Shown piece after piece: positions 1 to 64,000 of a stretch of DNA of 64,000 nt; positions within the stretch are counted from its first letter, which is position 1; every line of letters starts with the position of its first letter. Source of the DNA: Sipunculus nudus. Taxonomy: Eukaryota > Annelida > Sipuncula > Golfingiida > Sipunculidae. The notes under the pieces are model-generated. The model worked only from the letters and a program-made list of their open reading frames with translations, ran no database searches and was not told the DNA's origin. Both the position numbers and the translations under genes were made by a program. Where the stretch lies: the NCBI GenBank assembly GCA_026874595.1, contig CM049309.1:97332723-97396722 (forward strand). The letters run 5' to 3'.

Positions 1-1172
1 GAATGGTAAACCTATGTTATATGATATGAAATACGTAATAATTATACATAATACATATTAATTTTTTTAAATGTATTTTAAACTTTATTGCAGCAAAAAA
101 AGAAATATAAAAATTGATGTTCTCAGTAATTTGGTAAATCCAGTTATCACTCTGGCATTGTCATCTTTGGTCATATATATATGTATCTGACTCCTGAAAC
201 TGTAAAAGTATGTAAATGGTAGCCAGTTTTCACATGCCTTCATCAAACTCATGAACCACTTAAAATAACTGACTTTCTTTCTTTGGCAGAAAGGGAGATC
301 TTTCAAAGCCTAAACCTCTGTACCACTAAAAAGGTGGTAATCTTATGTTTAAGTAATTATTAAGACCAAACGTACTAATTGCTCACATTCATAGTTTTTA
401 GGGGTCTTGGCAACAAATGTGTCACAAAAGTGTGTCCTTTACAAGAAAGTTCTTAATTAAGAAAATTAGCATTTTAACTGACCTGTCTACCCAGGGTGTA
501 TACACATCCTTCAGTCAATGATAGACCTAAGACATGATTGATATCTGGGACTCTTACTTGCTGTAGCTCTCTTTTTAGTACTGCATATCTTGATTAGATT
601 GGCCCTGTTTATTGAAACTTAATGGGTGCAAGCCAGGGTAGCCAGATCCCTAGTACTAGTGGACATAAGCTCTGCCTTCTTGTGAGTTTGACAATTACAC
701 ACTTTACATTTCGCATTAAATTCACTTATTTTATACATGATAAGTGGTTCAGAGTAATTCAAGAGGGAGTGAACTGTCAATAGCATTCCCCTTTCAGTTA
801 GCTGACTAGGACAACATTAATCCTACAAAACAGTTTTTGGTCATTTTCTCAAAACAGTATTCCAGTTGATTATATCTTCCTCAGAGAGATATGTCTAACA
901 AACTATTATGAATAAAGCTATCCAGCGCAGCAAATGTGTTTCACAATATGTCATCTAACATGCATTTGTTTCTTTTTCTCTATAATTTATCTTATAAAGC
1001 AGTAACAGGGCATTTTAAACAAAGAATCACTATTTAGTTTGTAAAAGATTGTTAAAATTAAAACTTGTTTTGCAACTTTTTAGCTAAATTAAATAAAAGT
1101 GTTAGAAACTACACATTATTTCAAATGATTATGTACCCTCAATATTAAATCAAAATTATTATCCACCTGTAG
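1..1172. other. Noncoding DNA, probably intron
   Basis: AT-rich sequence without a convincing coding frame. It ends in a usable splice acceptor (tgtag at 1168-1172) just before the open exon that follows, so it is most simply the last intron of that gene. No repeat family or RNA gene was recognised in it. Confidence 0.4.
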
Positions 1173-1871
1173 ATAACCAATGACAGAGGATCAAGTGATC
1201 AGCAAGATTATACATCATTGGTGCCGAAACCAGGAAACCCTCGGGAACTTTCTGACATTGTGTGCTCTCAGTCAGACATTGATGATGTTGAGGTTGTCAG
1301 TTACATGTCACAAGAGGTCAAGGTCAGTCAAGATGGACAAAAAGTGTCAGGTCCATGCTATGATAACAACCTTTACTGTAAATTAGGAATGGATGGGATG
1401 TTTAATGATGGTGATGGTTGCCATGACAGTGGTGTACAGGTCAGTAGGGCAGATTGTGATCATGTAAGTGTTGACACCACATACAAGCTGAAGTACAGGG
1501 CTCAGATCTCAGAAGATGGGGCTTACAGCAGTCTGCCATGCTCAGAATCCAGTGTATCACCATACACTCAGTATACAAGTGAACTGGAGGAAAATGACAG
1601 TCCCGCAGAATCTTTGAATTTAAGTCTCATGGGATCTGACACCAACTGTGATGACTTTGATCAATTGTTCCAGCCTCTGAATGTAGAAGAAGCACATCGA
1701 TATGTGACCTACAGAGGTGGCAACACTCAGTCGGAAGAGGTAACAGGACCAGGCTCTCCTGACAGTGGGGTGGTATCATCCACATATTTTAACATGATAG
1801 ACAGAAGATCTGTTAGGATTCACCCAGATGCCAAAAATACTCACACCAAGCAAACCAACACTGATTCATGA
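1173..1871 (+). CDS. Terminal coding exon of an unrecognised gene (Ser/Asp/Tyr-rich C-terminal tail)
   Basis: An open frame runs from an AG acceptor at 1171-1172 to a TGA at 1869-1871, about 232 residues. There is no in-frame ATG near its start, so it is read as the 3' exon of a gene lying mostly left of the window. The product is hydrophilic and rich in Ser, Asp, Glu, Thr and Tyr, with scattered tyrosine sites (YTSL, YSSL, YTQY, YVTY) and no membrane segment or recognisable folded domain. That composition fits the cytoplasmic tail of a receptor or an adaptor, but this is a guess from composition only. Base composition is clearly less AT-rich than its flanks and no stop interrupts 700 bp, both of which support real coding. 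A shorter ORF in another frame at 1180-1386 is a shadow. Confidence 0.65.
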   Translation: MTNDRGSSDQQDYTSLVPKPGNPRELSDIVCSQSDIDDVEVVSYMSQEVKVSQDGQKVSGPCYDNNLYCKLGMDGMFNDGDGCHDSGVQVSRADCDHVSVDTTYKLKYRAQISEDGAYSSLPCSESSVSPYTQYTSELEENDSPAESLNLSLMGSDTNCDDFDQLFQPLNVEEAHRYVTYRGGNTQSEEVTGPGSPDSGVVSSTYFNMIDRRSVRIHPDAKNTHTKQTNTDS

Positions 1872-2860
1872 TATAACAGATCAGATTCATCTGCTGAGTT
1901 CTTTTCTAGATGTCGTCTTCCAATAAGTATGAATTAAAGAGTTGTCAGACATTCTGTAACAGAAATGTACAGCTCCAGACTTGATAGTACTTTGCCAGCA
2001 GATAGGAAGAGCTACTAAGATGTCAGACACTGTCCTGATGCTGTGTAAATTCTAGCTGTGGAGAGCTTTTTAAAGAAGATATGTTCATTTCAAGATGTTA
2101 AAAACTCTAAAAAATGAAGAGTTCCATTGTTGCCAGACACTCTGTGCAGATATATGAAGATTTCAGCAGCTGACATCCCTCAACAGCAGATATCAAATGA
2201 TAGTTCTACAACTGTCAGGCTCTTTCTAGGAGATATTTTACCTCTGGCAGATATGAAGAGCTGGCAAGTTGACAGGAACTCTCCACTCTGCATCATAACT
2301 GCATCTACAGTTTGTTGTTTGCCTGGTATACAAGCAGTAAGCTTGTACATATGGTTTCTGTGTACAGACTGGCTCCAGTTTTGGAGAACTGAGCTTATAC
2401 ATCTGGTTGCCAGGGATGTCTACTTAGGTTGTCTTCATGGACCAAAGAGTGAACTAAATTGTAAATATTTGAGTGTGAATATTCATGCATTGTCAGTGGC
2501 AGCTAATTTTGTACCTTCATATATGAAAGAGAAATTGCATATATATAAATTAAACTATAGTGAAGTGTCCATTCTTTGAGGATGGTTGTACACAGCAGTA
2601 ACAGAAGAATGATATATGATAACAATTACAAACAAATCATTTATGTCATTATGTTGAAATGTAGACGCATTGTATTTAATGTTTACATCAAATTTAATGG
2701 GTCAATAACTGATAACAATGTGATAACAGGAAGGCCAGTATACAATGTGTGTACCAATTTAACCTTTGTCAAAAAATGGCACCTGCATGTGAATGCAAGT
2801 ATTTAAGCACCAGAAACTGTGACCCACCAGTCATAATTTTGTTGTAGATGTAAATTTTAC
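1872..2860 (+). other. Probable 3' UTR with a degenerate internal repeat
   Basis: Noncoding sequence directly after the stop codon. Between about 1960 and 2270 a loose motif recurs (gccagacact...gcagatatgaagagct, at roughly 1990, 2050, 2130 and 2250), suggesting a decayed tandem repeat. The 150-codon open stretch at 2127-2579 lies here but has no splice support or protein-like character. No clear AATAAA was located, so the 3' end is not placed. Confidence 0.35.
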
Positions 2861-3439
2861 CTCAGCTGACTGTGAAGCCACAACTCCATTCATTCACTTG
2901 TGGTCAACAATGAGGCTAAAGTCAAACATATTATATGTTGTAGGACCAATGCCTTTTATATGGGTATGGTTGCAGTTCAAATCCAATGTCTCATCCAACA
3001 ACATTTTAGTCATAACATGTAGAGAATTGTCATGCAGATGGATGGGGTCAGGCAGGCAATCATTGTTAATTTGGAAATGTGACCAAAGGGTCCCAAGATT
3101 ATGCAACCACATGCATAAAGGCATTGTAGCTTATGATATCTTAGTGATGACCCTTTGTCACACAACCTCCCAGCTGTCTCTTTACATAATAGTAGAACTG
3201 GATATTTAACTTGACATCCATTTAGATCCTAGTATAATCTCCTTTGAAACCTAAAATTGGGTCATGGTGACCTATATCCTGATAGCTGTGGGAAAATACA
3301 TTTCTTAGTGTTCAGAGATTGCTCCACATATATTTAAGTGCCCCAAAAGGAAGCTTATTGTTTTACCGGGTGCGCGACTGCACTGCTTATATCTCTTACA
3401 TGCTGGCATCTATCAATATTATATCATAATTCTGTAGTA
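2861..3439. other. Noncoding, repeat-like
   Basis: It opens with ctcagctgactgtgaagcca, which resembles the GCTCAGC 5' terminus of the HINE-like elements nearby, and includes the phrase gggtcatggtgacctatatcc shared with them. It is probably a decayed copy. The two overlapping opposite-strand ORFs at 2894-3209 look like chance openings. Confidence 0.35.
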
Positions 3440-4427
3440 TTGAGGCAAAACAATTTTTCCTGGTGCTGTGACCTATACTTTAGGCATCATTTGTTCGTTA
3501 GCTAAATAGCACGAAGAGTTTTGCTTTGATTTTGTTCCAATGTAGGGGAAGGCATTGACTAAAGACTCTCGAACTGATTAACTTTTGGTTAGTCTTGACC
3601 CTATTTTATAAACTTATTTATTTTACACGGATTGTACAAATAGTTCTTATAACTAATCACAGCACTCTCCATGGCTCAGATTGTGGCATTCAGTAGACTG
3701 CAGAGAAAACCACCGGCCTTGGACGGCAGCTACAACCCATTCTCATATCCATGCTAGGGATTGAACCAAGGTCACCAGCGGAGAGAGCTGAGCATTTAAC
3801 CCCTCAACTGTCCAGGCCCCAAATTTGTGCAATTTATAAAAATAAATTATTAGCACTTTGGCATTTTCACCAATGAATAAATATCAACAAAATGTGGTTT
3901 TAGGTGTATCTTAGGCATGCTCTCAAATATTCTTGTATGTCAGAATTGCATCATACTAATTCCACATAGTTTTCTGAAATTAGGTCACTCTAACGTAATT
4001 TAGCCATAAAACTAGGTCAGAGAGCATGCTTATATAAATGCCATTAGCTTCCCTATTATTCATCAGAATAGGACCAAACAATGAATTACTGATCAGTTCG
4101 CATCATAATACCCATTTTGCTCATGATCTTGACACATGCTTTCAAGGTCAAGTAACAGTAGACTTTGGGTATAATTAGTTGTTAGCCTGATAGCATAACA
4201 GGTTTTTATTGGATTTTGTTCTAATTTAGCGGAAGGCATCAACTAATGACTATCTCAAAATGATTAACTTTTGGTTGACCTTGACCTATGTTTGTTCAAT
4301 TTATTAGCACTTTTGCATTTCCCCAAATGACTCCGTATCATGGAAAAGTGGCTTTAGGCGTGTCTTTGGCAAATTGCCAAATATTCTTGTGTCTCAGTCT
4401 TGCAGCTTTCTGATTTCACATAGTTTT
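3440..4427 (+). repeat. Two tandem copies (A, B) of a roughly 0.45-0.55 kb repeat
   Basis: Copy A (3440 to about 3985, interrupted by a SINE) and copy B (about 3986-4427) share a series of phrases in the same order: ggaaggcatt(c)gactaa, gattaacttttggtt, gaccttgaccctat, gtgcaatttattagcactt, aaagtggttttaggcgt and cacatagttttt. A third copy, C, lies at about 10950-11345 beyond the elements inserted after copy B. No coding capacity was seen. Confidence 0.6.
3608..3821 (-). mobile_element. tRNA-derived SINE inside repeat copy A
   Basis: Read on the minus strand, the insert starts with a tRNA-like head containing a B-box-like GGTTCAATCCC (plus-strand gggattgaacc at 3757-3767). A central stretch follows, CCGGTGGTTTTCTC, of the kind found in conserved-core molluscan SINEs, and then an AT-rich tail with AAATAAATAA. 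The flanking repeat is continuous on either side when compared with copy C, which shows it is an insertion. A RUDI/MetaSINE-type assignment is possible but needs a library search. No target duplication was evident. Confidence 0.55.
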
Positions 4428-4778
4428 TAGCTCAGCTAACTGTAAGTCAACTGAGGTATAGGAATGGTGCTTTGTCCGTCAGCCGTCCGGCCGTCCGTTA
4501 GCAGGGCACAAATTGTAACTGCTGGACCTAGAAATTTCCAAGTGAATATCCAGGGAGGTCAATAAAAGATCTCCTTGGAAACCTGAAATTAGGTCACTGA
4601 CCTATATCCTCTGAGCTATGGGGCTTGAAAGTACCCCCCAGAATAATAAAAAAATATAATACAAAACCTCCAATATCTTGATAATTAATGCTTGGATTGT
4701 TATAAATTTTGCCTTGAATATTGACCATGATTAGTTTTCTCAGATTCAGAAGTGGTGGCGCCACCTGTATTTTTTATT
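4428..4778 (+). mobile_element. HINE/pearl-like nonautonomous element, 5' part
   Basis: Starts TTTTTAGCTCAGC and has a body with repeated gtccg units (tccgtcagccgtccggccg), matching related copies at 13963 and 14656. It is cut at 4778 by the LINE and resumes at 9799, the expected next phrase judging from the uninterrupted copy near 14960-15040 (gtgccacatgaattttt then tgttttgag...caaatgacagcag). The Helentron/HINE or bivalve pearl-like class is inferred from the GCTCAGC start, the internal tandem repeats and the terminal palindrome. Confidence 0.5.
4768..4778 (+). repeat. Target-site duplication of the LINE, left copy
   Basis: TATTTTTTATT here is identical to 9788-9798 on the other side of the LINE, and both copies lie at the same point of the interrupted host element. 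An 11-bp exact duplication is typical of target-primed reverse transcription. Confidence 0.75.
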
Positions 4779-5033
4779 ATTATTATTTTTTTTTATTCCA
4801 CAAACAGAAAAACATAATACACAAAAGCATAATTCCATATAACTTCCACATAACATAATACGTAAACAGCAACATACAAACAATATATATCCAGTACATC
4901 CATATACCAATAAGAAAAGATATATTAATTATAGAAAAAAAAATCATTATTTGTAATTATTATGTATTTGAATATTTTCCTTTTTACCCTTTAACCCACA
5001 TATACATGCATATACACACACACATACATACAT

Positions 5034-5036
<3 letters not shown>

Positions 5037-5095
<59 letters not shown>
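5037..5095. repeat. (AT)n microsatellite
   Basis: Uninterrupted AT/TA dinucleotides, flanked by ACAT-rich sequence, in the 3' region of the LINE. Confidence 0.9.
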
Positions 5096-5099
<4 letters not shown>

Positions 5100-5471
5100 G
5101 CACACTCACTTACATGTGCCCACAGATATGCATCTACAAAGTGTTATATGACTATACATATCTAAAATATTTTTAGCTGAAATTTTTTTAATTACTCTTA
5201 TTTTAATATTTTTTGTTTGTTTGGGAAATTCCTAAATGCCAATATGTCCATCTTATCTCTATCATACATATGATTTCTGCACAGAGAATATATACATTTT
5301 TCACACTAAAGAATCAACTAATTTTTTTGTGAAAGAAACAAAAAAACAATAAAGTCTTTTCACCCATCTTATCTCTATAATACATAAATAATTTCTGTAC
5401 AAAGACACTATATAAGTCTTTCACACTAAAGGATCAACATCATTTATATAGGAAAAAAAGTTAATAAAAAG

Positions 5472-6662
5472 TCAATCAGTATCTTGAAAATTAAAAACTC
5501 CCCACTTTCTTAAGTGATTTTCTATACAATTTTTCTTTGCTGCAATATGTTTCTCTATAAAATACATATTCCTCACATAGTTTATTGCTTCCCTTTTTGT
5601 TGGTTTTGCCTGTTTGTACCTGCATGCATAAACATATTTTTTCAAAATAAGAAGTATAAGACTCAGGATATCATTATCTCTGTTCCCCAATATCACCAAA
5701 TTAAAACTTAAGGTCACTTTTTTTCTTCCCATTTTCATGTTAATCCATAATGTAATATCTGACCAGAATTTTTGCACTATTGTGCATTCCCATAGTAAAT
5801 GGACAATTGATTCTGGCTCCATGAGACAAAAAGAACAGGTATCAGAATCTTTAATCTTAATCTTACATAAAAAAGTATTTGTCGTTAAAATGTTCAGTAA
5901 TTTATACTGAAACATTCTTAAATTTGGAGATTTTGTTATATTCATTGTATGTATAAACGATGTGGAAATCTTGGAAATATTTTCATCTAAATTCAGGTCT
6001 CTAGACCATTTCTTTATTGCCTTTTCTGGTGCTTTATACACATATTTTATCATTTCATCATACACCATCTTTGAAACTTGTTTTGATTTTAAAATAATCG
6101 CAACTTTATTTTTTTTCTTTTATGATGATATTGATCCCTCAGTTTCCATAAGCATTTTCTTCCATGCTTTTGGGATGGCATTTATCAGTCCCTGATATTC
6201 AAGAAAATGTATAGTTCTACCAATAATATTATTTAACTCTTTATTACTGATAAACCTGTTTAGTCCATTCTCATTGATTATTAACAAGTCGGCTACATTT
6301 ATTAACAAGTCGGCTACATTTTTTATTCCGGCATCAAGCCAATGTTGATAAAATAATGGTTTATTATCTATTCTGATATTAGAGTTCATCCATATACATT
6401 GACTAAGAATATCATTTTCATCTTCAAGGTTAGCATTATAGTTATATAAGCACCAAGCTTCCAAAACCTCTCTCCAGAACGGATTAATGTTTCGACATAT
6501 ATACAGTAAATCTGTTTTTGTTAAATTACATTTGAAGAATAAAGAACCACCTTTAATCAATTTTAGTATATCATGTTTCCATCCTAATTCTGCCTCCTCG
6601 AGTAGTAATCTTTCTATCCAGGTAATTCTGAGTGCAGTTTTGTAGGTCTGTGTGTGAGTCAT
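5472..6662 (-). pseudogene. LINE ORF2, C-terminal part with Cys-rich motif
   Basis: Two open pieces (6662-6120 and 6068-5472) in different frames continue ORF2 after the reverse transcriptase. The first has the RH-like/thumb-downstream pattern with ITWIERLLLEEAELGWKHDI and NPFWREVLEAW. It also contains a short internal duplication (NVADLLIN repeated, from tandem aacaagtcggctacatt at about 6285-6320). The second carries CSFCLMEPESIVHLLWEC followed by FW, the C-x2-C...H...C motif common at the end of L1/Tx1-type ORF2 proteins. The final stop lies at 5472. A frame change between 6120 and 6068 breaks the reading. Confidence 0.75.
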
Positions 6663-6854
6663 CCTCAGACCCCTTCATTCATAAGGTCCCACTAATGTTA
6701 GTCTTTTTATCTGTTCAGGTTTATGTGACCAAATAAATTCAAACATTATTTTTTCTATTTCTTTAAAAAATATTTTATCAGGTGCAGGTAGGACTGACAG
6801 TAAAAATGTAAGTTGTGATAGAGCAAATGTTTTTAATATTATTATCTTGCCCTG

Positions 6855-7931
6855 CTATGTTATGTTTCTATATGACCAAATATTAAGAAGACACTTTAGT
6901 TTCTCCACTGCTGGGGTAAAAATAAGTTTCATTAGATGTTTCATTTCTGAAGTAATTTTTATTCCTAATATATCTACTGGGCCGTAAGACCATTTAAGAT
7001 GTAATCTTTCTGTTTCATGTTTCCATGGTATAACCGACCTATTTTGCCTTAAGAAAGGCATAACTACTGTTTTTTCTATATTTATATTCAGCCCCGAAAC
7101 CAATGCAAAACGTTTAAATATTTCAAGAGCTTCTTTTAATGAGTTTGCATCTTTTAGAGTTAGTGTAGTGTCATCTGCATATTGTAGTATTTTGTTTCCA
7201 AAATATCCCTTAATGTTTTGATTTGCTCTGATTTGTATTGCCAAGGTTTCTACACACAAGATGAAAAGATATGGGGATAATGGGCAGCCTTGCCTTACTC
7301 CTTTTGAGATTTCAAAATAGTCAGAAATCCAACCATTATTATTAATACAGCTACTGGTATTTTTGTAAAGTATTTTACACCGCTTTTCTAATAAAGATCC
7401 AAATTTAAAATATTTCAAAGCCTGTGATAAAAATCCTCTTTCTAATTTATCATATACTTTCTCAAAATCTATCATCATCAATAAGCCATTTATTTTTGTT
7501 TTCTTTGCCTTGTAAATATTATTAATAATTTGATTGATGTTTTCACCAATGTATCTATTTTTTAGAAAACCTGTTTGATTTTGATTTATTAGTTCAGGCA
7601 ATCCTTTTTTCATTCTAGAGGCTACAATTCCGGCAATAATTTTATAATCCGCATTGAGTAAAGATATAGGTCTCCAATTTCTCATTTCCATTTCATCTTT
7701 ACCTTTCTTTGGAATTAGACTAATAACACCCTGTTTCATTGAATATGAGAGATCTCCTGTATTATATATATATTCTAATGCATCTATATAGTATGTTTTT
7801 AGTTGTTCCCAAAATGTTTTGTAAAATTCTGCTGGTAATCTGTCACTTCCCGGTGTTTTGTTATTTTTCTGTGACATCAAGCTTTGAGTAATTTCCTTTT
7901 CATTTAGAGGAATATAAAGAAATTCTTGCAT
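6855..7931 (-). pseudogene. LINE ORF2, reverse transcriptase domain
   Basis: A 358-codon open piece carrying the RT core: TPGSDRLPAEFYKTFW, GVISLIPKKGKDEMEMRNWR, PISLLNADYKI, QTGFLKNRYIGENI, MIDFEKVYDKL (first catalytic Asp), GVRQGCPLSPYLFIL, and the YADD box in LQYADDTTL. All catalytic aspartates are present in this piece. The style (RNWRPISLLNADYKI, SPYLFILCVETLA) is that of the L1/Tx1 group. It is separated by frame breaks from the upstream linker (stop region 7935-7990) and from the downstream C-terminal part. Confidence 0.85.
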
Positions 7932-7988
7932 ATTATCTTAAAGTTTCACTGTTGGGTTTAATGATGTCCAAAAATCATCTTTATATTC

Positions 7989-8432
7989 TTAATTTATATC
8001 ATCCTCTTGTTTTTTATACAATGACTGATGATAATTTTTAGCTGCAGATAGAATATCTTTCTGGTTTTCTGTTATTGTGCCATCAGGGAATCTTATTTTA
8101 TTGATCCTTTTTTTATTATAGTTTCTTCTTTCTAGATTGAGAAAGTATTTTGAGGATTTTTCACCATGTTTATACCATCTTGCTCTACTTCTAATTATTG
8201 CACCCTCTGTTTGTTCTTGTACCATTTGTTCTAATCTTTCCTTTGTATTTATATATTCTATATCTTCCTGTTGGTTTCTATCAATGAATAATTTCATTTT
8301 TTTTTCTAATGTTTGTATTTCATCTCTCTTTCTTTTTGCTCTTTGAATTCCATATGTTTTACTTTTTCTTCTAATACTCATCTTCAAGGTTTCCCATAAC
8401 AAAGCAGGATTGGAACCAATGTTATCCTTCAC
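7989..8432 (-). pseudogene. LINE ORF2, linker between endonuclease and RT
   Basis: A lysine- and glutamate-rich piece (RRKSKTYGIQRAKRKRDEI) ending in RARWYKHGEKSSKYFLNLE, a signature of the segment just before the RT in L1/Tx1-like ORF2 proteins. It is in a different frame from the endonuclease piece. The sequence 8432-8600 between them continues the homology in a shifted frame (LTIQTTVKDNIGSNPALLWE). Confidence 0.75.
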
Positions 8433-8599
8433 AGTGGTTTGTATGGTTAATTTATTAGTGTTTTATACTCTTTCTCTTTCAAATAGGCAGTATTTAGTTT
8501 CCATAGTCTTTTACCACTCTTATTTAAAGATGTTTGTAGTACAAAACTTACTGCAAGGTGTTCAGATTTATAATTTGGTACAATTTCTGAATTAACTAC

Positions 8600-9240
8600 T
8601 TAGTCCTTAAGCCCATTTGAAATTAAAAAATAATCAAGACGGCTCTTTATTGGATACGGATGTTTTCTGGAACACGTATATTTTTTAACTTCTGGATTGT
8701 TGTATCTCCATATGTCAATCAGTCCACTTTCATCCATGTAATTTAATATAACACACTGGCTATGTTTATTTGTATCCAATCTACCTCCAGCTTTATCTTT
8801 ATTTACGTCTAATACTGTATTCCAATCTCCTGCTAGGAGCCTGTTATCATTGGCTATATTTTCATTCTTATTAAAAATTTCATGGAAAAAGGATGGTTTA
8901 TCATTGTTTGGTCCATATGTATTTGAAAGTGTCATGCGTAAACCTTCAATTGTGCAGTCTGCAATTATATATCTACCATTTTTGTCAATTTCTAATTTAT
9001 GTATCTCATGTTGAATGTGATTTTTAATCAATATGGCTACCCCCCTCGAATTACTGCTGCCATGACTATAAAGAATTGTATGACCCCATTCTGAATGCCA
9101 CATATACTCTATGTCTTTCGAACTATGTGTTTCTTGAATAAAAATTATTGAATGTTTTTTCTTTGCAACCAGTAGAATGTTTCACGTTGTTTCTTGTTGT
9201 CTGCTAAACCCCTTGCATTAAAGAAAAAAAATAAATACTG
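8600..9240 (-). pseudogene. LINE ORF2, APE-type endonuclease domain
   Basis: The endonuclease reads from NARGLADNKKQRE (near 9230, one frame) into IFIQETHSSKDIEYMWHSEW (shifted by one base near 9150) and on to GDWNTVLDVNKDKAGG and KSRLDYFLIS. The expected order of motifs is present: Asn in FNARGL, Glu in QETH, the GDWN box, and RLDYFLIS. A stop at 8600 interrupts the frame. The true start codon is unclear. Confidence 0.8.
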
Positions 9241-9787
9241 CTGTTTGTCATGAATCAATAAATTAACTCAGTCATATATTTTCCAACTACAAGCATATTA
9301 ATGGCAAAGCCCAAAAGGATACATGAACCAAATATCACCCTTGCAATACTGCCCACATGGCCATAACCCTGGTTCGAAATGTTTAATCTAAAGCATACTT
9401 GACATTACTTGCACACTAGCAAGTGTTGTATCAATAATGTAATTTGTCGGCTGGATATAACATAATCACAACACGTATATCTGAAAACACCTACCACATA
9501 AACCATACACATGCTGTCACAACGTCAACAGTACACCAAAATCGCTTGAGCGATAAAATAACCAAAATAACCTTCCAGTTCTTTTCTTCAAATATTTTTA
9601 TATTCCGTGTATTTTTGAATTTGTTTGTTTTTTGGATCTAAGTTCCATTCCTTAGACCACCTCTAGATATGTCCACTAGTCCGAACACTCTGTAACACTC
9701 ACAATAATCCGACTTTATTTGAGAGGTCTTGAGGAGCAGGTCCGTCTAGCCCGCCATATTGAACCGGAAGTTTATTATTTTAACGAA
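9241..9787 (-). other. LINE 5' leader without recognisable ORF1
   Basis: About 550 bp upstream of the ORF2 remnant on the minus strand. No zinc-knuckle or coiled-coil ORF1 could be read on either strand. The 65-codon plus-strand ORF at 9444-9641 is in antisense orientation to the element and looks like chance. Confidence 0.5.
9751..9771 (-). promoter_or_regulatory. YY1-like and ETS-like sites at the LINE 5' end
   Basis: The plus strand reads CCGCCATATT at 9751-9760, matching the YY1 consensus CCGCCATNTT, and ACCGGAAGT at 9763-9771, matching an ETS site. They lie within 40 bp of the element's 5' boundary, where known L1 elements carry their internal promoter. Function in this organism is inferred. 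Confidence 0.5.
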
Positions 9788-9798
9788 TATTTTTTATT
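9788..9798 (+). repeat. Target-site duplication of the LINE, right copy
   Basis: TATTTTTTATT, identical to 4768-4778. Confidence 0.75.
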
Positions 9799-9910
9799 CT
9801 TTTTAGTATAAAATGACAACAATTGTGTCAGTTTCTCAGCTGTCATTACATCTAGTGTCCAAAACCTGGTGTGTTTATTGATCACAAGTGGATGCCATAT
9901 AGTTATCACC

Positions 9911-9943
<33 letters not shown>

Positions 9944-10949
9944 CATCCACACAAAGTGGTTTCCAGATGATAACTCCAGGTTGTCTTGACGCATGGATTT
10001 CAAATTTGACTTGCACATGGTCCACCACTAAAGCAAGAACCTATATGATTTTGGGGTCATGAGGTCAAAGGTCAAAGTCACAGGACTAACTTTTTTAAAA
10101 AGATTATGGCTGCATTTTAAGCCAAGCTTTTCATCCCAAACTTACCATTTTGCACATTATGCTGACTTGCCAGTATGGGGAGAGCATAAATGAATTTGGG
10201 GTCACATGGTCAAAGGTCAAGGTCACAGGGGCTATCTGTTCACAAATTAGTTTCCAGATGTTAACTCCAGTTAAGTTTGACATACTGGTTTCAAACTTAA
10301 TTTATATATGACTTGCTATTCTAAAAGAACCGTGTGGATTTTGGGGTCCAAAAGTCAAAGGTCATGGTCACAGGACTCATTTCTTTATAAAGAATGCACA
10401 TGCATTTTTAGCCAAACTTTCTGTCATAAACATTCTATCTTCCAGATGTTGCTCACCTGCCAATAACGGAAGTAACTTATGGATTTTAGGGTCACAAGGT
10501 CAAGGTCATGGGGGCCATCAATCCACATATTAGTTTCCAGATGATAACACCAGTTTGGTTTGAAATATTGGTTTCAAACTTGGCTTATATATGACCCACC
10601 ACTAAAATAAGAACTGATGATTCTGGGGTCATGAGATCACAGGACCAACTGCTTAAGAAAGATTGTGAATGCATTTTTAGCCAAACTTTTCATCTGAATC
10701 CTTCCACCATCAACATGTGGTGCACCTGCCAATAGGGGAAGTTTCCTTTTGAGTTTGGGGTCATAAGGTCAAAGGTTAAGGTCACAGGGCCCATCCATTC
10801 ACAAATAAGTTTATGGATGATAACTCCAGTTTGGGTAGACAGGCTGGCATCAAACTGATAACAGGACCAATGTTTTGGAAAACATCATTAACTAAAATCC
10901 TATAGACAAATGCAGCTGAGCATCGAGACCCATGGGTGCCTAGTTTATA
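9799..10949 (+). mobile_element. HINE/pearl-like nonautonomous element, 3' part
   Basis: Continuation of the element begun at 4428. It contains a gtctgtctgtctgt microsatellite at 9911-9944, then about 3.4 tandem units of roughly 285 bp, and ends near cagctgagcatcgagacccatgggtgcc at 10914-10941. The end is a degraded version of the GAGACCCATGGGTCTC palindrome seen whole at 54491-54506. Internal tandem repeats plus a subterminal hairpin are features of HINE/Helentron and pearl elements; the class is inferred. Confidence 0.5.
9951..10870 (+). repeat. Tandem repeat of about 285 bp, 3.3 units
   Basis: The phrase cacaaa(g/t)tagtttccagatgataactccag recurs at 9951, 10231, 10515 and 10800 (spacing 280, 284, 285). 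Each unit also has tggtttcaaacttg..tatatgac and a ggggtca(t/c)a(a)ggtcaaaggtcaaggtcac block. Confidence 0.75.
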
Positions 10950-11345
10950 ATATGATCATTCTGACCTAATTTAACCATAAAATTTAGACAGGTTACCTTT
11001 ATCAATGGTATTTGCTCCTCTATTATTCATCAGAATTGGACCAAACCATGCATTAATCATCAGTTTGTGTAATTGTACCCATTTTGCTCATGACCTTAAC
11101 TTATGCTTTCAAGGTCAAGTTACAATACACTTTGGACACCATTTGTTGTTACCGCAATAGCACCAAGGGTTTTGATTGGATTTTATTCTAATTTAGTGGA
11201 ATGCATTGACTAATGAATCTTTCAAACTGATCAACTTTTGGTTGACTTTGTCCCATATTTGTGCAATTTATTAGCACTTTTACATTTTCAACAACGACTA
11301 AATATCACCATAAAGTGGTTTTAGGCGTATTTTCATATGATTTCC
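10950..11345 (+). repeat. Copy C of the 0.5-kb repeat
   Basis: Resumes the A/B family after the inserted elements: cctaatttaaccataaa, ctattattcatcagaattggaccaaa, cccattttgctcatgacctt, gctttcaaggtcaagtta, ttttggttgac and aagtggttttaggcgtat, in the same order as copy B at 3986-4365. Confidence 0.6.
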
Positions 11346-13962
11346 TGCAATTATGTGACAATGGGGCACTTCATGTTTTTGCATGCAATTACAGCTTTAT
11401 CTAGTTTACACTGGATCAGGAAGTTAAAATAATGCCTTTAATGTTATGCCAGGAATGAACAGAAGTTCATTTTCATGTAAGACTACTGGTCCCAACTCTT
11501 AATTTATGGTTCCTCCTAGAGGAGACATGTTCTTTCCAGTCCTGCCATCTGTGGTCTGTAGATATTTTTGTGAAAAGAATAAAATTAATCAAAAAAGATT
11601 TGAAAATTGGTGACCTAGACCTTTATTCTCAACAAACAATATGTGGAAATATAGGATTTTTTTTTATTATAATAGTGAAGTACTGCATATATTTTCCTCA
11701 AACTTGGTATTCCAACTGTTTCAATGAAGTTCACAGAAGAGTTTAAAAATTTGTGATCTTTACCTTGATCTTCAAGATCAGATCAGGCAAATTACAGGAT
11801 TATTGTTAATCCCATGACATTTGAAGTACTACATATGTTTTCATCAAATTTGATACACAAGTAGTTTCATGATGGAGGCAATTGCTTGGTTTTTGTGAAC
11901 AGTGAAATTTTGTATTATTGTGCAATGCTGAAACTGTTTAATAGCCAAATGTCATTTGTAGCTGAGTAAACATGAATTTTTCATTTCCATATTTGTCCAA
12001 AATTTAACTTTACCTGGCTCTGTCAGCATAAAAAGTTTTAATGAATTTGATAAAACCTGTTCTTCAGAAGTGTCACTAGAACAGTTGTGAAATTTTATTC
12101 AATTTTGATTAAAATTTCATGCAAGAACTCCAATATCTCAATTATCAAAGGATTATTGGCGTTTTTTAATATAAATGTGGACCATTATTGTTCACATATA
12201 AATGCCACAATTGAACCATATTTATGCATGTTTCATAATATTGTCAAACTGATAAAAGGCAATAATGTAACTTTTTTCCATGAGTAAATATTCTTTCATC
12301 TTTGTTTAACACATTCATCTTCTAAGACATTTATAAGTAGATTTTGTTGCTAAATTTTAAATAATTAAATGTACAGGACAAGATGTCAATAAAATTGATA
12401 TGCTATATTTGTTCAAAATTATCACTACTTGAAATTATTACCTACTGTATATTTTTGTTCAGATCAAGTTTTTATTATATCTTGATGTTTATGGGTCAGC
12501 TAAGTATCATGATCTATGTGTCAGTTGTTTATCATTAGGCAGCATTGTAGGTAAAAGTTTTATATGGTTATCATTAAAGACACAAGACACCTGTCATTCC
12601 AACAAAATGAGACAGATACAGTTATCTGAAAACTGCATAAATTTTGTTTTTTCAATAACTTTGAAGACAAAGTCAAGAATCATCTACATGATTTTCCAAT
12701 TCATCCACCTTAAAATATGACATGAAATAAAAACTGGTAATCATGGTTCATGTAACAGAATTCAGAGGGAGGGAAACACATACACAGTAAACACATTTTG
12801 CTCAGTTTGTGGCCGACATTTTTTTCAATATTACTCTACACTTAAACCCTTTATGCTATGTGTAATATTTGTTTTGTGCATTATTACTTTTATATTATAT
12901 TTTTTATATATTTTACATGCTTACCTTTATTAACATTTAAAATCATCATCATCATGTTTTAGATCATTAGACTTGTGAGGCTTTGTGTAGTACTGACAAT
13001 GTTTCATTCCCTACCGTTTCACAAAGTTCATGAAATTAGGATTTTCATCAATATATATCATTGCATGTGTAAGTTTTTCTTATTATGAATATATTTGTAT
13101 TTTTATTATCCTTTCACTGACATGTGACATCAAACCATTCATGAACCAACATTCTGGCTGTCAAAAATGTCAAAATGTTGAAGATTTGTTGTATTGGTAG
13201 TTTAAAGGCTCATTTTAATGTATATAGGTAACTGCTGAAAATTGATTATGATTTAATTGAAACTGGGAGTTTTTTATTTTGGATTTTATTTAAGAAGATC
13301 CACATTGATGCCCATTGATTAATTTTATTGTCTTTATACTATCAACCTGTATTTTCTATAAAGGACCCCAGTAATTATCCAGGGATATATTTCAATAAAT
13401 GCAGGAACACAGAATCATTTATCTGAATATGCCATGGTAGACTGATAACTATTCCTACTATCCATAATATATGCATTCTGCTATTTATTCCTTATAAAGT
13501 GTATATTCTTTTATTCTGTTTTCATAAAAGTTGCATGATTCCATGCAGTCATCCAAAAGTTTGCTGAAATCCATACAGTCTTTAAGTGTGCATTCTTCCA
13601 TTCATTCCTCATGAAGTGTGCATTATTTCATTGAAGTAAACTTCAGTTACTAATGTGCATGCCCTGTAACAATGCTGAAATACATACACTGGTTTCACTT
13701 TTTTACCTAATATACAATGGTAGCCATATGACTAGAAATTTTGGAGGTCAGATGGCATGTTTGAAAAGGATGGGTAAGGCAAGTATGGTTATCTTAGATA
13801 TCCGCAAGGCGTATCTTTCATAATTGATTATAACAGTTATATGTGTTGATCAGACTGTGTAAAGCTCTATGAATTGTATATAATTGAATGGTAAAATAAG
13901 GCTTGACAATCAAAATTTCAAAATAATTGTGAAGTTAAAACTCTGGTTACTTCAGTTTTAGC
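11346..13962. other. No gene seen; short decayed tandem repeat
   Basis: AT-rich noncoding sequence. Between about 11600 and 11890 two units of about 145 bp recur (gaagtactgcatat at 11678 and gaagtactacatat at 11823, each with tttgaaaattggtgacct or a close variant). The same units reappear at 14399 and 14541. Otherwise nothing was recognised. Confidence 0.4.
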
Positions 13963-14270
13963 TCAGCAGACTGTAAGTCATGTGAGCTATAGTGATAATG
14001 CCATGTCTATCATCTGTCTGGTTGTCTGATACTCCATAAACGTGGCACAAGTTGGACCTAGAAACCTCCAACTTATCATCCATGGAGGTCCCCAAAAACT
14101 CCTTCAAAACCTGAAATTAGATCACCTACATTCTCAAAGTTATGGAGCTTCTCTGTGCAACCTAAAATAATCATGTTTGATACAAAAGCTCCTCAAACAT
14201 CAATATAATAAATGTCAAATAACATCAATTGTGTCAATTTCCAACTTTAGTTATTTATCATTACTAGTTT
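13963..14270 (+). mobile_element. HINE/pearl-like element fragment, second copy
   Basis: Begins TTTTAGCTCAGCAGACTGTA, and carries gttggacctagaaacctcca and cctgaaattagatcac, matching the 5' part at 4428-4620 with many differences. Its 3' end is not clear; the roughly 142-bp tandem units at 14390-14655 may belong to it. Confidence 0.5.
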
Positions 14271-14389
14271 AATCAGTTGGTGAAGACTGATGGTGTACTT
14301 TTTTGTCAATGCTTTTATTCTTGAGACTATGTTGTAAATTATATATCTTTATCATATGTTTCTCATGTTGTGATTTATTTGTGAATGTG

Positions 14390-14655
14390 ATAACTTTGGA
14401 AGTATTGCATATTTTCACTCAATTTTGACACACAAGTTGTTTTTACAACCTTGGATTAGTTTGAAAATTGGTGACCTTGTTCTTGATATTCAAGTTCAAA
14501 TCTGAAGAATTCTTTGATTATTTTGACCCCTATATATATTTGAAGTACTGAAGATTTCCCCTCAATTTGGACTCAAAAGTTGTTTCCATACTGCTCTTTG
14601 ACACGGTAAAATCTGCTGACCTTGACCTACAAGTTAAAATCAGCCAAAATGTAAT
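14390..14655 (+). repeat. Two units of a roughly 142-bp tandem repeat
   Basis: gaagtattgcatatttt at 14399 and gaagtactgaagattt at 14541, each followed by tcaatttt(g)gacacaaaagttgttt and a gaccttgacc phrase. Related to the units at 11600-11890. Confidence 0.5.
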
Positions 14656-15080
14656 TTTTAGCTCAGCAGACTGAAAGTCAATTGAGGTATGGGAATGGCG
14701 CTTTGTCCGTCATCAGTCCGGGTGTCTGGCTGTCCGAACATCTGTTAGATAGGCTTAATAAAAAAATCTTCTTAGAAACCTGAAATTACATCACTGCAAC
14801 CTAGATCCTCTGAGTAATGGGTCTTGTAAGTACCAGCAACAAAAATAAAAAATTAGATACAAAACCTCCAGTATCTGGATAATTAATTGATGGATTGCCA
14901 TGAATCTTACCTAAAATATTGGTCATGACTAGTTTTGTCAGTTCCCCAATACTAGTGGTGCCACATGAATTTTTATAATTTTTTTCTGTTTTTGAGACCA
15001 TCAAATGACAGCAGTTATTTCAGTTTCTTAGCTTTGGTCTCATCCACTGTCCTCATCGATACTCAAAACTTACGGCCAGA
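14656..15080 (+). mobile_element. HINE/pearl-like element, third copy, with the uninterrupted LINE target
   Basis: Starts TTTTTAGCTCAGCAGACTGA, continues with tccgtcatcagtccggg and cctgaaattacatcac, and reaches gtgccacatgaatttttata then gagaccatcaaatgacagcag without an insertion. It therefore shows what the element at 4428 looked like before the LINE landed. Confidence 0.55.
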
Positions 15081-16430
15081 CAAATCTGCATCTGTATTGC
15101 ACATTACACTACCTTGCTCACACATTTCGCCAATATCCAGCTGATCACCAAGACCTGATTTATTCTTTCATAATACTTACCAGACTTTTATCAAACTTTT
15201 ATTTAAGTAGGAATGGAGATAAATAAGGGATGGATTTTATAGAAAATATTATCTGAGAAATTTTCTCTGTTATTTTTCATTTCAATTTATATCAACCATC
15301 ATGGTGTTTTGTGTCATGGCAAGGAGTGATAAGGCAATATTTCTTTAATACTTAGAAATAACTTACTTTTGAAAATATTTGTCTTAAAATATATTCTTAT
15401 CTACATTATGAATATATCTGCCTCACATGAAATGATCAGACTGTGGAAGAAATGATGACAATGATCTATGATCACCTCATACCTAGCACAATACATGCTT
15501 TCAGGCAATCAGGATTTAGGGACAAGATTAAAAGATGAATTGGTAAATGTTTGGGTTTCTTAAATATGTGGTTTGGCATTTCAAGATTGTTGGGCTCATG
15601 TTTATGCTAATTGACAACATTTAAGCACATCAACACAAACATGTTACATATATACCTTAAGTTTGTCTCCTATATCGGTCAACAAGAGCTAATGTTTTCT
15701 TTTCATGACCACACAGTTAAAGAATCACTGGTACAAAAGAATATTCATAAAATGCTCCAATTGCTGTTGGTAACACTTGACATACACCTGCTCAGTCAAG
15801 ACGCCCCTTGCTGCCTTAAGAGTGTCAAAGCACCACTTGAGTCATGTTTACGTACTTAAATATGAGCAAGCATATGTAGAACTATGCAGTTTTTTTTATC
15901 ATATCTATATTTAACTCTCGGGCCAAAGTGTATATTAATATATTTTTTTTTCTGAGTGAAATGCTGATCAGTTTGTTGTTTTCATTTTTCATTCATAAAT
16001 TGCAAAAGATATAGTTAGGTATACAGCAACTTTTGTACAGGTATTCATGCAATAAACTTGTTGATAAAATGTTTTATTCAAGCAGGTGATTTAGTTATTT
16101 ATTGTCAGATACTACATTGATAAAGTGTCATTTTCAACTCTATGTGCCATATGAAAGTTACTGTTCATGACTAATAAAATATTTCCTCTTTGAAATTTTC
16201 TTTTTTTTTGTACATAATTGATTGGAATGCAGATGGACTTGTAGTTGTATCATGGAGTATTTATTATAAATCATTTAAACTTTTCCCTTCATGTCATACT
16301 TTAGCGGATAAAGCTTATTATTTTGCTATTCGTTTACTTAGATTTCCTATGAAAAAAAAATGGAAAAAATCTTTTAAAATCTTTGAAACTGTCTAGCCAC
16401 ATTTTTCTGTGTTTCACAGAAATTTCTGAA
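15081..16430. other. No gene seen
   Basis: AT-rich noncoding DNA. The 82-codon ORF at 15611-15859 is isolated, lacks splice signals or a recognisable domain, and is not supported. Nothing else was recognised. Confidence 0.4.
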
Positions 16431-16870
16431 TAAAACTCTCTCAAGTTTGTTAGGATGATTCAAGTTTGGTGATTTTTGGCCAAAGTTACAGGAAATTGAA
16501 CTTAGTCATGTATCCAAAAAAGGATACAAAAATTACAGTCTCAAAACAGCTGGAGCAATTATCCCCAAACTTTTTGCAGATGTTGGTCACATGAGTCATG
16601 TTTGAAATTGAGGTTTTGTTGGCACCACCTGCATGAGCTCTTTCAAGTTTGTTCAAATGATTTGGGTTCGATGAATTTTCGCAATTACAGGAATTTGAAC
16701 TTAGTCATTTGGCTAAGTAAGCATATCAACATAACAATCTCAGAAATGACAGGAGCTAGCATCACGAAGTGTTGGCCACTTGGCTCACATTTGAAATTGA
16801 GGTTTTTGTGGCACCACCTTCATCGAACTGTTTTTATAGGGAAAAAACCTCATAGGTTTAGCCTCTTTCA
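16431..16870 (+). repeat. Tandem repeat of about 191 bp, roughly 2.2 units
   Basis: gaaattgaggttttgttggc at 16600 and gaaattgaggtttttgtggc at 16791 mark equivalent points. Other shared phrases are tcaagtttgtt(c)a(a/g)atgatt, tttgaacttagtcat and cacttggctcacatt. The short ORF across it (16602-16883) is an artefact of the repeat. Confidence 0.6.
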
Positions 16871-18779
16871 GCTTCTAGATTAAAAATGGCAGAATGGTTT
16901 AATTTTTCACAAGATTTATCCTTGGGTAGGGTCCTCTCAGTTGTATCAGAATAGACGGAATCGATTCGTGGTAGAGTCATAGCAAGCTGAAGTTGGTCTT
17001 GTGGCCAAGTAAGCATATATCAAACTTATTTCAAATTCTTTACATTGTACAAAATTGGTTGCCTTTCTTTAAGTTTACTTAAACGATTTTCGGCTGAGTG
17101 ATTGAACCTATAACACTGGGCAGATGTGGTAAAATGTAACGCTCACCTCAAAGGAAATCCCAAGTCGAAATATAGATCGCTTGTTTCTACCCTGGTAGAA
17201 TCGTAACAAACTACTTTCCTGTGAACACAAGAAAATGGTTAAATACACTCAACCGGTGCACAGAGTCAACTACCGTGGCTAAGATGTACTTATATACCTT
17301 TGTAGTTAATCTATAATACAATATAAATATCCTGGTCCCAATTAAATAAATCTTTCGTAGCCTGGCACGATCTGTGAATACACTAGCTGTGATGGTTCAG
17401 AGCAATCCCGGCTGTGAGCCCCGAACAATATGATGTCTGTCTGTCAGAACTACGTGCTCGTGCACACACACACTCGCTCAAGGCTCACAGTACTGACAGA
17501 GACCAGCATATAAGATACACGTATCTTTACTGCGTTTGCCTTTTCTAATACACATCAGTAGATCTGTTGGAAATCCGGAAGCGCCCACACGATCTGCTGT
17601 ACTATGACGTCATTACCTAGACTAACAGTCTTCTGTGCATGACTCGTGCGCCCCAGTCCTCACTCTCTACACCTCTCGTCTCTGACGAACCTCAATCTCC
17701 CGCCGGCGACACTTGAGCGCCGTCTCTCGGTCAGTTGACGAATCCTGCATCCACCATGCGGTCCAGCCGTGCTAGTGTGCGTCTCACCAGTCTTCCACCA
17801 CCCGGGATGTCCGCTAGTCAGTCAGCTGGACATGTAGTTGCCCAACTCTGCGCCCCTGCGCTTCCGGCCTCGCCGCTGTGGTCTCATCCGGGAAGCTATC
17901 AGAAATACTTCATAACTTCTAAGGTTCCTTCAAATACCACGGCATGCAGGCCATGAGGGCTTACTGCCTAGAAAGGTTCCAATACCTGGAACGTTACGTA
18001 TTACCCCTGGGCTTATGCCCGTTATACCCACATAAAAATTCAAACATTCAAATTACGTATTACCGGCGCTGCACGCGCCAAGCAAAACAGCATTCGCAGT
18101 GTTGCCTGTGATGCCCTAACAGGGGTGGTATTATTAACAATACTTATTTTACACCACATATTGACATAACGAAAACCCCGTATTTTCCCTGAATTATAAC
18201 TTGTGCCTGGAGAGCATGTGACGGATGGAACGACAGCGGCTTAAACTGTCCACTAAACATTTTAGCTGCCTTCTGCTTTACAATACATTACTGATAAAAT
18301 GATGCCTCTCAACACTGCTGTGCACTGGGGATTACATATACGTTAACTCCACGAAACATCGAACTAACAATTTTAAAATGAAGTCTTTAACGAAACTTCC
18401 TCTAAAATTCTACTTCTAAGTACTTACAATCTGTATTCATACAATCATACTTTGAGATAAGAGTAAAGTATTTACAAGCTTTATTCATACTGTGAGATTA
18501 AAGTAAAGAATTTGGAATTACATTTACAAGAAAGTGGCAAGTAGGAACCAACTTCAACCCAAACCCATTCAATAACACCAAGATCTGCTGTTTCGCTAGA
18601 CCTTCCTCCTCGCTGGTTGCCGTAGGTCAAGTGTGACAAACCACAGTCTGAAGCCTCTTTTATTACCGGACTTGAGGTGCGTGAATAACAATCATTTAAC
18701 AAATAGGCAAAGTGCTCGGTAGCCCTATGATTATTCATTAACTTCGACACGTTAGTTAAGCAAATTACACACGCGTTGT
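16871..18779 (-). other. GC-richer flank of the gypsy fossil, possibly its 3' LTR region
   Basis: Base composition rises here (for example 17620-17900). Read on the minus strand, it follows the pol region and a polypurine run, which is where a 3' LTR would be expected. No second LTR is available in the window for comparison, and no convincing ends were found, so the extent is not defined. Small ORFs at 17735-17956 and 18481-18750 show no domain. Confidence 0.3.
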
Positions 18780-18780
18780 G

Positions 18781-18791
18781 TCCCCCTTGCT
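18781..18791 (-). other. Polypurine-tract-like run of the gypsy fossil
   Basis: Minus-strand AGCAAGGGGGA lies about 250 bp after the RNase H-like region, the usual place for the plus-strand primer of a Ty3/gypsy element. Inferred from position and composition. Confidence 0.35.
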
Positions 18792-19049
18792 CTGAACTGG
18801 TGACCTATGAACTTACCCGAGGGACCTGAGCGGTTGGTCCCAGTGTGCCAATTTACAATGAGCGCTCACTCAACCAGAACAGCAAAACAACCGAGTGACC
18901 GCACCCATGCGTGTTAATGATAGTCCACCTTTTTAAGATGAACGTGGGTTCTCTAGAACCGCCAGTAAATCTTTAAAAAAAATTCTCAGCAACAAAACTT
19001 AAACTTTTACCAAATTTAAATTTACAGTCTTCCATATTTACTACTATCT

Positions 19050-19963
19050 TATCGTTATCTGTCCTCAGTACAATGCGGTTGAAATGTCTACCGTATAGAT
19101 AAGGGTACAACTTTCCTGTCACCCACACTAAAGCAAGGCATTCTTGCTCCACGGTTGAGTATCAGCTCTCGGCATCGCTCAACTCAATGCTGATGTACAG
19201 AACCGGGAATCTGTCCTCTCCATCCTGCTTCATAAACACTCCTCCTATTCCAGCTTGTGAAGCACCTGTACACAGTATAAATTTTTTCTAAAATCAGGTA
19301 AGTGTTTTACCGGCTGTGTAGCAATTGTACCCCACAAAGCTTCGAATGCCTGATCAGCCTTCTCAGACCACTGTAGTTCCATTTGTTTTCCCTTCTTTGT
19401 CATATCCGTTAAATGTTTGGCTCTGCTAGCAAAATTGTTCACAAACTTGCGGTAGTACCCTTTCGCTTCTTGAAATGATCTCAACTGTGACTTATTCCTT
19501 GAATAAGCTTTGTCAAGGTTTTTACCAACCCTACCCGTTTGAGGACGTTTCTCACTTCTACCTATCATGTGGCCCAACAACTCCACCCTCGCGCCTCCTA
19601 TCTCACACTAGGCTGGTGTAGCTGTTAGTGTGTGTTCACGAAGCCTGTTGAATACCTTCTCGACCGCCTCGATGTGTGTTTCCCAGTCCTCAGCACGGAT
19701 GATGATGTCGTCGATGTAGCTCTCGACGTTTTCCAATCCCCATATAATTTGTGAACCCTCCTACAGAAGACTGCACCCGCATTTACTAAACCGAATGGCA
19801 CCGAAAGTAAAAACAAACCTTGATCAGTCTGGAATGCAGCAAGATGCTTATATTCCTCTGACATTGGCACTTGCCAGTATCCTTTCGAAAAGTCTATTTT
19901 GGTGAAATACTTAGAGATACCCAGCTTTCCCATTACAATCTTTGGGTTAGGTATGGGTTCCAC
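19050..19963 (-). pseudogene. Gypsy fossil: RT and RNase H remnants
   Basis: RT signature phrases such as KYFTKIDFSKGYWQVPM and PFGLVNAGAVF, then RNase H-type phrases such as YYRKFVNNFA and STVEQECLALVW, are readable on the minus strand in the usual order. The region is a fossil with several breaks. Family membership is inferred from these conserved phrases. Confidence 0.75.
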
Positions 19964-21221
19964 TGTCACAAAGGGGCTGTGACTTTGTATATTTACGTAT
20001 AGGGAGTATGACCAGAAAATGATTTTGTAAGTTTTGTTAAATTTTAGAGTATTATGTTCAGCAATTAGCGTGAGAAACTCAAGAAAAACACGTATTTCAT
20101 TTAATGTAATTCGAAAGCTGTTAAGTAATCAGTAGGTGCCACCTGCATTCTATGATGTTCCTTTATATGTACCATAGATTCGTCAGAACGATCTTGTATG
20201 ACGGTCTCCACAGTAACTATGTCTGGTAGGCGACGTCTTGTCTGCGAATTGTTTAGGGTAGTTTTCCCACAAAATCATCCATGGTCCGTGTCTGCGTTTT
20301 GTTTGATGTGTATTGACAACGGAAATCGTTGATGGAAGTACTGATTGGCGGAGAAGTCTAGCGAGAGTTGTGACGTCAGGAGTCTTATGCAAGGCGTGAA
20401 TCCTTTAATCTTGAGAAGAGCCAGAGCGCTTCGTGAGTGTAGCGTCACCTGAGCGTGCTTCAGCAGTCCAACCGGCCGGACTGCTAACTTCTATGTGTCG
20501 AAATTGGCGATCGCCTCGGTGGTTTTTGACAGTCTACGTCTGAGGGAGGCCACCTTGTTGATACTTGATTTGTAAAGTACTTCTGAGACAGTGATATTGT
20601 TTGCCGTAAGACAGGCATTCTTGTGATGGAGCGCGCGCCCAGGAACAGGCAAGGGGACTTTGTCTTGACGCGAATCTGTGATGGTGCTGAATTTCGCCAG
20701 AGAGTGTGTTTGTTCGGTATCCGGTAACTGGAGGGCTACAGTAGACTGCAGCTGAGAGAGCCATTGATTCAGGGTTCCACAGGAACATTTGGTGTGTGGC
20801 ACGCGAATTGTGTTTTACGGACGATTAACAGTTATACTGCAGTAAGAACTAGTTGTGTGTTGGGACCATATGTATTATGCTGGGATTGAACTATGCCCCG
20901 TGTACACATGGACTACACCAGGGACCACCAGAACGTCTAGACGTCACGAAAAAAGCGAGGTGTCATAAGATCTGTAGTATTTTGAACTTTGTCAGTGTTG
21001 ATTGGATTATGGAGTCAGTGCAGTAGCGGGATTATTGTGATATTTGTGCTGATGACTCTCCCCCCCCAAAAAAAAAAATCTGTAAGTAACCCATTTAATT
21101 GTTATTTTTTGTTATCTTACGACTGTCTTTGAGTTTTTACTTGATGTGTTAATCTCTGGTCTGCCTGTTATTTAGACTAACTGAAAAGAACCTGGAAGTT
21201 CACATTCTCAGTGGTGTGACA
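19964..21221 (-). mobile_element. LTR-like insertion (possible solo LTR) within the gypsy RT
   Basis: A 1258-bp segment bounded by perfect 7-bp inverted ends (TGTCACA at 19964-19970, TGTGACA at 21215-21221) in the TG...CA form of LTRs. It separates the first part of the RT from the rest, so it arrived after the host element. No matching target duplication was found at its edges, and orientation is uncertain. The ORFs within it (20183-20392, 20491-20802) show no recognisable domain. A nonautonomous DNA element is the alternative. Confidence 0.45.
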
Positions 21222-22960
21222 ATCGCATCAATACTGGTTTAGCATTCAACTGGTGAAACACAATACAATACGGATTAGATTCATCAATCTTACCTACATC
21301 CAACATCGAAAGTTCGATGATGCCCATCTTCCTCATCTTCTCGACTTCCTCCCTAATCTCCTGCTTGAGTGTGTTCGAAAGGGTTCTTTATCCGCCAGAT
21401 CGGTGGTGCAGTGTAGCAGTTTACTCTACTCTTGGTATATCTGCCAAAACATCCTGGTACGTCTGTGTGAGTTCCCTTGCCTGCTGCTGCTGCTGCTCTG
21501 TTGACAGGTTTGGGCCTATTATTACATCTTTCCAAGTCTCCTTGGCCTGTAACGGACAACATATATCTCTTATGTTTAGTATGGAATTACTTCGAACATT
21601 TTCTCTGCTTATCAGAGCGTTCTGGACAACTTCCAACTGCAGACTTCCCATACATATCACCATCCCTGTTGTTTGTGATTTCCTTTCGATATACATCCGT
21701 AACATGTTGAAATGGAAGGTCTTCTGGTTCCCATTGACATCGAGTCGATAGTTACGCTCGTTCACCTTCTCCACAACTGGGAATGGCCCATAAGTAGCTC
21801 GTTTGTGTCAGTCGGCAGCGAGTTCAACGCTTTATCTCCCATTTCCAGTCGTCTGAATCTGGTTTTCCGGCCAAAGTACTTGCGTTTTTCACTCGGGCCT
21901 TCCTCAGTACCTAGTGTGCCAACCTGCAGCTCTCTTCAAGCTTGTCCATCAGTTTCAACACAGACTAGTACGTGGTGACGGTATCCTCGTCCCTGGCCTC
22001 TTTCGTCCACAGTTCCCTCAGTATGCTCATGGGACCTCTTACCGTGCGTCTGTGTAGCAGCGCGAATGGTGAGAACTTACGGCTCTCCTGTGGTACCTCA
22101 GGATAAGCAAAAAATAATGCTGGTACATACCTTTCCCAATCTCGTGGGTTCTCCTGGCACCTTTTCTGCAACATTTTTTCAGGGTTTCATTAAAGTTTTC
22201 GATCAGTCTATTGCACATGGGGTGATACGGTGTCGTTGTCAGTTGGGCTATCGACAACAGTCTTGCGATCTCCTTCATCAAATCAGAGGTAAACTGGGTC
22301 CCTCTGTCACGAAGGATCTCCCTTGGTACACCGAACCTGAAAAAAAAAAATTCATCAGTGCTTCAGCTAGTTTGAATACTACGCGTCCAGATAACGTGTA
22401 ACAGAATCAACTGCAGTCACAATTTATCTGCACATACAGTCAGATGACGTCATCGGTCCGACCAGATCAATACTGACGCGATCAAGGGAGCACTGATTAT
22501 CGGCAAAGTTCCTTCTGGAGCTCTGGTGGTCTTTCCTTTCGGAAAATTCCTCTGGCATATATAACATTACTGACAATACCAAGTTACATCACCCTTGACC
22601 CCTAACCAGTAAAAATTGGAAGTCTCCCTATCCAGAGTCTTTTGATATCTCATATGACCTCAGATGATCGAGTCGTGTGCTACCGCCATAACTCCATCTC
22701 ACAGTTTCAATGGTACCACCAGTTGAACCAAAGGAGTCTTGTCTCTTGGAGAAACTTGTTCTCTGTAAATGACGTCATCCTTGATATAGAATCTCTCCGT
22801 ACATACTTTCCTCAGGTCTGTGCGATCTCCACGCTTCATCCACTGGAATACTCGATACAGGGTAGAATCCTGACGCTGAGCTTCACGCAGCTGTACTCCA
22901 TTCATCATCGGAATTCGCGTCTTGGCTACCTTCAGTGCATGTGGCGTCCCCATCTTCGCT
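21222..22960 (-). pseudogene. Gypsy fossil: integrase and RT leader remnants
   Basis: On the minus strand, an N-terminal integrase-like stretch (REAQRQDSTLYRVFQWMKRG, VSPRDKTPLVQLVVP) is followed by the integrase core end (TTTPYHPMCNRLIENFNETL) and the post-core NYRLDVNGNQKTFHFNMLR. It passes directly into the acidic RT leader (TQTYQDVLADIP) and IREEVEKMRKMGIIE. A (CAG/CTG) run at about 21483-21500 encodes a short Gln tract. Broken in several places. Confidence 0.7.
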
Positions 22961-23143
22961 TAGACTCTGGTCATAACGGCACACTGCTGTCCTTCTTCTC
23001 CGCTGTGATGCATCACCCCGGTATTTTTCGGCCTCCAACTACCATCTGGATCCGCTGGCTGTCTGGCTCCTTCTGTATTTCCTATGACTAGACCATACAC
23101 TGGGTTATCCATGGAATAGGCTTTTACTGATCCTACATAATAC

Positions 23144-23611
23144 GGTTAGGGTTAGGGTTAGGGTTAGGGTTAGGGTTAAGGGTTAGGGTTAGGGTTAGGT
23201 TAGGGTTAGGGTTAGGGTTAGGTTAGGGTTAGGTTAGGGTTAGGGTTAGGGTTAGGGTTAGGGTTAGGGTTAGGGTTAGGGTTAGGGTTAGGTTTTGGGT
23301 TAGGGTTAGGTTTGGGTTTTGGGTTAGGGTTAGGGTTAGGGTTAGGGTTAGGGTTAGGGTTAGGGTTAGGGGTTAGGGTTAGGGTTAGGGTTAGGGTTAG
23401 GGTTAGGTTAGGTTAGGGTTAGGGTTAGGGTTAGGGTTAGGGTTAGGGTTTAGGGTTAGGTTAGGTTAGGGTTAGGTTAGGGTTAGGGTTAGGGTTAGGG
23501 TTAGGGTTAGGGTAGGGTTAGGGTTAGGTTAGGGTTAGGTAGGGTAGGGTAGGGTTAGGGTAGGGTTAGGGTTAGGGTTAGGGTTAGGGTTAGGGTTAGG
23601 GTTAGGGTTAG
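23144..23611 (+). repeat. Interstitial telomere-like array (TTAGGG)n, first
   Basis: About 470 bp of TTAGGG units with variants (TTAGG, TAGGG, TTTGGG, TTAGGGG). The G-rich strand is the plus strand. It joins abruptly to the gypsy fossil on the left. Confidence 0.95.
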
Positions 23612-24786
23612 ATACCGGACGTTAGTCACCAGTTAGACACAACTTAACAAGACTTAGGGGAGCCTTAAGTGGGTTTTGGTCTTAAGTGACTTGCTTAAGT
23701 ATGCGACAGTTAGACTAACGTGTTAAAACGCTAACCACGAAACACCCCTATACTAACCCTGGGTTATCACACTGCTTAAGCAAAATTTTCAACACTTACA
23801 CAGGATATAACTCAAATGACTTACTGCTTAAGCAGCCGATTAAGTTGACTTACTTAAATTTACTTAACAAATTTTAAATTTTTCGGGGCAAAATGATACC
23901 GGAAGGTGGCGCCCCCCATTGACCACTGCGGCCATCGCTGGCACTAAATTCCAGGGTTAGGACACTTCTGCTTAGGTGTTGGCTAAGTCAAAAACATATA
24001 TTGGTCAATCACAATGACCAGAGGTCATTAGCGAGGCTACAGTGTACAGGGTTAGGTGCAGTGGACAATTCTTGACCCCAAAAAAATAAAAGCGCACATT
24101 TTTATGGAAAATTTGAATTTTAACAGAATTTATAAAAGTTTGACCCCATCTGACCGGTCAAGGCCGATTGAAATAAAGGCTTTACGGTAGAGATGGCCGC
24201 CCCCATACGGTCAGCCGGCGGCCATTGTGGGCGGAGAGGGAGAGGGAGAGTGGGCAAACCCCCTGGTTTACTTAGGCTCCAAAACGTAGGGGAGACAGAG
24301 GGTTCGCCCACACGCGGCTGACCGGTTCCACTGACCACAGGTTAAGGCGTTACCCAACACTTAAAGGCAGGGGGCGCGACTGACAGTATAGTTGAATTAA
24401 AAATTTAAAATACTAAACAGATATACTGTAAACTTTTTGTACACTTGGACAGATTTTGAAAATTAAATTAAAAAAAATTAATTTTTAAAAACTCCGCAAA
24501 ATCCTGGCTTTTTGGGCAACCTTGACCAACAAACGTCATAATTTGACGAGAAGCAGTAAACTGGACCGTGGGACACAAGTTTTGAAAAATTAAATTGAAA
24601 ACTTTTGAAAATAAACGATTTTTTCTAAATTTCCCTGTTAACCTACTTAAGGGTTAGAATACCACTTATTGACCAGCGTATCGACTTTCGATTACCATCT
24701 GTCCGCCAGGGGTCGCTGCGTTTCAACGTGAATTTGTTCTTACATGAGTAGTTATGTGGGTGTGAATATATATATATATACATATT

Positions 24787-24828
<42 letters not shown>

Positions 24829-25022
24829 ACGGCATAATATGACGAGAAACAGTAAACTGGACCGTGGGACACAAGTTTTGAAAAATTAAATTGAAAACTT
24901 TTGGAAATAACCGGCTTTTTCTACAGTTCACTGTTAACCTACCTAAGGGTTAGTAGATAACACTTAACACAAACTCTTTAAAAAATCAATCACGCTATTC
25001 AAAAAAGGTCTTTTTTCAACAG
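23612..25022. other. No gene seen; contains a 120-bp direct repeat
   Basis: Rich in ttaag/cttaag words near 23640-23880, with a GC-rich patch at 24180-24340. A block of about 120 bp (gacgagaa(g/a)cagtaaactgg, accgtgggacacaagttttg, and so on to aagggttag) occurs at about 24538-24657 and again at about 24839-24951, with an (AT)n tract between. The minus-strand 72-codon ORF at 24120-24338 is unsupported. Confidence 0.5.
24767..24826. repeat. (TA)n-rich microsatellite
   Basis: Near-pure TA repeats with a short tttatgta interruption, between the two 120-bp direct repeats. Confidence 0.8.
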
Positions 25023-25349
25023 GATGTGTGTTTCCAAAAGACATAAATAATTAATAATTAATTAAAAAAACAATAAATGTTACAATGCTGTTTGTATACT
25101 TGGATCCTGGCTTTTTGGGCCACCTTGACCAAATTTTAATTAAAATTTAATGTAAAACTACGCAGGAGTATATAACTATACATATGTATATATATATATA
25201 TATGGAGAGAGATACTAGTCCGACAAACACAAGGGTTATCTGTTAAAATCCCGTTCATTTGGACACAAGCTGATAAGCCTAGGTCGCCCTCTGGTGGCAG
25301 GAACATTAACTATTTTGCCTGACTGGCCTCAATATTCTTTTATAGTACA

Positions 25350-25383
<34 letters not shown>

Positions 25384-25436
25384 TTGCCTACGAGTTTGCG
25401 TACGTTGGTTCAAGCACGGCAAAACTTGAACAGTAT

Positions 25437-25598
25437 AACGAGGTTGTACATTATAACGAGGTTGGACATTAAAACGAGGTTGTTCATTCTAACCATGTTG
25501 TTCATTTTAACCACATTGTTCATTTTAACCAGGTTGATCATTTTAACGAGGTTGGACATTATAACCAGGTCGATCGTTTTAACGGGGTTGGACCCAGG
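25437..25598 (+). repeat. 18-bp minisatellite, 9 units, copy 1
   Basis: Units of the form AACGAGGTTGTTCATTTT repeat nine times. Because 18 is a multiple of 3, the frame stays open and gives a spurious TRLFIL-type repeat peptide. Confidence 0.85.
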
Positions 25599-25855
25599 GT
25601 TGTTGATCTGTTAAAATCCCTTTCATTTGGACCCGTTATTTTCACCAAATGGGCCATAAGCCTGGGTCGCCCCCTGGTGGCAGGAACAGTAACTGTTTCT
25701 TAGCTCGCACACCTTTCATCTAATTGGCCTCATTAATTGATTTACCATTCATAAATTACCAAGAAACCGCCAGGAATTATGAAATAATATACATAACGTA
25801 AACGCAGTATTTTAAATATAAAAAGGTGGAAAAAAAGGAAAAAAAGTAAACCATT

Positions 25856-25900
25856 CCCCGCCGCGGATTCGAACCCCCAACCTCCTATATAACTCTTAAT
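25856..25900 (-). other. tRNA-like B-box segment (SINE or tRNA relic), copy 1
   Basis: The minus strand reads GGGGGTTCGAATCCGCGGCG, a B-box with a degenerate T-arm. The full cloverleaf could not be built, so it is read as a SINE head or tRNA relic and not as a functional tRNA gene. It is repeated in the duplicated copy at about 27417-27461. Confidence 0.4.
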
Positions 25901-26212
25901 GTTGACAATTTTTCACCAGCCCCGACCTGCCGTGGTGTGATCTTTATTCCCTGTGTCGAATGCCAATGAGATTCAGTGAATGAAAACAAACACAAGTCTG
26001 AAATTTTTTAGAAGGGTAGGCCTAAGCCAAGGATGCCCCCCGGCGGCATGGACAATAACCATTTCTGAGTTTGCGCACCACATTCATATGATTGTCAATT
26101 ACTATTGTTTCATGTAGATTAACAAAAAGGGAAGGATAATTTACGTCTGAGACCATTTTTTAATACAATAATACATGTCAAAGTTAGGTAATGCGACATC
26201 CCGCCCAGCCAC

Positions 26213-26606
26213 CTTTTAACATTTTGAAATTACAAACCCCTACTAAGGGTAAACTGTAAACAATTCTTTATTTATTCTAAACCAATTTTTGGTTATATTT
26301 ATTCAAGTACAATGTTTTTCCAGTGTTTATATTTATAATATTATATATGGTATGATATAAAGATTACTACACAGGACTGTTATATTATCTGGGTCGTTGT
26401 TATAGCGACCTCATTTCTCTCGGCTCAAGCCAGCACACCGGGTGCCCCGAGGGCCCAGACAGAAATAGACACGGTGTAACAAAGCTGTCTGGCCCGCGCC
26501 AAAAGCCAGACAGTCGGCGCATATTTTTGACCGTTTGGAAACACCTGGAAATTATGATCATATTTATTTTAATTGAAATGAAAATAAAAAATTTATAAAG
26601 CAAAAA
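26213..26606 (+). repeat. Dispersed family R1, partial copy
   Basis: Starts cattttgaaattacaaacccctac and includes GGTCGTTGTTATAGCGACC (26392-26410, an imperfect palindrome), ctcggctcaagccagcacac and agccagacagtcggcgc. The same sequence occurs at about 31600-31980 and 35565-35955, and a decayed part at about 31195-31370. Here it separates the two copies of the segmental duplication. Confidence 0.8.
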
Positions 26607-27024
26607 AAGACATGTGTGTTTCCAAAAGACATAAATAATTAATAATTAATTTAAAAAACAATAAATGTTACAATGCTGTTTGTATACTTGGATCCTGGCT
26701 TTTTGGGCCACCTTGACCAAATTTTAATTAAAATTTAATGTAAAACTACACAGGAGTATATAACTATACATATGTATATATATATATATGGAGATAGATA
26801 CTAGTCCGACAAACACAAGGGTTATCTGTTAAAATCCCTTTCATTTGGACACAAGCTGATAAGCCTAGGTCGCCCTCTGGTGGCAGGAACATTAACTATT
26901 TTGCCTGACTGGCCTCAATATTCTTTTATAGTACATATATATTATATACATATATATATATATATATATGTTTGCCTACGAGTTTGCGTACGTTGGTTCA
27001 AGCATGGCAAAACTTGAACAGTAT

Positions 27025-27186
27025 AACGAGGTTGTACATTATAACGAGGTTGGACATTAAAACGAGGTTGTTCATTCTAACCATGTTGTTCATTTTAACC
27101 ACATTGTTCATTTTAACCAGGTTGATCATTTTAACGATGTTGGACATTATAACCAGGTCGATCGTTTTAACGGGGTTGGACCCAGG
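27025..27186 (+). repeat. 18-bp minisatellite, 9 units, copy 2
   Basis: Same nine units as 25437-25598, with few differences (aacgatg for aacgagg in unit 7). Confidence 0.85.
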
Positions 27187-27416
27187 GTTGTTGATCTGTT
27201 AAAATCCCTTTCATTTGGACCCGTTATTTTCACCAAATGGCCCATAAGCCTGGGTCGCCCCCTGGTGGCAGGAACAGTAACTGTTTCTTAGCTCGCACAC
27301 CTTTCATCTAATTGGCCTCATTAATTGATTTACCATTCATAAATTACCAAGAAACCGCCAGGAATTATGAAATAATATACATAACGTGGAAAAAAAGGAA
27401 AAAAAGTAAACCATTC

Positions 27417-27461
27417 CCCGCCGCGGATTCGAACCCCCAACCTCCTATATAACTCTTAATG
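27417..27461 (-). other. tRNA-like B-box segment, copy 2
   Basis: Duplicate of the segment at 25856-25900. Confidence 0.4.
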
Positions 27462-27944
27462 TTGACAATTTTTCACCAGCCCCGACCTGCCGTGGTGTGA
27501 TCTTTATTCCCTGTGTCGAATGCCAATGAGATTCAGTGAATGAAAACAAACACAAGTCTGAAATTTTTTAGAAGGGTAGGCCTAAGCCAAGCATGCCCCC
27601 CGGCGGCATGGACAATAACCATTTCTGAGTTTGCGCACCACATTCATATGATTGTCAATTACTATTGTTTCATGTAGATTAACAAAAAGGGAAGGATAAT
27701 TTACGTCTGAGACCATTTTTTAATATAATAATACATGTCAAAGTTAGGTAATGCGACATCCCGCCAAGCCACCTGTTCTAACCCAAAAAATATAACAATA
27801 TCCGGGTGACAACTCACATCATTTTTTTTAATACCTAACGATGTGAAAGTTACCGTTATAATCCAACGGGTATTCTTCTAATATACATGTTTTGGTGAAT
27901 AAGTGTACACATCATGAACGTTTGTTCTTTTGGAATTATACTGC

Positions 27945-30250
27945 CGGAGCCAAGAAATTAAAAGCGACATGCCTGCAGAAAATGTAAGGCAAAAGTAGAC
28001 GGCTCAAGATATTTATTCGGAGTTAAAAGGAACAGAAAGCAAAGAATATTCTGAATAGTTCTATATAGAAACCGTGTAAAAAGTATGGATATTTCTCTAA
28101 TAATTAAAGCCCGCACAGACGCCAATCTTTACAATAAAATCATATCACAACCAGACCGCCGGCACCAAGAAATTAAAAACGACACGCCCACAGAAAATAT
28201 TCGGCAAAAACAGACGGGTCATGATATTTATTCGGGGTAAAAAGAAACAGAGAGCAAGGAATATTCTTAACAGTTCTATAAAAAAAACCGTGTAGAAAGC
28301 ATGGATATTTTTTTATTTACTAAAGCGCACATAGAGACCAATCTTTACAATAAAATCATACCGGCACCAGAATGCCGGCACCAAAAAATTAAAAACGACA
28401 CGCTTACAGAAAATATTCGGCAAAAACAGACGGGTCTTGATATTTATTCATGGTAAAAACAAACAGAAACCAAAGAATATTCTCCACAGTGCTATATAAA
28501 AGTCGAGAAGAAAGTATGGATGTTCTTTTAATTATTAAAGCCCGTAGAGAGGCCAATCTTTACAATAAAATCATATCGCAAAAAGAGTACCGGCACCAAG
28601 AAATTAAAAACGACACGCCTACAGAAAATATTCGGCAAAAACAGACGGCTCAAGATATTTAATCGGGGTAAAAAGGAGCAGAGAGCAAGGAATATTCCAT
28701 ACAGTACTATATAAAAGTCGAGCAGAAAGTATGGATATTCTTTTAATTATTAAAGCCCGTACAGAGACCAATCTTTACAATGAAACCATATCGGAACCAG
28801 AGTGCCGACACCAAGAAATTAAAAACGACACGCCTACAGAAAATATTCGGCAAAAAGAGACGGGTCTTGATATTTATCGGGGGTAAAAAGGAACAGAGAG
28901 CAAAGAATATTCTCAACAGTTCTATATTAAAGTCGAGTAGAAAGTATGGATGTTCTTTTAATTATTAAAGCCCGTAGAGAGGCCAATCTTTACAATAAAA
29001 TCATATCGCAAAAAGAGTACCGGCACCAAGAAATTAAAAACGACACGCCTACAGAAAATATTCGGCAAAAACAGACGGGTCATGATATTTATTCGGGGTT
29101 AAAAGGAACAGAGAGCAAGGAATATTTTCAGCATTTCTATGTAAAAGTCGAGTAGAAAGTATGGATATTCTTTTAATTATTAAAGCCCGTACAGAGGCCA
29201 ATCTTTACAATAAAACCATATCACAACAAGAGTGCTGGAACCAAGGAATTAAAAAAAGACAAGCCTACCGAAAATATTTGGCAAAAACAGACGGGTCATG
29301 ATATTTATTCGTCATGAAAAGGAACAGAGAGGTCAGAAAATTCCTCACAGGTCTTTATAAAAACCGCGTAGAAAGCTTGGATATTTCTTTAATTATTAAA
29401 GCCCGTAGAGAGGCCAATCTTTACAATAAAATCATATCGCAAAAAGAGTACCGGCACCAAGAAATTAAAAACGACACGCCTACAGAAAATATTCGGCAAA
29501 AACAGACGGCTCGAGATATTTAATCGGCATAAAAAGGAACAGAGAGGACAGAAAATTCCTCACCTGTCTATATAAAAACCGCGTAGAAAGCATTGATATT
29601 TCTTTAATTATTAAAACGCACACAGAGGCCAATCTGTACAATAAAACAATATCGCAACCAGGCCGCCGTCATAGAGAAATTAAAAACGACACGCCTACAG
29701 AAAATATTCGGGAAAAATTCATCGCTCAAGATATTTATTCGGTATAAAAAGAAACAAAGAGGACAGAATATTCTTGACAGTTCTATATAAAAGCCGCGTA
29801 GAAAGTAGGGATATTTTTATAATTATTAAAGCGCGCACAGCGGCCAATCTTTACAATCAAACCATATCCCAACTAGACTGCGGCACCGAGATATTGAAAA
29901 AGACACGCCTACAGAGCAAAAATTTATCTCTCAAGATATTTGATCCGGATAAAAATAACAAACAGAACAAGGATAAACAATTTTATAATTAGAAAACCGC
30001 ACATACAATCCAATCTTTATGGTAAAATCAAATTGGAAACAGATTGACGGACCAAGATATTAAAACGATACGTCTACAGATAATATTGGGCAACAATGCA
30101 TTGCTAAAGATGTTTGAACCGAATCATAAATATTAAATAGTTTGATAACAAAGACCAATATTTTAAAAAATGAGATGCGTCCGGGCACTAAGAAATTAAA
30201 AAAGACACATCCTCAGAAAATATTTTGTGTAATGCCCAGCTCAAGATATT
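27945..30250 (+). repeat. Satellite of about 215 bp, roughly ten units
   Basis: The phrase ccaagaaattaaaaacgaca recurs at about 27950, 28167, 28381, 28595, 28810, 29026, 29241, 29457, 29672 and 29886, then degenerates at about 30049 and 30188. Each unit holds aaaatattcggcaaaaacag, attattaaagcccg and gccaatctttacaataaaa. Several units carry the same 48-65 codon ORF containing KARREANLYNKIISQ, each closed by a stop. No splice sites link them, so the ORF is described but not called a gene. Confidence 0.85.
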
Positions 30251-30703
30251 TGTTCGGGATAAAAAAGACAAACAATATATGACATTGAAAAAAAGGAAAT
30301 GGTTAACATGCATGAAACCTAAAACCGTATCTGAAACCTGAAATCTAAAAACATAAAGAATTAAACTTAAAACATAACCTAAAACCTAACCTTCAACCTA
30401 ATATCTTAAAACCTGATAAAAAAAAAGAAAGGCTAAAAGTTTCTCGCTCAAGATATTTGTACCGGATGAAAAGGAATAAACATGACACACCTACTGTTAC
30501 AATAAGACCATATCTGATGGCAATGCCGGCACCAAGATATTAAAAATATGACACGCTTACGATATGTTACACATAGATAGAAATACAGACTAATATTTAT
30601 GTGTGTGTTAAAATTTGCACACACAATTTTTTTGGTGTTTTTTGTGTTTTTTTATTTTTTTGGGGGGTGTTTTTTGTGTTTTTTTTTTTTAATTTTTTTT
30701 GGG
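30251..30703. other. Decayed satellite and T/G-rich low-complexity DNA
   Basis: Includes a degenerate aacctaaaacctaacc tract at about 30315-30415 that resembles C-strand telomeric sequence, one more decayed satellite phrase at about 30530, and a T-rich ttttttgtgtttttt tract to 30703. Confidence 0.5.
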
Positions 30704-30831
30704 TGCTACTATTGCCTCATATGCCGGCACTGTGAGCATTTACACTGAATGCATATTGCTCCCAACCTGCGCCTGTTGTTTGGTGCCACAGTGAAATGTG
30801 GCACATACCGGCATATGAGACAATGGTAGCA
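30704..30831. repeat. Nested inverted repeat
   Basis: Arms of about 30 bp at 30704-30734 and 30802-30831 (TGCTAC(T/C)ATTG(C/T)CTCATA...) flank a loop. Inside it lies a perfect 8-bp hairpin, GTGCCACA at 30783-30790 and TGTGGCAC at 30797-30804, overlapping the right arm. Confidence 0.75.
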
Positions 30832-30996
30832 CAAATAGTGGCCACATTTCAACCTGTAATAATTATAGCCCCCAGGGCAAGAAGGATCCGAGCACTTGCC
30901 CATTTTAAAGAGAACCTGATCAATGAATATAGCCGATTTCTTTATATAGAGAGAGGGCAAGTGTATTGCATGCTTCGTTGCTATGGGGACGTCCAT
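30709..30996 (-). CDS. Small ORF with a RING-finger-like Cys/His pattern
   Basis: A 95-codon ATG-initiated frame on the minus strand. Its second half has KCSDPSCPGGYNYYRLKCGH followed by YLCYHCLICRY, and ends CIQCKCSQCRH: a C-x4-C, then C-x-H-x2-C-x2-C, then C-x2-C-x-C-x2-C series. The CGH-x2-C-x2-C core and the paired cysteines resemble a RING-type zinc-binding domain, although the first pair is spaced by four and not two. No further domain fits in this length. It lies in repeat DNA and overlaps the inverted repeat at 30704-30831, so it may be a fragment of a host gene or of a mobile element. No promoter or splice evidence was seen. Confidence 0.35.
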   Translation of the reverse strand: MDVPIATKHAIHLPSLYIKKSAIFIDQVLFKMGKCSDPSCPGGYNYYRLKCGHYLCYHCLICRYVPHFTVAPNNRRRLGAICIQCKCSQCRHMRQ

Positions 30997-31194
30997 TCGC
31001 TTTAGACCAAACAGCTAGCGGGATTATTTTCAAAGTTACAAATGATCACGCACCCTTACGAAATTATTCCCGCCTTTTGTTATCAGGTGTCCTTTGTTTG
31101 AAGGCTAATTTTTTTATATCAATATGCCTTCTGTTTCAAGATTTGTACAAGGATATAATTATTGTTATACATGTGTTTTTACACTCCGAGGAAC

Positions 31195-31985
31195 TGTAAA
31201 CAAATCTCTATTTATTCTGAAATTTTGTGTTTTTTACCAATTTTCGGTTATCTTTATTCAAGTCTAATTTTCTTTTCAATATTTATATTTGTAATATTAT
31301 ATACTATATGACGAAGGAACGTTATAAAGATTACTACACAGGACTGTTATATTGTGTGTTATTCACATTTTTAAATTATTGCCAATAAAGATTGAATGTT
31401 GTCATGTGTCATACTAAAAAAAGAAAGATTGCAATTGATCTATTTTATATTCAGATTAAGGTACTCTCTGCTTCAAATATATGTAAAAAGGATATTATTA
31501 TTAAATGATTGTGGACCCCGTGGGCATATGATACATGCATACGATACTATATTTAGTCCTCAAGATCACTCGTATCCAGTTTACGACTTGCCAAACTACA
31601 ACATTTTGAAATTACAAACCCCTACTAAGGGTAAACTGTAAACAATTCTTTATTTATTCTATTTATTCAAGTACAATGTTTTTCCAGTGTTTATATTTAT
31701 AATATTATATACGGTACGATGAAGGAAGTTATAAAGATTACTACACAGGACTGTTATATTATCTAGGTCGTTGCTATAGCGACCTCATTTCTCTCGGCTC
31801 AAGCCAGCACACCGGGTGCCCCGAGGGCGCCAGACAGAAATAGACACAGTGTAACAAAGCCGTCTGGCCCGCGCCAAAAGCCAGACAGTCGGCGCGTATT
31901 TTTGACCGTTTGGAAACACCTGGAAATTATGATCATATTCATTTTAATTGAAATGAAAATAAAAAAATTTATAAAGCAAAAGACA
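31195..31985 (+). repeat. Dispersed family R1, long copy with a decayed partial copy before it
   Basis: 31396-31985 matches 35372-35956 along its whole length (aaagaaagattgcaattgat... through the GGTCG...CGACC palindrome to aaatttataaagcaaaagac). A second, decayed partial unit lies at 31195-31370 (tttattctgaaattttgtg..., ggactgttatatt). The 81-89 codon ORFs shared by both copies are part of the repeat. Confidence 0.8.
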
Positions 31986-32240
31986 CTCTCATGATCGTTT
32001 ATTTTGTCTTATGGCTGGAGATCGGGATATGCTTAAATCTTAAAGTATGCCTCGGGTACCTAAAATATATGGAAAAAATGTCTAATTTTCAGAAAAATTA
32101 GTGTGCCCAAGGATTAACACTTCTTACTTCTTTTAAAACCACATTATATATCATTGATGTAAAAAAGTCTTCAAAATGAGGAAGCCCCGTCCTTAAGTGT
32201 TATAATTTATCGTTAAGCCTTGTCGTTAAGTGTTAGCCGT
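31986..32240. other. Repeat-like spacer
   Basis: tcttatggctggagatcgggatatgcttaaatctt... is repeated at about 35975-36235 with small differences, so it extends the duplicated R1 block into the 490-bp repeats. Confidence 0.6.
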
Positions 32241-34206
32241 TAAGTGGTTTAAGGGCTGATTTCTTAAATGTGCCATTTGTTTGTACAGTGTTTTTCATTT
32301 TTTGTATCATTTCATCACGTTTTACCGACAGGTCGCTGTTGAAAGTATAGGTGTACGCGAAAGTTTATTTTCTGATGAAATTTAATTTTAAAGTAAAATT
32401 TCATATATACGCACACAGAGAAAAGGTCTGACAGGTGTTGCACGCGGACAGACAAGACCAAAACGGTTTATTTTACATATATATATATATATACATACTA
32501 ATAAATGTCACCGATATATTTAAATATATAACATATATAAATATATATAGAGGTACAACAAATAATACCTCTTTTAATTTTTCAATTTCTGTTTTCTAAC
32601 ACTTAAGAATAACACTTAACACAAGACACTAGCCTAAGTGTGCTTAAGTCTTATTTTTAACACTTTACATAACACTTAAGCTTAAATAAAACTTAAGCTT
32701 AAGTGTTGTTGGCTTAAGTGTTAAGCTTCTTAAATGTGCCATTTGTTTGTACAGTGTTTTTCATTTTTTGTATCATTTCATCACGTTTTACCGACAGGTC
32801 GCTGTTGAAAGTATAGGTGTACGCGAAAGTTTATTTTCTGATGAAATTTAATTTTAAAGTAAAATTTCATATATACGCACACAGAGAAAAGGTCTGACAG
32901 GTGTTGCACGCGGACAGACAAGACCAAAACGGTTTATTTTACATATATATATATATATATATACATACTAATAAATGTCACCGATATATTTAAATATATA
33001 ACATATATAAATATATATAGAGGTACAACAAATAATACCTCTTTTAATTTTTCAATTTCTGTTTTCTAACACTTAAGAATAACACTTAACACAAGACACT
33101 AGCCTAAGTGTGCTTAAGTCTTATTTTTAACACTTTACATAACACTTAAGCTTAAATAAAACTTAAGCTTAAGTGTTGTTGGCTTAAGTGTTAAGCTCCT
33201 GTAACAGTGGTTTAAGGGCTGATTTCTTAAATGTGCCATTTGTTTGTACAGTGTTTTTCATTTTTTGTATCATTTCATCATGTTTTACCGACAGGTCGCT
33301 GTTGAAAGTATAGGTGTACGCGAAAGTTTATTTTCTGATGAAATTTAAATTTAAAGTAAAATTTCATATATACGCACACAGAGAAAAGGTCTGACAGGTG
33401 TTGCACGCGGACAGACAAGACCAAAACGGTTTATTTTACATATATATATATATATATACATACTAATAAATGTCACCGATATATTTAAATATATAACATA
33501 TATAAATATATATAGAGGTACAACAAATAATACCTCTTTTAATTTTTCAATTTCTGTTTTCTAACACTTAAGAATAACACTTAACACAAGACACTAGCCT
33601 AAGTGTGCTTAAGTCTTATTTTTAACACTTTACATAACACTTAAGCTTAAATAAAACTTAAGCTTAAGTGTTGTTGGCTTAAGTGTTAAGCTCCTGTAAC
33701 AGTGGTTTAAGGGCTGATTTCTTAAATGTGCCATTTGTTTGTACAGTGTTTTTCATTTTTTGTATCATTTCATCACGTTTTACCGACAGGTCGCTGTTGA
33801 AAGTATAGGTGTACGCGAAAGTTTATTTTCTGATGAAATTTAATTCAAATTTAAATTTAAAGTAAAATTTCATATATACGCACACAGAGAAAAGGTCTGA
33901 CAGGTGTTGCACGCGGACAGACAAGACCAAAACGGTTTATTTTACATATATATATATATATATATATACATACTAATAAATGTCACCGATATATTTAAAT
34001 ATATAACATATATAAATATATATAGAGGTACAACAAATAATACCTCTTTTAATTTTTCAATTTCTGTTTTCTAACACTTAAGAATAACACTTAACACAAG
34101 ACACTAGCCTAAGTGTGCTTAAGTCTTATTTTTAACACTTTACATAACACTTAAGCTTAAATAAAACTTAAGCTTAAGTGTTGTTGGCTTAAGTGTTAAG
34201 CTCCTG
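32241..34206 (+). repeat. Tandem array of a roughly 490-bp unit, four copies
   Basis: The point cttaaatgtgccatttg occurs at about 32269, 32729, 33224 and 33721. Each unit has acaggtcgctgttgaaagta, an (AT)n run, and a closing AACACTTAAG...CTTAAGTGTT palindromic segment. Copies are nearly identical, differing mainly in (AT)n length and small indels, so the expansion looks recent. Confidence 0.9.
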
Positions 34207-34440
34207 TAACACTTAGTCTTACGTGTTGTTGTTACTTAACACTTAAGCTTACGTGTTGTTGCTACATAACACTTAACCTTAAGTGTTAAAAGCAAAGTGT
34301 TATTAAGTGTTATCAAGTATTAAGTGTTATATGCTAAGTGTTATTAAGTGTTATCAAATATTAAGTCTTTATAAGCTAAGTGTTAATAAGTGTTATCAAA
34401 TATTAATTCGTTATATGCCAAGTGTCATTAATAGGCAATT
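34207..34440. repeat. Dense TTAAGTGTTA-word tract
   Basis: Runs of ttaagtgttat/aacacttaag words in both orientations, for example taacacttaaccttaagtgt at 34268-34287. Confidence 0.7.
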
Positions 34441-35371
34441 AAGGGTATTATTTAACTCTATTTTACTATGGTATTTAACTGTCTTTCACCAATGCAATTG
34501 ACTGGATTTTTATATGTTATTAAACTGTATTTTTACATGATATTAAACTGTTGTTTGACCGAGCATTCATCTGTATTTTACCATGATATTTATCGCTATT
34601 TTACGAGTGTGTTTTGTTTGTTCGGAACCAGAAAAAAGACAGCATATTTTATTCAATATGAAATATTTTTTTTTCAAGAAAAATATTTTTTTATTTAATA
34701 AAAAAAAAGATTATTGGTGATATAATACTTTATTATATATATTCAATACCCTGGTAATTTTTCCTTTTGGCTCAAATGTCTTTTGAAAGGCCAAAATTAA
34801 AAAAAAAATTAATATTTCAGACATTTGTTTTTTAACCCGTGGACCGGGTTGACCCCGTATGAGTATGCGGTTTAAGGCGCTTGTCAGCCAGGAAAAATGT
34901 CGGCTGGCCCAACCGACTTTTAACGTAATTTTTGAGCCGCCCGGGTTTTTTTATATTACACATTATTTAATACACTGAAATACACTCTCTGGGCCCTAAA
35001 TTATTTGTTTTTTCACATTAAACCCCCTTTTTTTGCCTTGTTAGCAAAGTTGCACCAACTCCTACAGGTTTAGAATCCAGCCTACACTGAGTTTTGATTT
35101 TTTGCACATACAGCCCAATACACCATAAAAGACATTTGCTTTTTGGCTCTCATTTCTAAACTATTCATCACAGAAACTTCATTCTGGTGTCACCCAATAT
35201 ACAGGAAACACAGAAATATTGACACGTTTTCCACTAACAAATACTTTTTTCTCCCCCAAACCTTCAAACAGAGCCCTATACATTGAAATGAAAATAAAAA
35301 AAATTATAAAGCAAAAGACACTCTATGAACAAAAGACATGATCGTTTATTGTGTCTTATGGCCGAAGCCTG
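34441..35371. other. No gene seen
   Basis: Very AT-rich, with a short GC-richer patch at 34840-34930. The ORF at 34468-34698 is low-complexity and unsupported. Confidence 0.4.
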
Positions 35372-35956
35372 GGATCATACTTAAAAAAGAAAGATTACAA
35401 TTGATCTATTTTATATTCAGATTAAGGTACTCTCTGCTTCAAATATATGTAAAAAGGATATTATTATTAAATGATTGTGGACCCCGTGGGCATATGATAC
35501 ATGCATACGATACTATATTTAGTCCTCAAGATCACTCGTATCCAGTTTACGACTTGCCAAACTACAACATTTTGAAATTACAAACCCCTACTAAGGGTAA
35601 ACTGTAAACAATTCTTTATTTATTCAAAACCAATTTTTGGTTATATTTATTCAAGTACAATGTTTTTCCAGTGTTTATATTTATAATATTATATATGGTA
35701 TGATATAAAGATTACTACACAGGACTGTTATATTATCTGGGTCGTTGTTATAGCGACCTCATTTCTCTCGGCTCAAGCCAGCACACCGGGTGCCCCGAGG
35801 GCGCCAGACAGAAATAGACACAGTGTAACAAAGCCGTCTGGCCCACGCCAAAAGCCAGACAGTCGGCGCGTATTTTTGACCGTTTGGAAACACCTGGAAA
35901 TTATGATCATATTTATTTTAATTGAAATGAAAATAAAAAAATTTATAAAGCAAAAG
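35372..35956 (+). repeat. Dispersed family R1, third copy
   Basis: Full-length match to 31396-31985, including ctgggtcgttgttatagcga and gccagacagtcggcgcg. Confidence 0.85.
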
Positions 35957-36179
35957 ACACTCTCATGATCGTTTATTTTGTCTTATGGCCGGAGATCGGG
36001 ATATGCTTAAATCTTAAAGTATGCCTCAGGTACCTAAAATATATGGAAAAAAATGTCTAATTTTTTCAGAAAAATTAGTGTGCCCAAGGATTAACGCTTC
36101 TTACTTCTTTTAAAACCACAAAAAGTCTTCAAAATGAGGAAGCGGTTTATCTGGGCCATGGACTAAACGTCCAATATCT

Positions 36180-36475
36180 CCTGACGTCCCGTCCTTAAGT
36201 GTTATAATTTATCATTAAGCCTTGTCGTTAAGTGTTAACCGTTAAGTGGTTTAAGGGTTGATTTCTTAAATGTGTCATTTGTTTGTACAGTTTTTTTCAT
36301 TTTTTGTATCATTTCATCACGTTTTACCGACAGGTCGCTGTTGAAAGTATAGGTGTACGCGAAAGTTTATTTTCTGATGAAATTTAAATTTAAAGTAAAA
36401 TTTCATATATACGCACACAGAGAAAAGGTCTGACAGGTGTTGCACGCGGTCAGACAAGACCAAAACGGTTTATTT

Positions 36476-36519
<44 letters not shown>

Positions 36520-36840
36520 CTAATAAATGTCACCGATATATTTAAATATATAACATATATAAATATATATAGAGGTACAACGACAGCATCCAGTTCCCAC
36601 TAAAGGCATTATTACTCCACCAGGTGGCGCTTAGTGTCTTAAAATACCTCTTTTAATTTTTCAATTTCTGTTTTCTAACACACTTAACACAAGACACTAG
36701 CCTAAGTGTTAAGGTCAATGTTAATGAATAACACATAAACGTGCTTAAGTCTTATTTTTAACACTTTACATAACACTTAAGCTTAAATAAAACTTAAGCT
36801 TAAGTGTTATGTAACCGCAACACGTTAGCTCCTGTAACAC
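36180..36840 (+). repeat. Fifth, dispersed copy of the 490-bp unit with an extra insert
   Basis: Same order of phrases as in the array at 32241. After gaggtacaac it carries about 65 bp not seen in the others (gacagcatccagttcccact...), and its (AT)n run is longer. Confidence 0.85.
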
Positions 36841-37300
36841 TTAGTCTTACGTGTTGTTGTTACTTAACACTTAAGGATAACACATAAACTTACGTGTTAT
36901 CGTTAAGTGTTATGTTAAGTGTAAAAAGCAACACTTTACGCCTAAGTGATCTTACGTGTTACTGATTCTTTACCATTTAAGCTTACGTGTTATTTTTCTT
37001 AAGTTTTAAACAATAACACTTAGGACACCACTTACTATTAAGTGTTAGAAAAATAACACGTAAGGTTACTTAACCGTCTTAAAGTGTTATTTTTTAACAC
37101 TTAACACAACACTTAAACTTAATTCTAAAGAAATAACACTTACGTTTAGGTGTAAAAAAACAACACTTAACAGAACACGTTAGACTAAGTGGTCTTACGT
37201 GTTACTTAAGCTTACGTGTTATTCTTAAGTGTAAAAAATAACACTTAACATAACACTCCAGGACAACACCTAAGCTTACGTGTTATTTTTGCAGTTTTGG
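36841..37300. repeat. Dense AACACTTAAG/CTTAAGTGTT tract, second
   Basis: The words aacacttaag, cttacgtgtt and ttaagtgtta alternate on both strands every 15-30 bp, so single strands could fold into many short hairpins. Confidence 0.75.
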
Positions 37301-38220
37301 TTTGCTTTTTTTTCATTTTTTGTATCATTTTATCACGCTTATAAGTGTACACTAAAGCTCAATTTTTTTATGAAATTTAATTAAAATTGAAGTTTAAACG
37401 ACCAAGTGTTAAATGGAAAAGGTCAAGTGTTAAACTGCACAGACCAGGGGCGGTCATTTGAGGGATATTGAAATTTGTAGCCCAATTCAAGTTCAGCAAA
37501 TGGAGACCAGCCGTCAGATTTTCCTCAACATTTCAGAGGCTAAAGAGGAGTTCAAATAAAAAAACTATATACTTACTTAGATATTGTGATTTAAAAAATA
37601 GCAAAATTATTTAACTTTTGAGTTCTAATAGTGTATACAATACCATGGTATTTACCTCTGTTTTACCATGGCAAGTAACTGTTTATTTGCATCGATGAAA
37701 TTAAACTGTAGGCATTTCACTGTAAATTTTACCATGTTATTCCAAAAGTAATTCCCACGGTAATAGACTTAATTATGCGGTCATTTGATTCAAGTTCACC
37801 AAATGGAGACCAGCCGTTTCAGAGGCTAAAGACTTAGATATTGAGATTTGAAAAATAGCAAAATTTCAGCAGATTACAGGCACTTAATATAATCCCGATT
37901 TGAGTTCACAGAATGAGAACCCGCCGTCAGATTTCTTTTAAGTTTTGTTGAAGAGACCTTAATAATTTCAGATCAATTAACGAAATACTTTCAATCCCGT
38001 ACCATTTTGCAAATCCCCATAGAATAAACAATTATCTCTCAAAATTTGAATAATTAAACACCTAATGAGGTATTTCATAATAACGGTGTATTTCACAATT
38101 ACGAGGTATTTCATAATAACGAAGATGAAGCTCCCAAAGCACGTCTTGCCGGTCACCCATTACATTGAAAACCATACATTATTATCTAGATGATTTCGGC
38201 AAGACATATATACATACCTA
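37301..38220. other. No gene seen; small direct repeat
   Basis: AT-rich. A phrase (tcaagttcacc/gcaaatggagaccagccgt) is repeated at about 37485 and 37795, and more weakly at about 37905. No ORF of note. Confidence 0.45.
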
Positions 38221-38860
38221 CACCTATAAAGGGCTTAAGTGTTAGCGTATGTGTTATATCTAACAGCAGCCTTGAATTTTTTCAAAATGCCCCTCCAACA
38301 ATTTCGTAAGTGTTATTCTATAACACTTATGCTAACACTTAAGAACACCACTTAATGTAAAGCGTTCTTAAGTGTTATTTTTAACACATAACACAACACT
38401 TAAACTTAAGTCTCCAGAAACAACACTATGTTTAAGTGTAAAAAGCAACACTTAACAATTGTTTTTTCACATATTCCATCTTTCAAGACTTGGTGCTGTT
38501 GAGTGTCGGCATGTGTTGTCGTTAAGAGTCGTTATTAAGTCTTATTAAGTGTTATCAAGATAAAGCTTAGCCGTATACTTGGATTCATGCAAGTTTCTTA
38601 AGCATTACTAAGTGTTATTGAGTATTGAGTGGTTATATGCTAAGTTTCATTAAGTGTTAGGGACTTTGGATTTTTTTTTATATATTCCATCCTTCCATAT
38701 ATCCTAAGTGTTATTAAGTCTTCTCGAGAATTAAGTGGTTATATGGTAGGTTTTATTAAGTGTTAGGGACTTTGAAATTTTTGTCGTCCTGTTTTAAGTC
38801 TTGTCCTTAAGTGTAACCTTTAAGTGGTTTATTGAGCTTGTTTCTTAAATATGCCATTTT
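38221..38860. repeat. Dense TTAAGTGTTA-word tract, third
   Basis: Same word family as at 34207 and 36841, mixed with ttatatgctaagtttcattaag repeats. Confidence 0.65.
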
Positions 38861-40243
38861 TAAGTTTTTTTTTCATTTTGACAGTAAAATTCCGACCGGT
38901 GGCGCCTGCGCTCAGGCAGAGCAGGAGATCCGACAGGTGTCGCCTGTGCCTAAGTGTTGACGTAAACAGCTAAGTGGTTATATTTTATAAACTAGGGTTA
39001 TGTTTTTAAATTGAAAACAAATAAAGTCTGAAGTGTCGAGACGTGTTTAAACAATGAAGAAAAAATCAAGGAATTCAAATTTTTGGGGGGCTGACGCGTA
39101 AACCGAGTGATTCCCTGTAATAGGAGACGCAGAAGTTACCCTAACTTACCCTAGGGTTGCGGTTAGGGGCATTCACATGATTTTAATTGTTTAAAAGCTT
39201 TTAAAAAAACGAGGCAAATGATATTTTCAAACGTCCAAGGGTGGAAAACATTTGACACGGACCAGTTTGATCGAACCGTCACAAAACAAATCGTTGCGAT
39301 GCGGGCGGCGAGCCAACAGGGCCAACAAAATATGTAGAAAATGCAAAAAAATGAAATATGCAAATTACTTTAATTTAAAATAATTTAAAACGAACACAAG
39401 CATACCAGGAACAGGGCAACCAGGTAGATGGACAACGTTACAGAAAAGAAATATACAAAAGAGCAGTTTTATGCAAAATACGAGATATTTGAATATGAAA
39501 ATTTAAAAAATTAAACTTTTTAAATATTAAATTTTTTAAATTTAAATTCCTGTAAATGGGTTCAGAACGATTCACTTAGTGGACAGGTGAAAGAAAAAGT
39601 CCAAATATGGGCGTTTTTTGGGTATTTTAAGGCGATTTTAGAAATCCAGGTTGAGGGTTAAGTGGTAACAGCTCGCTTAAGTGTTAAGCAATTAAACTCA
39701 ATTAAAATTAAAACTTTTCAAGTTAAAATTTTTTTCTCTTTTCTTAACATTCAATGTTAATGAGTTTCATCAATTTTCATTGGTTTGGATCTGAAAAGTG
39801 GAAAAATAAAGAAATTAGGAGAGCTTATTGAAAAAGCTAGGTATCAAGCCATTTGGTCAAACCCTGGCGGTCAAGGTGGGGTCAGCAGCGTCAGGCGGCA
39901 CCCCGTCTTGACCAGAAATTCAGAAAAAAATTCCGCCCACTTTTAAACTATGCAGAGGAGTAGAAATTTTATTTTTTTCAATTTTAGGCATTATAACACT
40001 GATCTGACCAGTGGTCAGTTTGGGGCAGACCCTCTATTATTTCTTTATAAATAGTTACCTTTAAAAAAATGGCTCATCAAAATTGTCTGAATTTTGAAAA
40101 ATAAAGAAGAAAAAAGACTGTTTCTGTCCTCAAAAGAAGGATAGGGTGAAAAGCTCAAACATTATCACAATTGCCAATCGATCGAGAAAAATTGTTTTGT
40201 TAACTTTTTCAATGATTACTTAGCGGTTAGCGGACGGACCTAC
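38861..40243. other. No gene seen
   Basis: AT-rich DNA with scattered ttaagtg words. The minus-strand 66-codon ORF at 39163-39363 is unsupported. Confidence 0.4.
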
Positions 40244-40402
40244 TTAGGGTTAGGGTTAGGGTTAGGGTTAGGGTTAGGGTTAGGTTAGGGTTAGGGTTAG
40301 GGTTAGGGTTAGGGTTAGGGTTAGGGTTAGGGTTAGGGTTAGGTTAGGGTTAGGGTTAGGGTTAGGGTTAGGGTTAGGGTTAGGGTTAGGGTTAGGTTAG
40401 GG

Positions 40403-40443
<41 letters not shown>

Positions 40444-40476
40444 GGTTAGGGTTAGGGTTAGGGTTAGGGCTAGGGT
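40244..40476 (+). repeat. Interstitial telomere-like array (TTAGGG)n, second
   Basis: About 230 bp of TTAGGG units with a few variants, in the same orientation as the array at 23144-23611. Confidence 0.95.
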
Positions 40477-41200
40477 CTTAGACTTAACATAAGTTGAAAA
40501 CGTGTATTATCAGTCCTAAATACAACTTAATTTGTGTATTTTTCAACTTTACAGAGAAAAATCTTAAGTTGAAAATTACGTTCAACTTAATCTTGTATTG
40601 GTCCTTTCATTTCAACTTAAGGTGTCCTTAAGTTTATCAACTTAAGCTTATGTTGACTCCAAACACTTGTTTTTTCGTGTCCATGTTGGCTTAGTGGACT
40701 CTAGGAGGTAGCGCCACCTCGGAGCTTAGCGTGTACTTGCCAATTTTTGGTATCTTTACATATGTTACGGTCTTAAACTTAGAATGTTATGGTCGGAAAC
40801 TTAAATTTGAAAAACAGTTAAATGTCAAGAAAAAGACAGTTTTTCAAACTTACAAGTTGTCAAAATAGTGGGCCCTTTCCTTCTGAGTAAGAGAAAAATA
40901 AAAGCGCATATTTAATATGCCGAAAAAACTGAACATGTACTTGCCACTTTTCGGTATCTTTTCATGTGATATGGTCTTAAACTTTGAATGTAATGGTCGG
41001 ATATGGTCTTAAACTTAGAATGTTATGGTCGGAAACTTAAAGTTGAAAAACTGTTTGTGTCAAGAAAATGGGAGTTTTTCAAGCTTACGAAGGGTCTAAA
41101 TAGTGTGCTCTTTCCTTACAAGTAGGAGAAAAATAAAAGCGCATATATAATATGTTGAAAAAAAACTGAACTTGTACTTGCCCTAACTTACATTGTTATG
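40477..41200 (+). repeat. Tandem units of about 220 bp containing tatggtc/gaaacttaa words
   Basis: Two related units at about 40735-40955 and 40960-41175 share cggtatctttncatatg, gaatgttatggtcggaaact and ggagaaaaataaaagcgcat. CAACTTAAG words begin at about 40530. Confidence 0.6.
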
Positions 41201-41820
41201 TTCATAATCTTAATCCTAATCAGAATACAGTGGACACTTTTAAATATGTATGTTTGTATGTATGTATGTAACCCTAGTCAACTTATGTTTAGGACCATAA
41301 CATTAAGTTTAGGACCATAATCAATAAAATTACCATTTCAGACCTGAGCAATGACCTTTGGAGTCCGGTTGGTCAGTCAGACTCCATCGGGTCAAGAAAA
41401 AATGAGTTCTCCTTGAGTTGAATCTAAATGTCAACTTGACCTTATGTTAAAATCTTAAATTTGTCAACTTTGGCTATGTTGATCAACTTAAGCTTATGTT
41501 GAAATCTTAATTTTGTCAACTTCTTATGTCGAATGTCAACTTAAGCTTATGTTGAATCTTATGTTTATCAACTTAATATGTTGAATGTCAACTTAAGCTT
41601 ATGTTGAATCTTATGTTTATCAACTTAGGTTAAGTTGATAAACTTAAGGTTATGTTGAATCTTAAGTTTGTCAACTAAAGCTTATGTTGAATCTTAAGTT
41701 GATTAACTTAGGTTAAGTTGATAAACTTAAGCTTATGTTGAATCCTAAGTTGATCAACTTAGGCTACGTTGATTACTTAAGTTGAATCTGAATGTTATGT
41801 TGAATATTTAAGTTGAATAT
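41201..41820. repeat. Dense TCAACTTAAGCTTATGTTGA tract
   Basis: The near-palindromic word (caacttaagcttatgttga) is repeated about a dozen times, with taggttaagttgataaactt variants. It parallels the CTTAAGTGTT tracts upstream but uses a different word. Confidence 0.75.
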
Positions 41821-41857
41821 GAATAATAAAGACTTTATACTTAAAATTGTGTTCCGT

Positions 41858-41890
41858 TCATACATACATACATACATACATACATACGTA
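41858..41890. repeat. (CATA)n microsatellite
   Basis: catacatacatacatacata run. It creates the small opposite-strand ORFs seen here. Confidence 0.9.
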
Positions 41891-41914
41891 CAGACATACA
41901 CATATACAACTTTA

Positions 41915-44895
41915 CATGTGGAAATGCTGAAAAATGATAGTACTTTTGGTCCTGCTCCAGACAATGAGGGATTTTCTCAGTATTTGAACATTGTCGCTTA
42001 TGCCGATAAGTCATCCGGCTTTTTTGAAAATGTCGGTAGTGTCCATAAGTTAATTTAGTCTGAAATGTGAACCGTTAAACATATAAGTGGAGATGCTGAA
42101 AAATATAGTACTTTTAGTCCTAGTGCAGGCAATAAGGGATTTTCTCAGTATTTGAACATTGTCGGTGTTGCTGATAAGTTATTCGGCTATTTTGAAAATG
42201 TCGGTAGTGTCGATAAGTTAATTTAGTCTGAATTGTGAACCGTTAAATATATAAATGGAAATGCTGAAAAATTATAGTACTTTTGGTCCTACTCCAGGCA
42301 ATAAGGGATTTTCTCAGTATTTGAACATTGTCGCTTTTGCCGATAAGTCATCGGGCTATTTGGAAAATGTCGGTAGTGTCGATAAGTTATTTTAGTCTGA
42401 AATGTGATCCATTAAATACACATATTGAAATGCTAAAAATTAAAGTACTTTTGGTCCTACTCCAGGCAATAAAAGTCATCGGGCTATTTTGAAAATGTCG
42501 GTAGTGTCGATAAGTAATTTTAGTCTGAAATATGAACCGTTAAATATATAGGGAGATGCTGAAAAATTTTAGTACTTTTGGTCCTAGTGCAGGCAATAAG
42601 GGATTTTCTCAGTATTTGAACATTGTCGGTGTTGCCGATAAGTTATTCAGATTTTTTGAAAATGTCAGTAGTGTCCATAACTTAATTTAGTCTCAATAGT
42701 AAACTGTTAAACATATAAGTGGAAATGCTGAAAACTTATGGTACTTTCGGACCTACTCCAGGCAATAAGGGATTTTCTCAGTATTTGAACATTTTCGCTT
42801 ATGCCGATAAGTCATCCGGCATTTTTGAAAATGTTGGTAGTGTCGATAAGTAATTTTAGTCTGAAATGTGAACCGTTAAATATATGTGGAAATGATGAAA
42901 AATTTTAGTACTTTTAGTCCTACTCCAGGCAATAAGGGATTTTCTCAGTATTTGAACATTGTCGCTTATGCCGATAAGTTATTCAGCTATTTTGAAAATG
43001 TCGGTAGTGTCGATAAGTTAATTTAGTCTGAATTGTGAACCGTTAAATATATAAGTGGAAATGCTGAAAAATTATAGTACTTTTGGTCCTACTCCTGGCA
43101 ATAAGGGATTTTCTCAGTATTTGAACATTGTCGCTTTTGCCGATAAGTCATCGGGCTATTTGGAAAATGTCTGTAGTGTCGATAAGTTATTTTAGTCTGA
43201 AATGTGATCCATTAAATACACATATTGAAATGCTAAAAATTAAAGTACTTTTGGTCCTAGTGCAGGCAATAAGGGATTTTCTCAGTATTTGAACATTGTC
43301 GCTTATGCCGATAAGTCATCCGGCTATTTTGAAAATGTCGGTAGTGACGATAAGTTATTTTAGTCTGAAATGTGAACCGCTAAATATATAAGTGGAAATG
43401 CTGAAAAATTATAGTACTTTTGGTCCTTCTCCAGGGAATAAATAATTAAGGGATTTTCTCAGTATTTGAACATTGTCGGTTGTTCCCGATAAGTTTTTCG
43501 GCTATTTTGAAAATATCAGTAGTTTCGATAATTTTCTTAAGTCTGAAATAAGAACTGATAAATATTAGGCCTTAAGTTGATCAGCTTAAGCTTAAGTTGA
43601 TCAACATAGCTTATGTTGAAGTCTTAAGTCTATCAACTTAAACTTATGTTGTTCAACATAGCTTTTGTTATAATTGGAAATGTTAAAAAATGATAGTAGT
43701 TTTGGTCCTACTCCAGGCAATTAGGGATTTTCTCAGTATTTGAACCTTGTCTCTTATGCCGATAAGTCATCCGGCATTTTTGAAAATGTTGGTAGTGTCG
43801 ATAAGTAATTTTAGTCTGAAATGTGAACCGTTAAATATATGTGGAAATGATGAAAAATTTTAGTACTTTTAGTCCTACTCCAGGCAATAAGGGATTTTCT
43901 CAGTATTTGAACATTGTCGCTTATGCCGATAAGTTATTCAGCTATTTTGAAAATGTCGGTAGTGTCGATAAGTTAATTTAGTCTGAATTGTGAACCGTTA
44001 AATATATAAGTGGAAATGCTGAAAAATTATAGTACTTTTGGTCCTACTCCTGGCAATAAGGGATTTTCTCAGTATTTGAACATTGTCGCTTTTGCCGATA
44101 AGTCATCGGGCTATTTGGAAAATGTCTGTAGTGTCGATAAGTTATTTTAGTCTGAAATGTGATCCATTAAATACACATATTGAAATGCTAAAAATTAAAG
44201 TACTTTTGGTCCTAGTGCAGGCAATAAGGGATTTTCTCAGTATTTGAACATTGTCGCTTATGCCGATAAGTCATCCGGCTATTTTGAAAATGTCGGTAGT
44301 GACGATAAGTTATTTTAGTCTGAAATGTGAACCGCTAAATATATAAGTGGAAATGCTGAAAAATTATAGTACTTTTGGTCCTTCTCCAGGGAATAAATAA
44401 TTAAGGGATTTTCTCAGTATTTGAACATTGTCGGTTGTTCCCGATAAGTTTTTCGGCTATTTTGAAAATATCAGTAGTTTCGATAATTTTCTTAAGTCTG
44501 AAATAAGAACTGATAAATATTAGGCCTTAAGTTGATCAGCTTAAGCTTAAGTTGATCAACATAGCTTATGTTGAAGTCTTAAGTCTATCAACTTAAACTT
44601 ATGTTGTTCAACATAGCTTTTGTTATAATTGGAAATGTTAAAAAATGATAGTAGTTTTGGTCCTACTCCAGGCAATTAGGGATTTTCTCAGTATTTGAAC
44701 CTTGTCTCTTATGCCGATAAGTCATCCGGCTATTTTGAAAATGTCGGTAGTGTCGATAAGTTATTTTATTCTGAAATGTGAACCGTTAAATATATAAGTG
44801 GAAATGCTTAAAAATTATAGTACTTTTGGTCCTAGTCCAGGCACTAAGGGATTTTCTCAGTATTTGAACATTGTCGCTTATGCCGATAAGTTATT
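41915..44895 (+). repeat. Satellite of about 168 bp, roughly 17 units, with a 955-bp higher-order duplication
   Basis: Each unit carries tggaaatgctgaaaaattat, tagtacttttggtcctactc, aagggattttctcagtattt and gaaaatgtcggtagtgtcga. Units start about every 165-175 bp from 41918. A block of about 955 bp (42811-43765) is repeated next to itself (43766-44720), including a CAACTTAAG-word spacer at 43560-43675 and 44515-44630. The two blocks look almost identical, so this duplication is young. Confidence 0.9.
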
Positions 44896-45298
44896 CGGCT
44901 CGAATATATGTCATTATGATACATTAATAAATATAATAAGATTGAATATGTATATTGCGTATATATATTTCGTACTAGGTCAAATGCTATATGTTAGTGC
45001 TTCTTTAAGTATCCCTTGCAATCTTTGTAATAAAATTCTAAATGTATCTAGATTATATATTTAGTGTTTGTACATATGTTTATATGTAAGTGATAGGAAA
45101 AGTTTCACTTCCAGTGCTTCAACTTGTTATCATTTTTGATCATTTTACCTAAATATAATTTTGACAGATATTAGAGTTAAAAACTGAAATTATTTCATGT
45201 TTTATTTTTTCTCATATTCTGTGATAAGATTAAGTTGAACATATTGCACAACTTTCACATATTTAGTTTTTTCTTTAACTTCTTTTCTCTTTGTACAG
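44896..45298. other. AT-rich flank of the cassette gene; no gene seen
   Basis: Leaves the satellite at attcggctcgaat. It ends in a strong polypyrimidine tract and AG (tcttttctctttgtacag) just before a candidate exon. Confidence 0.4.
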
Positions 45299-45376
45299 AT
45301 TGCTAAGTAAGCTGAAGAGTGTTAAAGTTGGAGAGCCATCAGGCACCCGGTCACAAGATTCGATGGTAATTCGATG
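45299..45376 (+). CDS. Candidate upstream exon of the cassette gene
   Basis: Preceded by a strong acceptor (ctctttgtacag, ending at 45298). One frame is open and reads LLSKLKSVKVGEPSGTRSQD then SM. Two overlapping donors follow the same gatg: gtaatt at 45366 and gtcatt at 45377. Only the second joins in frame to the exon at 46352 (codon TG+G), giving MVIRWPEPHEMAEKD. With the first donor the joined frame stops at once, which would make this exon 5' UTR. Real exon status is plausible, coding status less so. Confidence 0.4.
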
Positions 45377-45639
45377 GTCATTCCTACTTTTATTATTTGC
45401 CGCTTTCCAAGTGTAACTTATTACAAACAAAAATTTATGGCTTACAGTCACAAGGGTTTCAATATTCTTAGTCCGATGCCCAGGTTATACATTTTCATTA
45501 AGTTCTTGAAATGTATAAAAAAAGAGTTTTGTTTCAAAACATACATGTTTGTGGTTTTAATTTAAACGTGTTAACAATTCTAATAATGTTTCCAGGGATA
45601 TCTTTTTATAACCGTTTGAACTCAACTTGAGGGTTATGG

Positions 45640-45900
45640 TCCTAAAGATACATAGGGGTCAAGTGAATGCTAATGCATTGGAAAGCACACAGGTCCTGTT
45701 GTTCATTATAACCAAATTGTTCATTATAACAAGTTGTTCATTATAACAAGTTGTTCATTATAACTAAATTGTTCATTCTCTATATATGTATATATGTGTA
45801 TATATGTCGGTATATAATCCAAAACATGCATTTTTATGGTCCTAAACTTACGTTTTGGTCCTAAACTTACGTCATGGTCCTAAACTTACATTGTTGCACA
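45640..45900 (+). repeat. Short tandem words before the cassette gene: TTCATTATAAC and TATGGTCCTAAACTTAC
   Basis: 45700-45775 repeats ttgttcattataacaagttg about four times. 45833-45893 repeats tggtcctaaacttacgt three times. The second word recurs at 53330-53735 and 62350-62950. Confidence 0.65.
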
Positions 45901-46351
45901 TTGTCACAATGACAGTATAGATTGGTGTGTGACCGTGTCAGACTCTTATCCCGAACCGACCACTACACTCCAACCCCTCGCGCTTTTTACATGGTTCTGG
46001 AAAAGTATTTGGTGCAAAAATTACTTAGTTAAAATAAAAGCTAGTAAAATATTGTCACGTGATCGAGATTAAATCTTTTTGATTTTGATTTTTCTATGAC
46101 TCTACAAAATATATCAGCATCTTGTCTTTTACAGTGTATGCTGTGTCAAAATGCAAGAATTTGTGTATAAATACGCACTTTCCATACCGAACAATACTGA
46201 TGTTGATTAACTCATACCAACGCTCATGTACCATATCTTCAATTCGCTATCTGCTTATATTACCATCTAGTTGACGAATGACATTTGTGAAATGACACCC
46301 TTACTTTGCCGTGCATGCCAATGACACTAAGTTCGTCACATTTTATTTAAG

Positions 46352-46413
46352 GCCAGAACCTCATGAAATGGCAGAAAAGGATTCACCAGAGCTGGATGAA
46401 GAGTTTTGGAAAG
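46352..46413 (+). CDS. Cassette gene: probable first coding exon
   Basis: Acceptor tttatttaag, donor AAAG/gtcaga. The ATG at 46368-46370 sits in a fair context (gaaATGG) and opens MAEKDSPELDEEFWK. An in-frame upstream reading into 45299-45376 is possible, so the ATG is a preferred but not certain start. Confidence 0.6.
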
Positions 46414-47834
46414 GTCAGATTCTTTATTGAACTTAATTTTGCGAAAAAGATACCTTTATATTTTATAAAAGTTATCCTGAAAAAAACTTTTTAAGGTATC
46501 ACAATTGAAACTTTATTTAAAAATCTCCAACCCAGCTATTAACAAACGCAATACAAGCAAGTATCTATCCAGCTTTCACATTACTGTTTAAATGTATTGT
46601 GTTTTACATCTGTTGCAGCTTTCAGGCTTGAGATGTTCGGGCAAGAAACAATGCCAGGTACGTTATTCATGCAAGCATCATGTTGATTTATATTAAACCA
46701 ACAACTTTTGTGAGCGAATCATTTTATTAGTACTGTTCATGTGTATAGAACTAACTACGTGGCTTGAGCCTCGTACCAATGAGTCACCCGTGTCATATAT
46801 AGCTTTCTGATGTATAACATAGTGGTATTTTAATTTGTGCTTCACAGGAAGATAGCTCCAAAGTAAATTTAAAGTTTTAATATTGTCATATTTTTCACGT
46901 CGTATTTTTTTTCATAAACTAACGTATTTGAGTAAAGAAAATTTATTCAATACATTTACAGAATTACCTGAAGAATTGGAGACACCTGAGGTAGTCCAGT
47001 TAGGTAGGTATTGCCTAATCATTTTGCAAAGCATACAGAATGAGATATTCTTCAATTTGTCATATTCCTAATCCTTGAGCTCAAATTGTTTAATACCTCA
47101 TAAATAAACACGGTTAAACTTTGTTCATGTCCAAGTCAGCTCTCTAGTTAGGTGAACTTAAAAATTACTCTATCGGATAATCAACCTGTAAGGCCACAGG
47201 TCAGGCCACAGCTCATTTATAACGAGTTTGTTCATTATAACAGCTCAAATATTTTATTTATAAATTCCTCTTAGGTTTTTAATTTGATAAATTGAATACG
47301 ATTAATAAAACTTTAACATTTTTATAATTATATGCATTACAGAGTACGGTACTGATACTGGTTCAAGCGACGACCAAGATGATTCGGGTGTGTAATAATT
47401 TCTTTAATGAAATAATCTTATCTAGTGTGTAATTATTCATTTACAGCAATAATCTTATAACATTTAACAGCAGTCTTATATTCTATTATCAGTTGTGTTT
47501 CGGTCATGATTCCGATACAATGAATGATTTATGCCTTTTGCCCTACGGTTTCTCAGGCCGTCTGTTTATTTCTGAAAAATCATCTTACCGTTCTGAGTTC
47601 AATCTGTGCACAAGATCACTTTTCCGGTGTATTAATATTTCTGTTTTAAATCTGTTCATTCACGTGAAGAAGACAGCCAGTTAAGCGAGGCGTCAGAAGA
47701 CAAAGACAGAAACATGTCCAGTGAGTACTTTTTACTTTGATGGAATAATGTTGATTATTCATTGATTTTTGTCATATGTCGATATAGTACTTTTCCATGA
47801 CGGTCTTTATGTCTATTAAATATATTTCCCCTTT

Positions 47835-47872
<38 letters not shown>

Positions 47873-50800
47873 TCTTTCTTTCATAAAATTCTAAAGTTAA
47901 TTGTTATTAGTTCTTGTAGTAGCGACACGTATTTTTTACCTAGGACCGTTATAACGAATAACATGGACAGATTCTGTGCACCAAAACATTGTGGTCGATA
48001 TGAAAACGAACTCTTTCCCCTATTTCCATTGATGCATGATACCTGTACATCATTACTAACACAGCTGTGAGACAGCATCTCTCCAGGACCGTTTGTTTCT
48101 GTACATATTCTTCTTTACAATAGTTGACGCCATTACACTAGCCTTTCTCTGTTAAACTGTTTGTTGCGCAGCCATACGTTATATAGATTGAATCCGGTTC
48201 AGAACATTGAATGCAACACTTATCCAACTTACACTGTCAAGTAACGTGATGCTTGTGTTTAATTCGACGTTAACAACACCGTCCAGTCCCAATGAAGCTC
48301 GCGAGACGAATATATTAGGGGAAAAAACTCAACTATCAATTTATTTGATAAAATTCATCTTACCGTTCTGAGTTCAATCTGTGCACAAGCCCACTGTACC
48401 ATGTATTAATCTTTCTGTTTTAAATCTGTTCATTCAGGTGAAGAAGACAGCAAGTTAAGCGCTGCGTCAGAAGACAAAGACAGAAGCATGTCCAGTGAGT
48501 GATTTTCACTTTAATGGAATAATGCTGATTATTCATTTATTTTTTCATATGTCGCCCTAGTACTTGCCTTAACGGTTTTATGTCCATTCTATGGATTTCC
48601 CCTTTCTTTCTTTCTCTCTCTCTCTTTCTTTCTCTCGCTCTATCATAAATTCTTAAGTTAATTGTTATCAGTTCTTGTAGAAAGGACACGTATTTTTGAC
48701 CCCGGACTCTGTCATCCGTTATAACGAATAACATGGAAAGATTGTGTGCACTCAAACATTGTGGTCGATATGAAAACGAACTCTTTCCCCTCTATCCATT
48801 GATACATAATGGCTGTACAACATTACTAACACAGCTGTGAGAGAGCATCTCTCCGGAACCGTTTGTTTCTGTACATATTCTTCTTTACAATAGTTGAAGC
48901 CACAACACTAGCTTTTCTCTGTTAAACTGTTTGTTGCGTAGCCATGCTTTAGATTGAATCCGGTTCAGAACAACGTACACTGTCAAGTAACGTGATGCGC
49001 GTGTTTAATTCAACGTTAACAACAGCGTCCAGTCCCAGTGAAGATCGCGAGACGAATATATATGAGAAAAAAAAAACAATTTCAATTTGTTTTAGAAAAA
49101 TCATCTTACCGTTCGGAGTTCAATCTGTGCACAAGATCACTTTTCATATGTATTGACTGTTCTGTTTTCAATCTGTTCTTTCAGGTGAAGAAGACAGCCA
49201 GTTAAGCGAGGCGTCAGACGACAAAGACAGAAACATGTCCAGTGAGTGATTTTTACTTTAATGGAATAATGCTGATTATTCATTGATTTTTGTCATATGT
49301 CGGTTAAGTACTTTTCCATCAGGGTCTTTATGTCTATTCTATGAATTTCCGCTTTTCTCGCTCTCATTTTTTTCACTCGCTCTCATGAATTTTAACGCCA
49401 AAGACAGAAACATTTCCAGTGAGTGTTAAAGTAATTTTTATTTATTGGAATAATGTTGATTATTCATTGCTTTTTGGCATATGTCGATAAAGTACTTTCC
49501 ATAACTGTCTTTATGTCTATTTTATGTATTTCTCTTTTCTCTCTCTCTCTTTCTTTCTTTCTCTCTCTATCTTATAAATTCTAAAGTTAATTGTTACCCG
49601 TTCTTATGGCAGCGACACGTACTTTTGACCTAGGACTCTGTCATCCGTTACAACGGATAACATGGAAAGATTGTGTGCCCCAAAACATTGTGATTGATCT
49701 GAAAGCAAACTCTTTCCCCAATTTCCATTGATACATTATGGCTGTACATCATTAATAACACAGCCGTGAGACAGCATCTCTTCAGGACCGTGTTTGTCTG
49801 TACATATTCTTTTTTACCACAGGTGAAGCTATAACACTAGCCTTTCATGTTAAACTGTTCGTTGCGCAGCCATGCGTTACATTGAATCCGGTTCAGAACA
49901 TTGAATGCAACACTTATCCAACTTACACTCTCAAGTGACGTGATGCTTGTGTTTAATTCAACGTTACCAACAGCGTCCAGTCTCAGTGAAGCTCGCGAAA
50001 CGAATATATTAGGAAAAAAACTCAACTATCAATTTATTTTAGAAAATTCATCTTACCGTTCTGAGTTCAATCTGTGCACAAGCCCACTGTACGATGTATT
50101 AATCTTTCTGTTCATTCAGGTGAAGAAGACAGCCAGTTAAGCGAGGCGTCCGACGACAAAGACATAAACATGTCCAGTGAGTAATTTTAAATTAAATGCA
50201 ATAAAGTTGATTATTCATTGATTTTTGTCATATGTCGCCATAGTACTTTTCCATGGCGGTCTGTATGTCCACTCTACATATTTCCTCTTTTCTCTCTCTC
50301 TTTGAATATATACATCTCTCTCATAAATCCCAAAGTTAATTGTTACCAGTTCTTTTAGCAGCGACACGTATTTTTTACCTGGGACTCTGTCATCCGTTAT
50401 AACGAATAACATGGAAAGATTGTGTGCACCAAAACATTGTGGTCGATATGAAAACGAACTCTTACACCTATTTCCTTTATGTATATAATGGCTGTACATC
50501 ATTACTAACACAGCGATGAGAGAGCATCTCTCCAGGTCCGTTTGTTTCTGTACATATTTTTCTTTACAGCAGTTGAGGCCATAACACTAGCCTTTCTCTG
50601 TTAAACTGTTTGCTGCGTAGCCATGCTTTAGATTGAATCCGGTTCAGAACATTGAATGCAACACTTATCCAACTTACACTGTCAAGTAACGTGATGCTTG
50701 TGTTTAATTCAACGTTAACAACAGCGTCCAGTTCCAGTGAAGCTCGCGAGACGAATATATAAGAGAACAAAAAAATCTCAATATATTTTAGAAAAATTAT

Positions 50801-53751
50801 CTTACCGTTCTGAGTTCAATCTGTGCACAAGATCACTTTTCCTATGTATTAATTGTTCTGTTTTAAATCTGTTCATTTAGGTGAAGAAGACGGCCAGTTA
50901 AGCGCGGCGTCAGACGACAAAGACCTAAACATTGAATGCAGTGAGTATTTTTATTTTATTGGAATAATGTTTATTATTCATTGATTTTTGTCATATGTCG
51001 GTTTAGTACTTTTCATCACGGTCTTTATATCTATTAAATGTATTTCGCCTTTTCTCTCTCTCTCTCTCTTTCTTTCTTTCTCCCTCTCTCTCTCATAAAA
51101 TTCTACAGTTAATTGTTATCAGTTCTTTTAGCAGCGACACGTATTTTTGACCTAGGACCCTGTCGTCCGTTACAACGGATAACATGGAAAGATTGTGTGC
51201 ACCAGAACATTGTGGTCGATATGAAAAACGAACTCTTACCCCTATTTCCTTTGTGTACATAATGGCTGTACATCATTACTAACACAGCGATGAGACAGCA
51301 TCTCTCCAGGACCGTGTTTGTCTGTACATATTCGTTTTAATCGCAAGTGAAGCTATACCACTAGCCTTTCTCGGTGAAACTGTTCTTTGCGCAGCCATGC
51401 GTTAGATTGAATCCGGTTCACAACATTGAATGCAACCCTTATCCAACTTACACTCTCAAGTAACGTGATGCTTGTGTTTAATTCAACGTTAACATCAGCT
51501 TCCAGTCACAGTGAAGCTCGCGAGACTAACATATAAGGTGAAAACAATTTCAATTTCTTTTAGAAAGGTTATCTTCCCGTTCTGAGTTCAATCTGGGCCC
51601 AAGATCACTTTTGCGATGTATTAATCCTTCTGATTTTAATCTATTTATTAATCCTTCTTATTTAAATCTATTCATTCAGGTGAAGAAGACAGCCAGTTAA
51701 GCGAGGCGTCAGACGACAAAGACATGGTCATGTCCAGTGAGTAATTTTTATTTTAATGGAATAATGTTTAATATTCATTGATTTTTGGCATATGTCCGTT
51801 AAGTACTTTTCCATCACGGTCTTTATATCTATTAAATGTATTTCGCCTTTTCTCTCTCTCTCTTTTTCTTTCTTTCTCCCTCTCTCTCTCATAAAATTCT
51901 ACAGTTAATTGTTATCAGTTCTTTTAGCAGCGACACGTATTTTTTACCTAGGACCCTGTCGTCCGTTATAACGGATAACATGGAAAGATTGTGTGCACCA
52001 GAACATTGTGGTCGATATGAAAAACGAACTCTTACCCCTATTTCCTTTGTGTACATAATGGCTGTACATCATTACTAACACAGCGATGAGACAGCATCTC
52101 TCCAGGACCGTGTTTGTCTGTACATATTCTTTTTATCCGCAGGTGAAGCTATACCACTAGCCTTTCTCTGTTAAACTGTTCTTTGCGCAGCCATGCGTTA
52201 GATTGAATCCGGTTCAGAACATTGAATGCAACACTTATCCAACTTACACTCTCAAGTAACGTGATGCTTGTGTTTAATTCAACGTTAACATCAGCTTCCA
52301 GTCACAGTGAAGCTGGCGAGACTAATATATAAGGTATAAAAACAATTTCAATTTATTTTAGAAAATTTATTGTACCGTTCTGAGTTCAATCTGTGCACAA
52401 GATCACTTTTTCGATGTATTAATCCTTCTGATTTAAATCTATTCATTCAGGTGAAGAAGACAGCCAGTTAAGCGAGGCGTCAGACGACACAGACAAAAAC
52501 ATGTCCAGTGAGTAATTTTTATTTTAATGGAATAATGTTGATTAATCATTGATTTTTGTCATATGTCAGTATAGTACTTTTCCATCACGGTCTTTATGTC
52601 TACTCCATGTATTTCCCCTTTTTTCTCTCTATCTCTCTCTATATATATCTCTCTCATTAATCTCTCTCTAAAGTTAATTGTTATCAGTTCTTTTAGCAGC
52701 GACACTTGTTTTTGACCTAGGACTCTGTCGCCCGTTATAACGAATAACATGGAAAGATTGTGTGCCCAAAAACATTGTGGTCAATATGAAAAACGAACTC
52801 TTTCCCTTATTTCCGTTGTAGACATAATGTCTGTACATCATTACTAACACAGCGATGAGGGAGCATCTCTCCAGGACCGTGTGTCCTTGTAGCAGCAATA
52901 AGTATTGTTTACCTAGGACTCTCTCATCCGTTATAACGAATAACATGGAAAGTTCGTGTGCCCCAAAACATTGTGATCAATATGAAAACGAACTCTTTCA
53001 CTTATTTCCATTGTGGACGTAATGGCTGTGCATCATTACTAACCTTTCTCGGTTCATCTTTGTATTTAAGTCAACGTTAACAACAGCGTCCATAACCATG
53101 GACACTGTTAGACATCTTAATTGGGATTTCAGACAAGTATCAGTGACCGTGCAGACTGATAGACATGTTAACTGGGCTTTTAGAGAAGTATCAGTGACCG
53201 TGCAGACTGTTAGACCTGTTGACATGACTTTTAGACAAGTATCAGGGATCGTGCATACTGTTTGACATGTGAACAGTGCTTTACCACAAGTGATTCTAAT
53301 TTCAACTTAAGACAGTGTTAAGGTCCTCAACTCAACATGTTATGGTCATAAACGTACACTCGACGGGTTATGCTCCTAACACTGACAAGTGACTGTAATT
53401 TCAACTGCAGACAGTGTTAAGGTCCTCAACTCAACATGTTATGGTCCTAAAGGTACAGTGTTATGGTCGTAGACGTACACTATGTCCATAACCTTACATT
53501 GTTAGGTTCCTAAACATACAGTGATATGGTCCTAAATTTACGTTATGTTCCTAAACTTGAAGTGCTATGGTCTTAAACTTAGCGTTATGGTCCTACACTT
53601 ATGTTAGGATCCTAAAATTACATTGATATGGTGCTAAACTAACAGTGTTATGATCCTAAACTTACGATGGTATGGTCCTAAACTTATGGTTATGGTGCTA
53701 AACATATAGAATTATGCTCCCAAACTTAAGCTTAGAATACAGTTGACATTG

Positions 53752-53822
<71 letters not shown>

Positions 53823-55394
53823 TGTTTACAGGTATTTATGAATGAATATCGGTATGTATGAATGACTGTTAGGCATGTTAACAGGGCTTTTAGACAAGTA
53901 TCAGTAACCGTACAGACTGTTAGACATGTCAACTGGGCTTTTAGACAAGTATCAGTGACCGTGGAGACTGTAAGACATGTTAACAGGGCTTTTAGACAAG
54001 TATCAGTGACCGTGCAGACTGTTAGACATGTTAACAGGGCTTTTAGACAAGTATCAGTGACCGTGCAGACTGTTAGACATGTTAAGTGGGCTTTTAGACA
54101 AGCTTCAGTGATCGTGCAGACTGTAAGACATGTTAACAGTGCTTTTAGACAAGTATCAGTGACGGTGCAGACTGTTAGACATGTTAACAGGGCTTTTAGA
54201 CAACTATCATTGACATTGCATAGTGTTAGGCATGTTAACTGAAATATTTGATCATCAGACTCTTCTATATCTTTCATATAAACCATAACTGTGCACAGAA
54301 TTAGTTAATAAAACATATAATTAATGTTTAATTATCAGAAGCAGGGCTATTTCCTCTTAGCTTTTCAAATGCTAATATATTTAACAAACGAAATAGGTAC
54401 ATTTTAATAAAATGTTATTTTATATATATATAAAAATCATGTATATTTATATTTGACAAAAATTTCCAAAAAATTCAGCTGAGCCACGAGACCCATGGGT
54501 CTCTTGTTTCAATCGTGAATCAAGATTTTTTCCCAGATAAGTATTGTTATAGCACATTTAAAAAAAAAATTATATTTCAGAAACCATCAGAACATCTGCG
54601 TAAATGATGTGATGTTGCCTGACCAGATTAACTAGAAATGTTGATGCAATTTAAAATATTTTAATCAACTTAAATATTCAAATATATACGACTGAAACTG
54701 TTTAGTGAAATTTGTATATTAAAAATATACTTATTAAAAAAAATTAATACAAAACTTTGTTCATTATTTTCTTGCCTCAGTGATTGGGTTTGTTGTTCTC
54801 TCATTTTTCATATTTTCAATATTTATTTTTATGAAAAAGAATATTAATAAAACTATATTTTACTTCTCATATATCAGTTACATGATGACGTTTAAGTTCC
54901 AATTTTTTTCCAACTTCAGCTGAGCGACGTGACCCATGTGTCCCGTGTGAACCCATGTAACCCATGTAAACTTTTTTTAATTAGACTGTGTTTTGTTGCA
55001 GGCACAACCATCAGATTACCCTCGGGCCAGATCTTCATACTAAAAGTGCCTATTGACGAGAGGGAGCAGGACTCTAGTTTGCGTAGGTTGTTTTTCTTCG
55101 CAATGTACAAGATAAGCCAGTCTAGAGACAAAATGTTGTCACATGTGTATAAATGAGTGACACGTCAGTTTTAATGTTTCGTGAAATCCGGTGTCAGGGT
55201 TAGAGCAGCATATATTGGAACACCAAAGGCTGTTTATATTCTTTTAACTCCCTCCTTTTACGCGGTGGTCTATCGTCCTGGAAAAGTTTCAATTGTCGAA
55301 TCTGCGTTTGTATTTTGTTAAGACGTGATGAATTGTAACCTCATCTTGGCATTGTCACACTACTGGGTGTTATTTGCACAGACACCAACAGTGA

Positions 55395-55456
<62 letters not shown>

Positions 55457-58400
55457 GCATACTGTGACATATTCTCTGAGTTATCTGGCTCCGAATTACC
55501 ACCCCCCCCCCCCCCACAGCATAATACTAAATTTGATACAAAACCGTATGTATCTTATATATATAAAATCTTATATGCCTTGTCTGTACATATCCTTCTT
55601 TTACAACAGGCCAAGGGGAAGCGGTGGTCCAAAAGGAGGAAACGCAATTGGAGCCTTGCAATAAAGGTATTGATGCTGTTGCATAACTTAACTTGTTGTG
55701 TAATGTGACTGTTTCTTCACATACATATGAGAAAATTAGAATTTAATGCTATTATACAGTGAACATTTCATTAATATTTGCTCAGATTGTCATACAATGT
55801 GCTTCACAGGTTTATCCTGGACGTCTTTATATATTAAAAACGTTACAATTTGATAAAAGTTGTGCTGACACACCTTATACTCGATAGCATTCCTTGGCCT
55901 ATTCCCTTTGGCTCTGTGTACAAAATGGCTGTATATCATTTCACCCACAGTGGTCAGAGACCATCTCTCCACAACTGCGTTTGCTTTTTCCCATCAGCCT
56001 CAATCGGAAGCAACTCTTCTGTGCAACAGCTATCTATACAGTCGAAAACCTTGTCTGTACGTGTCCTTCTTTTACAGCAGGCCTAGGCGAAGCGGCGGTG
56101 CAAGAGAAGGAAACGCAATTGGACCCGAGCAAAGAAGGTAGTGATGTTGTTGCATATTTTCATGCCCATATTTCCCCGATTAATCATTTATTCTTAGTTT
56201 CCATGCCAAACTTTAAAAAATGAAAGAACAGGATCGTGTAAAACTATTTAATGCAATGAATGGGATAACCAAAGAATCCTTGTTACTCCATAACTAACAC
56301 TCAGACTCTCTGTGACTTATCTGTATTATTCGTATTAAATTAACTTGTTGTGTAATGTGACTGCTTCTTCACATACATATAAGAAAATTAGAATTTAATG
56401 CAATTGTACAGTGAACATTTCATTAATATTTGCCCAGTTTGTCATACAATGTGCTTCACATGTTTATCCTGGACGCCTTTATAAATTAAAAACGTTACAA
56501 TTTTATAAAAGTTGTGCTGACACACCTTATACTCGGTAGCATTCCTTGGCCTATTCCCTTTGGCACTGTGTACAAAATGGCTGTTAATCATTTCACAAAC
56601 AGTGGTCAGAGACCATCTCTCCACAACTGCGTTTGCTTTTCCCATCAGCCTCAATGGGAAGCAACTCTTCTGTGCAACAGCTATCTATACAGTCGAAAAT
56701 CTTGTCAGTACATGTTCTTCTTTTACAGCAGGCCTATGCGAAGCGACGGTGCAAGAGGAGGAAACGCAATTGGAGCCTTGCAAAGAAGGTAGTGATGTTG
56801 TTGCATATTTTCATGCCCATATTTCCCAGATTAGTCATTTATTCTTAGTTTCCATGCAAAACTTTAAAAATATGAAAGAACAGGGTCGTGTAAAACTATT
56901 TAATGCAACGGATGGGATAACCAAAGAATCTATGTTACTCCACAAATAACATACGCACTCTCTGTGACTTATCTGAATTTTCGTATTAACTTAATTCGTT
57001 GTGTTATGTGACTGTTTCTTTACATACATATAAGAAAATTAGAATTTAATGCAATTATACAGTGAACATTTCATTAATATTTGCCCAGATTGTCATACAA
57101 TGTGCTTCACAGGTTTATCCTGGACGTCTTTATATATTAAAAACGTTACAATTTGATAAAAGTGGTGCTGAAACACCTTATACTCGATAGCATTTCTTGG
57201 CCTATTCCCTTTGGCTCTATGTACAAAATGGCTGTATATCATTTCACCCACAGTGGTCAGAGACCATCTCTCCACAACTGCGTTTGCTTTTTCCCATCAG
57301 CCTCAATCGGAAGCAACTCTTCTGTGCAACAGCTATCTATACAGTCGAAAACCTTGTCTGTACGTGTCCTTCTTTTACAGCAGGCCTAGGCGAAGCGGCG
57401 GTGCAAGAGAAGGAAACGCAATTGGACCCGAGCAAAGAAGGTAGTGATGTTGTTGCATATTTTCATGCCCATATTTCCCCGATTAATCATTTATTCTTAG
57501 TTTCCATGCCAAACTTTAAAAAATGAAAGAACAGGATCGTGTAAAACTATTTAATGCAATGAATGGGATAACCAAAGAATCCTTGTTACTCCATAACTAA
57601 CACTCAGACTCTCTGTGACTTATCTGTATTATTCGTATTAAATTAACTTGTTGTGTAATGTGACTGCTTCTTCACATACATATAAGAAAATTAGAATTTA
57701 ATGCAATTGTACAGTGAACATTTCATTAATATTTGCCCAGTTTGTCATACAATGTGCTTCACATGTTTATCCTGGACGCCTTTATAAATTAAAAACGTTA
57801 CAATTTTATAAAAGTTGTGCTGACACACCTTATACTCGGTAGCATTCCTTGGCCTATTCCCTTTGGCACTGTGTACAAAATGGCTGTTAATCATTTCACA
57901 AACAGTGGTCAGAGACCATCTCTCCACAACTGCGTTTGCTTTTCCCATCAGCCTCAATGGGAAGCAACTCTTCTGTGCAACAGCTATCTACACAGTCGAA
58001 ATCCTTGTCAGTACATGTTCTTCTTTTACAGCAGGCCTATGCGAAGCGACGGTGCAAGAGGAGGAAACGCAATTGGAGCCGTGCAAAGAAGGTAGTGATG
58101 TTGTTGCATATTTTCATGCCCATATTTCCCAGATTAGTCATTTATTCTTAGTTTCCATGCAAAACTTTAAAAATATGAAAGAACAGGGTCGTGTAAAACT
58201 ATTTAATGCAACGGATGGGATAACCAAAGAATCTATGTTACTCCACAAATAACATACGCACTCTCTGTGACTTATCTGAATTTTCGTATTAACTTAATTC
58301 GTTGTGTTATGTGACTGTTTCTTTACATACATATAAGAAAATTAGAATTTAATGCAATTATACAGTGAACATTTCATTAATATTTGCCCAGATTGTCATA

Positions 58401-61400
58401 CAATGTGCTTCACAGGTTTATCCTGGACGTCTTTATATATTAAAAACGTTACAATTTGATAAAAGTGGTGCTGAAACACCTGATACTCGATAGCATTTCT
58501 TGGCCTATTCCCTTTGGCTCTGTGTACAAAATGGCTGTATATCATTTCACCCACAGTGGTCAGAGACCATCTCTCCACAACTGCGTTTGCTTTTTCCCAT
58601 CAGCCTCAATCGGAAGCAACTCTTCTGTGCAACAGCTATCTATACAGTCGAAAACCTTGTCTGTACGTGTCCTTCTTTTACAGCAGGCCTAGGCGAAGCG
58701 GCGGTGCAAGAGGAGGAAACGCAATTGGACCCGAGCAAAGAAGGTAGTGATGTTGTTGCATATTTTCATGCCCATATTTCCCCGATTAATCATTTATTCT
58801 TAGTTTCCATGCCAAACTTTAAAAAATGAAAGAACAGGGTCGTGTAAAACTATTTAATGCAATGAATGGGAGAACCAAAGAATCCTTGTTACTCCATAAC
58901 TAACACTCAGACTCTCTGTGACTTATCTGTATTTTTCGTATTAAATTAACTTGTTGTGTAATGTGACTGCTTCTTCACATACATATAAGAAAATTAGAAT
59001 TTAATGCAATTGTACAGTGAACATTTCATTAATATTTGCCCAGTTTGTCATACAATGTGCTTCACATGTTTATCCTGGACGCCTTTATAAATTAAAAACG
59101 TTACAATTTTATAAAAGTTGTGCTGACACACCTTATACTCGGTAGCATTCCTTGGCCTATTCCCTTTGGCACTGTGTACAAAATGGCTGTTAATCATTTC
59201 ACAAACAGTGGTCAGAGACCATCTCTCCACAACTGCGTTTGCTTTTTCCCATCAGCCTCAATGGGAAGCAACTCTTCTGTGCAACAGCTATCTATACAGT
59301 CGAAAACCTTGTCAGTACATGTTCTTCTTTTACAGCAGGCCTATGCGAAGCGACGGTGCAAGAGGAGGAAACGCAATTGGAGCCTTGCAAAGAAGGTAGT
59401 GATGTTGTTGCATATTTTCATGCCCATATTTCCCAGATTAGTCATTTATTCTTAGTTTCCATGCAAAACTTTAAAAATATGAAAGAACAGGGTCGTGTAA
59501 AACTATTTAATGCAACGGATGGGATAACCAAAGAATCTATGTTACTCCACAAATAACATACGCACTCTCTGTGACTTATCTGAATTTTCGTATTAACTTA
59601 ATTCGTTGTGTTATGTGACTGTTTCTTTACATACATATAAGAAAATTAGAATTTAATGCAATTATACAGTGAACATTTCATTAATATTTGCCCAGATTGT
59701 CATACAATGTGCTTCACAGGTTTATCCTGGACGTCTTTATATATTAAAAACGTTACAATTTGATCAAAGTGGTGCTGAAACACCTTATACTCGATAGCAT
59801 TCCTTGGCCATTTCCCTTTGGCTCTATGTACAAAATGGCTGTATATCATTTCACCCACAGTGGTCAGAGACCATCTCTCCACAACTGCGTTTGCTTTTTC
59901 CCATCAGCCTCAATGGGAAGCAACTCTTCTGTGCAACAGCTATCTGTACAGTCGAAAACCTTGTCTGTACGTGTCCTTCTTTTACAGCAGGCCTAGGCGA
60001 AGCGGCGGTGCAAGAGGAGGAAACGCAATTGGACCCGAGCAAAGAAGGTAGTGATGTTGTTGCATATTTTCATGCCCATATTTCCCCGATTAGTCATTTA
60101 TTCTTAGTTTCCATGCCAAACTTTAAAAAATGAAAGAACAGGGTCGTGTAAAACTATTTAATGCAATGAATGGGATAACCAAAGAATCCTTGTTACTCCA
60201 TAACTAACACTCAGACTCTCTGTGACTTATCTGTATTTTTCGTATTAAATTAACTTGTTGTGTAATGTGACTGTTTCTTCACATACATATAAGAAAATTA
60301 GAATTTAATGCAATTGTACAGTGAACATTTCATTAATATTTGCCCAGATTGTCATACAATGTGCTTCACATGTTTATCCTGGACGCCTTTATAAATTAAA
60401 AACGTTATAATTTTATAAAAGTTGTGCTGACACACCTTATTCTCGATAGCATTCCTTGGCCTATTCCCTTTGGCACTGTGTACAAAATGTCTGTTAATCA
60501 TTTCACAAACAGTGGTCAGAGACCATCTCTCCACAACTGCGTTTGCTTTTTCCCATCAGCCTCAATCGGAAGCAACTCTTCTGTGCAACAGCTATCTATA
60601 CAGTCGAAAACCTTGTCAGTACATGTTCTTCTTTTACAGCAGGCCTATGCGAAGCGACGGTGCAAGAGGAGGAAACGCAATTGGAGCCGTGCAAAGAAGG
60701 TAGTGATGTTGTTGCATATTTTCATGCCCATATTTCCCAGATTAGTCATTTATTCTTAGTTTCCATGCAAAACTTTAAAAATATGAAAGAACAGGGTCGT
60801 GTAAAACTATTTAATGCAACGGATGGGATAACCAAAGAATCTATGTTACTCCACAAATAACATACGCACTCTCTGTGACTTATCTGAATTTTCGTATTAA
60901 CTTAATTCGTTGTGTTATGTGACTGTTTCTTTACATACATATAAGAAAATTAGAATTTAATGCAATTATGCAGTGAACATTTCATTAATATTTGCCCAGA
61001 TTGTCATACAATGTGCTTCACAGGTTTATCCTGGACGTCTTTATATATTAAAAACGTTACAATTTGATCAAAGTGGTGCTGAAACACCTGATACTCGATA
61101 GCATTCCTTGGCCAATTCCCTTTGGCACTGTGTACAAAATGGCTGTATATCATTTCACCCACAGTGGTCAGAGACCATCTCTCCACAACTGCGTTTGCCT
61201 TTTCCCATCAGCCTAAATGGGAAGCAACTCTTCTGTGCAGCCGCTATCTCTACAGTAGCAAAACTTGTCTGTACATATCATTCTTTTACAGCAGACCAAG
61301 GGGAAGCGGCGGTCCAAGAGGAGGAAACGCAATTGGAGCCGTGCCAAGAAGGTAGGGATGCTGTTGCATATTCTCATTCCCATATTTCCCAGATTAGTCA

Positions 61401-62526
61401 TTTATTCTTAGTTTCCATGCAAAACTTTAAAAATATGAAAGAACAGGGTCGTGTAAAACTATTTAAGTCATTGAATGGGATAACCAAAGAATCCTTGTTA
61501 CTCCATAACTAACAGTCGGACTCTCTGTGACTTATCTTTTTATTTCGTATTAACTTAATCTGTTATGTCATGTGACTGTTTCATTATATACATATTAGAA
61601 AATTCACACTTATGCAAGTGTACAGGGAACTTTTCATTAATATTCAACCAGATTGTCATACAATGTGCTCCACATATTTATCCTTGATGTCTTTATATAT
61701 TAGAAAAATTTACAATTTAATAAAAGTTGTGCAGACACACCTTATACTCCATAGCATTCCTTGTACTATTCCTGTCACCCGCAATGCTGTTTCATATTCT
61801 CAGGCATGCATTTCCCAGTTTAAAGCTTCAATAAATAACACTCGGGTATCTGTAACATTTATTTATTTATTCGGTTTTACTGTATCTGTAGTGTAATGTT
61901 ACTGATTCTTTACGCACACATAATATAATTAAAATTCATGCAAGGGTGCATTCAACTTTTCAGAAAAACACCAGATTTTCCCTCAATGTGCTCTGTTTTT
62001 TCCTGGATGTCTTTATATATTAGAAGAACAATAAAACAGGTGAAACATGAACACCTTGATTATTAACAAAGGTGAAAATATGACTTCCTTTATCATCAAC
62101 ACAGATGAAAACATTATCTCCTTAATTATGATAAACACAGGTGAAAACGTGACTTATTTGATCATAAACATAAGTTACAACTTAACACTCCTTGATAATA
62201 AACAGTAGAAAACAATCTCCTTTACAATAAATAGAGGTGAAAATATAAACGAGCTTGATATTAAACACAGGTGAAAAAAACGCTCTTTGATGATAACAAA
62301 TGAAGGAGTAAACATAACCCCTTTGATCATAAACATAGGCGACAGCTTACAGGGTTATGGTTCAAAGATAAAGTGTTATAGTCCTAAACTTACATTGTTA
62401 TGGTCCTAAACTAACAGTCTCATGGTTCTAAACCTAAGCTTAGAATACTGTTGACAAATGTATGTAAATATGTGTGTATATTTAGGTATATATCTAAAAA
62501 TATATGTATTTATATATGGTATATGA

Positions 62527-62582
<56 letters not shown>

Positions 62583-62622
62583 TGGCTGTGTAATGTCACT
62601 GTTATGGTCCTAAACGTACGTG

Positions 62623-62676
<54 letters not shown>

Positions 62677-64000
62677 GTGTGTATACAACATAACATGGGT
62701 ATGTGTATGTATGTATGTATGTACGCATGTATGCATATATGTATGTATGTATCACTGTAGGACGATGCGGACCCTGGCTGTTTAACTTCACTCTTATGGT
62801 TCTAAACTTAGTGTTATGTTGCTAAAGTTACGTTACGGTCCTAAACCTTGAGTGTTATGGTCTAAAACCTACGATATTATGGTCGCAAATTTACGTTGTC
62901 ATGGTCCAAATCTTACCTTGTTTTGGTCCTAAACTTCAGCAGAATCTGGCTTTAACACAGCTCTTATGTGTGAAGCGACTCTTGTTTGGGGCCGCTATCT
63001 ATACAATGCACAGGCTTGTCTGTAGATATCCTTCTCCACAACTTTGTTAAGCAAGTTTGGTGTCGTAGTCCATGTTTCACTTATTATTTTTGTTGGCAGG
63101 TGACAGGGGGCGCCGACGCCACAGGATTGGGGCTCGCAGAGGTTCAGGGGCCATGTGCCCTATATGCAAACAGCGTAAGAGCAACCTGAAAAGGCACATG
63201 AGATCGGTACACCCAGAAGTGAAGGTAGAAACAACACAACTGAGTAGCTGCAGTGTCGCTGGCTGCCCCTTCGTCGGCCAGCGACTAGACTCCCACCTCG
63301 TCACCGTGCACGGATTTAAGCGGGGCACAGATCTGCACAAACGCTATTTTAAGGTGCCAGCCTCACCCAACCTGTTACTGGAAGAGTTCCAGACGCACCT
63401 TACATCGTTCAGCGGCGGGGCCCGCTCTGACAAGTCCGCATTACAACACTCCTCCCAAGTTGAGAAGATGTTGAAGGATGTCAAAGATGTGCATCACTTT
63501 ACAACATCCGGGCTCCAGGACTCCATGCAGTCTGGACACATTAAACATATCATAGAAAATTCTCAGCCCGGGACCTTCAGGAGCTATATCCATTCCTTGC
63601 AGCTTTACACGAATTTCCTGACATTCCGTGTGCAAGAACAGGGTCCATTGTCCAACGTTACATCGGCATCTTTGAATGTTGTCCAAAATCTTCTAAAGAA
63701 CTGGCTCAAGGCAACCTCGAAAAACTACTCTCAGAGGCAAGCTGAACTAAGGATTGAGGAACAGACTAAAATACCGACGGCCAAAGATATCGCCAACTAC
63801 TTGACCAGCCCATACGCTAAACAGATGGAAGTGTATTTTAAAACTAAATCTGGACCCACTATCAAAATGCGAAACCATCTGCTTCTGCAGTTTCTGATCC
63901 ACAACGCCACAAGGCCTAGCCCCATCATTAACATGACGGTTAAAGATTACCAAAATGCCAGTGTCCACGGCAACCGGAAAGTTATTCTGGTACGTAACAC
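46352..64000 (+). CDS. Cassette gene: acidic micro-exon repeats leading to C2H2 fingers and a tyrosine-recombinase-like domain (partial, 3' end beyond window)
   Basis: Inferred gene model. Exons: 46352-46413 (ATG at 46368), 46619-46657, 46962-47003, 47343-47387, D cassettes (47664 to 52507), 55002-55082, E cassettes (55610 to 61351), and 63100 onward. All internal junctions are phase 1 with GT-AG sites, so every small exon is symmetric and can be skipped or added in frame. Full inclusion would give about 400 acidic residues (MAEKDSPELDEEFWK, then Glu/Asp/Ser-rich blocks), followed by a basic patch, two zinc fingers and an integrase-like fold. A DNA-binding protein with a variable acidic arm is the simplest reading. 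The combination resembles tyrosine-recombinase-derived proteins of metazoans, but no orthologue could be checked. No transcript evidence is available, so which cassettes are used is unknown. Confidence 0.6.
46619..46657 (+). CDS. Cassette gene: 39-bp micro-exon
   Basis: Acceptor catctgttgcag, donor CCAG/gtacgt, phase 1/1. Encodes AFRLEMFGQETMP. Confidence 0.65.
46962..47003 (+). CDS. Cassette gene: 42-bp micro-exon
   Basis: Acceptor atacatttacag, donor TTAG/gtaggt, phase 1/1. Encodes ELPEELETPEVVQL. Confidence 0.65.
47343..47387 (+). CDS. Cassette gene: 45-bp micro-exon
   Basis: Acceptor atatgcattacag, donor TCGG/gtgtgt, phase 1/1. Encodes EYGTDTGSSDDQDDS, so acidic/serine character begins here and continues in the D cassettes. 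Confidence 0.65.
47664..47720 (+). pseudogene. D cassette 1, acceptor lost
   Basis: 57 bp encoding GEEDSQLSEASEDKDRNMS with a good donor (TCCA/gtgagt). The acceptor reads ttcattcac where every other copy has ttcattcag or ttcatttag, so this exon is probably skipped. Confidence 0.6.
47837..47868. repeat. (TC)n microsatellite in D intron
   Basis: Uninterrupted tctctctctc. Equivalent but shorter or impure tracts occur in each D unit (for example 48613, 49530, 51056, 51852). Confidence 0.9.
48438..48494 (+). CDS. D cassette 2
   Basis: ttcattcag acceptor, TCCA/gtgagt donor, phase 1/1. Encodes GEEDSKLSAASEDKDRSMS. Confidence 0.7.
49185..49241 (+). CDS. D cassette 3
   Basis: ttctttcag acceptor, TCCA/gtgagt donor. 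Encodes GEEDSQLSEASDDKDRNMS. Confidence 0.7.
49394..49418 (+). pseudogene. D cassette remnant (3' half only)
   Basis: gccaaagacagaaacatttcca followed by gtgagt matches the end of a D exon. The acceptor and first half are missing. It begins a unit that continues normally to cassette 4, 0.75 kb further on, so a deletion removed most of one unit. Confidence 0.7.
50120..50176 (+). CDS. D cassette 4
   Basis: ttcattcag acceptor, TCCA/gtgagt donor. Encodes GEEDSQLSEASDDKDINMS. Confidence 0.7.
50881..50940 (+). CDS. D cassette 5, 60 bp
   Basis: ttcatttag acceptor, TGCA/gtgagt donor. Encodes GEEDGQLSAASDDKDLNIEC, one codon longer than its siblings but still phase 1/1. Confidence 0.7.
51680..51736 (+). 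CDS. D cassette 6
   Basis: ttcattcag acceptor, TCCA/gtgagt donor. Encodes GEEDSQLSEASDDKDMVMS. The upstream intron has a small local duplication (attaatccttct twice, 51620-51660). Confidence 0.7.
52451..52507 (+). CDS. D cassette 7
   Basis: ttcattcag acceptor, TCCA/gtgagt donor. Encodes GEEDSQLSEASDDTDKNMS. Confidence 0.7.
53095..53280 (+). repeat. 51-bp minisatellite, short block
   Basis: About three to four degenerate units of gactgttagacatgttaact...tttagacaagtatcagtgac. The same family as at 53858. Confidence 0.75.
53330..53735 (+). repeat. TATGGTCCTAAACTTAC word array between the D and E arrays
   Basis: The word and variants (ttatggtcctaaac, gatatggtcctaaattta) recur about every 25-35 bp. 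It stands in an intron between D cassette 7 and the 55002 exon. Confidence 0.75.
53755..53816. repeat. (AT)n microsatellite
   Basis: About 60 bp of uninterrupted AT. Confidence 0.95.
53858..54240 (+). repeat. 51-bp minisatellite, about 7.5 units
   Basis: Units of ctgttagacatgttaacagg...gcttttagacaagtatcagtgaccgtgcaga. The period is a multiple of 3 and both strands stay open (126 and 184 codons), but the peptides are only repeat artefacts. Confidence 0.9.
54241..55001. other. Intron with two HINE-like 3' ends
   Basis: AT-rich intronic DNA. cagctgagccacgagaccca at about 54477 with the perfect palindrome GAGACCCATGGGTCTC (54491-54506), and cagctgagcgacgtgaccca at about 54917, are 3' ends of the HINE-like family seen at 10914. 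Ends with acceptor tgttttgttgcag. Confidence 0.5.
55002..55082 (+). CDS. Cassette gene: single 81-bp exon between the arrays
   Basis: Acceptor gttttgttgcag, donor TTGC/gtaggt, phase 1/1. Encodes TTIRLPSGQIFILKVPIDER then EQDSSL, 27 codons. It is the only non-repeated exon between the D and E arrays and is the least acidic of the small exons. The antisense ORF over it (54916-55131) is a shadow. Confidence 0.65.
55083..55609. other. Intron with (AT)n and poly-C tracts
   Basis: Contains (TA)n at about 55400-55455 and a 15-base poly-C run at about 55502-55516. ORFs across it are low-complexity. Confidence 0.6.
55610..55666 (+). CDS. E cassette 1 (outer type)
   Basis: ttttacaacag acceptor, AAAG/gtattg donor, phase 1/1. 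Encodes GQGEAVVQKEETQLEPCNK. Like cassette 10 it has QGEA, unlike the eight inner copies (LGEA or LCEA). Confidence 0.65.
56081..56137 (+). CDS. E cassette 2 (type A)
   Basis: tacagcag acceptor (a NAGNAG pair, cag/cag, which could add one codon), GAAG/gtagtg donor. Encodes GLGEAAVQEKETQLDPSKE. Confidence 0.7.
56732..56788 (+). CDS. E cassette 3 (type B)
   Basis: Same splice sites. Encodes GLCEATVQEEETQLEPCKE, with two cysteines absent from type A. Confidence 0.7.
57384..57440 (+). CDS. E cassette 4 (type A)
   Basis: Encodes GLGEAAVQEKETQLDPSKE, identical to cassette 2. Confidence 0.7.
58035..58091 (+). CDS. E cassette 5 (type B)
   Basis: Encodes GLCEATVQEEETQLEPCKE. It differs from cassette 3 by a silent change (CCG for CCT). 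Confidence 0.7.
58687..58743 (+). CDS. E cassette 6 (type A)
   Basis: Encodes GLGEAAVQEEETQLDPSKE (Glu for Lys relative to cassettes 2 and 4). Confidence 0.7.
59339..59395 (+). CDS. E cassette 7 (type B)
   Basis: Encodes GLCEATVQEEETQLEPCKE. Confidence 0.7.
59991..60047 (+). CDS. E cassette 8 (type A)
   Basis: Encodes GLGEAAVQEEETQLDPSKE, same protein as cassette 6. Confidence 0.7.
60643..60699 (+). CDS. E cassette 9 (type B)
   Basis: Encodes GLCEATVQEEETQLEPCKE with the CCG codon of cassette 5. Confidence 0.7.
61295..61351 (+). CDS. E cassette 10 (outer type)
   Basis: ttttacagcag acceptor, GAAG/gtaggg donor. The exon starts ACCAAGGGG, so the first codon is x-A-C (Asp after a G), giving DQGEAAVQEEETQLEPCQE. 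The unit body is more diverged than the inner copies. Confidence 0.7.
61561..62040 (+). repeat. Decayed E unit(s) without an exon
   Basis: cagattgtcatacaatgtgc, cacaccttatactc and gtctttatatattag at 61640-61760, then a second, more eroded copy to 62040, follow the E array with no recognisable cassette. Confidence 0.65.
62041..62345 (+). repeat. Degenerate repeat of about 30-45 bp
   Basis: ttgat(c/t)ataaacacaggtgaaaac words recur six to eight times with irregular spacing. Confidence 0.6.
62346..62960 (+). repeat. TATGGTCCTAAACTTAC word array after the E array, with (AT)n tracts
   Basis: The word recurs at about 62375-62440, once at 62600-62620, and at 62790-62935. (AT)n lies at about 62528-62574 and 62628-62670, and a gtatgtatgtatg run at about 62700-62755. 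Confidence 0.75.
62961..63099 (+). other. End of the last intron, carrying E-unit-like sequence
   Basis: gctatctatacaatgcacagg and cttgtctgtagatatccttc at about 62994-63033 match the segment just upstream of every E exon, but no E exon follows. The intron then ends ttttgttggcag before the large exon. Confidence 0.55.
63100..64000 (+). CDS. Cassette gene: large exon with C2H2 fingers and tyrosine-recombinase-like domain (partial)
   Basis: Acceptor ttgttggcag, phase 1. The frame is open to the window edge (300 residues). Residues 2-15 are basic (DRGRRRHRIGARRG, a likely nuclear-localisation or DNA-contact patch). Two zinc fingers follow: C20-C23-H33-H38 (CPIC...H...H) and C51-C56-H66-H71. An alpha-helical stretch comes next (FRSYIHSLQLYTNFLTFR, like the core-binding SAM-like region of tyrosine recombinases). 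Then NATRPSPIINMTVKDYQNA has Arg272 in the position of the first catalytic Arg (usual form RPG.I..LT). The later catalytic residues (H-x-x-R, Tyr) would lie beyond the window. A donor-like CTG/gtacgt at 63989/63990 could end the exon; otherwise it reads on. Codon use is clearly GC-richer than the flanks. Known relatives are Crypton-derived and other recombinase-like metazoan genes. Confidence 0.75.

Follow-up and report, generated by a model that had tools for sequence, protein, structure and literature searches.

We consider it probable, at roughly 60%, that the 64,000-nucleotide stretch of Sipunculus nudus DNA analysed here (the window) holds part of a C2H2 and tyrosine-recombinase gene whose carrier is a subtelomeric module of 73-95 kb, flanked by TTAGGG arrays and spread by telomere-repeat exchange. 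This reading builds on an open gene model, the module borders, 11 gene loci, the near-identity of the compared copies and a change of E exon number in two-exon steps, all of which are observed. An earlier, sequence-only reading had noticed repeated tiny exons in the window; that observation is confirmed, and its setting proves larger than is visible inside the window.

Micro-exons of the recombinase gene

The predicted gene spans about 26.6 kb on the forward strand, begins with micro-exons and extends beyond the window. Exon 1 (46368..46413, 46 bp; MAEKDSPELDEEFWK), identical in 7/7 copies, is counted from its ATG, and the true 5' end may lie elsewhere; it is followed by exon 2 (46619..46657, 39 bp), exon 3 (46962..47003, 42 bp) and exon 4 (47343..47387, 45 bp). 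Next come seven D exons, D1 (47664..47720), D2 (48438..48494), D3 (49185..49241), D4 (50120..50176; missing in the copy on contig C8), D5 (50881..50940), D6 (51680..51736) and D7 (52451..52507), each of 57 bp except D5, which has 60 bp and a donor shifted 3 bases onward. A remnant comprising the 3' end of a D unit only lies at 49397..49418. Ten E exons of 57 bp complete the series: E1 (55610..55666) and E10 (61295..61351), first and last, are of distinct types, and the eight middle exons, E2-E9 (56081..60699; starts at 56081, 56732, 57384, 58035, 58687, 59339, 59991 and 60643), are two types in alternation, two per unit of about 1.3 kb. Nested acceptors (CAGCAG) three bases apart are found in the E units, with the exception of E1. 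The large exon T (63100..63989, donor GTACGT) codes for two C2H2-like fingers and for the beginning of the tyrosine recombinase domain.

The D and E cassettes had been described as seven copies plus a remnant and as ten copies, which holds. The first residue proposed for the D unit, G, is S wherever another D precedes. The tiny exons themselves are real; instead of at least 22 of 39-81 bp, 21 micro-exons precede the large exon (22 only if the D remnant is counted), with a measured range of 39-60 bp. As claimed, phase 1 on both sides and a length divisible by three are found in every micro-exon from exon 2 on, and GT-AG sites are present nearly throughout, with a GT donor in all 21 and an AG acceptor in 19 of the 20 after exon 1. 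The odd one is D1, whose acceptor reads CAC instead of CAG in 7/7 gene copies read; the AG is thereby lost, and D1 is probably skipped in splicing.

A scan of 46300-63100 for acidic phase-1 micro-exons with splice-like ends returned 27 candidates on the forward strand (nested ones counted) and 0 on the reverse strand, which rules out micro-exons arising by chance. The coding frame is open in all seven D and all ten E exons. Both alternative frames are closed in 7/7 D exons; among E exons the two alternative frames are open in 9/10 and 6/10, a result that is against, or neutral as, coding evidence. Variable columns number 17/57 in D exons versus 95/171 and 110/208 in the introns beside them (p 0.0008 and 0.003). 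Equally against or neutral, E exons vary no less than the intron downstream of them (15/57 versus 12/60 columns; mean distance 0.092 versus 0.064), and inside the arrays pN/pS comes to about 1 (D 1.15, E 0.91), so that by these ratios the cassettes show no protein-level constraint.

The encoded protein

A readable copy on contig C8 gives a predicted model of 30 exons and 1028 aa with GT-AG introns. It combines the D and E cassettes, which are acidic, with two C2H2-like fingers, a tyrosine recombinase domain and a third cassette array, F, which is basic. Pfam analysis of the joined C8 exons T, cat1, cat2 and G matched PF00589 with 31.9 bits against a curated cut-off of 27.1 (E 1.4e-7). Pfam found no recombinase in the T exon alone, a phmmer search of the PDB returned only matches with E above 1, and DUF3435, the domain of Starship captain recombinases, was absent among Pfam matches at E up to 1. 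The fingers in T were spotted by eye, and Pfam finger matches fell under the cut-off. By eye, Arg, Lys, the second Arg, His and Tyr appear to be in place in the model; where box II should have its His, the subtelomeric gene has Ser, as do its two diverged paralogs. Set against the Crypton catalytic tetrad R-H-R-Y, R, R and Y are there and H is replaced by S (by eye).

One open in-frame model covers both the cassettes and the exon at 63100, as had been proposed, and the large exon described as recombinase-like forms, with the next two exons, a Pfam-significant tyrosine recombinase. The sequence-only interpretation is thus supported in part, as to the in-frame joining, the domain and the in-frame copy change. 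Beyond its view, because they lie outside the window or show only at genome scale, were the basic F array, the exons of the catalytic part, the 11 copies near chromosome ends and the telomere-bounded module. Possible lesions occur in two of the seven copies read, the F array being read in part in most of them: the C8 copy has 11 bp duplicated in its second catalytic exon, where the model takes a downstream acceptor, and the C6 copy has a stop within one F exon.

A telomere-bounded module at chromosome ends

A (TTAGGG)n array (40244..40469, forward strand) stands immediately before the in-window portion (40470..64000, forward strand) of a 73.0-kb module (contig C4:97373192-97446196), whose start junction is found at 17 places and end junction at 5. 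Within the module are arrays of a 168-bp satellite (41919..44520, no strand assigned). Modules carrying the gene measure 73-95 kb, five being complete by coordinates. TTAGGG directly precedes the module start in 17/17 exact matches and follows the module end in 5/5 matches at ≤1 mismatch, each downstream of a gene copy, with borders at GGG/module and module/TTAGGG. The end was found for 5/11 gene copies; the C3 copy and two C4 copies lie too near the contig end, and those on C6, C12 and C17 have room yet none. Seven array junctions were read. All 7 have the module start distally; proximally, 4 have the end of a module and 3 have other sequence. Modules are therefore joined head to tail via telomere repeats. 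Two contig ends examined were without a terminal telomere array.

The recombinase gene is the sole intact gene noticed in the C4 module as far as read. Remnants of helicase and kelch genes accompany it, and in the module as read no intact helicase ORF was found, only pieces of a strawberry-notch helicase with stops. Reverse transcriptase was absent from 18 module ORFs run through Pfam; in one such run, on 10 module ORFs besides the recombinase gene, no match rose above cut-off.

The gene is present at 11 loci on 8 different contigs of the 1.43-Gb genome, which excludes a single-copy gene. Genome matches to the T exon comprise 10 full ones, with identity near 100%, and one partial match. An exact search with the middle E pattern gave 82 matches, all at the 11 gene loci, and its reversed control 0. 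No locus is more than about 325 kb away from a contig end, and 10/11 are oriented toward that end, the copy at C13:101540 being oriented away. In 37/42 copy-by-region comparisons (seven copies, comparable regions only, E region excluded), copies differ from the window copy by 0-4 mismatches per 396-4721 bp, or ≤0.27%. The T exon is identical across 888 compared bases in 7/7 copies, as are exons 1-4; at such divergence, though, no more than about one or two changes are to be expected in these exons.

Near-identical copies change E number in frame, as anticipated from the symmetric phases. In the seven copies read, E totals are 10, 8, 8, 14, 10, 8 and 10 and D totals 7, 7, 7, 7, 7, 6 and 7; middle E exons number 10, 8, 4 and 6 at the remaining four loci and 4 to 12 across all 11, even every time. 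Copies thus differ in E number by whole two-exon units, and these in-frame exon units form a coding-exon VNTR at the level of paralogous loci.

Diverged paralogs

Both diverged paralogs read (C3 and C13) have amplified phase-1 micro-exons of their own. Neither a D array nor exons 1-4 were recognised in 14.4 kb of sequence preceding the C3 paralog; for the C13 paralog, a stricter scan of its upstream sequence gave 0 micro-exons, and a looser look two D-like and three 39-bp ones. The large exon of the C3 paralog has two one-base shifts, and its catalytic exons show a dN/dS of 0.07 over 133 codons against C8; dS against the C13 paralog is beyond saturation. Between the diverged paralogs most recombinase exons outdiverge nearby introns, silent sites included. 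Outside CpG context 49/98 fourfold sites differ versus 206/1967 intron sites; this persistence of the excess rules out CpG decay as its source.

Origin and spread of the module

In the reading we prefer, recombination in telomere repeats would add modules to chromosome ends or swap them from one end to another, in the manner of yeast Y'. Within the E array, unequal exchange would gain or lose pairs of symmetric exons, so that copies can encode acidic arms of varying length without loss of frame. The protein would be nuclear and bind DNA through its fingers and recombinase core, and its flexible arms, acidic for D and E and basic for F, would modulate binding or the choice of partners. Weighing against this reading are the cassettes' want of protein-level constraint, the possible lesions in two of seven copies, the missing module end on C6, C12 and C17 and the copy at C13:101540 that faces away from its contig end; fixed junctions, too, may simply have been passed down by descent, and they do not reveal the mode of spread. 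The gene might instead be a passenger, no longer expressed or selected and copied along with a subtelomeric duplicon. The pN/pS of about 1 within the arrays, the lesions in two of seven copies read, the helicase and kelch remnants sharing the module (the former with stops) and the two one-base shifts in the C3 paralog all fit this reading; it is nevertheless unlikely given 30 open exons with splice sites in place, exons 1-4 and T unchanged in 7/7 copies (though no more than about one or two changes were expected), the dN/dS of 0.07 over 133 codons in the C3 catalytic exons against C8, and the retention of micro-exon arrays in both diverged paralogs. That copy number and end placement are artefacts of collapsed, duplicated or misplaced end contigs is very improbable: copies are nearly identical and two contig ends examined lack a terminal telomere array, but copies differ in E number, in array map and, where read, in proximal flank, and the 11 loci are spread over 8 contigs and several ends.

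More doubtful than a passenger gene is a mobile element of giant size that targets the telomere hexamer with a tyrosine recombinase of its own, resembling TATE but DNA-based and far larger. The Arg, Lys, second Arg, His and Tyr that by eye appear to be in place would suit such an element, as would a recombinase that is the only intact gene noticed in the C4 module as read and a recent spread to many ends. The borders GGG/module and module/TTAGGG also match the register GGG^TTA reported for TATE (PMC6681497). Against it stands the Ser in place of the box II His, shared by the subtelomeric gene and its two diverged paralogs; homologous exchange via TTAGGG, moreover, yields identical borders. Yet more speculative, and improbable in our estimate, is an animal giant element that targets telomeres: its zinc-finger recombinase would bind telomere repeats specifically and carry the 73-95 kb module from end to end by its own action, the cassette arrays and exon-confined paralog divergence being marks of conflict with small-RNA silencing of its mRNA.

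Relation to known systems

Schistosome micro-exon genes likewise consist of many tiny symmetric exons, and their products are described as secreted; here the product is recombinase-like and each array repeats the same cassette. The kringle IV-2 unit of LPA comprises two exons. As in LPA (PMC11462820), a genomic repeat unit holding coding exons varies in number, here between paralogous loci; the module gene differs in its 57-bp micro-exons, three cassette arrays and eleven loci. Cryptons and derived genes (WOC/ZMYM, KCTD1, KIAA1958) are tyrosine recombinase genes of animals, and some of them bear additional DNA-binding domains (PMC3212892); the present gene resembles them in these features and differs in its cassette arrays, subtelomeric module and Ser for box II His.

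Saccharomyces Y' elements occupy chromosome ends, form tandems that include interstitial telomere repeats and have a conserved main ORF (PMC13177704). The module too repeats at chromosome ends, its tandem copies separated by telomere repeats. Y' is about 5-7 kb, in contrast to 73-95 kb, and encodes a helicase, whereas the module's intact gene encodes a recombinase-like protein; telomere repeats occur at about half of Y', whereas TTAGGG precedes 17/17 exact module starts. TATE of Leishmania is a tyrosine recombinase element reported in tandem clusters at a fixed hexamer place, GGG^TTA (PMC6681497), the place at which the module is likewise clustered. However, TATE pairs a reverse transcriptase with its recombinase, and none was seen in the 18 module ORFs run through Pfam; the module is 73-95 kb with a 30-exon gene. 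The terminons of bdelloid rotifers are giant elements associated with telomeres; they carry accessory genes, and telomere repeats separate their copies (PMC6431247); they encode reverse transcriptase, unlike the module ORFs scanned.

With borders exact at telomere repeats, the module looks like an animal counterpart of yeast Y', and the enzyme class of its gene is one found within telomere repeats in Leishmania. This opens, in an animal, the question of whether chromosome-end elements bring along what they need to be exchanged. Because this coding-exon VNTR occurs at many loci simultaneously, array change becomes comparable within one genome. The diverged relatives are unusual in that most of their recombinase exons have changed more than introns, silent sites included.

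A micro-exon gene with a recombinase core

The sequence-only reading had described, ahead of a zinc-finger/recombinase-like exon, an array of tiny acidic exons, and these were confirmed: exons 1-4, seven copies of cassette D with a D remnant, and ten copies of cassette E precede the large exon (63100-63989). Every micro-exon from exon 2 onward is in phase 1 on both sides and has a GT donor, and all except D1 have AG acceptors; the D1 acceptor is CAC in 7/7 gene copies read, and this exon is probably skipped in splicing. In the window the cassette frame is open in 7/7 D and 10/10 E, while the alternative frames are closed in 7/7 D and open in 9/10 and 6/10 E. A scan for acidic phase-1 micro-exons returned 27 candidates on the gene strand, nested acceptors included, and none on the opposite strand.

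The full gene model was built on the readable copy on contig C8 and comprises 30 exons encoding 1028 aa, and each of its introns begins with GT and ends with AG. Exons 1-4 and the D and E cassettes are acidic (net charge -1 to -7 each) and are followed by the large exon, two catalytic exons, exon G, the F cassettes, exon H and the last exon; the F array consists of seven 69-bp phase-0 basic cassettes of the TTTTVYKPKRKRQRTPSPAAEKK type, with charges of +4 to +9. Two C2H2-like fingers were identified by eye in the large exon, with Pfam finger matches below cut-off, and the C8 large exon, catalytic exons and exon G joined match Phage_integrase (Pfam PF00589, 1.4e-7). With catalytic residues assigned by eye against known motifs, the box II His is replaced by Ser in all three lineages read (the subtelomeric gene and diverged paralogs on C3 and C13). 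The C8 model uses a downstream acceptor in the second catalytic exon because of an 11-bp duplication at its 5' end, which is absent from the C6, C15 and C17 copies; the C8 copy may be impaired by it. In C6 one F exon contains a stop codon. The window copy spans 46368 to 73008, the end being counted on past the window. We infer the function of the cassette arms from their charge; pN/pS of ~1 between cassettes indicates no constraint, which would suit an arm whose role lies in composition and length, or an arm with no role.

Near-identical copies close to contig ends

The window corresponds to C4:97332723-97396722. In the assembly (1.43 Gb, 153 contigs) the large exon has ten full-length matches at ~100% and one partial match, on C3. 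Searching with the middle E pattern gave 82 exact matches, against 0 in a reversed control, all at the same 11 loci: C3, C4 (three), C6, C8, C12, C13 (two), C15 and C17. Every locus lies within ~325 kb of a contig end, and 10/11 are oriented toward it, the exception being C13:101540, which faces away. Remoter relatives of the large exon occur elsewhere, many contig-interior and several with stops.

Of 42 copy-by-region comparisons outside the E region, 37 could be made (five pairs were not located), and in these the other six readable copies show 0-4 mismatches to the window copy per 396-4721 bp, at most 0.27% with gaps uncounted. The large exon shows zero differences over 888 bases in all readable copies, and whole-stretch BLAST identity with gaps counted is 98.6-99.8% in the longest matches. 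E totals in the seven copies read are 10, 8, 8, 14, 10, 8 and 10, and D totals 7, 7, 7, 7, 7, 6 and 7; the remaining four loci have middle E counts of 10, 8, 4 and 6, and this count is even at 11/11 loci. Maps of the E repeat units (47 units in seven copies; 26 distinct sequences, seven of them found at more than one locus) mostly align across the copies, C6 worst, and differ by whole two-exon units. Since the bases are nearly identical and the E and D numbers differ, the arrays change faster in cassette number than in base sequence, without breaking the frame.

A module bounded by telomere repeats

The gene lies in a subtelomeric module that begins directly after a TTAGGG array at 40244-40469. 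The first 30 bases of this start match exactly at 17 places, with TTAGGG directly before them in 17/17; 15 starts lie within ~370 kb of a contig end, those at C9:79.7 Mb and C12:78.5 Mb standing outside that reckoning. At all seven array junctions read, the module start lies on the distal side; the proximal side is one common sequence, the module end, in four and differs in three. The module end has five matches (at most one mismatch), each followed by TTAGGG and downstream of a gene copy, delimiting by coordinates five complete modules of 73.0 kb (C4), 94.9 kb (C8), 85.7 and 79.8 kb (C13) and 81.1 kb (C15). It is absent from the C6, C12 and C17 copies despite room for it, and at C3 and two C4 copies the contig end is too close to accommodate it. 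At C13:67993-217335 an inverted module faces the start of a second module across the diverged C13 paralog (59% aa identity); the opposed orientations suggest an inversion near that C13 end.

The C4 module was read through apart from the 5 kb right after the window, and in the part read the recombinase gene is the sole intact gene recognised. Its opposite strand carries stop-interrupted strawberry-notch helicase pieces in two copies (PF13871, best 2.5e-20), together with kelch pieces, at 99.1-106.8 kb in coordinates continued from the window's first base (stretches L042 and L043, minus strand). A 252-aa open frame (L042:7594-8349, minus strand) had no match in a Pfam search and is a tentative candidate for a DIRS-type gag-like protein.

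Left of the array, a second sequence family (38200-40243) has matches at many places with varying distal cut points, the cut in one copy coinciding with the extreme end of contig C6; among the 40 of 203 candidates scored, matches are mostly close to contig starts or ends, with exceptions such as C5:8.95 Mb. It may be another telomere-associated element. Taken together, these observations make the chromosome ends resemble patchworks of blocks linked through telomere repeats. No terminal telomere array was found at either contig end inspected (C4 right, C15 left). Further left, the window holds a second interstitial TTAGGG array (23144-23611, same orientation, 16.6 kb ahead of the one at 40244), a non-LTR retrotransposon (5472-9181, minus strand; RVT_1 1.2e-36, endonuclease 1.1e-5), retrotransposon pieces (19245-21807, minus strand; RVT_1 2e-9, integrase-end match below cut-off) and an open frame of 232 aa that matches no Pfam family (1173-1871, plus strand).

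Diverged paralogs and their exons

Two diverged paralogs were each read in part. That at C13:179526 has an open large exon with 59% aa identity; that at C3:8.6 Mb is contig-interior and has two one-base shifts in the large exon. In both, the introns of the catalytic part sit where they do in the subtelomeric gene. Between the C3 paralog and C8 the catalytic exons give dN 0.13 and dS 1.9 (ratio 0.07); dS against the C13 paralog is past saturation. Five E-like acidic cassettes of 57 bp form a separate array in the C3 paralog, with a nested acceptor and GTAGTG donor as in E; no D array was recognised in the 14.4 kb examined upstream. At C13:172000-179525 there are two 87-bp acidic phase-1 exons (238-324 and 437-523 of that stretch), which match D on their donor side, as well as three phase-1 exons of 39 bp at ~1-kb spacing (4358, 5348 and 6385). 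A loose scan gave four forward candidates and one reverse here, so it is the repeats and the match to D, not the scan, that argue for these micro-exons. Cassette arrays are thus found in both paralogs, and cassette amplification is therefore an old habit of this recombinase gene family.

In the comparison of the C3 paralog (C3:8608600-8625500) with C8, most recombinase exons have diverged more than nearby introns: identity is 85-89% in introns, 68% in the large exon and 77% and 71% in the catalytic exons. Differences number 75/138 at fourfold sites and 238/2080 in introns (49/98 against 206/1967 outside CpG context), and divergence switches at splice sites: ahead of the first catalytic exon 30/30 bases are identical, against 23/30 after it. 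The large exon and first catalytic exon fall below the introns lying between the large exon and the two catalytic exons in identity in 3/3 paralog pairs. Exceptions are the second catalytic exon, near the identity of its introns in pairs with C13; exon G (46/54), close to intron level; and the intron following the second catalytic exon, poorly conserved at 57-73%. The exon excess could come from conversion homogenising introns, from cDNA-templated conversion limited to exons, or from selection for escaping small RNAs aimed at mRNA. Venom genes are reported to combine similar introns with exon-confined divergence, there with protein change (PMC2711939), and RNAs of the yeast subtelomeric element Y' can undergo reverse transcription and recombine (PMC13177704).

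Probable exchange between chromosome ends

The matches listed in open-access literature include no animal subtelomeric recombinase module, which does not prove absence. TATE, a tyrosine recombinase element of Leishmania, raises the alternative that the recombinase itself might make the module/telomere junctions: TATE is reported at GGG^TTA (PMC6681497), and the module borders share that register, although a border register fixed by common descent would explain this equally well. The most likely mechanism is exchange of blocks through telomere repeats, in which blocks would pass between chromosome ends in a Y'-like manner and the recombinase gene would be the conserved gene of the exchanged block.
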